64,000 nucleotides of DNA. It comes from Angiostrongylus vasorum. Taxonomy: Eukaryota > Nematoda > Chromadorea > Rhabditida > Metastrongylidae. The stretch lies in NCBI GenBank assembly GCA_018806985.1, contig JADANN010000101.1, positions 1-64,000 on the forward strand, in the 5' to 3' direction. This document shows positions 1-64,000 of this stretch, in pieces. A program made the position numbers and the translations under genes. Numbering within the stretch: the first letter of the stretch is position 1; each line of letters starts with the position of its first letter. The notes below the pieces were generated by a model. That model was not told the DNA's origin. It worked only from the letters and a program-made list of their open reading frames with translations, and did no database searches.

Positions 1-1017
1 GACAATATCCTTCAAATTCCCTCTTTCAAGGCTTCACTAGAGATCTTCCCTCTCATTTCAAGAACATTTTCACATGTGTTTATGTGTGTTCACTCTTTAT
101 CTTTATGAGCGTCTTAGCAGATACCCGCATTTTTAAATTACACCTTTTATTCATGTTTATGTTTCAATTGTCCTCTGATAGTTAACATACTTTTCCCATA
201 TTCAAGTTCATTGATGTTTTCGAAACACGTATTTTGTCACGGTGTGCAGTCATCCGTCCGTTGAGCGCTCCGAAATCATTCTATCGTTTCCGATTAAACG
301 TCTCTATATGCCGCTGTCCTTTTCGATTACTGGAAAAGTACCACTCATATCAACATCAACCCAAGGCGTTCATCACATGCTTTTCTCAAGTATCCCCATT
401 TGATAGTCTTCGTACGATTAGTGAAGGATACACATCGATAGCAAGAAACTGTTCCTATGCTCATTCCATCGTTAATTACCTTCTTCTCTTATTCCTGCCT
501 TTAAACAATCATCAGTTTATCGAGGCGACAAGGCGAATATGAGTGCAGCACATATTCCAGTACATCTCTCCAGTACTAAAAATGCTTCAGCTAATTGATA
601 TTTTCCAAGCAGCTCTTCATTATTGTAAATTTAAGACAGTGATCTAGGTTAAAATAACGGGACAAAGACTGTCTTTTTTCATTAAAGAGCAATCGTTTAA
701 TGCTTAAGGTCGATTGTTACCAAATGGGGTACAGTATTAGTAGGTTTTTATATCTGTAGACCGAATAACGTAATTGATACTATCACATGTAACTGAATCG
801 GATGGACGACGATGAAAAGATGAATAAATGAGATCAGTTAAAAGTACTGGTATCGATCATAGCCTGTCGACATGACGGCAATGGATGTGCGAGGCAATCC
901 TCGTGGTGGAACATGGTAACCGTTTGTAACTGAAATACACAAATAACGTAAGTAACACTCCTCAAGATCGACTTTCTATTAACCTCGATATTGGATTATA
1001 AATACGTCGTTTTCTTG
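1..1017. other. Unassigned intergenic DNA
   Basis: I see no supportable gene or repeat here. The short open frame at 234-542 has no recognisable domain and no splice context, and it looks like chance. Confidence 0.5.
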
Positions 1018-1286
1018 CTCAGCAATCGCGTGGTTGTTAAACAGCGTACGTTTACTTCCACACAACAACACACATACAATACAATCGTAGCTGACGTTTC
1101 GGCAGTATCGCCTTCTTCGGAGCCGTTTTTTACGTGCCTTCCATTGAGTAAGAGGCGTGATCAGCGTCGCACATGGTTGACGACGTCGGAAGGCGATACT
1201 GCCGAAACGTCAGTTACGACTGTATTGTATGAGTGTTATGGTATGGAAGTAAACGTACGCTGTTTAACAACCTCGCGATTGCTGAG
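1018..1286. mobile_element. Fold-back (MITE-like) inverted-repeat element
   Basis: Two arms of about 98-99 nt (1018-1116 and 1189-1286) are reverse complements at roughly 90 percent. Both start, read inward, with CTCAGCAATCGCG and end with the stretch containing GACGTTTCGGCAGTATCGCC. The loop of about 70 nt is unrelated between the arms. I could not define a clean target-site duplication. The shape fits a non-autonomous fold-back DNA element, but a head-to-head pair of one short repeat is also possible. The 117-residue frame across it is a by-product of the palindrome. Confidence 0.7.
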
Positions 1287-1809
1287 AAAGAAAAAGGAAG
1301 CATTTGTATGTAACACTATTATTTGTACCAATAGTCTTCGATAAACCGTAAGTATAGTTTCATGAGCTCGGAATTTATTACTTAGTTCCTTGGAATTATA
1401 ACACTTTATTGGAACGTGTCCGCACGATGTCGAACGTTAGAGTTGCTAAAACATGAAATAACCACCCTCATCAACTATTGACAATAATCTTACAATAAAA
1501 GTCCATTTAGCGAAAACTAATTAATTTAGTGTTTTTTGTATTTATGTTGCACAATTCTCAAAGTACATTACTACATTTAATAGAAAAAATTTGAGGGAAC
1601 CCAGAATTAGGAATGTTCTTTTAAACAGCGTTAACACAGAGTAAAAGTGGCGTAGCTAGTGCAACAACAGAGATGCGTTCAATTCTGACAGCAACTCCGA
1701 TAGCATAGGAGGCTTGTTTGGCCTGGAGCTGCGTTGAACCAGCGCTTTATAAGTATTAAACGGCATCACTACCACTTCACCGTGAGCGTTCCTTAATTTA
1801 TTCACATAT
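1287..1809. other. Unassigned intergenic DNA
   Basis: This stretch is A+T-rich and I see no supportable gene or repeat in it. Confidence 0.4.
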
Positions 1810-2265
1810 GGCTAAGTAATCGGATGCCTTACCATTGCGCCATACCCCTCCCAATGCTTTGCCGCCTCATGTGGCTGAAAGATGTCACTGGGTGTCGAGT
1901 ACAATGAAGGGATTTATCCCACAGCAGAGCCTCCCAAGCTGAGAAGGAGTCCGTCATTTCGATCAGGAAACCCAGCTAAGAGTAAACCAATGCCAGCATC
2001 CACCACCGTCCTGATATCAAACTAGTCGCATGGTGGCAAATCTTCCTCTGATCCACAAGAGCTGCGACTGTCTGTGGTGGTGACGACCTGAAGTAGACTT
2101 TTTGGCTAGGCTGACCTCGGGGCTCTAAGGAACCAGAGTGGCTAAGCCAGCAAAACTCCGAAAAATGGAAGTTGTGTTGGGGCTGCCACAACAAGTGAGG
2201 ACGGGCTATCCATGTATCTAAGTACTCTAGTGTGGCTAAATAATTAAGTTCTAGAATAGTAGGTT
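1810..2265 (-). repeat. Dispersed repeat C, copy 1
   Basis: On the minus strand this matches the copies near 5.8, 17.9, 40.8 and 60.7 kb. Shared landmarks, in order, are a GTGGATCAGAGG block, a TGCCACCATGCGACT block, GATA(T/C)CAGGACGGTGGTGGAT, and a terminal GAGGCGGCAAA box. This is the longest copy and runs on past that box into a TGGCGCAATGG stretch that fits an RNA polymerase III A-box. I found no coding capacity. The family is unnamed to me. Confidence 0.7.
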
Positions 2266-2699
2266 TCACGACGCCCTAATCGCGAAATCACACGTTTTCC
2301 CAACTAAAATCTAGCTCATAAGATTTTTTTCCTCTAAACAAGCAAACATAGAATTCACCATTTCGCTTGCTTTCGCTTCGTTTCCACGCGTTTTTTCACT
2401 GTTTCTCGCAATTTTTTTCTCATTTGTGTGGAATAGTGGTAGAGATGAGCTGGAGGTTCAAGAAGCGAGCTCACTAGCTGAGGAGTAAAAATTAGGATTT
2501 GAAAAGAATGAGAAGAATTTTGCTAGGGCAATTCCATAAAGTACAGAAGGAAAGAGAAACTTCCATTTTTTTCTTATCATTTCGCCATTTCTACCTTCTG
2601 CCCTCCAATTGATAATCGAGCGACAGAAGTTAGAGGATACTTCATATATAGTCAGTTGAACATATCACCTTTTCTATTCTGCATACAATAAAAGGACAA
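2266..2699. other. Unassigned intergenic DNA
   Basis: I see no supportable gene. The region is A+T-rich with several homopolymer runs. Confidence 0.4.
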
Positions 2700-2977
2700 A
2701 GGATAAAACTTTCGGCGTTGATCAATCCCTGAGGGATGCGCTATGCATTCTACTTCATCAAGTATCGTTGGAGGTGACTGAAGGCACACCTGGCCTTTAC
2801 AACGACTCGCGGTGCCCTACCGATGTATCGAGCCAGTGCTGATACCTTCGCAGACAAGACTGGTACCAATATGCCGAGCCCGGAGGGATGGAAGGCTTCG
2901 TGGAACATGTGAGCGCGGTGATCGACTCCACGTGTGTGTCGTAGTGGCGCCTCCAACCACTGCGCCACTCGCGCCAC
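2700..2977 (-). mobile_element. SINE-A copy (tRNA-derived type)
   Basis: Reverse-oriented copy of the SINE-A family. Read on the minus strand, the order is the tRNA-like head (GTGGCGCAGTGGTTGG), the conserved body with the TGGTACCAGTCTTG and CCGATGTATCG blocks in their reverse sense, and a tail with ATCAACGCCGAAAG and TTTATCC. The A-box is intact and the B-box region is diverged. Length is near 280 bp, like the other copies. Confidence 0.75.
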
Positions 2978-4290
2978 CTGCACGCAATATTTTGTATTAA
3001 TCTTAAAATTTGTGTGTTTATGAAAAAAAGACCAAACATGAAAACGTAGTGTTTTGGAAAAATATTAAGTTTAACCTAAGAGAAATTTTTTGGAAAAGTA
3101 ACACTTTTTCTCGTTCCAAACTTGATCTGTGAAAGAGTCGTCCACGTAGCATCGATGAAATACATAAAATTGTTCATTAGCACAACTCCAATTCTTATGA
3201 AAAAAGAGAACAACCCATGGCTTGTTAGCGAGCTGGTGAGTGCATGTTTTTTCTTCAGCACGAGCTCCATTAAAGAAATACTCAGAGAGATCGGAACTTG
3301 GCGTTCTTTCTTCGTTAGCCATCGTCTATATTTTTTTCATGACATTGTGACGGCATTTTATGATCAAGTTCAAGCATGACGCCTCTTATTAGTTTGGATA
3401 AATTTGTCACAAGCCTGTCAACTATATGTCTTTATTATTGATGTTTGAATGACTTAAGCTAACGATACTAAACACTCTTTTTCTTTCTCATTCCAAGGTT
3501 GTTTAGTGGACTGAACTCGCACGAGTGACAAGAACGGCATTATTTTTTATTTATTTGAGATGCTGTTAAGCAATCTCATCATTGCTTGTGGCCTTAAGTG
3601 CTGTGCGCTGGAAATGATACCATGTTGGATCAAGTGACTAACGGTTCATGTTCGTGAATGTCGTTAATCAGTAGCCCATATTAGGTCTACTTGGTTTTCA
3701 CAGCGTACCCTGACATCTCTCATCTTCAGTATTTGATCGACTTTTATCGGAAGTTCTGATTCCGCTAGTGCGTAGACGCATTAAGAACACTCTTTTTCTT
3801 ATGAACAACTCTTTACGCGTTCAGCTGAAACCGATCCTTCCAAATGTGTTTTCGAAGTTGGCAACGCTTGCGCTACTTGTCTTCTGCATGATGGAATTGC
3901 GTTAAAAGTGAATTAAGTAAAGTATATGCATGCACGACAAACAAAGATACACAGATCAGGCGACTTTCTACACCTACACAGCCAGATTAAGCATGTCTAT
4001 ACATTATAATGAGGTATATTTCAATTCGGCAAGGTATCAAGGGAGGACATTCGAAGATCAACATGTCACCTAGCGCCTAATTGATATCAGAGTTCTACTG
4101 TTGTTATACATTTTGTTCAATGACTGCCTATTCCTTGCTAAGACACCCAGTCAAACATAAACTGCCTAACTCGTGACGAAAAGAAGGAAAACAAAATGAC
4201 TTGTGACCAGAATATCTTAATCGAAATCTCTCCACAACGTCGTTGGCGTACACCCATCGAAAAGCGAACAATTAATTCATGGGAGGGTTT
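2978..4290. other. Mostly unassigned; weak open frames at 3071-3322
   Basis: Open frames of 64-85 codons exist on both strands at 3071-3379. The minus-strand frame beginning MANEERTPSSDLSEYFF looks mildly coding-like at its start, and an overlapping frame contains a hydrophobic stretch. Neither matches a family I know and I see no convincing splice sites. I see nothing in the rest. Confidence 0.25.
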
Positions 4291-4294
4291 TACG

Positions 4295-4586
4295 ACTGCG
4301 GAGCGCGCATAGCGCGGTGGCCGGAGGTGTTGTGTAGCAGATAAGGAGTTGTTAGTTCCATCCTACACATCAGACTCACCAAGCCGTCCATCCCTCCAGC
4401 CCCGGATAATTGGTACCAGACCTGTCTGAAAAGACAGCAACACTGACATGATACCTTGGCAGGCCACCGTAAGTCATTGTACAGACCAGCTCAGATATGC
4501 ATTCAGTTACCACCACGACTCTTGATTAAGTCGAATGCGCCCCCATCCTTTAGGGATTGATCAATACCGAACGCTATATCCTTGTT
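4295..4586 (+). mobile_element. SINE-A copy, diverged
   Basis: Forward copy of SINE-A. The head retains a degenerate A-box (AGCGCGGTGGCCGG). The body has CCAAGCCGTCCATCCCTCC and GGTACCAGACCTGTCTG, and the tail has GATCAATACCGAACGCT followed by TATCCTT. It is clearly more decayed than the copy at 28.4 kb. Confidence 0.65.
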
Positions 4587-5794
4587 TTATAATACCACAC
4601 TGCAATATTACAACCAATTTGCCCTAGTTCTTCAATCAAAAGGCAGAGCTGTGTCGCCACAAAAGGAATTCTCGAGAAAAAAAGAAAACTGACGGTAAAT
4701 CCGTAAGCACAGCAACTCAGAGGGATCATAGCAAGCACTAATATCGTTTATGGAGCACTTACGGCAGTAAAAAAAAGAATTGAAACAACTTGAAAGTAAG
4801 AATGAACAAGTGCCATGTACATTTCATGAAAGTAGTGTTTCTCAAAATGGCCGGCTATGTAATCACGAGATTCTTACTCCACCCGCCACGACACTTCAAT
4901 CAATGGTAGAAGAGTTTCATACCAAAATTCTTCCTCGTGCCAAATCGCGATATTTATAAGAAGGCGATAGCTCTTATGTCAAAACTACATCAAGTCAAAA
5001 AAAGTCTGTAGGGGCTAACACATGCTCCCTAACATAGCTTTTTGACTTTAAAAAAAATTTCTGGCTAGTAGAACTCCTTGTCATCTCATAGCTCTTCAAC
5101 TAAGGCTTGGAAACAACTCCCATACGAAAACGGCAACGATTTCTATTGCAATGGCTCCACGCCATCTTGAATTTTTTCATTAAATGATTTTAATTTCTAC
5201 AGTAAGTGAGGGTCAACACAATAACATCAGCATTCGTGAACCACTTATCGCCGTCTTAAAATTCAGTTCTCCCACATTAATTTCGTAAATAGTCATAGAG
5301 CCACGGGAGGCTCAAGCAAGCATTTGTTTATGCCTAAAAATGCTTAACTGAACACTGAAATTAACGATGAGCTTGAGAAGAACACGCAGCACTAACCATG
5401 CAATGCTACAAAAACAGCAAAGAGCACTCATAACAACCATAAGACATCGCCAATTGCAACACCACCGCTCTCAGACATGTAGACTGAGCATATGCTGCAT
5501 AGAGGGAAGGAACGGAGATCGTCATCGATAAAATGTATTCATATTTCTTTCGCATCTATGTCTACTTGACTCCATACACCGCCGGTGATCATCATAGACT
5601 CTGTACTGTTTCAGTGAATCTGCTTTTGAAACCCGATATTTTACCAGCAAAGAATCGTAAGACACCTTTTAGCGGTAAGATTGGACAAAAAAAATGTGAG
5701 AAATCTTTCGCCAAAGCTCATCCACAAAGGGATCTTGCTTTTTATACGTTGCCTGAAAAAAATGCAAGGTTCAAAATCAATGGAAAACCAGCAA
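4587..5794. other. Unassigned intergenic DNA
   Basis: I see no supportable gene or repeat. Frames at 5533-5829 and the overlapping minus frame give no recognisable protein. Confidence 0.4.
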
Positions 5795-6178
5795 ATCCGT
5801 GTTGCATCTTGACACACTTTGACACTTGAACGGCTTGTTCTCACTGGTTGTGCGGACCCCAGCATGATCACCACTTATCGGAGATTTGCTGGTTCCCTGG
5901 AATCCAGAGGTCAGCCGGGCAAAGTCTGCACCAGGTCTTCACCTCCACGGGCAGTCGCAGCCCTTGTGGATCAGAGGGAGACTTGCCACCATGCGACTTT
6001 GATACCAGGACGGTGGTGGATCCTGGTATTGGTTGGCTCTTAGCTAAGCTTCCTGATGAAGGCGCCGGACTCCTTCTCAGCTTGGGAGACCCTGCCTGGT
6101 GGAGGAATCCCTCCGCTGTACATCGCAGTCAGGCACCCAGGAACACCTCTCAGCCACGATGAGGCGGTAAACCGTTAG
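5795..6178 (+). repeat. Dispersed repeat C, copy 2
   Basis: Near-complete forward copy. It begins around a TTGACACTTGAACGGCTTG-like segment, continues through the GTGGATCAGAGGG and TTGCCACCATGCGACT blocks and GATACCAGGACGGTGGTGG, and ends at ATGAGGCGGTAAACCG. Open frames through it (5819-6043, 5848-6162) are accidental, because other copies carry stops and indels there. Confidence 0.7.
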
Positions 6179-6572
6179 GAGGCTATTGCATCTTATAGTC
6201 GACAAATAAGGAAATTGCAACTGTTTCCAGTTTGCACGTTGTTCGACGGATGCAAACTGCTTACGCCAGTTAGAAAGCCTCAAAAGCCGACAAAATGCTA
6301 GGCAAAAAGAAGCCACGCGAGAAAAAAGAGTTCTCAAAGTATTGAGATCCTATAGAGAGCTACAATAGGGCGACGCGATCTCACCGTAATTATTCAGCGG
6401 AATCGATAAATACATGCGAAAGCTGCAATTGAATAACACTGGAATGGAAGTTTACTGCTACAGCTTACTGTCTTTCCTGCTGATGACACCGTTTTTTACA
6501 CCATCAAATACTCGTTGGGGCAAACAAGTACTGGCCGCTTTAGAGAACATATTTAGGAAGAGTGTGTTGCAG
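6179..6572. other. Unassigned intergenic DNA
   Basis: I see no supportable feature. Confidence 0.4.
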
Positions 6573-6840
6573 GCCGCGTGTGGCGCAATTGTCGGACGCG
6601 CCCTGCAACGCACACGTGGAATCGATACCCGCGCACATGGCCCACCAAGCCTTCCATCCCTCCGGGGTCAGTAAATCAGTAGCAGAATAGTCTGGAAGGA
6701 TAGCAGCACTGGCTCGTTAGATCGGTAGGCCACCGCCAGTCACTGTGAAGGCCATATATGCATTCAATCACTTCTAAACAATGCTTAATGAACTCGAATG
6801 CATGGTGCATCTCTCGAAGATTAATGCCGAGAGCTTTATT
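6573..6840 (+). mobile_element. SINE-A copy
   Basis: Well-preserved forward copy. The head GTGTGGCGCAATTGTCGG is an RNA polymerase III A-box match. It is followed by GTGGAATCGATACCCGCG, a B-box-like GAATCGATACC. The body has CCAAGCCTTCCATCCCTCC and the tail has TTAATGCCGAGAGCTTTATT. Copies at 28.4, 30.4 and 61.6 kb align along the whole length. Confidence 0.75.
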
Positions 6841-8873
6841 ATTTTTTTGTTCAGGAAGAGGGACACCTTTTTAAAAAAAAGTGTATGGCTAGATGTAAAA
6901 AACGATGTCCGAAAAAAAACTATTTTTTTTCCAATGTGCCATCCACATTTAACGGAACGAGCACCGCCGAAAGGATCAGTTGTGCATAGACGCGTCATAG
7001 TTCAACATCATCAGTGACTTAGGAGCTAAGATGAGTAGTAAAAATTGAGTAAATCACGTTTGCATAACCTTGTTGATGCAGAAGAAAAGGCACCAGAATC
7101 AAAACATGACTGATCGTGCCCATATATATCATGTAACTAACACCTTGTAACTTTGGACGCTTCCGATGGATGGATAAAGGAATGTCATTGGTATCGAAAA
7201 TCGTGATGCTGAGAGTTTGTCTTATCGGGCAAATAGAACAAAGTATCCAAAGCTCTCATCTATGTCTACACATCATCAGCAGCAAAAAATCAGTGACGAC
7301 GTCGTATACGAATACATGTGGACAAGAAGAAACGGCGAAGCCATACTGTGTCCTTACGACTTTCGGCAAACGTGAACCTTTAACGACTTTTCCTCACAAG
7401 GTTTGAAGAAAGTTCACGAAAATTCTGAAAAAAATTACAAGGCGTACTGAATCCACTCGACAACCCTAGCATGGGTCAAGGATGAATGAAGGTTTCACAC
7501 GCTCCTATTTCAAATTACTCGATGATGAGCTACAGTACAGGTAGCAGCGGTAAGCCACATTGTTATATTAAGGAAATTGATTCCAAGAAACATAGCAAGC
7601 ACATTTTTTATATGCAGAACATTATCCCAATAATAACGCTTGTTTGAAGGCAATAAGAATTAGCCGTAGGAATTTTTTTTACTGTGTTAGTCATATAATG
7701 AAAGTTCAGTTTGGTCTCGGTTAAGAAAAGTCATTACTGGAAACTGAAGGAATTCCGCCGAACAGTAATGGTAACTAAGATCAAAAAATGCGACAAAAGC
7801 GAGCCTTTCATCCTTTATATCCTTCAGTGTTATTCAAGTTCTCAATATGTGCAATATTCGAAATTTTCCGCTATTTTGGAACATGCCACTTACTGTTCAA
7901 GTGATCGGCACGATGAAGTCTTCGACGTGAAGGCGTCGTGTAATTCATTGAAACACTTCCTGCGTACATCTAAAAACTCTGTATGAGTTTTGGAAACCTT
8001 TCCTGTTGCTTCATGGCTGCGTGTGTTTTCGTTTTTTATTATACCGCATAAAACCCACCTAAAATTCGCCTCTCTAGAAAAAATATACTTGGCAGATTTA
8101 ACAGACATGGTAATTTACGTGAGTTTCATGTTGGATAAATAGTAGGCTCCTTGTCTCCATAGAGTTTGGAGCCAACCAAGAAGTATAATAATAAAGCGTG
8201 CTCTGTTCACGATATGAGATGAAAACTAAAGAAAAGTGAGAATCGACGCCATATGCGGAGCCTCATCTAAGCGCTCATCACGGCTGTCCTTCGCAGGTGA
8301 AAAATGAGTAAAAGCCGGCGAGCTACTGTAACTTTAGTAAAATTCCCTCGATCGATGAAATGTACGGGTCTGTCAGATAGTTGGAGTACTGTTAGTGAAA
8401 TATTGTTAAGATGAACATAATCTGAACGCAGTAATTGCTAAATATTTTTCACTGATGACGGTAAATCAGCATTTGTTCCTATTCGAAAATCGTTACTCTT
8501 GTGCACACATTTCAATGTGGCACCAGCACCAATCTAACTTCATGACGAACTGCAATCATTGGTGAAGCAGACTGGAACCGGGCAACTAAGGATTAATTCA
8601 TAAAGGCTTCTAATATTGTCATCGCTGGCTTTGTTTCTTTTGCTAGTAAAATGCCTGTGCACCCTTTTAAAGATGTCATAACTTTAAAACTTTTAGTGTA
8701 TTGCTGTGCAAGACTGTTTCCACCTAGCAATATTTTTTATGATGCAAGAGAAGAAACCCTGCACTTAGGATATGCTCATAAGACTTCTAACACGAAAACA
8801 TCTAGGAATGAATTATTCAAAGAAATATTCAGGCACTTGAAGTTTCACAACTCACAACAGGTTATAATGTAAG
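6841..8873. other. Unassigned DNA with weak open frames
   Basis: Frames at 7170-7406, 7711-7986 and 8651-8872 (starting MPVHPFKDVITLKLLVYC) have no recognised domain. The last stops just where a SINE-B fragment begins. I cannot support any of them as genes, although a host exon is possible at 8651-8872. Confidence 0.25.
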
Positions 8874-9075
8874 TCTCTCAGCTAGTTCTATCGATCAGTG
8901 CCATCAGCGCAATGGACCCAGTTAAGCTGAGGCTGTAGTGGAAATCACGATGTTAGCTTTTTATTTGCTCCCTACCATAATTTTTCACGGCAGGGTATAA
9001 TGCGAAATACAACCACAATGAGGCTGATAGGCTTCGCAGATCAGTCCCATTGACGGGTGATGCCCGGTACTAAAT
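8874..9075 (-). mobile_element. SINE-B fragments
   Basis: Reverse-oriented pieces of SINE-B. The 5' body (TCTCTCAGCTAGTTCTATCGATC and CCCAGTTAAGCTGAGGC) is followed by the tail (TTTTTCACGGCAGGGTATAATG and CAACCACAATGAGGCTGA). The tRNA-like centre is missing, so this is a rearranged or internally deleted copy lying just downstream of the DRAM-like gene. Confidence 0.65.
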
Positions 9076-9145
9076 GAAGCCGTTAGAAATGTCAAGTCAA
9101 GGTACACCACATCGATGGACGTTTGCATGGTAGCATTGACACTCA

Positions 9146-9391
9146 CTACATTGGGTCGAACTTTTTTTTGATTGAATAAGTTTGAGATAATATTGATTGA
9201 CCATGTGTAGTGCTCACTTGATCAATGGGCGTCTCATTACCGATCGTCTTTTCAACGCTATCACATTGAGAAGTTCGTGGTGTTGAGCTCGGAACAACGG
9301 TGAGATCGTACATGTATGTGAGAAGATGCAAACTAAGGACAAGTGCCAGTGACCACTCTGAAGTTGTAGCAGCCAACCAATTGTCGTAAAA
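9146..9391 (-). other. DRAM-like gene, terminal exon
   Basis: The exon starts after an ATGTTTCAG acceptor, encodes 81 residues and ends at a stop. It contains TTSEWSLALVLSLHLLTYMY, the last helix preceded by the EW pair typical of the family, then a polar cytosolic-type tail. An upstream ATG within the intron side is not the start. Confidence 0.7.
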
Positions 9392-12300
9392 CTGAAACAT
9401 GAAAGAAGTCTTCGACTACTCTATGTACGATTCCAGGTGAAATCAAGGCTTTAAGTACTTCTAGTTTTTCCTTCAGCCATTTTTTGTCAGTTTACAGTAG
9501 AGGAATTAGAATTACTCTTAGACTTCAAGAACGGTAATACATATATCTACATCCATTATGAAAGCTAAAGATAACTTTTTTCGCTGAGGTAGCTCGAGAT
9601 CAAAATTGGTAAGATAAAAGCAATTTTTGCATTCAAAATGAAAAGAGGATTCCTAATGCGGGAACAAGCTACTGCTTAGAAGTCTACTAATGAGAACAGT
9701 ATTCCAATAAATATTTAATTGATCTGGTGCAAAAGCGCAGTTAATAAGAGATCCATCTATTTTTGTTTTCTTTTTTATTTACTCATATAACCTGACGTCA
9801 TACATAGTGCGGACAATATCCCTCATTCGGCTGTTTGGCTCGAAACCGACACTGATTAAGGAATCCCAAATTGCGTGCAATTTCACTTCAACTTGAAGAT
9901 ATTATAATCGTCATGAATGTCGTTTAGCACGGCTGGAATGGCTTTTTCCACAATCCTGGGGCAACTCTGCCAGAGCGCTCGCAGGTCTTCACCGCAGGCA
10001 ATGGCCGAACGGATTTTTTGGATTGAAGGGAATCATTCCCATGCAAGTATAATACTCCATTGCTGTGCCTGAAGGATGGAGGGCATGGGTGGATCGAAGT
10101 AGAGCTCAATCAATGAGTGCGGTTTTTGTTTGGTACTGCATCAATAACCCCTGCGCTTCCCAAGATTTAGTTTGATCAATGAATAACGATGGCTAGCCAT
10201 TTTATGACCTAGTATTTGTTTCATCTAACGTGCACCATTGCCTAACAATACTTCAAAATAAGGGCTTAGATGGTTGGTCTAATGCAAAGTTACGAACCAA
10301 CAATCGTGTTCGGTTGAGTGGCACTTTATTATTGCACTGCTGCGAGTCCCGAGAATGAGGAAATTCGATACCGTTTCTATCCAACCATTATTCAATAGCC
10401 AAACTATTCATGTCTTTGAAAAAATTCCAAAGCCTTGAGAACCAACAGTCGAATTTGGAAGCAGTTAAATTACGGGAGAAATTATTGAACATACTTGATC
10501 CTTATTGTCTTTAAATCATTAAGGAAATGAGTAGAATTCGATTCTATTTAAGTTCCAACGATTCACCTGGTCACCCTTCGTATGTCGAGCGATGCCGCTC
10601 GGTGGAATGACGTCCTTCGGCTTTGTTCCATTTATGGGTTTAACAAAGGGTTTTGCAAACAGGCAGGTCACATCTGAAAAATACATATGTCGTCAAAAAC
10701 CGAAACTCAGTTTTCACTTTTTAGTTCGTTTCCATTTTCACTTTCGTCATTTTGGATGAATCTCAACAGTTTGTGATTTTGGTTTTTTATTCATTAGCCT
10801 ATTCAAGACCAAATCTAAATATTTTATTTATTGCAGAACTACATATTGTAAATCCAGATTCTGTGCACATTCGAGCTTTTGGTGAAGACTATTTCTTTCG
10901 GCAAAAACAATACGAAAGTGGATGACGTGTGTCGCAAGCATTTACATTACGGACCTAAATGTCCGCGCTCAGGACACAACATTTGAATAACTAAGGAAAT
11001 TCTTCTAATCACTTTGTTTCACCTTTGCAATAACCACAGTTAATAGGCAAGTCATAAAGATTTGATTTTTTTCTATCTGTGTTGTGTTTGTCTTCTAATT
11101 TTCTAATGTGGCTTTCCTGATGCAATTTTTTTACGAACTGACCTCAAAAATGACTTTTGGTCATTATTCTATGAAAAATATTTACGTTTTAGATCCCGCA
11201 GACGACTTACGCTGTTAGTTGACCCGTGTTTACATTATGTGTAGGCCAGCGTTTTCCAATTGGTATGGTTTCACTATCATCATTTTCTCCCCCAGTATGT
11301 TGCATGAAGATGTGATGGGCTTTCGGCTGCAATCTCCAGTTAATCGCGCTACAGCGTTCCCAACTTCTCGTTATAGGCAGTCGCTCATCAGTATAGACGG
11401 GGGGATAGGCTTAGTGATTTGCAAAATGATTCAAAGGGGGGGGAAGCAATTCCTGTGGTAATAACGAATCCCAAGATTAATGAACTGAGCGATCGAGGAC
11501 GATTTAACAGAGGGAATTTCTTAAACCGACTTGGTTCAAAATTAGTAGAGTAAGAACATAGAGAGAGAAATTTTAGTTCTCTGCGTGCAAGTTTAAGTAT
11601 GCGACTTTATGAACGCATTCACAAAGTCGTAGTAGTAGGTTCTCAATGAACGGTTCAGAGTGAAGCTCAAAAAGGACACTCTTTGCTTCTTTATTTTACG
11701 ATTCAGCAGAACATACGAAAGATCACTAAGGCAGTAGCTAGAAGATTGAGAAGAATCCGGAAATTGGTCAAATGCAATGAAACCATTCTTGGCCTAAACA
11801 ATTACTCATCAGTCCTTTCAACTGAATTCCCAAGCAAGTAGCAATAAAAGTGGAAAGAAAACGAATGCAATCAAGATATACCGACTTGAGCGCGCTGGCG
11901 ATGACTATTTGTCCCCAAAAGTAGATAATAACGCCGAAGAAGAACATCATAGCGCCAACCATGTGAGCGCCTATGTGTGGTCCTTCCTAAATAATTAAGG
12001 GATGGTTTTTGCCAACGTGCTGAACCACGTTTTTTAACAAGCACCAACTAGTCGGTAGGACAAGCTTGGTTTTGTGATTATACAACACTAACGAATATTT
12101 TATTTTTTACTACGAGAAATTTCACGAACATTTAGATTTCGACGACGTTTTCAAACCACATGATGATCGACTGTTAACAAAAAAGACCCATATTGTAAGT
12201 ATGTACTCATTCCTTCTCATAAAATTAAATACAGCGTTCTTCTTAAAACAAGCCGTTCCTTCACTATCCGAACTGGCACTGATTTTCTACCATTTTAATG

Positions 12301-13926
12301 ATAACTCCTTATTGTTCTCTAAGAAACACATACACAAACTAAGTGTTTTACATGCAAATCTATCCCGAGCTACCTCTTCGCCGGCGCGTTAAATCTTTCT
12401 CGACGAAGCTGTTTTTTTCAACAATTATTCTTTTTCTAATTTCTTTCGATTTCTGGATGAATAGAGTACTTCAAGAGGTCTTCACACCATGGATTTATAA
12501 AAGAGACTTTGACATATCGCATTAATTGTAGCCATAAATTCTATACAGTGTGTACTAAAATTTACTTTTGTTCAAAACTAGAATTTCTGGACAAAATTTT
12601 GAATGATGACCAAGTTGAATTCACAAGTCGTCGTAAGTGGCAGATGATCTCCATAACATAGCGATAATCAAGGCAAGAAAACCTATATGCTATTCGAAAA
12701 AAGCTTGTAGGTTCTAGCCTATTTATTGACATTAGTACAAAATTGTGAATTCAACTACAGCGTCAGCTTAACTGGGTTCAATGCTGATGTGGGCTTCCCA
12801 GATCAATCCCGGTGGCGGGTGATTGCTAACGGCATTGATCGATAAAGCTAGCTGAGAGACAGGCGAAACGAAGGACCCGCATGGTGTGGTGGTGAACGCG
12901 TTACTCTCTGGAAAGGAAAATAGCGCGTTCGTTCCCCACCGCAAACACCTGCGGTCCGGAGTTTTGCAAATATCTCAGCAATATTGTGGTCGTATGATGA
13001 TCAAGTTCTTAGAATTTCCTGTGCAAGAGCAGCTGCTACAAACATGAGCGGTGCAATGGAAAACGGCATCGTGTCATTCTGGGAATGACTGGTTAATTTG
13101 CTTTTTAGGAAATATGAGCTCTGAAAAAGTAAAGTGGAAGAAGTGGATGTCGTAAGTGTCATATAATCTCAATGACATAGCGATAATCAAGGGCAGAAAA
13201 CTTATATGCCATTTGAAAGGGCTTGTAGATTCTAGCCTATTTATTGATATTAGTATAATCTACTACGAGTTGAGATATGTCGATTTAAATTCGAAAGCTT
13301 CCAAATGGTTTGCCACCTCATCGTGCTTGGAAGCCGTTCGTGGATGTTATACTGCGAAGATTTTGTACCTCTAAAATATTTCTCCAAATCGAGGGGACCA
13401 TTATTTCTATACCGAAGCCCAACCAAGAGTAAAATAAAATCGGAAATCACGGCGCTCTTGTTGGAAAGAGTCACAAGGTGGCCAATCTCCTATCGATCCA
13501 TAAAGGGGCAGCTTATTTTTTTCTTCTGGCACAGACTGCATTACGTAAAGATGCGTGTGTGTCTGAAAGCTTTTACGAGATGAGGGCTTCAGAGCAAAAA
13601 TAAGCAGCTTCAATCCTAGTGATAACTTCAATTTATCCATTAAACGAAATTGTAGCGTAGTGAATGAAATGATAACCGAATATTTCCGAACAACAGAATC
13701 ATGTACTCCAAAAGAAGGACGAAGAATACAAAAGTAATTGTGGCGTTAGGCGTTATGAAATGTTAATCCACCTGGAAGTTGGCCACGACTGAAGCCCCAA
13801 CGGTAGCCAGCCAACCGACGATCATCAGTACCATGGAGAACCACTTCCACTCACTGACGCCCGTTCGGTAGTTGAAATCGTAGAATTGCATAGTGGTCCG
13901 ATGAATTAAGTACACTGTTACGAGCA
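9146..13926 (-). CDS. Frag1/DRAM/Sfk1-type multi-pass membrane protein, 3' four exons
   Basis: Four minus-strand exons (13926-13772, 11986-11806, 10673-10567, 9391-9146) join with consistent phases (0 between the first two, 1 between the second and third, 0 before the last). All introns are GT-AG and the acceptors read TACAG, TTTAG, TTCAG and TTCAG. The protein has a hydrophobic segment in EWKWFSMVLMIVGWLATVG followed by ASVVANFQ, then GAHMVGAMMFFFGVIIYFWG, then a further membrane segment. Next comes a polar loop with two potential N-glycosylation sites (NVT and NGT), and a last membrane segment preceded by SEW. An NFQ element before a GA/FxxGxxYFWxQ segment and a late EW before the last helix fit the Frag1/DRAM/Sfk1 family, whose DRAM members are lysosomal membrane regulators of autophagy. 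Family assignment is from motif recall. N-terminal exons were not found. Confidence 0.72.
9392..10566. other. Intron of the DRAM-like gene
   Basis: Noncoding between two predicted exons. A 61-codon minus frame at 9924-10109 falls inside it, has no matching splice phase and is not included in the gene model. Confidence 0.5.
10567..10673 (-). other. DRAM-like gene, exon b2 (glycosylated loop)
   Basis: This 107-nt exon lies between a TTTTTCAG acceptor and a CAG/GTGAAT donor. No start codon lies in this frame. It encodes a polar loop (VTCLFAKPFVKPINGTKPKD) and was found by looking for an exon with the phases the flanking exons require. The exact phase fit on both sides is the main support. Confidence 0.65.
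11219..11461 (+). other. Weak open frame inside an intron
   Basis: An 80-codon plus-strand frame with no recognised domain lies opposite the intron between exons b and b2. Two short G-runs occur at its end. It is probably chance. Confidence 0.15.
11806..11986 (-). other. DRAM-like gene, exon b
   Basis: This 181-nt exon lies between a TTTAG acceptor and a GTAATT donor. It encodes EGPHIGAHMVGAMMFFFG and a second hydrophobic run containing CIRFLSTFIATCLGIQ. It ends after one base of a codon, which matches the two-base start of the next exon and creates Asn in an NVT site. Confidence 0.75.
12605..13270. repeat. Direct duplication flanking a SINE-B copy
   Basis: Segments at about 12605-12745 and 13135-13270 share GTCGTAAGTG, a stretch with ACATAGCGATAATCAAGG, and AGATTCTAGCCTATTTATTGA-like text. 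They flank a SINE-B copy. This is a tandem duplication inside an intron of the DRAM-like gene, too diverged and too long to be a simple target-site duplication. Confidence 0.65.
12752..13008 (+). mobile_element. SINE-B copy
   Basis: Long forward copy. The order is a 5' body with CAGCTTAACTGGGTTCAATG, then GCTGAGAGACAGGCGAAACG. Next is the tRNA-like section (GGTGGTGAACGCGTTA, an A-box match at TGGTGAACGCG), then GCGTTCGTTCCCCACC and the 3' block GTTTTGCAAATATCTCAGC. The 3' tail is truncated. It lies within the intron between exons a and b of the DRAM-like gene, on the opposite strand. Confidence 0.75.
13772..13926 (-). other. DRAM-like gene, exon a
   Basis: This 155-nt exon lies between a TTTTTTTACAG acceptor and a CAG/GTGGAT donor. 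It starts in phase 1 and ends in phase 0, so at least one exon lies upstream. It encodes the end of one helix (TVYLIHRTTMQFYDFN), a short loop and the EWKWFSMVLMIVGWL helix ending in NFQ. An exon of identical length lies at 36231-36385. Confidence 0.75.
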
Positions 13927-13972
13927 CTGTAAAAAAATGACATTTATTTAGCATTTCACTTTGCTTCACTTG

Positions 13973-15632
13973 AAGGGGAAATTTTCCAGCAATAAATTAC
14001 TGTCTTTATTGTTATACTGCCAATTTTCGTAGCACTCCCAGTACCTGCTATTTCATCCGTCTAGCGTGAATTAAATTCGCTGTAGCATGTTTGTTAAGTT
14101 CCATTGCACGCAACCGAAAGGGCTTATGAAAAGTAGTACCAGTTATAAGGAGAAGTTATTTTAACAGTTTTTTTTATATTACGCTTGCGAATTAGGTTAA
14201 TTAATCAAGAAGTGAATGAGTGTTGATTAGCTCTCATAATCAAATTGGAAAGGTTTCCCTGAAAACTTAAGTTCATGTTTAAAAAAATTTCTAGTTGACC
14301 AATAGAAAACAAAAAGAAACAGATTTCAATGTCCATAAACTCACAAAAGAAAGCTGCTACATTGAGGAAAAACCCAAAAATGCTGCTTTCTGGTTGAACA
14401 GCACCACAATCGCTGGAACACTCTTATTTTTACACAAAAATTTTAATAATTCATTGTAGAGTATGGGGCAAATGCAGTAAAAAAGCAGCGCATCTCGGAG
14501 AATAGATGAGAATGACGAGGAATTAATTTGCAATGTAAAAAAGCGAGGAAGGATCAGTTGAAGTTTCTTTTACAGCTCGTTATTTCCTACCTGATAAATG
14601 GAAGCCAACGGTCCACATGATTGTTCGAAACCGCGATGCCATACCTTAAAAACGGCTATTATAGATAAAGCAGAGAATGATCAGTTTTCGTTGAGGGTTT
14701 CTTTGACAGAGGAACACCGTGAGCTCGAAGAAAAACATCGTCGTCTACCCACCACCAGAACATCTCCTCCACTTCTTTTGGAGCTTTTTTAATGCCAAGA
14801 CTTGGTGGAATCGTCAATGCAACCTGTTTCTGCATTTATGTCAGGTTTAAAACGGGGGAAAAACTGGTGCGTGTTGAAGTTTATGGTGTAATTGCAGTCA
14901 AATAGAAAAACTGAACGCTATCCCAATGACAACGCATCTCACGTTACTACAAAAAAGTTTTAGCTGCAAAACACTATTACAAGAAGACCTCACAAGCGAA
15001 AAAAAGTGAATTTTGAAAAAAACACTAGACGATTTGTTTTGCAAACTTCAGTGGTGATGTAAAAATGATAGTCGAAAAGCACTACACCACTTATTCGTTG
15101 TTCTACAACTCCTCTGCAAACAAGTTCTTCCGGCCATTGTTTCTCAGGAAATCCAAAGTACGAAGTGAAATGAAAATCAACTCATCGCAACTCATACGAC
15201 ATCATGCTTTCAGCAAAAAAATTAAGTGTGAAGGATGACGTGTCCGTTGACATAGTACCTTTACCAGAGATGGCCGAATGAATATTCACAAATCGCATAA
15301 GATTTGTTCTCGGGTGTAAACTCACCACAGAGATTGGTTGTATTTCACATCACACCCTGACGTTAACCAGTCTTATTACTGCGTCCGTTAAATATTGATT
15401 ATTTATTTATTCTAAAAGCGTCATTTCATCTTATTGTGTGCATCTGTTATGAATTACGACTGCTATTTAAGACATATTGAATTCCTACGCAGATCTATAA
15501 AGTTCCTGTTTAGTAATAATCGCTGGAGATGTTAAATAAAGATGTTGGCTACCAAGATTCCAGTGTTTACTGCAAGAATTACAGATTGTGAAATAAATCC
15601 GTCTGACTGTGATGCTTATAACATCAACAGAA
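13973..15632. other. Upstream or intron region of the DRAM-like gene
   Basis: Missing 5' exons of the DRAM-like gene should lie here or further right, but I could not identify them. A 64-codon plus-strand frame at 14598-14792 is broken in the duplicate copy near 36.7 kb and is therefore not a convincing gene. Confidence 0.35.
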
Positions 15633-15945
15633 CATTGTAATAATAAAAGGATAAAGGATAAAGCTCTCGGCGTTGATCAATTCCTGAGGGATGCGCCATG
15701 CATTTGACTTCACTAAACATCACTTGGAGGTGATTGAATGCATATCTGGATTTTACAATGACTCGCGGTGGCCTACCGAAGTATCGACCCAGTGTTGCTA
15801 TCCTCCCAGACAAGTCTAGCACCAATTAGCCGACTCTGAAGGGATGGAAGGCATGGTGAGGCATGGGCGCAGAGATAGATTGCACGTGTGTGTTGCAGGG
15901 CGTCCCCGTCCAGTGCGCCATACGTATCCATTATAAGAATAAGAG
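15633..15945 (-). mobile_element. SINE-A copy with target-site duplication
   Basis: The element body (15650-15928, 279 bp) is flanked by imperfect 17-bp direct repeats, CATTGTAATAATAAAAG on the left and CATTATAAGAATAAGAG on the right. The paralogous site near 37670-37690 has a single copy of this sequence and no element, so the ends are defined by an empty site. On the minus strand the head is degraded (GGCGCACTGG) and the tail carries ATCAACGCCGAGAGCTTTATCC. Confidence 0.85.
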
Positions 15946-16064
15946 TTGGAAATTATACACAGTATTTGGAAGCACATGGATGAAGATGTAGCCTTTCTGC
16001 GGATAACGATTTTTTATTACTGTGCGATGGAAAAATAACAGGTAATAAATAGAAAGTTATACTT

Positions 16065-16345
16065 GTGATTTTGATTGCAGTTTCAGCTTAACTGGATTAA
16101 ATGCCGATTTGTGTTTTGTTTACTTCACTATTCCGTTGACAGGTGATTGCTTATAACAGAGTTAGGGTAAAAAAATGGCGCGCAGAAGGCAAAGCAAAGG
16201 CATTAGTGGTGTAGTGGGTAACACGTGAGCTTCCGGAAAGAGTAATCGAGGGTTCTGAATGTGTCTTGGAACCAGGGTTTTGCACATCTCAGCACCATTG
16301 TGGTTGTTTTTCACAAAATATTATGGCATGAAAAAAATAATAGGC
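16065..16345 (+). mobile_element. SINE-B copy within the duplication
   Basis: Forward copy with a perfect A-box consensus match (TGGTGTAGTGG followed by GTAACACG) and, about 40 nt on, a GGTTCTGAATG B-box remnant. The equivalent copy at 37800 lies in the paralogous block, so this insertion predates the duplication. Confidence 0.7.
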
Positions 16346-16827
16346 AGTAAGCGAATGTTAAGCATCATTCCACTCATTCTCGAGGACGAGACTGCTACAT
16401 CACCCCTAATCTTGCATTCAAATGTATATATGTGGTTTGTTCATCCATCAGTGATCATCGTAACCAACCGACTGCTGTGATCACAGATCACAACGGATCA
16501 GTTCATATAATTCAACCCATACCACTATCTAATTTTTTTCAACATGAGATTATCAATATCTATTATCTGGAAATATCTATAGCAGGTGAATTGATATTTA
16601 AGCACTTTGGAATTCGTTACAATTCCGAGCGCGCACTTTTTTCACTGAGAGGGTGCTCAATCGCATAGAATTGTTTAACAGATCGACTTCAGTTGTAGTG
16701 AAATCATTAATTAGTTAGGCGAAGTAGTTTCCACAAGCAAAATATTTGGATCTCGCATGATCGCTAATGAAAGGATTTGCCGCGGAAGTGTAAAAATCTA
16801 AATCGGAAGACAATGTACTTCTTCCCG

Positions 16828-16985
16828 ATAGAAATGAACAAGAGCTACCCATGCCGAAAACCTGGGAACGCCTTGGCAAAAATTCTTTGTAATTTCAGAG
16901 AAAACAACGTTCGAGCAGAATTCGACATGCCATTGAGAAGTGAAAGTGAGCCGACGCCAAATCATGTTCACATGCACTTCCAACC
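16828..16985 (+). other. Exon-like low-copy sequence D, copy 1
   Basis: Open frame starting MNKSYPCRKPGNALAKILCN and ending at a CCTAG/GTAGGT donor-like site. The paralogue at 38605-38757 has the same start but reads RPEFYDIQDEMKILTQQPKP further on. Related sequence occurs on the minus strand at 42.2-42.5 and 54.3-54.6 kb. I do not recognise the protein. It may be an exon of a gene family or a piece of an unrecognised transposon. Confidence 0.4.
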
Positions 16986-17154
16986 GCCTAGGTAGGTGAC
17001 GTCTGCTAAGGAAAGGAGTGAGTACAAGAGTTGAGACTGGCATGACGTGTGAATACAAGCCATTCATTACTCAAGGGAACGAAAACAACAATGCACAGAG
17101 GTGGTACAGCAAGAAAACTTACAACAGAAAAAAAACTACGGGAAAAAATTGTAG

Positions 17155-17428
17155 ACTTAATCACAATGACGCTGAGATATTTGAAAAACTCCGGACTGCA
17201 GGCGAATGCGGTGGGGAACGAACGCGCTATTACCCTTTCCGGGAATTAATGCGTTCACCGCCACACCATGCGGGTCCTTCGTTTCGCGATTCTCTCGGGT
17301 AGTTCTATCGACCACTGCCATCAGCAGTCACCCATCAACGGGATTGATCTGGGGAGCCCAAATCGACATTGAACCCAGTTAAGCTGAGCCTGTAGTTGAA
17401 ATCACAATGTTTACCTTTTATTTTCTGC
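17155..17428 (-). mobile_element. SINE-B copy
   Basis: Nearly complete reverse copy. Read left to right it has the 3' end (CACAATGACGCTGAGATATTTG), the tRNA-like centre in reverse (TTAATGCGTTCACCGCCACACC), and the 5' body (GTTCTATCGACCACTGCCATC and CAGTTAAGCTGAGCC). Confidence 0.75.
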
Positions 17429-17800
17429 CTCTACAATCTTCACAGTAAGGTATTATGCAAAATACAACTACCAATATGCTGAGATATTTGCAAAACTCCA
17501 GATCGCAGGTTTCTGCGGTGGGGAACGAGCGCGATGTTACACTTTGCGGGGGCTAACGCATTCACCACCGCGCCATACGCGTTAGCTGAGAGGCAGGCGA
17601 AACAAAGGATCCGCATGGTGTGGTGGTGAACGCGTTAGCCCCTGGAAAGGGTAGTATCGCGTTCGTTCCACACCGCAGAAACCTGCGATCTGGAGTTTTG
17701 CAAATATCTCAGCATCATTGTGGTTGTTTCACACGTAATACTCTACCATAAAAAAAATTTAACAGGCAGCAAATAAAAGCTGACATTGTGGATTCAATGT
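17429..17800. mobile_element. Head-to-head SINE-B palindrome
   Basis: A reverse SINE-B half (17429-17580) meets a forward SINE-B half (17585-17800) at the 5' tRNA-like ends, with a junction near GCCATACGCGTTAGCTGAG. Each half carries GTGGTGAACGC in its own sense and ends with CAAAACTCCAGATC or its complement. The arms are about 140 nt of imperfect inverted repeat. The forward half has a TGGTGAACGCG A-box match and a GCGTTCGTTCC B-box remnant. Confidence 0.75.
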
Positions 17801-17849
17801 TTTTTTGCTGCAATTAAAAGAATCAGCCTTGTGAAAGCCTTCCTTAGCT

Positions 17850-18097
17850 CGTCACCATCTCAAGCAGTCGCCGTCATTGTGGATCAGAGTGTGCTCTGCC
17901 ACCATGCGACTAGTTTGATACCAGGACGTGGTTGATCGTGGGATTGGTTCACTCTTAGCTGGGTTTCCTGTTGGAAAGGTCGGACTCCCTTCTGTCCTAG
18001 GGAGACCCCGTCGGGTGATGAATCCCCTCGTTGTACATCGCAGGCCGACACCTAGGAACACCGAGCTGCGATGAAGCGGCAAACCGCTGAACGCTGT
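17850..18097 (+). repeat. Dispersed repeat C, copy 3
   Basis: 5'-truncated forward copy with GTGGATCAGAGTGTGCTCTGCC, a TGCGACTAGTTTGATACCAGG segment, TAGGGAGACCCC and a terminal GAAGCGGCAAACCGCTGAA. Confidence 0.7.
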
Positions 18098-18199
18098 TTC
18101 TGTGTTTCAGAACGCAGTGTAAAGCAAAGGTTTATCCCTTTAGAAAAAATTCCACAAATCGAAAAGGAGTTTAGTATTTCTAACCGAAAACACAGTCAA

Positions 18200-20242
18200 G
18201 GGCAAATTCACCTGTATCACCTGTAGTCCCGTTGATCGCCGGGTAACTCGAGCGGGCGCCAGTAAATCTTCCATTTTTCCCTATCACTGGCAAGAGTAGC
18301 CAAGTGGGTACTGTCTGCTCTTAAAATCGTTGAGCAACATGTCTTTCTTTCAGGCTTTTTTCTGAAGAGCTGTGACCATCGCGTCGGTGGTCTTCCTGCA
18401 CCACATTTGATATTCTGAGGAGTCCAGTCAATAGCGACCCTTGCCAATCGGTCCTCGTTGCATTGCGTGTTCGGCACACTTTGTCTTCCGGTGCTTGCCG
18501 CACAAAAACGGCATCTCTGACTTCTGATCGTTGACCAAGGTCGGAGCTTCGGTTCCTTTCCCTTTCATGTGTGACAAGGGATAGTGCTAACATCGTCCTT
18601 CCGACTGCGCGTTCAATAACGCTGAGTGATCTATCACACTGCTTACATAGCGACCAGGTTTCTGAAGCATACGATAAGGCAGAAAAAAATCGTCTAGTCG
18701 AAAAGCTGGGCAAGGGAATGGGTGTTCCCTGTTCTCTTCAATAGATCCTCGGTGCTTCTGGAAGCTCTCCAAGCCGCTCACTTCATTCTGCTCAAGTCTG
18801 GGGCCAAGTCGTTTATCACGTTGAAATGGACTTAACTGGAGCATTCGGACATATTCACTCCCTTGAGCGTGAGTGTAACATACGTGACCAATCCATTAAT
18901 CATCAAGATCGTTTTTGTGAGATTTAGTCGAAGACCAATCCTTCCACAGACTCTGTGAAAGTCGGCAAGCATACATTCCGCTTGGCTAATGTTTGGTGTT
19001 GTAAGGACGATGTCATCAGCAAAGCGAAGATGATGTAACTGACGACCATCGATTTTCACCCCCATATTATCCCATTCCAATGTTCGCATGACATTCTGGA
19101 GGGTGGCGGTAAATAGTTTTGGAGAGATAGTATCGCCTTGCCTAACTCCACTTTTGACGTCAATATTAATATCGTTTTAGAATGGTGACATCTTGGTTGT
19201 GAAATTCTTGTACAGCTCACGAATAATCTTTATATACTGAGTAGGGAATCCCTGACTATCAAGGACTCCCCTTGTCTGCTTTTATCACAACTGAGTCAAA
19301 AGTGGTCCACGGTAGTGAACCTCTTTGGAAACCGTGCTTGCTCACATGGCTGGCCATCATCCAGTGTTCTGTCAGTCCTGTTCAGACTAACTCGAGCGAA
19401 AAGTTTGTAAACGGCACACAGCTAGCAGATTGGGCGGTAGTTGCAGATATCGTGAAGGTCACCCTTCTTGAACGACAGCGCGGTCTTACTGGTACTCCAC
19501 TGACTAGGGGACTCGCATTCAGACAGGTAACGTGTGAAGAGCCGAGCCAGTGTGCTTACAAGGACTGACGGAAGGTTCATCAGGTGTTCTGGTCTTATCC
19601 TGTCCGGTCCTGGTGCTGTTCGACTGTTCACCGGTGAAATGGCATGTCGGATTTCGGAAGGGAGAACCGGTGGTAAAACATATCCGTCCTCCTTTATTTC
19701 ATATGACGGAGGGTGGACGTAGCTATCGAAGAGATCTGAGTAGTAATCGTGAATGATTTCCTACACTGGATTTCTGGACGCTGTAACTGTTCCGTCTGGG
19801 CGTCGGAGTGCAATCGTCTTGGTCTTGTAATTGGCGAAGCTTCGGTGGGCTTTGCGAATGCTTTTCCCAGCCTCTGTAGCTTCGACAATTACAGCTGCTC
19901 TTCTCTTTTTAAGATTTTTTCTCGCTTGTCTTCATTGTTTTGCAAGTTCGGACGTTAGTTCGCGGTTGCCTGCAGCTCATGCGAGTCCACGATGGCGTAT
20001 TGGCTAGAGAGCTTCTGGAGACAGACGTCTATTTTTTGACTGTCCACTCTCAGCTTTCGTAGCGCTAACGTGAAGATGTTGAATGAGCCGGTCGTATTCC
20101 CTCGCTGATGTTATCGACAACGGCATCTTCCCAACAGCTGACTAATGAGATGAATAACTTCGAATTTACTGTGGTTTTGGGACTCCGTTTTTTTGACTTT
20201 AGCGTCTTTTTTCTCCTTCTGCGAAGAATGGAATCTTGCACT
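18200..20242 (-). mobile_element. RTE-1 retrotransposon fragment (linker and reverse transcriptase to 3' end)
   Basis: Decayed non-LTR retrotransposon read on the minus strand. The linker before the reverse transcriptase is at about 20240-19890. Reverse-transcriptase fingers follow, with NSRTAPGPDRIRPEHLMNLP and KKGDLHDICNYRPIC (19631-19422). The catalytic-box peptide LRFADDIVLTTP is in 19089-18832. The C-terminal region with GRPPTRWSQLF and LASDREKWKIYWRPLE (18477-18217) ends the element. Stops and frameshifts break it into at least six frames. FADD, as the metal-binding box, is typical of RTE-clade enzymes. The endonuclease half is absent, and the 5' end abuts a forward fragment of the same family. 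Confidence 0.85.
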
Positions 20243-21870
20243 AATGAAATAAGGGACGGTGGATATGTTGTACCACCTGTTCTCCTTTCCGAAATTCGAC
20301 ATGCGATTTTGTCGGTGAAAAGTCGAACAGCACTAGGTCCGGACAGGATAAGATCTCAACACTTGAAGAACCTTCGGCTAATTCTCGAAAACACACTGGC
20401 TCGGCACTTTACACATTACCTGCCCGAATAGAAGGTCCCTACTTAGAAGAATACCAATAAGACAATGGTATTGTCAAGAAAGGTGACCTCCCTGATATCG
20501 GCAACTATCGCTCAATTTCTTTGCTGTCTGTCGCCAGCAAGATTTTGCTCTAGTCGTCCTAAATAGGACCGACAGAATACTGACAAAAAACGGCTATGCT
20601 AGTAAGCAGGGTCTGGAAAAGGATGCAGTACGAAAAGCCACGTCCACACAATAAAAAGACTCAGTGAAGTATCTCGAGAGCACAATGCTTTGTTTTACTT
20701 TTTATCGATTTAAAGAAGACTTTTGCTTCAGCTGAGACAAAAGCAGTTATGGAAGCCCTGTACAGCAGGGGAGTCCCTAGTCAGTAAATAAAATTTGCCT
20801 ATGAGTTGTATGAAAATTTCACAACCAAGATATCACCATTCTACAACGATATTAACAACGACGTGAAATGAGTGGTTAGGCAAGGCGGTACCATCTCGCC
20901 AAAATTATTTATCGCCACCTTCCAGAACGTCATGCGAACATTGCAATGGGATAATATGGAAGTGAAAATCGATGGTCAGCAGTTACATCATCTTCGCTTT
21001 GCTGATGACATCGTCCTTATAACACCAAACATTAGCCAAGCGGAACGTATTCTTGCCAACTTTGATAGAGCCTGTGGAAAGATTGGTCTTCGAGCAAATC
21101 TCGCAAAAACGATGTTTATGATTAATGGATTGGTCACGTATGTTTCACTCACGCCCAGCGGAATGAATATCTCCGAATGCTCCAGTTACGTTTATTAGGC
21201 TGGGAGTCAACATATGAACGACTTTGCTCAAAAATTGAGCGAAAAGAAACAACCGGCCTTGGGAGCTTTCTAGAGCATCGAAGATGTAGTGAAGAGAACA
21301 AAGAACACCCAACTCCTTGCCCACTTTTTTTCGATTCGACGGTTTTTCCTGTCTTAACGTATGCGTCAGAGGCCTTGTCGCTGCGTAATCAGGATGAAAG
21401 ATCGCTGAGCGTTATTGAACGCACAGTCGAGAAGACGGTGCTAGGAGTATCCTGTGTCACACGATTGAAGCTCTGACCAACGTTAGAGATTAAAAATGAA
21501 AGGTGGCGTTCTGTATGCGATTTGTCGAAAATAAGGTGGGCTGAGTGTGTAATGCGAAGGAACAACAACCGATGGGCTGGAGCCGTTAGTGAGTGGATTC
21601 CTCGGAATATCTCAAACAAACTGCAGGACGACCATCATTTCGATAGTCAGAGATCTTCACGAAAGTCGTTGGAAAAAAGATATGATGCTCAAGGTGTTCG
21701 AAAAGCGAGCAGAACCCACTCGTGCTACTTTTTTCACGCGAGAGGGAAAAATGGAAGATTTACTGGCGTCGCTCGAGTCACTCGACAATCAAGGGGACGA
21801 CATGTGATACAAGTGATACATCGACTCAAGCAGAGCACCACCATGATGACGACTGCACGAGGGAGAAACA
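20241..21870 (+). mobile_element. RTE-1 retrotransposon fragment (reverse transcriptase to 3' end)
   Basis: Forward RTE-1 fragment joined head to head with the preceding one at about 20242. The first readable part is MESCTNEIRDGGYVVPPVL, which fuses a reversed linker to the forward fingers. SRTALGPDRIRSQHLKNLR follows. The palm carries HLRFADDIVLITPNISQAER (FADD at 20998-21009), and the C-terminal region has RWAECVMRRNNNRWAGAVSE in another frame. At least four frameshifts or stops are present, so it cannot encode an active enzyme. Confidence 0.85.
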
Positions 21871-23848
21871 AACGGAAAATGTACTGGGGTACGCACTACT
21901 TGTTAAAACGGGTGTTCCTTGTGTGCAAGTGAGTATTATTGTGAAATATCAACTATTCATGCATTCTAAAATTGTTGCATTGTTAAAGTCAAGCGTTAGG
22001 CGTGACTAACACCTTACGAATGCACGCATTCAATTCCAGTAAGCATCGCAAAGGTGGCTTAATATACATATGTCCATAAAAAATAAGTCGCGGCGGCTGG
22101 GAGTTATATTACGTCAACGTTTTTTATCTGCCTCCATTGGTCTGATGGCAATTTTCTAACATTGGGTCGATAGTGGGTTTGGTTGATAGGGCATGGATTA
22201 AACCAAATCCCACGTGTGTGCTCCAGGACATCACTAATGTGCACTCTTTTTTTGAATCATGCTAATATTTATTAGCATAAAGCCCATTCCCACAATAAGG
22301 GACTCGGACTTGGTGGTTTGAAGTCTATGTGGCTCCTCCCCAGGTTTGGGCCAGGTAGAAAGACGAAAAAAGCGAAATTCGTGTTTCTTTGAGACGTATG
22401 TGGAAATTGTATATGGACTCTGGGTTTGCCGAATTGATATACGCTTACTACTCACTTGTGGAGATGTTCATATTTACGTGCTTGGTGTGTTCGTGCACAC
22501 GTAAATACTATGTTGCACGTAGACTCAAACTGCAACCTCTAATCAGTTAACTGGAACGAACACAGCAGTTCGCCTGGAGCCTCCACCAGAAGGCGGACCA
22601 CTAGTCCGCGCTGGTAAAACACTGAAAGTTATCCGCGACTGCTATGCAGCTGCTACACAAAGAACAAGCTACCCATGCGTATCGATCACCAGAAAGTGTA
22701 GAAATAGTGAACATCACCACCTTATCCTTAGGGGAAGCCCTGATAACTCGGCATTGGGCACGATGATAGCGAGCAGGATCCTGAAGTCCCAAGGCCATTC
22801 AAGGCTGCTTGGAGAAAGATGATGATCTGAACACCTGAATGACCCTTTGAGAAATCGATGATGCAGGCTAGGAGGACTGAATGCAACGCTATCAGACCAC
22901 CTCGACCGACAAAATATATCCCTACTAAGCAGCGCTCATGATACAATGGAGAAAAACTATACCGGAGACTATGGGATAACAGAAGAGTCAGCGGGGTTTA
23001 AAAGCTTTTTAAAAGAACTTTGGTTATGATTAACAATTCTTTTGAACAAGCTAAAAAACCCATATATGAAGCTAAATGTTGGAGAAATGTGAGCCATTGC
23101 TGCCTTTCACAGTACATTATGAATTACTTCCATTGGTCAGGTAGCCGTTAAAAAGAAGCACCATTAGAGAATCGGTAAGTTAACTAAAAAATCTGTTGCA
23201 TGGGCGATTGATGTCATCCAAATAGAAGAGTGCAAATCCTTTGTACGAATCCAGTCGATGACATCTGCACACCAATGCCACATATTTTAAAAAGAACTGT
23301 GTAAGAAACTCTATCTCATTTGGGTCTCATAGTTTTATCTTTAAGAAATGTCGCCAATGAGCTGGAATACGAATAACTAGAACAAAAAAGAAGTTATTAG
23401 TTTCCTACTGAATTTAACTCGTGTAAATCGATCCAGTTCCTATTCGTATTTTGGAGAACTTGTTAGTGCTTCTTTAAGATTGTGCATTTCTCCGTTCACT
23501 GAAGTTACTGTGTTCACTGATCGAACAACTTCTATATAATATTCCCACCGAATATGTAGCCAATTTTTGCAGCGAATTATGGGTTATAAATGAGCAATAA
23601 AAATAACCTTTATAGAGAATTTCCTTATTAATGGATCCTTAGCTGGGTAGCCGTGAAGAAACGTGATGGTTCCTCCAGTGGTTAAAAAGAGCGTGAAATA
23701 AGGACCAAAAAATACCTCGTATTACCCTGCTTAGTAGGCACTCTTGCGATATCGTGTAAATCGGAAATACACTTTGTCCACGTGCATAGGTATATGGCTC
23801 ATGTAAGCATAGATATTTATATGGTTATGGATTATATTTCCACGGATC
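21871..23848. other. Unassigned DNA, possible ancient retroelement trace
   Basis: No supportable gene. At 22615-22800 one plus frame reads KTLKVIRDCYAAATQRTSYP, faintly like a reverse-transcriptase palm helix, but nothing around it confirms this. The minus frames at 22234-22455 and 22728-22946 have no known domain. Confidence 0.25.
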
Positions 23849-23849
23849 T

Positions 23850-25525
23850 CCCTCACATGAGGTTAGTCGCGAGGCTACGTGGCGCGTTCCTGGGTGGCGG
23901 ATAGGGGGTTAATCGCGGACCAAAAGCGATCTTTGCTTCCCTGAGACGTAGGTGGATCCAGGGGATGGACTCCATGTTTCCGTTGCACAGATATGGCACA
24001 CACTTTCTGTATTTGCTAGGCGTATTCATGCATGCGTATGTGGTGCGTTCTCGCTTATGCGGATTGTATTCTACGAGTCAATTCAGCCAAAAGCCTGGAA
24101 TCAAGTGACAGGGAAGAATATGGTAGGCAGTTAGGAGTCGCCTCCAACAAATGAGCTCCGTGTTCACTCTGGGAGAGTCTAACAAGCTACCCGTCAATAT
24201 ATGCAGCCCCACTACCAGAGCCCACCAAGCATTACGTGGGTATAAAAATGGTAAACACAGTAAAAGAAATGAGCCTCATTCCCTGACCCCGAAAGAGTCC
24301 CCAATTCGGCGCGTTGGTTAGGACGAGTAACGAGAGGCTGCTAAAACCTCAGGGCCAATGTAAGCTGCATGGATTGCAAAAGCTAAGGTGACGATCTGTA
24401 CCTACAATGCAAGCACACTTGCATCCGAGTCCTCGATAGAAGACTTGGTCATGCAAGCAAGAAGCATAAGGTACGATGTCATCGGCCTGGCAGAGAAGAC
24501 AAGACGCCACCTATTCAACGCCGTCTATGACACCGGAGAAGAACTGTTCCTTGAAACATGCGACAGTAGAGCTGTCGGCGGCGTCGGCGTTCTGGTCAAC
24601 ACGAGTTTGTCCATGAACATTTACTCATTCGAACAACTAATAACTAGGAATCGGACGTTTACGATTAAAAAGATGTGGATCAACACCGGCTGTGACAATC
24701 ATTGTCGTTTACGCGTCGACATCAAACTATGACGAAGAAGAGGTCAAATCGTTCCATAGGGACTTGGAGAAGTTGTACAGAGAAGACCACACATTCTTCA
24801 AGGTCATCATCGGAAGCTACCCAGTACGAGTATACCCAGCCCCCACGTTCAGAGCCCAGCAAGCTATACGTAAGTATAAAAAAGCTGAAAACAGCAAATG
24901 AAGCGGGCCTCATCCCCTGACCTCGAAAGAGCCTCCACTTCGGCAGCGTTGGGAAGGACGAGTACGGTGAGGCTGCTAAAATTTCAGGGCCAATGGAACT
25001 TGTTGTATAACGAACTAAAGTGACGAAGACCACACATTCTTCAAGGTCATCATTGGAGATTTTAACACCAAGATTGGACTAAGAAGAACGTCTAAAGAAT
25101 ATCGCATTGGGACCCCGGATTAGAATGGAACGAACAGGGTGAGCGGCTCTCTGAGTTTATCATAACGACCAAGGCCATCCAACTTAACTCGCAATTCCAA
25201 AAGCCACAAACTCAACGCTGGACGTGGGAGTATTCCAATGGAGAGTACCATAACGAAATAGACCACATCATAGTAAATAGAAGGTTTTGCCTAACCGATG
25301 TCTCTGTTGTCCCAAAATTCTACATCGGACCAGACCACCGCCTTCTTCGTGCAAGATTCTATTTCTCGCGGAAAGGAGAAAAAAACCGCTTAATTCGAAA
25401 CCGAAGTCCCAGAACCACCATAAACTGGGACTTATTCAACTCATTAGTCGTCTGTTGAAGATGCCGTTGTAGACGACATCGACGAGGAATACGATCGGCT
25501 CATTCAACATCTTCACTTTCAAGGG
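23850..25525 (+). mobile_element. RTE-1 5' leader plus endonuclease domain, internally rearranged
   Basis: The 5' leader (23850-24387) contains GAGGCTACGTGGCGCG and later GAGAGGCTGCTAAAACCTCAG. The apurinic-type endonuclease begins at 24388 with MTICTYNASTLASESSIEDL. It continues with YDVIGLAEKTRR (the catalytic Glu region), GVGVLVNTSLSMNIYSFEQL, YASTSNYDEEEVKSFHRDLE and IIGDFNTKIG. A second piece of 5' leader (about 24812-25024) is inserted after HTFFKVIIGS. The coding sequence then restarts with a repeat of the DHTFFKVIIG codons, giving a direct repeat of about 29 nt. The linker breaks at about 25525. Frameshifts at 24690 and beyond make it inactive. Confidence 0.8.
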
Positions 25526-26290
25526 AATCCGTGACTATCAAGGTTTCCATGACTGATTCTATCTCATTTGAGTCAAATGCCTTGTTTAAATCGATGAAAG
25601 TGGGACAGAGCGGTCATTTGTACTCTAGCGATACTTCAATGAGTCTTGTCAAAGTGTGGATGTGGTCCATCGTACCAAATCCCTTTCGAAATCCTGCTTG
25701 CTCATATGGCTGTCCTCCTTCGTCCAGTGTTCTGTCAATCCCTTTTAAGATGACTCGAGTGAAGAGTTTGTAGACGACATACAGCAAGCAGATTGGGCGA
25801 TAGTTGCCAATATCGTGGCGGTCACCGTTCTTGAACATTAGCACGGTCTTACTGGTCTTCCATTGAGTATTGACCTTACATTCAGACAGGTAACATGTGC
25901 AGAGATGAGCCAGTGCGTGTACGAGGACTGGCGGAAGGTTCTTCAGGTGTTCAGATCTTATCCCGTTCGGATCTGATGCTGTTCGATTTTTCACCGATGA
26001 AATGGCATATCGGATTTCGGAAGGGAGAACTGGTGGTACAACATATCCATCCTCTTTATTTCATATGACGGAAGGTGGACGAGGCTATCGAAGAGATCTG
26101 AGTAGTATTCGTGAAAGATTTTCTCCATTGCCTTTCTGCACGCTGCAACACCAAATTGGCGCGCAGAAATAGAGAGTCCATGCCGTGGATACACCTGCGT
26201 CTCAGAGAAACATACGGTCGCTTTTTGCTCTGCGCTTAGCTCCATATCAGCAACCAGGGGATCCGCCACGTAGCTTCACGAATAACCAGC
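25526..26290 (-). mobile_element. Inverted RTE-1 fragment: 5' leader fused to reverse transcriptase
   Basis: Minus-strand piece in which 5' leader sequence (MADPLVADMELSAEQKATVC; compare the leader at 51.9-52.0 kb) runs directly into the middle of the reverse transcriptase (KAMEKIFHEYYSDLFDSLVH). KNRTASDPNGIRSEHLKNLP, NYRPICLLYVVYKLFTRVIL and PYEQAGFRKGFGTMDHIHTL follow. The whole endonuclease and most of the linker are missing, so this is an internally deleted derivative. The same fusion occurs at 49442-50200. Confidence 0.82.
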
Positions 26291-27790
26291 TCGACATCCC
26301 TGATAAGAGGGACTTCCGTGGCTGTGGAGAATACCATAACCAAATAGACTACATTATAGTAAACTGAAGGTTTTGCCCAGGCGATGTCGCTGTTGTCCCA
26401 CAATTTGCACGGGATCAGATCACTGCCTTTTTAGTACAAGACTCCATTTCTCGCAGAAAGGAGGAAAAGCCGCTAAATTCAAAAATGAGGCCCCAAAAGC
26501 ACTACAAATTGGAACTTATTCAACTCATTTGTTGGCTGTTGGGGAAGATGCCGTTGTAGATAACATCGACATAGAAAACGATTGGCTCATCCAACATCTT
26601 CACAAGTCTGATGGACCACATCCACACGATAACAAGGCTCACGGAAGTATCGCAAGAGTAGAAAAAGACCGCTCTGTCTCACTTTCCTCGATTTACAGAA
26701 GGCCCTTGATCCAACTGAGATAGAAGCAGCTTCGTGAGCTGTACAAGAATTTCACAACCAAGATATCACCATTCTACAACGATATTTACGTTGACGTCAA
26801 AACAGGAGTTAGGCAAGGCGATACCATCTCGCCAAAATTATTTACCGCCATCCTCCAAAACGTCATGCGAGCATAGGAATGGGATAATATGGGAGTGAAA
26901 ATCGATGGTTGATAGTTATATCATCTTCGTTTTGCTGATGACATCGTCCTTATAACACTAAACATTAGCCAAGCGGAACGTATGCTTTTTCGACTTTGAT
27001 AGAGGCTGTGGAAAGTTTGGTCTTCAACTAAATCTCACAGAAAGAATGTTCATGAGGAACGGATTGGTTTCATATGCCCCATTCACGCTCAACGGAACCA
27101 GTATCTCCGCATGCTCCAGTTATGTCTATATAGATCGGGAAATCAATATGACGAACGAATTAGCTAACGAGCTGAGCAGAAGGAAACGAGCGGCTTGGCG
27201 AGCTTTCATGAGCATCGAGGATGTATTGAACAAAAACAACGAATTCCCGACTCCGTGCCCATCTTTTCGACCCAAGGGTACTTCCTGCCGTAAAGTATGC
27301 GCCAGAAACTTGGGTAAAAACGATGAAAGATCACCCAGCGTTATTGAAGTCGCAGTCAAAAGGACGCTGCTAGGAGTATCCCGTTTCACACAGCTAAGGG
27401 AAGGGGTCCGAAGCTCCAACCTACGTCAACGATCGAAAATCGAAGATGCCGTTCTGTATGCCAAACAGTCGAAGATAAGGTGGGCCGGACACGTAATGCG
27501 TGTGAACGACAACCGATGGCCAGGAGCCGTTAGTGACTGGATTCCTCGGGATGTTAAACGCACCGCAGGAAGACCACCGACCCTATGGCCAGTGTTCTTC
27601 ACGAAGAGCCTAGACGAAAGATATGATGCTCGACAAGTTCCTGGGGCGAGCGGAACCAACTTTTGTACTCTTGCACGCGACAGGGAAAAAGTGGAACATT
27701 TACTGCCGCCCGCTCGAATCACTAGACCATCAACGGGACTACAGGTGGTAGAGGTAATGGATTATATTTTGCAGGTCGACAAACCAAATG
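26291..27790 (+). mobile_element. RTE-1 fragment: linker joined to palm, thumb and C-terminal region
   Basis: The forward linker (WQYHNQIDYIIVN-type start, then GKAAKFKNEAPKALQIGTYS) breaks at about 26610 and resumes in the reverse-transcriptase palm. The stretch lost here is roughly the one lying inverted just upstream. A FADD-type box is at about 26928-26942 (frameshifted). The longest frame in the window, 27046-27846 (266 codons), is the C-terminal region, with RWAGHVMRVNDNRWPGAVSD, RTAGRPPTLWPVFF and ARDREKVEHLL. It is transposon, not host. Confidence 0.85.
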
Positions 27791-27859
27791 TATCCAAACC
27801 AGTGTATAAAGGGTTAAAGAAAACGTCTCGACATTTCCTCTCATAGCCTCTATGACAGC

Positions 27860-28135
27860 GGTGGAAAAAGCCTGACAAACTAAAATGTTTTCGGCATAGA
27901 ACTAAAAGAAGAACCTCATTGCCTCTATCCCAGAAAGTCCTCAGTACCGCAGCATATGCTTGAATAAGTATGGAGATAGTGCTAAAGTCTCAGGATCACT
28001 CAAACCTGCTTTAATTTGAAAAAGATTACGGTGGTGACGATCTGTGCTTAGAGCGCAATCATATCAGTATCGAAATCCTCTATCAAAGACTTGACGATGC
28101 AAATTAAGAAGATCAATGGCAACATACGTACCAGG
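27860..28135 (+). mobile_element. RTE-1 5' leader and start of endonuclease, degenerate
   Basis: Diverged copy of the leader (GAACCTCATTGCCTC, GAAAGTCCTCAG, GCTAAAGTCTCAGG) followed by the endonuclease start (GTGACGATCTGTGCTTAGA, then a sequence equivalent to SESSIEDLTMQIKKI). It is placed directly behind the 3' end of another RTE-1 fragment. Confidence 0.65.
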
Positions 28136-28397
28136 ACGAACTGCTGCTCAAAATACAAACTATACAGATGATGAAAGAACAGGAATATTGTTTTCTTGAA
28201 TATGAAGGAAGTTGTACATAAATCTACAAAACAATCGCACAATCCGCTTCTCGTTTGTCGCTCAGAAGCACTTTATTTAATTCAATCTGAACAGATTTTC
28301 TGGTGGTGCAGTCAGCAAGTGCTACCTTGTCCGATTTAAGCAATACCCCGTCAAGTGTTTCTATATCAAATATCGAAACATGAGATTTAGCGTGATA

Positions 28398-28677
28398 AGC
28401 GACGCGTGTGGCGCAGTGGTCGGAGGCGCCTTGTAATACACACGTGCGATCGATCCCCGTGCCCTGGCCCACCAAGCCTTCCATCTCTCCGGGTTCGACA
28501 AATTGGCACTATAGTTGTCTGGGACGATAGCAGCACTGGCTTCATACATCGGTATGCCACCGTGAGTCATTGTAAAGGCCAAATACGCATTCAGTCACCT
28601 CCAAAAAGATGCTTAATAAGGTCGCATGCATTGCGCATCCCTCAGGAATTGATCAACGCCGAAAGCTTTATCCTTTA
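28398..28677 (+). mobile_element. SINE-A copy, best preserved
   Basis: The head reads GCGTGTGGCGCAGTGGTCGG. Its TGGCGCAGTGG matches the A-box consensus (TRGYNNANNNG) exactly. About 30 nt on, GATCGATCC matches the B-box consensus (GWTCRANNC) exactly. The body continues with CCAAGCCTTCCATCTCTCC and ends in GATCAACGCCGAAAGCTTTA and TCCTTTAGTA. Paired, correctly spaced pol III boxes make this a tRNA-derived SINE. It is not an independent tRNA gene, because the cloverleaf cannot be closed from what I see. Confidence 0.82.
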
Positions 28678-28679
28678 GT

Positions 28680-30130
28680 ATAGGTGGAAGATTTTAAAGA
28701 AACAATTCAAACAACTAGTAAACTGGAACACGGTTCAATGAGTGATCGTAGAAGAAATGATGTTCGAAAAATTTGTAGGCAGCAATTGTGAAATAAAAGA
28801 AGGGCATTTCTTTTTAACATGTGTGACAGTCAACTACAGACTTCGGAAAAAAATGTAAACCCGGGACATCTCACAAATAGTGTTATCAGTACTAGTGGCG
28901 ATCACAGTAAATAGTTGAAACGACAGTGATTACACGATAGTAGTGGCCAATAAGATCGAATACATTAAAAATCCGTACCCAAGCCAAGGCATACGATAGT
29001 CCTTTGCAGTTAAATAATAAAGTTAAAGAAACAGTGTTTTAAAGAGCCAAAGGATTTGCAGCTTTGAGGTTGAGAAAGCAGAAAAAAAGAACAAAGAAGA
29101 AGAGGAAGAAAAAAAGCAACAAGGATTGTTTTTAGCATTGTTTGAAAAACTGACATGGAGCACCCAGTTTAATAAAAACCGTAGGAAAATTGGAGAACGT
29201 GTTCACCTTTGGTTTCTTTTCCGGAAATTTTCGAGCCATTTAAGTGGATAAACAATTTGAAGTTAAATGCAGACAAATAATTGAACAAATAACTGAGAAA
29301 AGATCTTTAGTACTAGACAACAGGTCGTTGTGGTGATTCATGAAATACGCCATGCTTTGGGCCCACTCATTCACGGAAAATCAGATCGGATTTTCCCTTT
29401 GGGAATATGGGATTCCTTCATTCCATTAATCGTTAATGAAAGACGAATTACAAAAAAAAATGCCACTAGCTTCTAAAACATTGCAAATGTTCAATAATCC
29501 GTTAATGACAGAGGAGCCACTGCTACGCAAAAATCAGTGGATGTATCCCATTTGTTTGCAAATATAGTGCCAATGTTCATAAATATTCATACAAGCTCAT
29601 TAAATGCTGTTCATAATGATGTTAACGAGAAGGCGGAGCATAGTCCAAAATTTCACAAAAAAGTAAAAGTAGCTTGCAACAGTGTTCAGAAAACAACTTA
29701 TTGGAATTAACAACGCTTTTTGCACTCACAGACATGCAACCTTTAAATTACAAATCCTTCAAAATGTTTTTTGGAAGAAAGTACACAGATTTAGTAAGAA
29801 TAAAAAAGAACAGTCATGGAGATTTGACTGAATTTCGAACTATTGCAACCGCATACGTTAGATAGGTATTGATTAACGGCGATTTAGTGTCAAGACATTA
29901 GCGACAGTTTTTTTTCCTTCCTTTCAAATCATCAGCATCAGTGTTTCATAGAAGAGCAGCGGGAAACGAACAAATTCTTACTGCCAAAAAAACCATGAGT
30001 ATAAGCAAGAGAATTCTCATCAGTGGAAAAATATTTAAAAATCTTATTTTTTTAAAGAAAGGCACACATACGGAATTTGACTGTTGATAAAAGGGAAACA
30101 AAAAACCCAGATTCCTTTGATGAAAAAAAC
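28680..30130. other. Unassigned A+T-rich DNA
   Basis: I see no gene. A purine-rich run lies at about 29060-29115, and a 63-codon plus frame at 29674-29865 has no recognised domain. Confidence 0.4.
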
Positions 30131-30134
30131 TCAC

Positions 30135-30238
30135 CCAATAAAGATTGCGAGTAACTCGAATACAACCGCTAGCAACGGAAAAATGCCATATTCGACAAAC
30201 GCCATTGCTGTTGAGCTGATAATGCCAAACACAACTAG
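30135..30238 (-). other. Putative membrane-protein exon
   Basis: 104-nt minus-strand segment between a TTTGTCAG acceptor and a strong GTGAGT donor. It encodes a hydrophobic stretch (LVVFGIISSTAMAFVEYGIF and PLLAVVFELLAIFIG) in phase 0 at its start and phase 2 at its end. The EY pair before a final helix recalls the EW pair of the DRAM-like terminal exon at 9.1-9.4 kb, so a diverged paralogue of that gene is possible. I found no neighbouring exons. Confidence 0.35.
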
Positions 30239-30374
30239 CTGACAAAGCACCGTATCTTCAGCGAACGACGCCTATTGATACCACCCCATGTAGACACACA
30301 AATCACCAGGATTCCACTCGACAAACATTGTGCGTGTCTCTGGCTGTTTATATTTACGTATATATACGTGTTTG

Positions 30375-30652
30375 TAGGGGCGGCTGTAGTGCCGTGGTAA
30401 GAGGCGCCTTGTGATACACATGGGATCGATCTACGCTCCCGAGGCTCACCAAGCCCTCCATCCCTCCGGGTTCTGCAAATTGGCACCAGACTTGTCGGGA
30501 AGGATAGCAACACTGGCTCGATACATCGGTAGGCGGCCGCAAGTCATTGTAAAGGCCAGATTTGCATTCAATCACCTCAAGCAATGCTTAATGAAGTCGA
30601 ATTTATGGTGCATCTATCGAGTGATAGATCCACGTCGAGAAACTCCTTTAAT
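30375..30652 (+). mobile_element. SINE-A copy
   Basis: Forward copy with a partly decayed A-box (TGTAGTGCCGTGGTAAG) and a B-box-like GGGATCGATCTACG. The body has CCAAGCCCTCCATCCCTCC and ACCAGACTTGTCGGGAAGG, and the tail is degraded (CACGTCGAGAAACTCCTTTA). A 143-codon frame across it is accidental. Confidence 0.72.
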
Positions 30653-31263
30653 GTTTGTACATATCCGTGTACGTATCGCCGTGTGTGTGAGTCGGAAGAA
30701 GGAGGAGCGGTATTTCTACGTTTTGTGTGTCTGTATTTGCGTGTGTATGTATGCCTGTATGTGGAAAGACGAAACGTTACCATCCAACACATCAAACATC
30801 TCTAAACGAACGGCCCGTTTAGATAGGAAGCATCTTCTATAATGACACTCCTATTGAATTCCATAAATAAATCGAATCCTAAATGAATACTAAAGCAATA
30901 TAATAATAGCCTCGGCTGAACACGCTAACAAAAATTGCCTACTAAAGAGAATAAAAAAATAAATATGTAAAAGTTTTTTGCAAAGCATTGTTGCTGATAT
31001 TTTACCAGGATTAAAACTCTGCCAAAAAAAAGTTGTAACATATACACAGTTAATTGTTCCTTCGGTGTTCGGACAAAAAATTCCGCTATGGCTTCGGTGT
31101 TGCTTCATGGAACGAAAAAAATTCTAGGAAAACATCGAGGTCAGTACGCTCTGTTCTAATGGCTTCATGGAAATCAGTAACCGATTTGCAATTTCACTTT
31201 TCTTGAAAGTATTTTAGCACAAACTGTCTTTTTTCGAAATCCGTACTATAACAAACAAAGTTT
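30653..31263. other. Unassigned DNA
   Basis: A GT-rich patch lies at about 30670-30760. I see no supportable gene. Confidence 0.4.
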
Positions 31264-31540
31264 TAAAAGCTCTCGGCGTTGACGAGTCCCTGAGGAATGC
31301 GCCATGCATTCGACTTAATTAAGTGTCGTTTGGAGGTGATTAAATGCATATCTGGCCTTTAGAATGACTCGCGGTGGTAGCCTACCGAAGTATCGAGCCA
31401 GTAATGCCATCCTGTTAGATACGCCTGGTACCAATTTGCAGACCCCGGAGGGATGGAAGGCTTGGTGGGGCATGGGCGCCGGGATCGATTCCACGTGTGT
31501 TGCAGGGCGCTCTCCGATCACTGCGCCAAAAGCGCCCCTA
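31264..31540 (-). mobile_element. SINE-A copy
   Basis: Reverse copy. The minus strand has GGCGCAGTGATCGG (A-box with one change) and GGAATCGATCCCGGCG (a B-box match), followed by the usual body and the tail AACGCCGAGAGC. It ends about 60 nt before the mariner remnant. Confidence 0.78.
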
Positions 31541-31599
31541 TCGTGACGTATATAATTGGAAATTCATTTTATACTCTACTTTTCTGTGTAGTCAGATCG

Positions 31600-32640
31600 T
31601 AATATAGGTTGTTTCTGAGAAATTTCAAATTTTCGAATTCAGGATGTCAAAAGAGCAGATTAAGCAAATCAACTTCTACGGATTCAAACTCGACTTGCGC
31701 AGCGCGAATGGCTCGAAACATAATGATGATAATGAGGTATGGAGCCAAGGAAATGTTAACGAACGCACAGTGCGGCATCAGCTTGGAAAATTCCGTCGAG
31801 GAAAATTCGACCTCGAAGACAAGAAGAGTGGTCATGGAGGCTGCTCTTCCATTGACAATGATGAGTTGAAAGTTTCCCTATAAGCATATAAATGTATAAC
31901 TGTTTATGAAATTTCAGAAGGACTCGCGAGGAACATCTTAACTGTTTCGGGCCATCCAAAGGAAATTTAAAAAGTGGAAGAATCTGCACAAATGGATCCC
32001 GTACGGATTTTATGGCAATTAAAGAAATCGTCGGCATTCCTTCTACGTAACAAGAATAACGCGTTTCCTAACCGTATGGTAATGTGTGACAAGAACTGGA
32101 TCATAAGACATCTTGTGACGATTAGCCAGTGCTTCGACGGCGATGAAGTTTCGCAGCAATGTCCAGATCAGAAATTGCACCAAAGGAAGGTCACGGTGAC
32201 GTTTGGAGGGCTACAGCTGGTTTCATTCATCGAAAGCTCGTGAATTCGAGTGAAACGATTACGGCGAAGAAGTATGCACAGAAGATTGGCGAAGTGTACC
32301 AAATACTTTAATGGTTGCGCCTGTCATGTGTTAACAAACAGAGACTACTCTTTCTCCACAATAACGCATTGCCGCACTTCGCATTGCCGACGGTGCAACG
32401 GTTGAACAAGTTGGGATGTGAGACTCTGTCTCGTCTATCATACTCGTCAAAGCTCTCGCATATCGCCTACTTCTTTTTTCCGAGCATCTCATTAACTTCC
32501 TATGCAATACATCAGAGAGCATTGTCTGCTCGAGAAAAGATTCTATAATGTTAATGAACTAGTACAATCTGACAAGGCAGATTAAACGTGTATTGCAGCA
32601 GAATGCGAGAAGCCACATCCGACAAAACAATGAAAAAAAA
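31600..32640 (+). mobile_element. Degenerate mariner transposon (Hsmar1/bandit-like)
   Basis: Frame fragments of a Tc1/mariner transposase occur in order. The N-terminal helix-turn-helix region is at 31644-31883 (VNERTVRHQLGKFRRGKFDL, then DNDELK). The first catalytic block follows with MVMCDKNWI (32065-32110), then QRKVTVTFGGLQL and a SETITAKKYAQKIG-type segment. The last block is RLLFLHNNALPHFALPTVQR. Mariners use a DDD triad. The first Asp is kept, but the second site reads HNN instead of HDN, and the third block (YSSKLSHIAYFFF) lacks the Asp pair. With frameshifts as well, it is dead. A TATAGGTTGTTTCTGAG sequence at about 31602 may be the left terminal repeat. I found no matching right end. 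Confidence 0.82.
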
Positions 32641-33607
32641 GTTTCCGTTGTACAGAAAATTGATCACATAAAAATACTATTCTTCACACCAAAAGTTTAA
32701 CAGAGAAGAATAGAAATCACCACGAGAAAACAGCCCTGTGTAATAAATACGGCGAGAAAACATTTTCTGTGAGACAGAGAATAGTTTCTATTTCCCCAAC
32801 TTACCACGGTTGCTGGTAAGTGGCGTTGTCTTGGTTCAACGTTGTTCTGTTTCTCAGCAGTTACTGGCTGGTGTGCGATGCCATATTTCAGCTGTTGGGA
32901 ATAACGGATACGGTTATCTTGAGATGGGTACTTCGTCGTAACGATTGTCTTCCATAAATATTTGCGTTGTCGATGAACGTGATAATATTTCAATCGTTTC
33001 CTTCACTAGTTGTGAGCTTCACTTGGTGAACCCTCAGTTTTTGATAAGGGTCGGGCCTGCTATTCCTGTGAGGAGATCAATTATTAGACTTTTTTTTGGG
33101 AAACTCCTTTAAAACCACAAATACGGACTGATTTTCCTAACGAATATCTGGGAACATGTTAACACGATTACTGTAATGTTCCACGGAGAGTCGACTTGAC
33201 CGCTATTTGACGACATTCGTAAAGAAGACCGAAAGTCCCCAAGCAGCATTCTAACGCGCACGCAATGTTCTAAACCTTCGTGGATGACGAATTCGAAACC
33301 AGTAGAAAAAAAAGTGCAGGCATCCACAAAGTGTACGGTGTTGTGTCGTGTCAAAAAAAACTGAAAAAATTATAATTAGACACAACACGAAATTTATCCA
33401 TTTGTTAAATAGGCCATTGCAATACTAGCGAAGAAAATCTATATGACTTCAGAGTTTCGAAGTAGATAAAAAAATAAAATTTACTGAACGAGTGAGGGAT
33501 TGTATATCGGATCAGTAAAAACCCGTGAATAACAATCGTGTCTACTGTTAGCATCTTAAGGCGATGACATTTAAGGACAAAAAATGCAAAACTGATAGCA
33601 ATTGTGA
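32641..33607. other. Unassigned DNA
   Basis: I see no supportable gene or repeat. Confidence 0.4.
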
Positions 33608-33760
33608 GCAAAGGTCATTTAGTCACTTAATTACACACACACAGCAAAGGTCATTTAGTCACTTAATTACACACACACACACAGCAAAGGTCATTTAGTC
33701 ACTTAATTACACACACACACACAGCAAAGGTCATTTAGTCACTTAATTACACACACACAC
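33608..33760. repeat. Minisatellite, four units of 36-40 bp
   Basis: Units start at 33608, 33644, 33684 and 33724, each beginning GCAAAGGTCATTTAGTCACT and ending in a CA run of variable length. The 20-base core is identical in all four units, and only the CA run differs, so the array is recent. It runs into the CA microsatellite. Confidence 0.95.
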
Positions 33761-33786
33761 CCACGCACACCCACACACACACACAA

Positions 33787-33820
<34 letters not shown>

Positions 33821-33830
33821 ACACACACAA
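33745..33830. repeat. CA/TG microsatellite
   Basis: About 85 bp of imperfect CA dinucleotides with a few interruptions (CCACG, AAGCAC, CATACA). Confidence 0.95.
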
Positions 33831-34059
33831 TAGACACATAGACGTGTCTAATAGTTCAGTTCTTCTCAACGGTTCGCCATCTAATCGTGCGTAGAAGCCA
33901 TTCATTTCCACGTGGAATACCAGCTAGAGTTAATTAACACCGGTAATCACATACCTCTTGTATCAAATTTCGGCGATGGTGACGACATTAGCGAAGATCC
34001 AGATAGACTGGCCTTGCAACCTAGGGACACTGATAGCTTTGCGACTCTACCAACAACGC

Positions 34060-35150
34060 ACTGACCTCAGTATCTGTCAAAGTTGTTCCTCCCATCTACA
34101 ATATCGAATCTGGGACATCGAGTGAAGGTTGATCAAAGGTCGCGCTGCACAGAAGCTCAATGGAAACGAAAAAAAACGAGCAGGTTGACGACATGTCATG
34201 GAGAATGCTTCTTGTTGTGTGCCTTGTGCTCCTCTTCAGGCCACCGGTCGCATCAAATTCCATGGGATCCGCTACAGGAGATGAGAAAAGGAGGACCTAC
34301 ATTTGCCAATTGGATGACGGTCCCCCTTATCGTTCGTGGAGGAAAATTCCCACTACCAAATGTCGGAGGCGTTGACTTTGTCGTACACCCTTCTATTTCA
34401 TATTTAGTCAACTCATGCGAAATTGTATCACAACGCTTGGCCATTCTTCATCCCAAACTTCCGCGTCAAAAGAAGGTCAAAATAACGGATTGCTACTCGC
34501 CAACTTTTATAGCTGATGAGAACGAACCAGACGCATTTTACACATTGTTCTAGAAAGCGCTCTACAGTGAAAAAGACTTCCTGCAAAATGGTTGTTGGAT
34601 ATTTGAAAGTCAGATTAGAAACACCAAATAAAAAATAAACACAAGGCGGGAAAATTTGGAACGGGGAATTGAAAAATTGAGATGCGGACTAAAATCGGAC
34701 TTGCGCGAACTTAGTTCATAGCAACCGTTGAAATGGGAGTCTCCTAAAGACAAGACTCATACGAAGATTGACCGTATTCTCACAAAAGAGAAGAGGTGAA
34801 CTCTTGATATCTTAGTGGCACTTGGCTTCTACACTCGTTCCGATTCCCTGCCTTCTCACCGCAAAGATTTGATTCCGTCGTAAGCTGGAAAAGAACTACT
34901 GCCATTGTCCAAGAGAAACGAAACCAGTCGCGTATGACGAGAATATTCTCAATAAAATCCTCTTCGCATATAACTGACAAATAAGCGAAGAACCAATAAA
35001 GGACAACAAGCTGCTTGTCGCAGGATCTAGAACTTGTGGCAAACTCGCCTCAATCTCTTCAGTTCCTCCAGCAAAAATTTAGATCGTTTATCCACTAGCA
35101 CTAAGAAATCTCGAAAAGGCAGGGACACTGATACTTGACATTACTGCAAC
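34060..35150 (+). mobile_element. RTE-2 retrotransposon fragment (endonuclease)
   Basis: A second RTE-type family. Frames across 34083-34553 contain NVGGVDFVVHPSISYLVNSC, EIVSQRLAILHPKLPRQKKV and ITDCYSPTFIADENEPDAFY. This is the middle of an endonuclease domain. Further on, at about 34745, a frame reads WESPKDKTHTKIDRILT, the end of that domain. The order agrees with the minus-strand copy at 44.2-46.1 kb. Frameshifts and stops are frequent and no reverse-transcriptase part is visible. Confidence 0.75.
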
Positions 35151-35574
35151 ATTTATAAAATAACTCGTAGTAAGTGGCAGCAGTTGAAGATTTTTTCAGG
35201 AAGATTTGTGCCGATATAAGTAGGAAAAATTACTGCCCGGTCTATGCAACTGTAATGTACTACTATCCGCCCTGATGAACAATGGTGAGAAAATCGACAT
35301 GTCTCGCCATGACGTGGAATTCGAAAAAAACACCATGCGGAATTCTGCATTTTCGAGTTGCGTTGGAAAGGATAAAAAGCGGTATGGCTCAGGACTCGGT
35401 AATATGACCATCAGTTTCCTTAGAAGTGGTGGTAAATGAAGTTGTATGCGGCTGTTGTTTTGACATCGTTTAACTCTTACAGAAGCAACCTCAAAGCTTA
35501 GGGGGCAAAATAAGGCTTTAACGTTAGCTAATTAGGCCTAAAAAAGAAAGCACTTTGGGCCTTGTTTATATCTT
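35151..35574. other. Unassigned DNA
   Basis: I see no supportable feature. The short minus frames at 35153-35411 give no known protein. Confidence 0.35.
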
Positions 35575-35815
35575 AAGAGATGCACCACCCATTTGAATTA
35601 ATTAAGCAGCGTTAAAATGTTATCGAATGCTTATCTGGCCTATAACTGTGGCTCCCTTTGGATGTATCAAGTCAGTGCAGCTTTAATCTAAGACTAGACT
35701 AGAAGCAAATTACTAATCTCAAGAATGAAAAGCTTGGTAAGTACATGCAGAGAACCGGAAGAAAGACCAAGTGTGTATTGAGGGCATCTCTACTCACTGT
35801 GCTACATTTCTCGAC
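35575..35815 (-). mobile_element. SINE-A copy, strongly decayed
   Basis: Recognisable in reverse by ATGCACCACCCATTTGAATTAATTAAG, the ATGCTTATCTGGCC segment, GATGTATCAAG and CACTGTGCTAC at the head end. Substitutions and indels are many, so this is one of the oldest copies. Confidence 0.5.
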
Positions 35816-36230
35816 TACGTGAGCGTACTGCCGGATTTCTAGAATAAAATAGACCAATATTTGTCAGAACCCACAGCGGCTATTCATTGCTTATCGCTTT
35901 GTTAGAAAACGCTCCTCTATTCGTTTCTGTTTGTTTCGAATACAATTTGACCTTTGAGCGACTTATTCCAAAAATAAGACCAATTCTACTCTTTTCTCTT
36001 CGGAGCCAAGCAGAGCATGCGTCTATATCAGCGAGCTTTTTGTTAGATAAGAAGTTTACAGCGGAGATAAGCCACTTCAATCCTACTGATAAGCAGAGTT
36101 TATTCATGCACAAAATTGTAAAGCAGCTAATGAAGTGATTAGTGAGTGTTTCCAGGTATCACAGTCATATCATCCAGAAAAAGAACGAAGCATTTATATG
36201 CAGTGGCGGCGCTATCAATTAATAATCCGC

Positions 36231-36385
36231 TTGGAATTTGGCCACGCCTGAAGCAACGACGGTGCCCACCCAATTGACGGTCAACAACGCCATGGAAAAC
36301 CACTTCCACTCATCGAGGTCCGTTCGGCAGTTGACGCCGTAGAATCGCATAGTGGTCCGATAGACTAAGTACATTGTTATGAGTT
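36231..36385 (-). pseudogene. Duplicated DRAM-like exon a, donor site damaged
   Basis: 155 nt, the same length as exon a at 13772-13926, after a TTTTCTTGCAG acceptor. The frame is open and encodes ITMYLVYRTTMRFYGVNCRT and DEWKWFSMALLTVNWVGTVV, ending in AKFQ. The donor reads CAA/GCGGAT where the parent has CAG/GTGGAT. GC donors can work, but the last exon base is also lost and no downstream exons were found before 30.2 kb. It is probably a partial gene copy. The preserved frame and helix leave open recent function. Confidence 0.6.
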
Positions 36386-37340
36386 CTGCAAGAAAATTAT
36401 ATTTATTTTTCATTTTACTTTGCTTCGTTCGAAGCAGATATTTTCCAGCGGCAAAAGGCCTAATTACCTTAACTTTTACAGTGTTATTATTCGTAGCTCT
36501 GCCACTATGTGCTAACTCATTTATCCGATGTAAAATTAGTGCGCTCTTGTACATCCCTTTTGGCAAGTTCTATTACACTCAAACAAAAAGTTTTATAAAA
36601 ACATATCGTCTACTTTTAATAGTTAATTGAATGGCTTTCTAGTGCATATTACCATTGTAAATTAGTTTAGATTTACTACTCGTCTTTTCTCATCTGATAA
36701 ATGGATGTCAACAGTGGACATGATAGTTTAAAACAGTGATGGCATTCCTTGAAAGAGCGATGACAGAGAAGGAAGCGGGAGATGAGTTTTCGTTGATGGT
36801 TTCTCTGATTGAGGAACACCTTGGTGTAGGAAAACACAGCTGTCCATCTGCCACCAACAGAGCTCCATTTCCTTTCCCTCAAGCGTTAATTAATGTCTGG
36901 GCTTGCTCGAATTGTCTATGTAAGCAGCTTCTGGATTTATGTCGAGTTTGAGATGGAAAAAACAAAATTGGACACTATTCCAATTGCAACGCATCTTACA
37001 TGACTAAAAAAAGGTTTTAGATGCAAAAAATTGTTACAAGAAGAAATCACGGATGAAAAAAGAGAATTTCTAAGAGACTTTAAAAATGGATTAGCGTAAC
37101 ATACTGTCACCGGGAGCTTCGTGAACTCTGTTCTACAGTTCCTTAAAGAACAAGTTTTTTTTGGCTCGAAATGCTACTTGAGACATAGTTTTGAATGAGA
37201 GGGCAGTATGAAAAGATTGTGGAGTTCTGAGATTGAGAGGTCATCAAAGTTTCAGAGGCAGATCTTTTTAAGTTGACGGCACACTTCATTTTGCCGAGAG
37301 CACAGTGCCACAATAGAAAGACTAGCTGTGCGAGATCAAA

Positions 37341-37480
37341 CCAACACATCATAAGTGTGGTTCCAAATGGTACAACACAAACAGTTGTTCTCTCAGCCTT
37401 GAAGGAAGCGCCAGAAAAACGGAGAAGTTTTGTTGTTCCCTACAAAGCATTAGTAATCAAAATGAACTCCAAAACCGGTG
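37341..37480 (+). other. Exon-like low-copy sequence shared with 63.7 kb, copy 1
   Basis: The frame at 37273-37572 contains QTVVLSALKEAPEKRRSFVV followed by PYKALVIKMNSKTG. A minus-strand frame at 63670-63805 reads [20 protein letters not shown] and [13 protein letters not shown], and the DNA aligns as well. I do not recognise the protein. Confidence 0.4.
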
Positions 37481-37799
37481 TATATTTTCCAACCCTGTCA
37501 ACAATATTTACAGCCAATTCTGCATATTTCTCTTTAAGGTACCTGTTTAATAATAACAGCAAGAAACGATAATTCTAGATAATGTTGGCTACCGTGATTC
37601 CATCGTTCATTGCAAGAATTGTAGATGGTGAAATAGATCCGTCTGAGCATGACGTTAATAAAATTAACGGAACATTATTAGAATAAAAAGTTGGAAATTA
37701 CAGGCAGTATTTGGAAGCACATGGATGAAGATGTAGCCTTTCTGCGGATAACGGTTTCCATTATCGTACCATGAAAGATTAATGGGCAATAAATAAAAA

Positions 37800-38085
37800 G
37801 TTACACCTCGTGATTCCGACTTCAGCCTCAGCTTAACTGGATCCAATGCAGGTTTACGTTTTCCAGGTAATTCTATTAACGGGTGATTGATAATAGCACC
37901 GTTAGGGGTAAAAAACTGGCGGAGAGAGAGACAAAGCAAAGTCCTCAGTGTCGCAGTGGGTAACACGTAAGCCGCAGGAAAGAGTAATAGAGTGTTCAAA
38001 CCTGGCCAGAGGTCCGAGTTCAGCATAAATCTCATTATCATTGTACTTGTTTTTCGCAAAATACCCTGCCGTGGAAAAAATAATA
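37800..38085 (+). mobile_element. SINE-B copy within duplication copy 2
   Basis: Paralogue of the copy at 16065. The tRNA-like part is GTGTCGCAGTGGGTAACACG, and about 40 nt later comes GTGTTCAAACCTGG, an exact B-box consensus match (GTTCAAACC). The A-box has one change from consensus. This pairing is the best evidence that SINE-B is also tRNA-derived. Confidence 0.75.
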
Positions 38086-38604
38086 GGCAGTGGGCGAATG
38101 TTAAACATCATACCACTCATTCTCGTCGATGAGACTCACCAATACGTCACCTTTAATCTTAGATTCAAATATATATGTGCACCATGTGTATCCTGCAGTG
38201 ATCATTGCAGGCAACCGAATCCCGTGATTGATCGACTGCTGTGATCCCGGCCGCCCCGCTTATATAATTCAATCCATATCACCATCTAATTTTTTCTTGA
38301 CATAAGGTTATCAATATCTAACATCCTGGCCTTTTCTCTAGCAATTAAATTGATATTTAAGCACATTAGAATTTGTTGCAAATCCGAGTGCGCATTTTTT
38401 CACCGTGAGCATGTTCGAACGCAAGGAATTGTTCAACCGATCTAGTTAAGTTGTAGTTAGATTCTTAACCTGCTGGCGAGTTAGTTTCTATAAGCAGAAT
38501 ACTTTCTTTGTTAAATATGTTTCTAGTGGCCGCTAATGGACAGGTTTATTGCCATTTTGGAAGAAGCTAAACCATAAGAGAACGTAGTTCTTTCCGATAG
38601 AAAA

Positions 38605-38757
38605 TGAACAACAGCTACCCATGCCGGCCACCTGATAACCCCTTACCAAACCTACTTTGTAATTGCAGAGGAGATCAGGAGCGACCAGAATTCTATGACA
38701 TTCAAGATGAAATGAAAATCCTCACACAGCAGCCGAAACCAGACATAAAAGTAGGAT
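38605..38757 (+). other. Exon-like low-copy sequence D, copy 2
   Basis: Open frame starting MNNSYPCRPPDNPLPNLLCN and continuing GDQERPEFYDIQDEMKILTQ to a GTAGGA donor-like site after QPKPDIK. It is a paralogue of the copy at 16.8 kb. No function is recognised. Confidence 0.4.
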
Positions 38758-38857
38758 GACTTCCGTGGATGATGGCTGCGAGGAAACTAATCGAATGTGA
38801 GAAGTGCTAAAATCCGCACAGTAGATATGAACGACGGATCATATTAGAAAAACGAAG

Positions 38858-39845
38858 GAAAATTCTACGAGTTAGTTTGGCCAAAAGCCTGCAATCAATT
38901 AACACAATGTATAAAGGAGGCGTTTAGGAGTCGCCTCAAACAACTAAGCTACCAGTCTCCTATGAGAGAGTCTGACAAGCTTCCTCTCAGTGTACGCAAC
39001 CACCACGTGCAGAACTCAGCTGGCTATTCCTGGATATCAAAGTGCTAAACACGTTAAAAATAAACGCGCCTCATCTCCTAAAACTGAAAGAGTCCCTTGA
39101 TAAGACATAGTTGGGAAGGACGAGTACTGGGAAAAGTGCTAAAGTCCCAGGGCCACTTTAGATTGCCTAAATCGCAAAGGCCGAAGGTCACGATCTGTAC
39201 CTACAATGCATTCACACTAGCATGTGAGTTCCCGACGGAAGACTGGATCACGCAAGCAAAAAGGATAACATGCGGTGTTATAGGACTGCTAAAACCATAA
39301 GACGCCACATATTTAAAGCCACATGCGACACCTGAGGAGAACTGCACCTAGGAACATGCGGCAACAGAGGAGTCGATAGGTTGGCGTTCACGTCAACACA
39401 GGTTTGAGCACGAACATCTCTTCATTCGAACAACTAATAGCCCGAACCGGACTTTTTGCGATTGAGGAGATGTGGATCAATATCGGCTTTGATAGCCTTC
39501 TTCATCTACACACCGATATCAAGCTGTGAAGAAGATCAAGCCAAAGCGGTCTGCGCAGACTTTGAAAAGTTCTGCAGATAAAACCGTACGTCAGTGGAGA
39601 GTTCAACGTCATGATTCTATCCAAAAAAAACGTCTAGAGAATGTCACATTAGGACTCGACGATTAAAATGGAACGAACAGGGTGAGCGGCTCTCTGAGTT
39701 TATCATAATGATCAAGAGCATTCATGCTAACGCACAATTCCAAAAGTCTCACTCTCGAAGCCGGACCTGGAGTCTCCTAATGGAGAATAGTATATCGAAA
39801 TAGAACACATCATCCTAAGTCGAAGGTTTTGACTCTGACTATGCT
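38858..39845 (+). mobile_element. RTE-1 5' leader and endonuclease, degenerate
   Basis: The leader contains GAGTCGCCTCAAACAAC and AAGTGCTAAAGTCCCAGGGC. The endonuclease begins near 39188 with VTICTYNAFTLACEFPTEDW and ITQAKRITCGVIG, followed by many frameshifts. The end is a CGAAATAGAACACATCAT-type linker segment. Confidence 0.75.
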
Positions 39846-40797
39846 TAACATTGCTATTTTAATTTAGGCATGACACAATCACTTGAAATTATTGCGCTTG
39901 CTTTTCCTTAATTCGCACGTACTACTATTGTTCCTGCTGTCTTCATTATTTGATTTTCACATAGCGCTGTTGATGATGTCACTACCCATACCAGTTCCTT
40001 CATAGGTACAGTCTGTAAGACAAGCTCATAATTTGCTGTTTCAGTACCATTCTTAGCCCAAAAATTTTTTCCCTTTAACTGGCTCTCGGAAATTTTTTAG
40101 TACTTGATGATATAATTACTACTTGTGCATTTTTTTTGCCCATTTTTGACTAGATTCATCGAGGTAACTCAGCAATTTTTCCAATGAATTTTTGATTACT
40201 TTGCTTATTGCGCATAACACACGTCAAGGTTCGTCACTAAAACGCGAAGGAGAAGGCCGTGCACCTTCTATCAGCATATCCATTTCCTCTTGATACACTA
40301 TTTTACCCGGATTGTACGAACACCCACTGTATCTTGCTTTCACGACCGTCAATAGATCTTGTGTGCTTACCATTTTTGCTCAGGTATATAAATTAATTTT
40401 TTTGCAACAAAATACGAGCAAAATTTATATTGCAAGGTTCTCTAAATGCAGTAAAATATGTAGAGTCTCATCTGGAGAGTAATGTTTGTAGCACAATCTA
40501 TTAATAAGGCGCCACTGGTCGAGGTTCTCTCTTGCGTGTTGCTCATATTTCTAACGGCTCAGGTAAGCATACCGCTACAGCTTTTTACCAGTCACTCTGC
40601 AAAGTGTGGGAGTGATGATTATTAGACTCAAACATAAAGACGATATGGGATTTTATTTCATCCTTACATACGTGTTGCTTGGTGCGGCAGGATTTGACGT
40701 CTTTTCAAGATTTCTGGTGGTTATCACATCCTTCTTGGGCCAATGGGTGCATATTTAATTATTTTCTTAGCTGCTGTAATAACGATTGACACAACTT
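39846..40797. other. Unassigned A+T-rich DNA
   Basis: I see no supportable gene or repeat. Confidence 0.4.
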
Positions 40798-41175
40798 ACT
40801 TGGATACTTGGATACCTAGACGGCACATCCTTGCAAGGTTTGCGGGCTCCAGCAGCATCTCCATTTTTTCTGAGTTTTTGCTGATTTAACCATTGTTTCC
40901 TAGGAGTCCCGATGTCATCCTGGCCAAACTCTGCCCCATTTCGTCACCACCACAGGAATTCACTGGCCTTGTAAATAAGAGAAAGTTTTGCCACCATCTG
41001 GTTACTTTGGTACTGGGACGGTGGTGGATCCTGGTAATTGTTTACTCTTAGCTGGGCTTTCTGGTGGAAACGCCGGGCTCCTCGGCTTGGAAGACCCTGC
41101 CCTGAGAGTCCGCTGTACATCGCTGCGCGACATAGGAGCACCTCTCAGCCACGGTGAGGCGGTAAACCGCTAGGA
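40798..41175 (+). repeat. Dispersed repeat C, copy 4
   Basis: Forward copy with GGATACCTAGACGGCAC at the start and TTTGCCACCATCTGGTTACTTTGGTACTGGGACGG in the middle. It ends with the box ACGGTGAGGCGGTAAACCG. It shares the overall order with copies at 5.8 and 60.7 kb. Confidence 0.7.
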
Positions 41176-41800
41176 CTTATAGGCAAAATAAATGAATTAC
41201 TAAGCTTTAAGTGTGGATCACTTGTGCGAAATTTTTTTAAGTTGTCTAGCTGGTACAGCTATGAATTTCGTATGAGGTTTCAGTCGGCTTACCGCTCATG
41301 TAGGTGATTTTAAGTACTCAATAGTGATTGCCGTTTTACTGTTCATCCTGCCTGGGTTGATAAAGATTTTTCTACTCATAACTGCTCCTCAATTTTTGAA
41401 AAAATGGAAAGCAGAAGCCTAATATTAGTCTGTAACCTTTTCTAATCAAAATAGTCAACTGACAGCTGGAATTTTTTTCTTAATCTTTGCGGTTTTTGTC
41501 CAAATCCGTTTTAATACTTTTGATTTTGCTTTCAACACCATTTGCACTGTTGTGTATAGCTGATACAGGAAAGGTTCACTTGCAGAGGAAAACAGGTTAG
41601 AATGGCGTAACAGGTAATGAGAAGCGATAGCTTACATTAAGGGAAGAACAAAGAGGAGGAAATAGGAGGCTTTTTAGGCCTCACCTAAAAGCGGCCAATT
41701 AACCTTGAGGCTGGTTTGGCACAGGCATCCTGTGTCAATGTTGCATTTTGTTAGAACGATTGCCTGAATACCTTCTTTATAAGTGATAACTAGGTGCAAT
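41176..41800. other. Unassigned DNA
   Basis: I see no supportable feature. Confidence 0.4.
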
Positions 41801-42451
41801 TTAAAAGAGCACATAAGTGCTCTCGCTTAATTTCGAAACGCTAGCAAAAACCTTATCCTTAGATACTCTCTTTGCATGACAAATCGCAATAGAGGTTGTA
41901 TTAACGTATAAGATATCGGTATTTTCTGACTGTTCATAAAACGAGCGCAATAACGTTGCTAATGTGTTGCAAACTCTTAGGCTTTTACGCAGCAAAATTA
42001 GTGTACGAAGGTAACACTGGAAGCGAGCAGTACTGGGTGATGCAGGCAGAAATTCTTGAGATTTCCACACGGAGACTGCTGATACGGGAAGGATTATCAC
42101 CATGATTGCTAAATGAGCAACTTCTGGCACTCTTAGACTTTTTTCACTTGACAGTAGCTTATCTGCATTTTTTTCTATTTTTATCTTTTTATTTAATTGA
42201 TATGACTCGTGATCACGTCTACTGTGCAGATCCCAGCACTTCCCACATTCGATTGGTTTCCACGCAGCTATTGTCCATGGAGATCTTCCAACTTTTGCGT
42301 GGGGCTTCGGTTGCTGCTTGAGGGTTTTCGTTTCATCTTGAATGTTGTAGAACAATGGTCGAGCAATTCTTCCTGGAGTCCTGAGATAGCCGGGCAGAAG
42401 CGTTCCCAGTCGAATCGCAGAGATGGTTTTTTTCCCAGACAAGTCCGGCAC
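41801..42451 (-). other. 216-codon open frame containing sequence D and SINE-A debris
   Basis: This is the longest non-RTE frame in the window. Its first 11 residues are read through a SINE-A fragment. Residues about 25-53 (GRIARPLFYNIQDETKTLKQ, QPKPHAK) are sequence D, also found at 16.8, 38.6 and 54.4 kb. The remainder (EKSLRVPEVAHLAIMVIILP, SVWKSQEFLPASP) has no known domain. A donor-like GTTGGA follows QPKPHAK, so the frame may be one exon plus chance read-through. I would not annotate it as a full-length gene. Confidence 0.35.
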
Positions 42452-42495
42452 CAGTTCTCCGATGCGGAAGGATGAGAGGCTTGCTTGGTTCGTTG
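42430..42495 (-). mobile_element. SINE-A fragment
   Basis: Reverse fragment with CCCAGACAAGTCCGGCACCAG, TCCGATGCGGAAGGATGAGAGGC and GCTTGGTTCG, corresponding to the SINE-A body. It is joined directly to sequence D. Confidence 0.6.
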
Positions 42496-42619
42496 GATTT
42501 TTTCTCTATATTTCTACAAATTTGTTGACGAAATAAAACAGCTTCGTTATATCTTCCACAGGTAGCCCTATTTCTCGTCCTTTTGTATTTTTTTGACTCT
42601 TTCTATTCTCTGTTAACCT

Positions 42620-42990
42620 AGAGTTAGTGTTTTGAATACAACGTTTTCTTCATTTATTTCTGTTGTTTACCCACGAATTCCTTACGTTTGTCTTTATTCT
42701 GTCCCTAATAAAGGAAACTTTTTATACATACAGTCTCCTTTCTTAAAGCAGTTATATACCGTGTTTTTTGCACTTATTACCAAATTCTTCAGTTATCTCT
42801 GCAATTATAATACACCGACCTCCAAGCAGAATTTTTCGAGATCATCTATAGCTTTGGTCTTATGATTACGTCTCTTTTGATAGTTTGGAGACTGTTTTCT
42901 TCCATAAATATATTGTTTTGCACTGATTTTGAATATCTGACTGATTTTTTCTTTCACTAACTGTTTTGAGCATAAGCTCCCTCAGATCCT
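42620..42990 (+). repeat. Dispersed repeat E, copy 1
   Basis: A+T-rich segment that aligns with 61940-62290. Shared text includes AAATTCTTCAGTTATCTCTGC against AAATTCTGCAGTTATCC, then CAATTATAATAC(A/C)C, a CAGAA segment, and TTTGATAG followed by TCTT and CATAAATA. It is noncoding in both copies. Confidence 0.55.
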
Positions 42991-43045
42991 CACCGCACAG
43001 AGTTCGCTTAATTTTTTTTTCCAGTTACTTACTACAACGTTTTAA

Positions 43046-43432
43046 CTATTTACCCAACAAGTAACCCTTCCTGCGTTGGTTATAAATAGAAAGGAAGTAA
43101 AACCACCATAGGTAAATGAAGGGTACTACAAAAAGTGAGCTTTTTTTGAAGCCTATGTTAAAAGTGTCTATTTCAACATCAAAAACCAGTATAAGCAACA
43201 ATTCTCGATAATGCAAACTTGCATAAGAAAGGGCGAAGGAATTGATAGGAAATGTTGGGTACAAAATTCTCCCTCTGTCATTTTCTTCATCCATTCTAAA
43301 TTCATTTGGGAAGACCTGTGTTCCTATCAAACATGCGATGAAGAAAATCTTACCAGACTTTTGACCTGATTTTTGATTCAACAGTTGATTTTGTTTTCCA
43401 GCGTCCAGGTAAACTCTTCCTTGGTTAGCCAT
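43046..43432 (-). other. 128-codon open frame, unknown
   Basis: Begins MANQGRVYLDAGKQNQLLNQ and ends with a hydrophobic segment (SSLFVVPFIYLWWFYFLSIY) before a basic tail. I do not recognise it. The clear start, single membrane-type helix and lack of repeats make a host exon or small gene possible, but nothing outside the frame supports it. Confidence 0.25.
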
Positions 43433-44189
43433 ATTTTAAAACATTAGCGTTTTTTTAAGTCTTCAGTGTTTTACAAACGCACTTTAGCCTGTATATGTAA
43501 AAGAGTAGAAGCAGACAGTGCAAAAAATTTAGGCATGAGATTCAGTTATCACACTTTGTCACTTAGCCTGGACAGATGAAAGTAATAATAAAACGCCTCA
43601 CACCATGGTAAGGCAAAGTTTGTTAGGTAGTTTTAGCCCCTTTTTTATCGGCTACTTGGATGATACTGATGGCAGCAGTGATAAATAAGTGGTAAAGAAA
43701 TAGTCGTAGTTTTAAAGAATGTTAGTGACTATAAGAAAGCTTCGACGCTAATTTATAAAATAAGCCCCAATCTAGACCTAAATAAAAAAGATGGGTTTTC
43801 ATTTCATAAAAAACTCATTACCAAATTTTTCCTGGTCAACAAAACAGTTTCTGAGTCAACAGATAATGTCCAAAGAAGGTTGGATAAGCTTGGCACAAAG
43901 GAAGTAAGTGTGCAGAAGCAAGGACAAAAAAAATATTAGTTAAATTACCTGAAACAGAAGACAACAAACAGATAACATCTCTGCTTAGCAAAACTGCTAA
44001 GCTAGCTTTCCGTTTGGTGAACAATAACATAGCTAAGCTGCGGGATATAAATCACGAAACTACCGTAATACTTATATGTAGAGTATAATCAACAAACTTA
44101 CCGAAGCACAGTTATAAACACTTCATGGGTCGTCTTTCGTGGCCAAGATGGTCGTGCGCAAAGTCCTTTATTGGTATGTGATTCTTCCT

Positions 44190-46085
44190 TTCAAAGGCAA
44201 GATATCTTCTGCTTGGCGAGAAGTAGTTCATGGCTTCCAGCTCTAAGGTAATTGGCAGTGATATTGTCGTCAGCTGGAGCTGTGCCATTCTTAACGCTCT
44301 CTATCGAACTAGAACCCTCAGAGAAAGGAATAACGGGTGGTTCTGAACGTAAAGATTGGTATGAAAATGTGCCGTTATCAGTTCTACCTCGCAGCACAAT
44401 GTTGTAGTGATGCCATCATCATTCGTTACAGCTGACAGTAGGACATCGTACTCCCACAATTCTCGACGGTATTTCTTTAGGCTGGTTTTTTTTGTGCTGC
44501 TTCTATCAGTTTCTTCCAGCTGTGCTAATGTAGATATTTCCGGAAAATTTTCCCCAACTGGCATTTATTGCTTGATGTGTTAAGTGTGTTGTAGTAAAAT
44601 CAAGCTCCAGTTTCATTCTGTTTTTGAGTAAGTCCTCAGTGCTAATGGAGATGCGTTCAGAGTTCCCTGTTTGAGGAACCGAGGCGAATCAGGCATAACT
44701 TTAGAGTCATTTGACATACAGTTCGCAGTCTTTGGTTGGGTCTTCTGTAAACTGTCGGTCACGTCCAGATAGAATTTCGTTCAGAATATTTTCATTATAT
44801 ACGGCTTCTCTTGTTCTTCCCGTGTGATGACAGTTCTTTCTTAGCTTAATACTGAACTATGTTTTCGCGTGGAAAAAGTCAAGTATCGGATCCAGCATAG
44901 AATGATGGGATTACGGATACGTCAAAGAGACACCATCTCCTCTCAGTGAGGAAATGGTCGCTACGAGAGCCTAAAGGTGTCATGCACTACATTCGTGGTC
45001 GTTTGTTCGATCTTGCGCCCCACGTTCACCAAGTTTTCAATCCATCCGTATTTGACATATTGGTTACACACATGTCTCGGATGGGAGCAGCACTGACTTG
45101 ATACATTGGTAAGCCATTTTAAGTTATTTTTATGGAACAGCTACGTATTCAGTCACCTCTAGTGATGCTTGATGAAGTCGATTGAATGGTGCAGTCCTCA
45201 TGAAATGATCAGCACCGCTTGCTTTATTCTTAATCGTCGATCTTTATGCGAGTCGTATGCTCTCATGTTCAGCTGCCACTTTCTTTCTGGGAAGACGGAC
45301 TTCTGTGGAAGAGGGGGTGTTACGAGCGAAAGTCCTGCGAAACAGTTTCATTATCATCATTTCTTTCTCCTAATCCAAGTTTTCCAAGCCTGTAGTCGCC
45401 TCGTTGGTCTTTTTTTGTTTTGCCACTATATTCTCTAACTACAAAATCATAATACGGTTTATCATTGCGGACAACTGTCTCTAAGTGACGGTGGAACGCA
45501 TCTTATTAGTATCCCTCAGCTGCATCGGTCGGTTTGTAGTAACTGGTGATCGTGATTTCGTTATGGCGCGTTGATTGAAGACGGAGGATAACCATGCAAG
45601 GAGAAAGCATCTCGTACGAGTTGCCGAGATGCACAGTGGACAGGTAGACGACAAAGCCTACACCCGCGACATTTTGTGATAGAGCCTTTTCACTGCCGAT
45701 GCCAAACGCTCCCTCGTTTAAGTGGCGTATGTCGGTCTTCGTGCTTTATATTCACTGTACGACGATCACATGAAATGTGATGTGGTTTAGAGGTTCAGGA
45801 AGAGCGTGAATATCGGCTCCTGAGAAGAGTGTTATATGTGTACAAAAAGAAAAATCTCTATGGAGTATCGACGGCGTGCTCGATTTGTACGGCTCCAGTG
45901 ACGTCGTGTGCATCCCGAGAATTTGCGGCCGGATCGTCTAACCGCCTGAGGTCATGAGACAGGAGCACCCAGTGTGCGGTGTACTGATGCTGGCCTGTTG
46001 CTGATTGAACAAATTTATCCTTCCTGGAGCCCTGTCTTAACCTTGCAAGGATGTTTCTAGGTCTTCACCACGATGTGGATCCGAG
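44190..46085 (-). mobile_element. RTE-2 retrotransposon fragment (endonuclease to start of reverse transcriptase)
   Basis: Read on the minus strand. A 5' segment has the complement of GGTCTTCACCACGATGTGGATCC (46060-46082), shared with 62517. Endonuclease pieces include VGFVVYLSTVHLGNSYEMLS and ILRLQSTRHNEITITSYYKP near 45.6 kb. RHLETVVRNDKPYYDFVV and YRLGKLGLGERNDD follow near 45.3-45.5 kb. The linker comes next (ENILNEILSGRDRQFTEDPT near 44.75 kb, KKYRRELWEYDVLLSAVTND at 44301-44564). Last is the start of the reverse-transcriptase fingers (SVKNGTAPADDNITANYLRA). The 3' half is missing, and a SINE-A copy interrupts it at about 44950-45230. Confidence 0.8.
44950..45232 (+). mobile_element. SINE-A copy inserted in RTE-2
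   Basis: Decayed forward copy. It has CACCAAGTTTTCAATCCATCC, GGAGCAGCACTGACTTGATACATTGGTAAGCC, TATTCAGTCACCTC and a tail GATCAGCACCGCTTGCTTTATTC. It separates the endonuclease and linker parts of the RTE-2 copy, so it inserted later. Confidence 0.65.
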
Positions 46086-46320
46086 GAAAGTACCATTTAG
46101 GCAACGATTATTTCGTTCGGCCTTCCTACTAGTTTATTCAGAGACGATATTAAAACCGAATTCAAAAACGAAAGTAGGAATAAAAAAGTGACCTGCAGCA
46201 GAAGGACGATGTACAAGCCGTGGCAATCGCTAAGCTGAACAAAAATGCTCTACTAGGCGCGCATAGAACCCAACGTCATAACGGAGAAGATCTTGAAGTG
46301 GAACTCATAATATTCGCATA
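46086..46320. other. Unassigned DNA
   Basis: I see no supportable feature. Confidence 0.4.
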
Positions 46321-46605
46321 AAGGATAACAGAATAAAGCTGTTGGCGTTAATCAATTCCTGAGGGATGCGCCATGCATTCGACTTCATTAAGTATCGTTG
46401 GAGGTGATTGAATGCATATCTGGCCTTTACAATGACTCGTGGTGGCCTACCGATGTACCAAGATAGTGCTGCTATCCTCCCAGATAAGTCTGGTACCAAT
46501 TTGCCGACCCCGGAGGGATGGAAGGCTTGGTGAGCCTAGGGAGTGGAAATGGACTCCGAGTGTATTGCAGGGTTCCTCCGATCACTGCGCTACACGCGCA
46601 CCATT
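46321..46605 (-). mobile_element. SINE-A copy
   Basis: Well-preserved reverse copy. The plus strand shows GTTGGCGTTAATCAATTCC (tail), CATATCTGGCCTTTACAATG, CCGACCCCGGAGGGATGGAAGG (body) and GATCACTGCGCTACACGCGC (head). It abuts the 3' end of the RTE-1 fragment that follows. Confidence 0.78.
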
Positions 46606-46614
46606 CTGGCTTCA

Positions 46615-48560
46615 CCTGCATCACCTATAGTCCCATTGATCGTCGAGTGACTCCGAGCAGGCTCCAGCAAATCTTCTATTTTTTCCCTGTCGCGTGAAGA
46701 GGAGCTCAGTGGTTTCTGTTCGCTCTAGGAACTCGTTAAGCATCATATCTTTTTTTCTAGGCTTTTCGTAAGGAACCCCTGACCATCGAGTCGACGGTCT
46801 TCTTACAGTGCGTTTGACATCCTGAGGGAATCTAGTCACTAACGGTTGTTGTCCTTCGGTTATCATTCATAAACACTGCGTGTCCGAGCCATCTTACCGT
46901 CGACAGTTCCGCGCATAGAACGGCATCTTTGATTTTTTGATCGTTGACGCAGGTCGGAGATTGGGATCCCTTCTCTTACTTGCGGGGGTACTCCTAGCAT
47001 CGTCCTTTCGACTGCGCGTTCAATTACGCTGAGTGATTTTCCATCATGTTTACGCAACGACCTGGTTTCTGACGCATACGTTAAAACAGAAGAAACCTTC
47101 GAGTCGAAAAAGGTGTGCAGGGAGTCGGGTGTTTTTTTGTTATCCTCACTACTTCTTCGATACATCACAAAGCTCCTCAAGCCGCTCGTTTCCTTCTGCT
47201 CAACTCTGGAGCTAAGTCGTTCATCATATTGATTTCCCGATCAAGATAGACGTAAGTGGAGCATTCGGAGAAATTCGTTCCATTGAGCATGAATGGGGCA
47301 TACGAAACCAATCCGTCCCTCGTAAACATCGTTTTTGTGATATTTAGTCGAAGACGAATCTTCTCACAGGCGGACCAGCATTCGTTCCGTTTGGCTAATT
47401 TTTGATGTTATACGGACGATGTCATCAGCAAAGCGAAGATGGTGTAATTGCCGACTATCGATTTTCACTTCCATGTTGTCCAATTCCAATGTTCGCATGC
47501 GTTCTCGAGGGCGGCGGTAAATAATTTTGACGAGATGGTATCGCCTTGCCTAACCCCTCTTCTGACGCCGATGTCAATGTCGTCGTAGAATGGTGATATC
47601 TTAGTTGTGAAATTTTTTGTTACAACTCACGAAGAATCTTTATGTACTGACTATGGAAGCACTGGCTTTCAAGTGCTTCCATGACTGCTTCTATCTCCAT
47701 TGAGGCAAAGGCCTTCTTTAAATGGATGAAAGTGAGACCTTGTTCACAAGACTGCCCTTCGTCCACTGTTCTGTCAATCCTGCTTAGGATGACTGGAGTG
47801 GAAAGTTTGTAGACGATAGACAGCGAGCAGATTGGGCGATAGTTGCCGATATCGTAGAGCTCATCCTTCTTAAACATTGGCAAGGTCATGCTGGTCATCC
47901 ATTGAATAGGAACTTTGCATTCAGAAAAGTGTGAAGAGCCGAGCCAGTGTGTTTACGAGGATTGGCGGAAGGTTCTTCACGTGCTTAGATCTTATCCCAA
48001 CCGGACCTGCTACAGTTCATTTTTTTTCACCGACGAAATGGCATGTCGGATTTCGGAAGGGAGCACCAGTAGTACAACATATCCGTCCTCCTCTACTTGA
48101 TATGACGGAAGTTGGACGTAGCTATCGAAGAGATCTGAGTAGCATTCGTGAGTGATTTTCTCCATTGCCTTTCTGGACGCTGTAACTGTTCCGTCTGGGC
48201 GTCGGAGTGCAATCATCTTGGTCTTGTAATTGGCGAAGCCCCGGTGGGCTTTGCGAATGCTTTTCCCAGTCTCTCCGGCTTCGACCACTACTGCTGCTCT
48301 TCTCTCCTTAAGATCTTCTTTTATTGACTGCCTGCATTGTTTTGCAAGTTCGGACGTTAGTTCGCGGTTACCTGCAGCTTGTGCGACTCCACTCTGGCGT
48401 ATCAGCTCGAGACTTTCTTGGGACAGACGTCCCTTGGGGACTTTCGAACTCTCAGCTTTCATTGCACTAATGTCAAAATGTTTAGTGAACCGATCGTATT
48501 CTTCGTCGATGTTATCTACAACGGCATCTTCCCAACAGCCAACAAATGAGTTGAATAAGT
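46615..48560 (-). mobile_element. RTE-1 fragment (linker to 3' end)
   Basis: Minus-strand reverse transcriptase. The linker-to-fingers frame 48462-48010 is 150 codons (VPKGRLSQESLELIRQSGVA, ALRRPDGTVTASRKAMEKIT, CYSDLFDSYVQLPSYQVEED). NYRPICSLSIVYKLSTPVIL is in 47898-47620. The FADD-type box is at 47421-47440. The C-terminal region with RPSTRWSGVPYEKP is at 46866-46621. It is decayed by several frameshifts and continuous with the rearranged segment upstream. Confidence 0.84.
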
Positions 48561-49441
48561 TCCAATTTATAGTGGTTTTGGGGCCTCATTTTTTGAATTT
48601 AGCGGCTTTTCCTCCTTTATGCGAGAAATGGAATCTTGCACGAAGGAGGCAGTGGTCTGATGCTTCGTAGAATTTTTGGGACAACAGCGACATCGGTTAG
48701 CTAAAACCTTCTATTTACTATGATGTGGTCTGTTTCGCTATGGTACTCTCCATTGGAATACTCCCACGTCCAGCGTTGAGTTTGTGGCTTTTGGAATTGC
48801 GAGTTAAGTTGGATGGCCTTGGTCGTCATCATAAACTCAGAGAGCCGCTCACCCTGTTCGTTCCATTCTAATCCGGGGTCCCAATGCGATATTCTTTAGA
48901 CGTTCTTCTTAGTCCAATCTTGGTGTTAAAATCTCCAATGACGACCTTGAAGAATGTGTGGTCTTCGTCACTTTAGTTCGTTATACAACAAGTTCCATTG
49001 GCCCTGAAATTTTAGCAGCCTCACCGTACTCGTCCTTCCCAACGCTGCCGAATTGGAGGCTCTTTCGAGGTCAGGGGATGAGGCCCGTTTCATTTGCTGT
49101 TTTCAGCTTTTTATACTTACGTATAGCTTGCTGGGCTCTGAACGTGAGGGGCTGGGTATACTCGTACTGGGTAGCTTCCGATGATGACCTTGAAGAATGT
49201 GTGGTCTTCTCTGTACAACTTCTCCAAGTCCCTATGGAACGATTTGACCTCGTGGTTTTGGGGCCTCATTTTTTGAATTTAGCGGCTTTTCCTCCTTTCT
49301 GCGAGAAATGGAGTCTTCTACTAAAAAAGGCAGTGATCTGATCCCGTGTAAAATTGTGAGACAACAGCGACATCGGTTAGGCAAAACCTTCAGTTTACTA
49401 TAATGTGGTCTATTTCGTTATGGTACTCTCCACAGCCACGG
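48505..49441 (-). mobile_element. Rearranged RTE-1 segment: linker, inserted 5' leader, endonuclease
   Basis: On the minus strand the order is a second linker piece (49441-49250), a junction at CCACGAGGTCAAATCG, an endonuclease piece (EEVKSFHRDLE-type), a 5' leader insert (about 49175-48960), then DHTFFKVVIGDFNTKIG-type sequence and the linker. The part from 49247 to about 48505 is nearly identical to 24730-25500, including the leader insertion and the duplicated codons around it. Confidence 0.82.
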
Positions 49442-50855
49442 AGGTCCCTCATATCAGGGATATCGAGCTGGTTATTCGTGAAGCTACGTGGCGGATCCCC
49501 CTGGTTGCTGATATGGAGCTAAGCGCAGAGCAAAAGCGACCGTATGTTTCTCTGAGACGCAGGTGTATCCACGGCATGGACTCTCTATTTCTGCGCGCCG
49601 ATTTGGTGTTGCAGCGTGCAGAAAGGCAATGGAGAAAATCTTTCACGAATACTACTCAGATCTCTTCGATAGCCTCGTCCACCTTCCGTCATATGAAATA
49701 AAAGAGGATGGATATGTTGTACCACCAGTTCTCCCTTCCGAAATCCGATATGCCATTTCATCGGTGAAAAATCGAACAGCACCAGATCCGAACGGGATAA
49801 GATCTGAACACCTGAAGAACCTTCCGCCAGTCCTCGTAAACGCACTGGCTCAGCTCTGCACATGTTACCTGTCTGAATGCAAGGTCCTTATTCAATGGAA
49901 GACCAGTAAGACCGCTCTAATGTTCAAGAAGGGTGAGTTCCACGATGTCGGCAACTATCGCCCAATCTGCTTGCTGTCTGTCGTCCACAAACTCTTCACT
50001 CGACTCATCCTAAACGGGATTGACAGAACACTGGACGAAGGAGGACAGCCATATGAGCAAGCAGGATTTCGAAAGGGATTTAGTACGATGGACCACATCC
50101 ACACTTTGACAAGACTCACTGAAGTATCGCTAGAGTACAAATGACCGCTCTGTCTCACTTTTCATCGATTTAAACAAGGCATTTGACTCAAATGAGATAG
50201 AATCAGTCATGGAAGCCTTGATAGTCACGAATTCCCTTCTCAGTGCATAAAGATTCTTGGTGAGCTTTACAAAAAATTTCACAACCAACATATCACCATT
50301 CTGCAACGATATTAACATTGACGTCAAAAGAGGAGTTAGGCAAGGCGATACCATCTCGCCGAAATTATTTACTGCCACGCCGCCAGAACGTCATTCGAAC
50401 ATTGGAATGGGATAACACGGGAGTGAAAATCGATGGTCGGCATTTACACCACGTTCGCTTTGCTGATGACATCGTCCTTATAACACTAAACATTAGCCAA
50501 GCTGAACGAATGCTTGCGACTTTTTTTAAAGCCTGTGAAAAAATTGGCCTTCGACTAATTCTTACAAAAAACGACTTTCACGGGAACGAACTGGTTTCCT
50601 ATGCCCCATTCACGCTCAATGGAACGAATATCTCCGAATGATCCAGTTAGGTCTATCTAGGTCGGGAAATCTACATGACGAACGACTTTGCTTCAATGTT
50701 GAGCAGATGGAAGCGAGCGGCTTGGAGAACTTTCAAGAGCACCAAGGATGTAGTGAAGACAACAAAGAACACCCGACTCCGTGGCCATCTTTTTTCGACT
50801 CGACGGTTTTTTCTGTCTTAACGTATGAGTCAGAAACCTGGCGGCTGCGTCAGTG
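49442..50855 (+). mobile_element. RTE-1 internally deleted element: 5' leader fused to reverse transcriptase
   Basis: 5' leader (EATWRIPLVADMELSAEQKR) runs into the reverse transcriptase at KAMEKIFHEYYSDLFDSLVH. A 193-codon frame (49563-50144) covers the fingers, with SVKNRTAPDPNGIRSEHLKN, KKGEFHDVGNYRPICLLSVV and EQAGFRKGFSTMDHIHTLTR. The palm with HVRFADDIVLITLNISQAER (FADD at about 50458-50469) follows in another frame. The C-terminal region is cut off at about 50855, where an inverted endonuclease fragment begins. Its fusion junction is the same as at 25526-26290. Confidence 0.84.
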
Positions 50856-50884
50856 GACGATCAATAGGACAACAGGTGATTATC

Positions 50885-52090
50885 CCACTGGGGAGACTCC
50901 CACGTCTAGCCTTGAAGGTAGTGCATTCGGAATTGCGAGTTACCATGGACGGTCTTGGTCGTCATCATAAACTCAGAGAGCTACTCTGCCTGTTCGTTCT
51001 ATTCTAACCCGTGGGTCTCAATCTGACGTTCTTCAGATGTTCTTCTTGGTCCAATCTTGGCGTTTAAATCTCCAGTGATGACCTTGAAGAATGTGTGGTC
51101 TTCTCTATACAACTTCTCCAAGTCCGTATAGAACGCTTTGACCTCTTCTTCGTCATAGTTTACTGTCGGCGCGTAAACGACGAAGTTTGCCAATGCCGGT
51201 ACTGAACCAAATCTTTTTAATCGTAAACGTCCGATTGGTGTTGTAAGCTGTTCGAATGAATCGATGTTCATGAACAAACTCGTTTTGGTGAGAACGCCGA
51301 CGCCGCCAATTCCCTCTACTGTCGCATGTTCCGAGGAACAGTTCTTCTCCGGTCTCATTGACCGTGTTGAATGGGTGGCCTCGTCTTGTCTCGGCCAGGC
51401 CGTTGACGTCGTACCTTATCTTTCTCGTTTGCATGATCGAGTTGTCTACCGAGGACGCGGATATAAGTGCGCGTGCATTGTAGGCACAAATCGTCATCTT
51501 AGTTCTTCGTGATCCAGGATGCCTCTGTTGGCTCTGAGATTTTAGCAGCCTCTCCGTACTCGTCCTACCCAACGCTGCTGAATCGGCAGCTCTTCAGAGG
51601 TCAGGGGGAATGAGGCCCGCTTACTTTACTGTGTTTAACTTTTTTGATGCCTACTTAAAGCACCTTGACCCCTTAAGGCGAGGGCTGGGTATACTCACGG
51701 GTAGCTTGCCAGGCTCTCCCAGTGTGGACATGGAGCTTTATTTATTGGAGGCGAATCCTACCGCCTCCTATGTACTTCCCTCTCACTTAATTGCAGGCTT
51801 TTATCCGAATTGACTCGTAGAATACAATCCGCATGAACTTGAACGCACCCACACACGCGTGCATAAATACGCCACGTAAATACAGAGAGTATGTGCCAAA
51901 TCGGAGCAGCAGAAACAGGGAATCCATCCCTTGGATCCACCTGCGTCTCAAGGAAATATACGGTTGCTTTTGGCCCGCAACTAATCCCCCTATCCGCCAC
52001 CTGGGGACGCGCCACGTAGCCTCGTGACTAACGTGCTCGAGATCCCTCGTATGCGGAGCCTCCGTGGTAATCATTCTGGCGTAGCAGTCT
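50885..52090 (-). mobile_element. RTE-1 5' leader and endonuclease domain
   Basis: Best endonuclease copy. The minus frame 51572-51153 starts with TKMTICAYNARALISASSVD and includes IRYDVNGLAETRRGHPFNTV and GEELFLGTCDSR. The frame 51358-50999 continues with GGVGVLTKTSLFMNIDSFEQ, NFVVYAPTVNYDEEEVKAFY and HTFFKVITGDLNAKIGPRRT. The 5' leader lies at about 52090-51600. Downstream it ends in the linker near 50885. A single frameshift separates the two endonuclease frames, so this copy is younger than most. Confidence 0.84.
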
Positions 52091-54339
52091 AAAAATTTAG
52101 TGCGTAGAAGTTTTGAAGGGTCTTGGAGAATCTCGAAAAATCCAAAATTGAACCACAAGAAGGAGTGCCTAATGATCATATGTGGTCTCGCTCCATATCT
52201 CAGATTGATTTTTTGATCTGACCCGTGCATTTTTCTCACCCGTGTGGGACTGCATGGAACTAATCTCGAATAACAACCGTAGGACTTAAGCACATCAAAA
52301 CTATGAGTGAAAAGGAGGTGTTTATAGGCTCTCAAAAAAGGCGAAACTACATATATGTTATTTATAGGGTATTAAGAAATGCTTTAATGGCAACCTCATG
52401 TTTGCTCATGAAGAAAAAACAGTGAATATATCTGTGCACTACAAGTTCTATTGCGTGGGTCAATGGGCAGTGGTTATCTTATGACATCACAATAGCAGCA
52501 TTTTTCTTGGCACTGCAGTTACAATCCTAGAATTAGGTTATTAGAGGTTTATAGTAGTGCGATGAGTGAAGCGAGTGATCAAGAAGTGTCAATGGTGGAC
52601 GCGGCTGCTAGGGCTACAGGGTGGCCAATGCCATGTCACCAATTATTTACAATCATCGCCCTGAACATATCCAAGTGTGGAAAGAAAAAACTATTTTTTT
52701 ACAACATTAGATAACAGTTGTGTGGAGAAAAATAGACTTAAAACGTAAGAGGCAGATAACATTTTGTAGAGGTAGAGAGTATTCTCGATAAATTGGAAAA
52801 TAGCATGCATGGAGTTAGGCAAACTGCTCACGGCCACCGTCTCGCCAAAAGCAGTAGAAAGAACGATTTTATAGGAAAGAGCGAAGGCCTTCATGAGCTT
52901 TTAATGGTCGTGGGGAATTGGCACAAGTGATGCGTAGGAATTAGCATGCAAATAAAGCAGTAAGGATATGGATATCGTGACGAGACAGAAAATCTCTTTA
53001 AGGAGTAGAATATCCTCTATAAAAGTGGTTGATTAAAAGTAAAATGCGAAGTAAATGGACAGTTTTCTACTACATTGTGAAAAATTTTAATAATACTTTT
53101 GTTCCAAAACGAGACATGCCATTCATTACTGTAAATGTTATAGAATTTTAGAGCAGGAAGAAGATTGCTTGCAGAATTACGTGATGAAAATGAGATAAGC
53201 AGAATTGTAACAAAACGGCTTGTTTGAAAGTGAAGTCACCGTGAATCGATGTATTAAAAATAGCGCAGGAATTTTGCTCTTGAATTGTCGATTTCAACGA
53301 TGCTGATTTGTCCATGTGAAGTGGAACAATCTGGACTGCTCGCAGTATGTAAAGCTTGAGAAGATACAGAGTTTCATAGAATTTAACTAGCGATGAGAAC
53401 TTTCGTCTCTCTCGGCTAATTGATGTAGTTTGAGTAGAATGCATACGAAAACCCTACTTTTGAGCCATAACATCTTCTTTGTTTTCTTGAGTTTTCTGCG
53501 AAGAACAAACATTGGCTTTGACGGAAACAGCGTTATTAAATGGCGAAAACTTTTTGACTGTTGCAAAATAGACGGTTTACCGAGGAGCAAATCATATACT
53601 ATTGACTCACTACACATTTTATTATGAATTTCTGTGCTAGAGATATAAGGTTGTTCTTATAGTGTTTATTCACAAGACCTGACTATTAGGCAGATTTCGC
53701 CTTCGTGAAATCCTAGAAAGGTCAAGTTGAGTGTAATCTGGCAAGCCAAATGCCTCCATATCCTTAACAATTTCAATCTCTTTGAAGACAAAATAGTTTC
53801 TTAGCACACTCACCGCTTTCTATAAGTCTTGCACTGACCATTCCATGCGAAGATCAACGTTGATGGGTAACGCCTTTCTCTCAAATTAAAATATCAGTTT
53901 GAGATATTCTGTAAAATCGCGCCTGGTAAAGACGTATTCTGTTGTTTTGGAAAGATGTTTTCTACACTGTAATTAGTTTTATCCCACCGCAAAGGCCATT
54001 GCTCGAATTCATTTGCCCTTAGTCGTCCTTTCCGGTTGAAATTCAGCTCTCCTTTGACCAAGTTGATTATTTTTTAAGGATGTATTTTATTGAATGTCGA
54101 AGTTCGACACCATCAAACGCTGCAAAAATTCGCTGAAGTTGTGTGAGATTTTTAGAAAATGGAAGTTGAGATTTTTACTGTAGCAGTCTACAGTCGATTT
54201 TTAAATTAGAAAAAAAAACGACAAAATAAAAAGAAGAAAATGAAACGCTCACTCTTCTAGCTGTTAAAGTGAAAAGTCCAAAGATTTTCACATTAAGCCT
54301 CCTTCTTTTTTAACATTACCTGGTAGACAGAGTTTGCGG
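52091..54339. other. Unassigned A+T-rich DNA
   Basis: No supportable gene. A 49-codon frame at 52562 begins MSEASDQEVSMVDAAARATG and looks mildly protein-like but stands alone. Overlapping frames at 53148-53627 match nothing I know. Confidence 0.3.
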
Positions 54340-54592
54340 ATCCTAGCGCTTGCATTCGCTTTGTTCTCCTTGTACACACCACACACAAAGGTCTTCAGAA
54401 TTTTAAGCGTGGGTTCGGCTGCTGCTTGGAGGTTTTCGTTTTATTGATGAATGCCACAAAATGCTGAATGAGTCGAATCTCCCTGGAATCCTGAGACAGA
54501 AGTGTTTCCAAGTGGGGTGATCCCTGACAAGTACAGTTGGTAATACCACTTTGGTGCAATGGCATCCTACATTCTATTTTATTTGAAATCAT
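54340..54592 (-). other. Exon-like low-copy sequence D, copy 4
   Basis: Minus-strand segment with FVAFINKTKTSKQQPNPRLK, aligned with the copy at 42.2-42.45 kb (shared DNA includes CGGCTGCTGCTTGGAGGTTTTCG-like text). The frame is more decayed and the donor-like site is lost. Confidence 0.4.
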
Positions 54593-55914
54593 TAGAACTC
54601 GAATTGTTTTGAAATCGCCAGTGCGACCAACACGTCAGCTGATGATTTCATTGAAGAAATAAATGTGTTTTTGATAGTGATATCGACGAGAAGATAAGAG
54701 TGAAAAAGACTTTTAGGTCCTTCCCAATTTCACACATCTGCATTTCACGGTAGGTCCGACAGTCATCATGCTAACACGTCTTTTAAATAGAGCTACACGG
54801 TATTACAATAATCAGCTTTGCTAATTTGTTTGCTGTCAGATGGATAGAAATAAAAATAAATAGAGAGGCTCCGACGATAGTGGTAATATCCAGAATACAA
54901 TACAGGAGCAGATTTCATTATTTTTCACAACATAAGATGCTGCATTCCAACGTTACCCCTTTCTATTATCGTCACGGAGTGGTTATTTTCAGATCTGATA
55001 TTCAATGGCAGGACCCATCAATTGGATGTCGAATTCCAAAGACTCAAGGGTGTAAGTAACAGGTTCAGCGATAGTAGTCATATTTGTCACATGTTCTTTT
55101 AAGTCGAAATAACGAGTTTTGCACTCACACAGTTGAAGCTTTAGAGAACCGTTGTAGGCATGCAGAACTAAGTGGTGAACGGAGAGAACCTACATTCAGA
55201 ACTATACCACTTCCCACAGAGATGGACCACAACTCGATTCCCGTGCGCAATCGGTGGAAAAACGTGGGAAAGGTACTGCTTCTAACACAAGAATCTTGAC
55301 GAAATTCGCCATAATACATATGTTCAGAATCAACAGGTTCGGCGCATTTTCGTTCCCGCTGGACTTTCGATGTTTGCCGAGACGATGCGTGCGTGTTTGG
55401 AGGAGTATCACGGAAGGGTGTTTTCTTCGTTCTCCGAAGTTGTTAACAACAGTATGCCATTCTGGGATAAGGTACGAACCAACAGTTTTTCGAAATTCTG
55501 CATTGTCTTTGCGAAATCAGTATACAGCTTTGTCCTTCGCTAAAATTACAAGGAAAACATTGTAGCTTTATCAAATAGAAATCGATGTGGTAACGAAAGT
55601 ACTCCAGTAACCTATCTCTACTATCCATGACTTATCGTGTAATTTTGCGTGTACTTGAAAAAATGACTTTTACTAAATTCATCTTATGATTGGCATATAC
55701 CAACAGTTACTAATTGAATAAATATCATAATTTTGCTCATCCACGTACAACTACAAATTGGAAGGGGAACGCAATGGATACTGTCGAACACAACGACCGC
55801 GGTGGAAATCAAATTTGCTAGTAAAATCTTGCCGTCAATTCAAAGCTGCACTAAAATCCAAAACATTTCAAATTTGCCCAAATTTATGTGTAGTTCGTGC
55901 GGCAATTTAATCGT
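54593..55914. other. Unassigned DNA
   Basis: Overlapping frames on both strands at 54826-55565 have no recognised domain. I see no supportable gene. Confidence 0.3.
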
Positions 55915-56060
55915 CTCCAGACTGAGAGACAGGCGAAGGACTCGCATAGTGTGGTGGTGAACGCGTTAGCCTCCGGAAAGGTTAATAGCTCATTCGTTAC
56001 CCACTGCAAACACTTGCAGTCCTGTGTTTTGCAAATATCTCAGCATCATTCTGCTTGAAT
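55915..56060 (+). mobile_element. SINE-B copy, 5'-truncated
   Basis: Forward copy starting at CAGACTGAGAGACAGGCG. It has GTGGTGGTGAACGCGTTAGC (A-box), GCTCATTCGTTACCCACTGC, and GTTTTGCAAATATCTCAGCATCATT at the end. Confidence 0.75.
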
Positions 56061-56737
56061 TTAATCACCAGATCATTTCAAAGATACAGAGATTTAGACA
56101 TTGCCGATAGTGATATCAACGAATAAGGTGGGAAATATGTCTCTAAATTTCATTATTTTTTTAACAAATAAACCAAAAAAACCAAATATTAATTCAGCTT
56201 AAATTTCGCAACCTATTCACTTTTTTCAAACATAGCTTACCAAACAATTCACTAAAATTTGTCTTTAAATAGAATTTGTTTCTCGTACATTAATCGACTA
56301 TCAAAATATCTAGACACTTGTGCAAGTGCTGGGCTGTTAATGTTGACCTATTGGACCGATCAACCTTTCGTCCATATTGGTCAATATCAGATCCGTCCAT
56401 ATCATATAACCCTCTCTTGATAGGTCTCCACCAACTGCCAAAATGCCCGCCATTTGATCGTCGTGAGTGCTAGAATTGTCCAATCCTTCCAGTTTCGTTG
56501 GCATGCAGAGGTCTATTGCTGGTGCTGAGCTTTTGGGTGAAAAGGTATTTTTGCTGTTTCGTCAAAACATCCCGTTAGTCGGCTAACCTTGCTTGAAATC
56601 TAGTTAGTCTTTTTCAGTTTTATAGCGCTTCCTTTGCGAAGTATTTCCATCTTTAGCGACTTCGATCTATCAAGGAATCCATCACCTCGTTATCGGTCGC
56701 AATTAGAACTTCTGAAACATTTCGTGCTCTTGTTGAG
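56061..56737. other. Weak coding-like trace on the minus strand
   Basis: One minus frame at about 56345-56550 reads AIDLCMPTKLEGLDNSSTHD and QMAGILAVGGDLSREGYMIW before a stop. It has the look of decayed coding sequence but matches nothing I know. Confidence 0.25.
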
Positions 56738-57031
56738 TTAGCGTATTCCTTCTTCCCTCAACATGGGAATTTTGGTAATGCCGACTACAACTGCGTTGAA
56801 TTTCGTAGCTCCGAAGATGTGTAGGCAAGATGAGCACTGGATATGAATTACTTGCCTACTTAGATGACCACTCGCCAAATGTCTTGTTTTTCTGTGCAGT
56901 TCTTTAAACTCGTCTTGGTGTCTTGCAAGAGTCCTGTATAGAGGTGCACCGGCTCGTGTGTGGTTTCGGACGCAACATAGAGTTGTGGAATCTTCATAGG
57001 CAGTTGCTAGCCAGCGTGCATTGGAAGGAAG
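56738..57031 (-). other. Stop-to-stop open frame, coding-like, no start codon
   Basis: 97 codons without an initiating Met near the beginning. It includes NARWLATAYEDSTTLCCVRN, HLASGHLSRQVIHIQCSSCL and FNAVVVGITKIPMLREEGIR. Composition resembles a real protein with a CxxC pair. The upstream TGA and lack of a clear acceptor argue for a pseudogene or an exon whose borders I cannot place. Confidence 0.3.
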
Positions 57032-57213
57032 TCAGTTGCCTTGTTACTCGAATTTTTCCTTAACGGCAGCGATTTCTGTGATGGTAGTGAACCCTACGAT
57101 TGCTTTACACACCGTTTAAGGAGGAGATAACTCGGAAACTTGATTAGAGAGCCTTGTTTTCCTCCTTCATCACTATTTCCTTGACACTGTCTATGTTACA
57201 AGTTTATATTTTC

Positions 57214-57480
57214 TTATGTTACATTTACAAGCTCTGTTACGTAAATCTCCCTCCTTCTTCTGCACGATGTTGCACTCAAATGGTTGCCCGTATTGGCTTC
57301 CAAGATAGACAAGTCTGAGGGATTGGTTTGCTGGAGTTTCGTCTTACATAAATAAGAAAGTGTGTGAGGTTTCAATGACATTCTTTTGCATATTTGTGTC
57401 CACATGTTCAGTAATTTATCCCACCAAATCAATATCACTGGCATAGTTTGGCTAGTATTCATTTCCACCAATCGACTCAA
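57214..57480 (-). other. 88-codon open frame, unknown
   Basis: Starts MSRLVEMNTSQTMPVILIWW and contains LSYLCKTKLQQTNPSDLSIL. It lies on the same strand and just upstream of the preceding open frame, so the two may be parts of one decayed gene or element. No domain is recognised. Confidence 0.25.
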
Positions 57481-57731
57481 ATCATTAGTCTTGAACTTAT
57501 GTTTATGATAAAGAACTCCAGCAAATTTGAAAATAATGAATCTCTATTACTTGTTTTATCCAAATCGCATGTAATTTTCTTTGAATTCTACACCTCCACT
57601 GACTTCTTTTTAGCTTAGTGATAGTGACCAAGAAGGCTGGACGGCAAGGGCTCGTGTGGAAAAGAAAAACGACCACTACATTTACATCCGTAAGGTGATG
57701 ATTTAAAAACTAGCATGGATACCTGATCAAT

Positions 57732-57897
57732 AGTTCTACTAACTTACAATTTTAACCTTTTTGCTACTGCCTACTATTTTTGATGGCAGGGTATACTGCG
57801 AAATATAACTTCAACGAAGCTGAGATATTTGCAAAACTCTGGACTCTGGTCCAGAGTTTTGCAAATATCTCAGCTTCGTTGAAGTTCTACTAACTTA
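57732..57897 (-). mobile_element. SINE-B insertion with 5' inversion and 15-bp target-site duplication
   Basis: Flanked by perfect direct repeats AGTTCTACTAACTTA at 57732-57746 and 57883-57897. On the minus strand the insert is an inverted piece followed by the forward 3' end of SINE-B. Together they give a perfect 38-bp inverted repeat (57807-57844 and 57849-57886) with a 4-nt loop, TCTG. The 3' part carries GTATACCCTGCCATC and GTAGGCAGTAGC of the SINE-B tail. The structure fits twin-primed retroposition. Confidence 0.9.
57807..57886. repeat. Perfect 38-bp hairpin
   Basis: Each arm reads from GTCCAGAGTTTTGCAAATAT to CTTCGTTGAAGTT or the complement. With a 4-base loop it could extrude as a cruciform. 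Confidence 0.95.
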
Positions 57898-58358
57898 ATT
57901 ATTGCGAATGTTAATTTTTTAAAGCGCTTTGCTAATCCTAATCAGAAAAAGATTTTTACAGTGTCAATAGTGGAAAATGTGGGAAAAAAATGGTGGGAAA
58001 CAAATGAAGGGGTAAAGCCACATGGTCCGCTTTTAGTTCAGTCATAACGCATCCTCATAGTTCTTGTTGATTAAAAGTTTCTAAGCTCATAATGCCTAGT
58101 TCCTGTTTTGTAGTTTTGACAGCAGGATGAATTTCCATACACACGTTTTCTAAGCCGGGCGTGGGATTTCATCCTTATGGAACCGCAAATCGTTAATGAA
58201 CGTTACATTAACGACTGCCGTTAGCATTCAAAGACGCGTGTCGTAGTTTTGTTATATCGCGATTTCTTTTTGCAAAGTGCAGAAACTGCGATTTTGAAGC
58301 ACTGGTGCAAAATTTACCAATTGAAGGAAGGAATTTAAGATTCAAATCACTAGGTTAA

Positions 58359-58740
58359 CAGGCTCGAGAGAAAGTTTGCGATGAACAGAAAGTGGTGACT
58401 TCCCAACTCAGTGACTACGAAAGCGATCCTGATGAATTGCCAGGAGAAATCTGCATAGTCAAGTCCTCTGAACGGCTAGTGGTACGATCTTCTTTCCCTT
58501 CGAGCTCAAAAACTAATTTCATCACCATAGAAATTTCCATCGACAGGGAAGCGTGGATAAAACTCAGCCGACATGCAGCTCGCCGTCTTCCAATGCAGCA
58601 GCTGAAAGCCAAACAAAAAAGTCGGTCGAACAGCAAGACAACCAGCAATCGCTAGAAGAGAACTTTGCGCGAATACAACTGACCGTGCCTTCACAATCAT
58701 CTCATGGTGCTGGTCCGTTTAGCAGAAATGTTTATTCATG
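58359..58740 (+). other. Putative host exon, polar acidic and Ser/Gln-rich protein
   Basis: After a TTAACAG acceptor-like site (58355-58361) an open frame encodes DEQKVVTSQLSDYESDPDEL followed by PGEICIVKSSERLVVRS. From about 58553 a different frame becomes the more protein-like one (TQPTCSSPSSNAAAESQTKK, then QQDNQQSLEENFARIQL) and ends in a stop at 58739-58741. Joining them needs a one-base shift or a small unrecognised intron, so this is either a decayed gene or a real exon with an indel. The composition suggests a disordered regulatory protein. No family is recognised. Confidence 0.35.
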
Positions 58741-59594
58741 ACTTGTCTTAACAACTACTGCTGTGACTTACACTCATTCATATTGTCCTCATCACTTTTC
58801 GAAAAACAGTGGTTAACAACGGCGTGGTAGGGGAGCATATTTTCATTTATTTGCTTCGTTAGTGGAATTTAGGACGTTCCTCATTTCGATGATCGACAGT
58901 ATAGGGATAAAGGTCGTAGAAAAAAAAACTCAACTCGCACTCTAAGTATTCAAAACCACTGTGAGCGTAAGCCACAAGATTCTAGTGGGTCAAATGGCTG
59001 GCGTAGGGGGATTGATTGTTGATATGTGGAGTGAAGTATAGTGAAATTGAAGAACTTGACTTTACTATAACTTTACACGTTAGGTACAAGGAAGCTGTTT
59101 CCAGTATTTAAATCCACTGAATGAACTTGAAACTGCTGAAGAACTTAGGGCATCATTTCCTTTTTTATTTCAGGAGATACGACTGGAACGACTGAGGACG
59201 CTTCTTTGGTGGTTACTCGCTGTATACCAAATTTTAAAGAAACGTAGAACTCCTACTTATCAAGACAAATGTCATTTTGTAGTGTTTGAAATAAAGTTAG
59301 ATTGATCATTCTTTTTGACTAGAGTTGAAAGGACTTTCCACCTTTTTTACTGCATCATTTTTTTTTCTAAATTTTGTAAATTGTTTCCGATGTCCACACA
59401 ACGCCAGCCTAATATTTTTTACTCTCATGTTACATCAGTAGTAAAATTATGGTATGCATACTACCAATGTCATTCGCACAATAATGGCAAGGAAGATGAT
59501 ACCAAGTAGCAATTGCATACTTGGAGCTTCACACATGAAATCATTTCCCGATGAATCAGTTCCAGAGAATGCGAAACAAAGGAGCACATGTTAT
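58741..59594. other. Unassigned DNA
   Basis: I see no supportable gene. It is T-rich around 59330-59420. Confidence 0.4.
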
Positions 59595-59940
59595 TATGTG
59601 CGAAACAACCACAATGATGCTGAGATATTTGCAAAACTCCACACCGCAAGTGGTCGGCGGTGTTGAACGAACGCGCTTTCACACCTTCCGCAGGCTAACG
59701 CGTTCACCACCACACTGTGTGGCTTCTTCTAGAATGAAGAACTAGGTGAGACACAGGCGAAACGTAGGACACGAATGATGTGGTGGAGAACTCGTTAGCC
59801 GCCGGAAAGTGTAATAGCGCGTTCGTCCTCAGCGCAGACACTTGCGGTCCGCAGTTTTGCAAATATCTCAGCGTCATTGTGGTTGTCCTTCGCATTATAC
59901 CCCGCCGTGAAAAATTGTGATAGACAGTAAATAAAAACAT
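59595..59940. mobile_element. Head-to-head SINE-B pair
   Basis: A reverse SINE-B half (59595-59725) faces a forward half (59742-59940). The forward half has GTGAGACACAGGCGAAACG, TGTGGTGGAGAACTCGTTAGCC, CAAATATCTCAGCGTCATTGTGG and a complete tail (CGTGAAAAATTGTGATAGACAGTAAATAAAAA). The arms are imperfect, so this palindrome is older than the one at 57.8 kb. It lies directly upstream of the dUTPase-like sequence. Confidence 0.75.
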
Positions 59941-59963
59941 TAATCCTATTCTAGGAACTATCC

Positions 59964-59997
59964 AAAAATGGATTGATAATGGAATTGTGTTAATCCA
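59964..59997. other. Small hairpin upstream of the dUTPase-like sequence
   Basis: AAAAATGGATTGATAATGG is followed closely by TTAATCCATTAAATA. ATGGATT and AATCCAT can pair. It could be a relic of a bacterial terminator, but it is short and may be chance. Confidence 0.3.
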
Positions 59998-60041
59998 TTA
60001 AATAAGAGCGTGAGTTAAGTATAAATTAACTAAGGTAAGAG

Positions 60042-60561
60042 ATGAAGAATACTTTTGTGAATAAAGTTCTCTTATTAAAACAGCTTAGTATAAATCCAGT
60101 TTTAGTACATGCAGTAGAGAATAAAATTACTTGGTTCGGTGGTTTTAAATCCACTAGCAAGATTACTTGTTCCAACTGTAATTCTTATTCCAAGTGAAAT
60201 TGTTCCAACTGCATTTGTAATACCAAATGGTTTTGAGGCGCAAGTCCGTCCACATACTGGCCTTGCCTCAAGACGTGGGGTTACTGCCTTAAATTCTCTA
60301 GATAGTTTAGATTCTGATTATCGAGGTGAAGTTAAAGTTTGTCTAATTGACTTAGGTAACCAACCATATGAAATGAAAAGGGGAGATACGACTGCACAAT
60401 TAATCATTGTTTCTACATTTTAATTAGTTTAGGATAGGATTGCGCAAATTTTTATGGTTTCTGCATTTTGTGAAGTTTGGGATAACACAGAGAAATTTTG
60501 TACGGAGGAAACTGATCGGAATGCAGATGGTTTTGGCTCAAGTGGTAGGCAGTTTATATAA
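60042..60561 (+). pseudogene. dut: Decayed bacterial-type dUTP diphosphatase (dUTPase) gene
   Basis: The enzyme hydrolyses dUTP to dUMP. In frame from 60139 (a GTG, not a real start) the protein shows ARLLVPT, then NGFEAQVRPHTGLASRRGVT (motif II region) and LDSDYRGEVKVCLIDLG (motif III, DYRG intact). KRGDTTAQLII (motif IV) follows, then a stop. In the same frame a second motif IV (DRIAQIFMVSAF) follows, then TEETDRNADGFGSSGRQF (motif V, glycine-rich, at 60526-60549) and a stop at 60559-60561. FEAQVRP and DSDYRGEVKV are bacterial in style. Two internal in-frame tandem duplications (33 and 48 bp), two stops and an upstream frameshift (an ATG at 60042 behind AAGG leads into MKNTFVNKVLLLKQ and AVENKIT) disable it. 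Motif I (AGxDL) was not found. The A+T-rich base composition differs from its neighbours. Confidence 0.8.
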
Positions 60562-60827
60562 AGACTATCGATCAGTTAATCTTTTACTTTCGAAGCTTCT
60601 TGATGTTTTGTAAATAACTTTAGCATATTAGTGATTCATCAAAGAGGCTACCTACTTTGATACTTGGACGGCCTGTACTAACTCGTTGTGCAGAACCCAG
60701 CAAAATTTCCACTTTTCGGGTCTCATTGGCCTAGTCATCGTGGTCCTCTGGAGCTCCGAAGTCAGCCTAGCCGCCCCCCAGGTCGCCATCATCACAGGCA
60801 GTCACCGTCGCTGTGGATACGAGGGAG

Positions 60828-60975
60828 AGAAAGGCGAAACGAAGGACCCGCATGATGTGGTGGTTAACGCGTTAGCCGCCGGAAAGTGTAATAGCGCGTC
60901 CGTTCCCCCACCATGGGCACCTGCGGTCCAGAGTTTTGCAAATATCTCAGCTTCGTTGAAGTTATAAGAGGGGAG
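60828..60975 (+). mobile_element. SINE-B nested inside repeat C
   Basis: 5'-truncated forward SINE-B starting at AGGCGAAACGAAGGACCCG, with GTGGTGGTTAACGCGTTAGCC and ending CTCAGCTTCGTTGAAGTTAT. Flanking CGAGGGAGAG and AGAGGGGAGAG look like an imperfect target-site duplication. Its 3' end matches the hairpin arm at 57.8 kb exactly, so both belong to one subfamily. Confidence 0.78.
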
Positions 60976-61087
60976 AGTTGTTACCCTGCGACTAGTTTGA
61001 TACCAGGACGGTAGTGGATCCAGGATCTGGTTTAATCTCAGCTGGACTTTCTGATGGTAATGCCGGACTCCTCATCTTGAGAGATCC

Positions 61088-61163
61088 TGCCTCCCTCCCG
61101 CTCCCCTCAAACCCTTACCTCAACCCCCCTCCCCCCTGCCCTCACACCCCACCCCCTCCCTTT
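61088..61163 (+). repeat. C-rich tract (G-rich on the minus strand)
   Basis: About 75 bp with seven or more runs of three to six C, including ACCCCCCTCCCCCCTGCCC and ACCCCACCCCCTCCC. It replaces the normal middle of repeat C. The minus strand could form a G-quadruplex. Confidence 0.85.
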
Positions 61164-61230
61164 ACATACATCACACCCCGACACCCAATACCTCTTAGCC
61201 ACGATGAAATGGTAAACTGTCACAGTGTAA

Positions 61231-61646
61231 GGATAGCTCTTATAATACTTACGTTTCTGGATGTTATATAGCTAACCTGAGGAAGGTTCACTTAAATGCT
61301 GAAGAAGAGAGCTGATGGTCGAATTGGTCACAAGTCGAAAGTCCGACAGCACTTTTTTAATCCCTATCTTTGATGGCGAATCAGAACCTTTTAGCTGGAT
61401 CCAGGTCATGTAGATGTAGTAGCAAAAAGAATATTTTATATCCAACCTAAATTACCGAGAATTATTGCCTGTCCAGACTTTTTCTATCCAAACAAACACA
61501 TTTCAATACTACATTCGAAAAGTCCTCCTTTGCAACATCCTTCCACCATCTACGATACTTTAACTTCACTTTTATTTAGCTCTCCAATTATGCTCACATT
61601 TCCTCTTTTGTATCCTGGTCTTTGTCTTTTATAAAACCTTTTGTAA
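61231..61646. other. Unassigned DNA
   Basis: I see no supportable feature. Confidence 0.4.
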
Positions 61647-61922
61647 GGGGCGCGTGTGGGGCAGTTGTCGGAGACGCCGTGCAATACATATGGGATCAAA
61701 CTCCGCGTCCCATGCTCACCAAGCCTTCCATCTTTCTGGGATCGGGAAATTGGTGCCAGACCTATCAGGGAAAATATCAGTATTGAGTAGGTACATCGGT
61801 GGGCCAATGCGAGTGCTGTAAAAGCCAGGTATGCTTTCAATCACCTCTTGCGATGTTTACTGAAGTCGAATGCATGACGTATCCCTCAAGAATTGATAAG
61901 CGTCAGGAGCTTTATCCTTTTT
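61647..61922 (+). mobile_element. SINE-A copy
   Basis: Forward copy with GGGGCGCGTGTGGGGCAGTTGTCGG (A-box with one change), a B-box-like GGGATCAAACTCCGCG, the body CCAAGCCTTCCATCTTTC, and a tail AGCGTCAGGAGCTTTATCC followed by a T-run. Confidence 0.76.
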
Positions 61923-61939
61923 TTTTCATCCTTTAACCT

Positions 61940-62290
61940 TTTATAACCATCCATATTCACGAAATTCCTTTACATCTGATTCATCTCTGAGTAGAACATT
62001 CTCTTCATCCATTTCTGTTACTTTTTGTTGCTAATTCATCCCATTTTTAACCCTTTCTGACAGAGAAAAGCTTTTTACAGGTACAGCTTACTTTTTAAAA
62101 CAGTAATAGCTGTGTTTACGCAGACAATGCCAAATTCTGCAGTTATCCTTACAATTATAATACCCTAATTTTCACCCAGAAGGTTGATGAATCCATCTGT
62201 GCTTTCAATCTCATGCTCACATCCTTTTTGATAGACTGGTGATAACTTCCTATTTCTTTCACAAATACATTCTTTGTACACTCACTTTCA
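61940..62290 (+). repeat. Dispersed repeat E, copy 2
   Basis: Aligns in the same orientation with 42620-42990. It lies between a SINE-A and an RTE-2 fragment. The copy at 42.6 kb follows a SINE-A fragment (in opposite orientation), so the association may not be chance. Confidence 0.55.
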
Positions 62291-62560
62291 ACACTTGACT
62301 AAGTTCTTGTATCGCCTTGTTTTTTCATCTACTGAGTGAAGACTGGCGTCTGTTGAGAGTGTTCTAGCATCATACGTGCACAGCAAGAAACAATCTCTAT
62401 GTGAAGTCCTGCGTAACTGGAGATTTCGTAGCCTTTCACCGGTCGTCTGACCAACTGACGTCATAGACGGGAGCACACAGTGGGCGGGGTGCTGCTCAAC
62501 TTTGCATGGGCGCATCGAGGTCTTCACCACGATGTGGACCCTAGCAAAATTCAAATTTGA
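62291..62560 (-). mobile_element. RTE-2 fragment, start of endonuclease
   Basis: The minus frame ends with TTGERLRNLQLRRTSHRDCF, then LLCTYDARTLSTDASLHSVD. CTYDARTLSTDASLH is the start of an RTE-type endonuclease, comparable with CTYNASTLASESSIED in RTE-1. The upstream CACATCGTGGTGAAGACCT segment is shared with the copy at 46.07 kb. Confidence 0.75.
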
Positions 62561-63669
62561 GTTGATAACCAAAAGTAATTGGTACTCCTCATCTTCGGAA
62601 CTCTTTTTATGTGATCTTTATTTCGTCACTGAAAACGGTTCCGTCTATTTTGTCCATAAGTTCGGCGCTTTCGTAATGAAAGACATGATTTTATGATTTT
62701 GAATTCCTCGTCTGACATTATGAATTGGCCAGAGATTGAACTCCATAGATTGGATGTATGTCCAGGATTGAAATACTCGACGTGGCGTTCGATGGGCAAG
62801 GAACACACTATCCCATTCAATATTATGGCACTTCAATTCTTATTCCCACAGCCTCCATTCAACTTGTGTTGTAAATGCTGCGTCAAGAAGTCCGTTTCAC
62901 AATTTTTAAAACCCCATACATTTATTATCTGCAAGGATTATTAGACCAATCTAAAAAGAAACGTTTCGTAAGTGCACAGCATGTGGTGCCGGAAGCATAT
63001 GTACTCACAGAAAATTTCTGCGCTGCTTAACTTGTCCAGAACTTTTTGAACAAAGTCATTTTGGTTGCACTTTTCATCTCCATTCAAAAAATTATCTTTC
63101 ACATACCAGCGTACTAGAAAATGGCCGATGAAACGTATTTCGTACGTAGTTAAGCTAATAAGAGGTTGAAAAAAAACCTTAATCGGCTGAAGGTTCCGCT
63201 GTTTCGCCTTCCTCAGAACCGCGTTGTCCAGAGTGGATTGTGTTGTCCATAATTGTTCCTTGTTCTGATGTCGGTCTTGACGTTCGCATCTAGTCGAAAC
63301 AAGAGAAGCACCGCCCGAATGAAGTAACCTCACTCGACAGTGGTCTTTTATTTTTTACAAGACAGTTATCGATACTGAATGTTCGGTGAAAACGGATTGT
63401 TTTTCTCTTGACGATGCATCGTGCAACAGTCGGCATCATTATCAACTAGCACATAGAGTGACAATATTTTAAGAACGGAGGAGAACAGAGTAGAACAAAT
63501 CATATGTTGATTCTTCATTCCGATCTTAGAGGAAAGTCAGTTTCTAAAAATACAGTTCCCTTAACGTCTATCACCGATATTTTTTGCGCTTATCGTTAAG
63601 CAAGGTCTGTTTAGAACAATGTGCTGACTTGGCTGCAAATAGTCCTGACTGGCTTGGAACGTGTGCTGG
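62561..63669. other. Unassigned DNA with minus-strand open frames
   Basis: Frames at 62626-62836 (EYFNPGHTSNLWSSISGQFI, then MSDEEFKIIKSCLSLRKRR) and 62941-63333 (130 codons, starting MRLLHSGGASLVSTRCERQD) look partly protein-like. The first vaguely recalls a transposase, but no catalytic motif supports that. I leave both unassigned. Confidence 0.3.
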
Positions 63670-63805
63670 TATGGGAGCTCAGTTTGCTTGCTAATAATTT
63701 GTAGCGGCCAATACAACTTCTCCGGTCTTCTGGAGCTTCTTTTGAGACTGAGGCGGCAACTGTTTTGCAGTGTGCCCTTCGCAGCCACACATAAGACGTG
63801 TTCGA
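63670..63805 (-). other. Exon-like low-copy sequence shared with 37.4 kb, copy 2
   Basis: Minus-strand frame [33 protein letters not shown]. It aligns at protein and DNA level with 37341-37480 on the plus strand. It is joined directly to an RTE-1 endonuclease fragment. Confidence 0.4.
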
Positions 63806-63884
63806 TTGTCGGACAGATCGCCTTCCTATTGTAGCATTGTACTTACGGCAAATTAAGTGAGCCATCAACTTGAAAGATCCCCCC

Positions 63885-64000
63885 TTCAATCTTGGCGTTA
63901 AAATCTCCAATGATGATCTTGAAGAATGTATGGTCTTCTCTGTAGAACTTCTCCAAGTCCGCATAGAACGCTTCGACTTCTTCTTCGTTATGGTTTGACG
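63885..64000 (-). mobile_element. RTE-1 endonuclease fragment, cut by the window edge
   Basis: The minus strand encodes the [24 protein letters not shown] segment followed by [15 protein letters not shown]. It then breaks at about 63885. It continues beyond the right edge of the window. Confidence 0.75.

Follow-up and report, generated by a model that had tools for sequence, protein, structure and literature searches.

Decayed Wolbachia gene fragments, including a dUTPase gene, in the genome assembly of an Angiostrongylus-like lungworm

A 64-kb stretch of lungworm DNA (the window; the first 64 kb of contig C101) contains a broken bacterial dUTPase gene (dut), which we read, with a probability of about 95%, as part of a dead nuclear Wolbachia transfer (NUWT) in an Angiostrongylus-like lungworm, the donor being, on dut alone, perhaps nearest to wCfeJ and supergroup C. 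Under the proposed scenario, an ancestor of the worm, or an animal living with it, would have been infected by a Wolbachia of this kind, and pieces of the Wolbachia chromosome would have entered the germline genome of the lungworm ancestor. The pieces would then have drifted and been broken up by point changes, tandem duplications and the loss of internal stretches, and the worm's own repeats would have inserted into them at least twice. Nothing suggests that any of them became a functional gene of the worm. A heritable infection that was subsequently lost is suggested by the presence of these Wolbachia gene pieces in a worm group without known infection today.

Wolbachia-derived fragments in the window

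At a threshold of E 1, the comparison of the whole window with the wCfeJ genome (G429; 1.2 Mb, part of it masked) yielded 16 matches. Ten of these, covering ~3.1 kb, have E values below 1e-3, and six of the ten fall within 39999-44072 (Table 1). The reversed window produced 12 matches at E up to 1, none below E 0.012. The window matches at 41976-42085 (E 0.012) and 61264-61401 (E 0.086), as well as four weaker ones, are at chance level and were left out. The identity of the fossil pieces to wCfeJ ranges from 61.5 to 80.3%, gaps excluded. A control of 53 AT-rich contigs, bacterial and viral (910,192 bases in total), included many that had been chosen for carrying dut; the best 14 matches to it all lay in dut, and none within 39-44 kb.

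Table 1. Features of the two Wolbachia-derived regions (coordinates in the window; wCfeJ coordinates refer to genome G429)
Positions	Strand	Feature	Evidence
39999-40791	.	Wolbachia fossil: nitroreductase gene (- strand) and first part of divergent bioY (+ strand)	blastn 74% over 795 columns, wCfeJ 754585-753805, E 1e-146; Pfam PF00881, PF02632
40792-41178	.	Dispersed nematode element (387 bp) that separates the two bioY pieces	
41179-41411	+	bioY fossil, second part	blastn 74%, wCfeJ 753811-753583, E 2e-37
41716-42167	-	IS982-family transposase fossil	blastn 58% (61.5% ungapped), E 1e-11; tblastn E 5e-15; NF033520
43293-43424	.	Probable small Wolbachia piece	blastn 68%, E 6e-7; no wCfeJ ORF of at least 100 aa there
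43500-43635	.	Probable piece of a Wolbachia repeat	blastn 65.5%, E 2e-4
43694-44072	+	secD fossil with frame-breaking indels	blastn 78%, wCfeJ 814392-814774, E 5e-80; TIGR01129
59299-59573	+	Wolbachia fossil: start of engB (YihA/YsxC GTPase) and spacer upstream	59308-59573: blastn 67.9% (77.1% ungapped), wCfeJ 196044-195743, E 1e-33; TIGR03598
59592-59899	.	Nematode foldback (MITE-like) repeat nested in the engB fossil	61-nt arms, 84% complementary
59910-60046	+	engB 3' end fossil, reaching the argB start codon	blastn 72%, wCfeJ 195395-195260, E 6e-16
60048-60129	+	argB (acetylglutamate kinase) fragment	blastn 77%, wCfeJ 195084-195003, E 1.6e-9; tblastn 63% over 27 aa; gene name from TIGR00761
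60134-60650	+	dut fossil, codon ~42 to the end (near 60552), and ~98 nt of downstream Wolbachia spacer	blastn 80.3% ungapped, wCfeJ 194131-193683, E 3e-63
60158-60223	+	Tandem duplication of 33 nt within dut	9 of 33 sites differ; absent from aligned Wolbachia dUTPases
60385-60480	+	Tandem duplication of 48 nt within dut	14 of 48 sites differ; both in-frame stops in the first copy
60653-60963	.	Nematode repeats at the right edge: part of a ~380-bp dispersed element, then half a foldback element	

On the + strand, the dut fossil carries, in the right order, the motifs that we take to be dUTPase motifs II-V, as a first-pass annotation of this DNA had pointed out. Two ORFs cover it, 60118-60423 (101 aa; PF00692, E 6.7e-7; NCBIfam PRK00601, dUTP diphosphatase, E 2.8e-21) and 60433-60561 (42 aa; PF00692, E 0.047; PRK00601, E 7.1e-5), both PRK00601 scores and the Pfam score of the second ORF being below the curated cut-offs. 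The ORFs share one frame and are separated by two stops, TAA and TAG, which lie where the first copy of the 48-nt duplication ends; the internal stops and duplications of the earlier account are thus both present. The start, motif I and approximately the first 41 codons are missing, and motif III is altered (LDSLDSDY vs PGTIDSDY). A working trimeric dUTPase (PF00692) has five motifs in an open frame; because motif I is gone, motif III is altered and two stops interrupt the frame, the fossil is predicted not to encode such an enzyme.

With E values of 6e-53 against the wCfeJ protein (tblastn) and 1e-65 at the nucleotide level (blastn), and nothing below E 0.012 from the reversed window, chance is excluded as the source of the match between dut and Wolbachia. 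Among the best 120 of the 364 matches found in a search of 5.8 billion proteins (E 1e-5), Wolbachia heads the list (110 to ~96 bits, 55-65% identity). Proteins with no organism given and four entries under the name Callosobruchus chinensis reach the same score level among the matches listed, and the first match named to another bacterium, Ignavibacteriales, scores 81 bits vs 110. Among the 59 matches to PDB sequences (E up to 1), the best chain scored 72.5 bits, a shrimp dUTPase 29.7 and Drosophila CG4584 25.9. A scan of genome contigs had no Wolbachia-titled locus among the at least 80 loci listed, and the best identity in a scan of viral contigs was 60% among the 80 loci listed.

The homology extends upstream of dut. 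The fossils of engB, argB and dut, together with both spacers, show collinear nucleotide homology with Wolbachia, in the same order as in wCfeJ, wDi and the genome that we take to be wOo (G423). The counterpart in wCfeJ (196044-193683) spans ~2.4 kb, and the worm segment lacks three stretches of it, of ~350, 175 and 870 nt. At the start of engB, wDi and G432 match from position 59299 and wOo from 59301. The region 60042-60561, which the first-pass annotation had assigned in full to a dUTPase, therefore divides in two: 60134-60552 is indeed dut, and the first 92 bases (60042-60133) belong to engB and argB, position 60042 being the argB start, so that the presumed N-terminal peptide of the dUTPase comes from argB. 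Wolbachia DNA flanks the foldback repeat on both sides, to 59299 on the left and to 60650 on the right. This repeat is the element previously labelled SINE-B, a name that does not hold, whereas the other flank, labelled repeat C, does consist of nematode repeats (60653-60963). Within the window, the foldback repeat has a near full-length copy at 17449-17740 and partial copies at 12848, 55923 and 60819. When 59900-60830 was used as a DNA query against the worm genome, its first 740 bases matched only themselves and the other 40 matches were to the dispersed repeat at the right edge, the single-copy status of 59900-60640 being based on the 40 of 2012 first-look candidates that were scored.

A second Wolbachia cluster, at 39999-44072, escaped the first reading, which accordingly underestimated the extent of the bacterial DNA. 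The two clusters may descend from a single integration. The bioY pieces that flank the nested nematode element overlap by 7 bases on the wCfeJ genome, resembling a target duplication, and the two worm copies of these 7 bases mismatch. Nearly full-length copies of the nested element are present at 5816-6180 and 2231-1849, and part of it is found at 40 or more other genomic sites. The wCfeJ stretch that matches 43500-43635 matches itself and at least seven other places in wCfeJ. The lowest G+C content of the window, 0.369, was recorded in the 2-kb bin 42001-44000.

The worm genome searched comprises 279,923,027 bases in 468 contigs. Three 20-kb Wolbachia queries, a biased sample in that each was chosen for holding a known window fossil, returned these known fossils and three short matches elsewhere; old copies may escape such a search. 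No intact Wolbachia stretch was found in the worm genome with these three queries. The matches at C274:1270078 (ileS) and at C26:434578 and C274:409070 (sucC) were set aside as candidates for further fossils and taken for native genes, given that animals presumably have nuclear homologues of both.

Placement of the donor

In an order-wide genome search with the Brugia Wolbachia dUTPase, 290 of 343 genomes matched at E 1e-30 or better. Forty-one genomes (G418-G458) were taken as Wolbachia, partly by identity, and 38 of these matched, with 63-88% identity. Beyond the first 20 residues, ten of these 38 dut genes encode proteins identical to entries listed in the protein search above, including those of wCfeJ, wDi (host Dirofilaria immitis), wLbra (Litomosoides brasiliensis) and wStri (Laodelphax).

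In a maximum likelihood tree of 404 dut columns, the fossil is the sister of wCfeJ (82.7/95), next to wDi, wOo and G432. The AU test retained placements with wCfeJ (p 0.58, 0.74) and with supergroup C (p 0.18, 0.48), and rejected the clade containing wStri, presumably supergroup B (0.002), a second large clade that we label A-like (0.001), and a position outside the core set of 35 Wolbachia (9e-5). Among seven other placements, five were rejected (0.011-0.047), and those with wLbra (0.059) and G428 (0.077) were kept. Under the SH test, which is weaker than AU, the A-like clade (0.065) and each of the seven other placements (0.075-0.197) remained acceptable. The position of the fossil was resolved neither by a nine-taxon concatenated tree (819 columns) nor by the dUTPase protein tree, where the fossil falls among Wolbachia, beside wBm and wCfeJ, with weak support (72.9/78, 82.7/61).

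The order engB-argB-dut was found in eight of the 38 loci (wCfeJ, wDi, wOo, G432, G437, wLbra, G444 and G422) and argB-dut in nine, the ninth being L236. A flank of ~5 kb was available in 15 genomes, five of which have engB-argB-dut; the flanks of the others, ~1.5 kb or less, are too short to hold all of engB. Since the order also occurs in other loci, it is compatible with wCfeJ and supergroup C without singling them out. Genome G440 has a DNA match to the engB block, yet tblastn detected no engB there. The rejection of a place outside the core Wolbachia, together with the gene order engB-argB-dut, identifies the source as Wolbachia rather than another bacterium, which narrows the Rickettsiales donor guessed in the first-pass annotation. 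Judged from dut alone, the donor was perhaps nearest to wCfeJ and supergroup C. wCfeJ is said to subtend supergroup C (PMC7750005) and has been named supergroup V (PMC10557451).

The worm could also have acquired this DNA second-hand, from a NUWT of another animal, such as an arthropod or a filarial worm, rather than through an infection of its own lineage. Transfers of this type usually occur within an infected germline, and the pieces derive from several Wolbachia loci, both of which make a second-hand origin improbable. In its favor, retrotransposon transfer between nematodes and a mammal has been published (PMC6542046), and, according to PMC12693587, where the NUWTs of Dictyocaulus viviparus are called striking, no live Wolbachia infection has been found in any strongyle.

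Decay, embedding in worm DNA and the native dUTPase

The dut fossil differs at 16 of the 138 sites that are invariant in 35 living Wolbachia dut genes (4/50, 11/79 and 1/9 by codon position). When each of the 35 living genes was left out in turn, the median was 0 and the maximum 9 of 147. Given the stops, the indels, the lost start and these changes at conserved sites, the sequence is decayed and is not under selection as a gene. Compared with wCfeJ, the fossil differs at 17/114, 17/115 and 33/115 sites by codon position, and at 27/97 in the downstream spacer; the corresponding counts for wDi vs wCfeJ are 16/114, 9/115 and 21/115, with 15/94 in the spacer. These counts indicate that some of the divergence can date from earlier Wolbachia evolution and that some is unconstrained change on the branch of the fossil. 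The fraction 16/138 corresponds to ~0.126 substitutions per site (Jukes-Cantor). If we assume a nematode rate near 2-3e-9 per generation and 1-4 generations a year, the age would be ~10-60 million years, a rough figure only.

The frame of dut has, two stops aside, been kept for ~420 nt, with no frameshift from codon ~42 to the end. This survival exceeds the expectation for long neutral decay and counts against the NUWT reading. It would be accounted for if a bacterial dut had been taken up, worked in the worm for a time, and then died, which would also fit the in-frame position of both duplications and the excess of third-position differences from wCfeJ. However, wDi vs wCfeJ is likewise rich in third-position differences, so this excess can be older history, and second positions are not depleted among the Wolbachia-invariant sites that changed (11/79). 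Moreover, the start, motif I and ~41 codons are lost, and the neighboring pieces that are not dut have decayed as well. A once-working gene is, on balance, very unlikely, even more so than second-hand acquisition.

The Wolbachia-derived DNA is flanked and interrupted by dispersed nematode repeats, and thus lies, according to the assembly, within the nuclear DNA of the host. Chimeric contigs, in which DNA of a live Wolbachia in the sample would be joined to worm sequence, can arise from short reads or from low-quality joins. Such a chimera is very unlikely here, slightly more so than a gene that once worked: indels and stops mark the pieces as decayed; Wolbachia-derived sequence is interrupted by two worm repeats, one of them with the overlap that resembles a target duplication; and, apart from the native gene, the fossil was the only dut-like locus returned by the dUTPase family search described below. 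Decay in place had been put forward earlier as an argument against contamination, and the two nested repeats reinforce it.

The dUTPase family search of the whole genome returned two places, C375:1287088-1287393 (113 bits) and the window fossil (28.9 bits), so that the sole dut-like place besides the native gene is broken. The native dUTPase (L161:1102-1812, on contig C375), which served as a control and reads as intron-split from its ORFs, is 90% identical to that of A. cantonensis as listed and 89% identical, over 94%, to that of Ancylostoma ceylanicum. In the dUTPase protein tree, it groups with A. cantonensis (85.6/97), and the animal clade stands apart (100/100). Nematode dUTPases, the relatives whose proximity would have spoken for a worm origin, are therefore not the closest to the fossil. 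dUTPase is common in nematodes, but a duplicate of the native gene is ruled out by the animal-type gene on C375, the protein tree, and the bacterial neighbors of the fossil, which stand in Wolbachia order.

Comparison with other worms and repeats of the host

The first-pass annotation mentioned Wolbachia fossils reported from strongylid nematodes, and they are known from one other strongylid, the strongyloidean lungworm Dictyocaulus viviparus, with close to 1 Mb of Wolbachia-like sequence in fragments of clade F type and a mean identity of 84.5% to filarial Wolbachia (Koutsovoulos et al. 2014, PMC4046930). As in the account given there, the sequences described here are Wolbachia fragments that have decayed and carry inactivating mutations, and they lie in the nuclear genome of a strongylid lungworm in which no living symbiont is known. 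They differ in amounting to ~3.1 kb in one window, in their identity of 61.5-80.3%, in a donor nearest, on dut, to wCfeJ and supergroup C, and in belonging to another worm lineage. The terms 'dUTP', 'dut' and 'deoxyuridine' were not found in the main text of PMC4046930, which mentions two unverified Wolbachia-like ESTs from Ancylostoma caninum. Filarial NUWTs, too, are nuclear Wolbachia fragments that record past infections, but many of their filarial hosts carry living Wolbachia now, a drug target there (PMC12693587), whereas the host here is a strongylid.

In Angiostrongylus itself, Wolbachia was not found by PCR, lateral transfer was deemed conceivable, and disputed PCR reports from A. cantonensis were judged most likely to be contamination, as stated in Foster et al. 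2008 (PMC2565651). That dispute concerns the same or a neighboring worm genus. Unlike the PCR products, the fragments in the window are genomic sequence, decayed and with worm repeats inside. No report of Wolbachia DNA in an Angiostrongylus genome was found in the literature, as covered by titles and abstract openings, with most subscription journals outside the scope. As far as that literature shows, this would be the second strongylid lineage with Wolbachia fossils, and perhaps a new donor lineage.

We tentatively propose, at somewhat less than even odds, that Angiostrongylus-type lungworms (Metastrongylidae) had a heritable Wolbachia of their own, close to wCfeJ and supergroup C and distinct from the F-type of Dictyocaulus, that was lost tens of millions of years ago. 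If so, strongylids would have acquired Wolbachia on more than one occasion, and all Angiostrongylus species would be expected to share the insertions found at this locus. In D. viviparus, the infection may have been a brief 'hit-and-run'; with a second fossil-bearing lungworm, whose donor was possibly a different one, the idea that strongylids gained and lost Wolbachia repeatedly can be tested. The locus can be sought in each Angiostrongylus genome, and it is relevant to the long-standing disagreement about PCR evidence for Wolbachia in that genus.

The host itself is, by its own sequences, assigned to an Angiostrongylus-like strongylid. Among the best 120 of 277 matches to a reverse transcriptase ORF at 49512-50144, A. 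cantonensis comes closest (65-83% in the A. cantonensis rows), and Ancylostoma, Nippostrongylus, Necator, Heligmosomoides and A. costaricensis are represented as well. Several degraded copies resembling non-LTR retrotransposons, with endonuclease-like and reverse-transcriptase-like frames, occupy 18321-27846 and 46863-51593; some are 95-99% alike and inverted. Full or partial window copies of the foldback (MITE-like) family lie at 12848-13021, 17159-17755, 55914-56086, 57804-57889, 59592-59899 and 60819-60963. The ~380-bp dispersed worm element is represented at 5816-6180, 1849-2231, 17823-18088, 40792-41178, 60653-60828 and 60964-61091, and its stretch at 60.65-60.83 kb recurs in at least 40 further places in the genome. 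At 33607-33829, a 40-bp unit is repeated in tandem, and the array ends in an (AC)n run.
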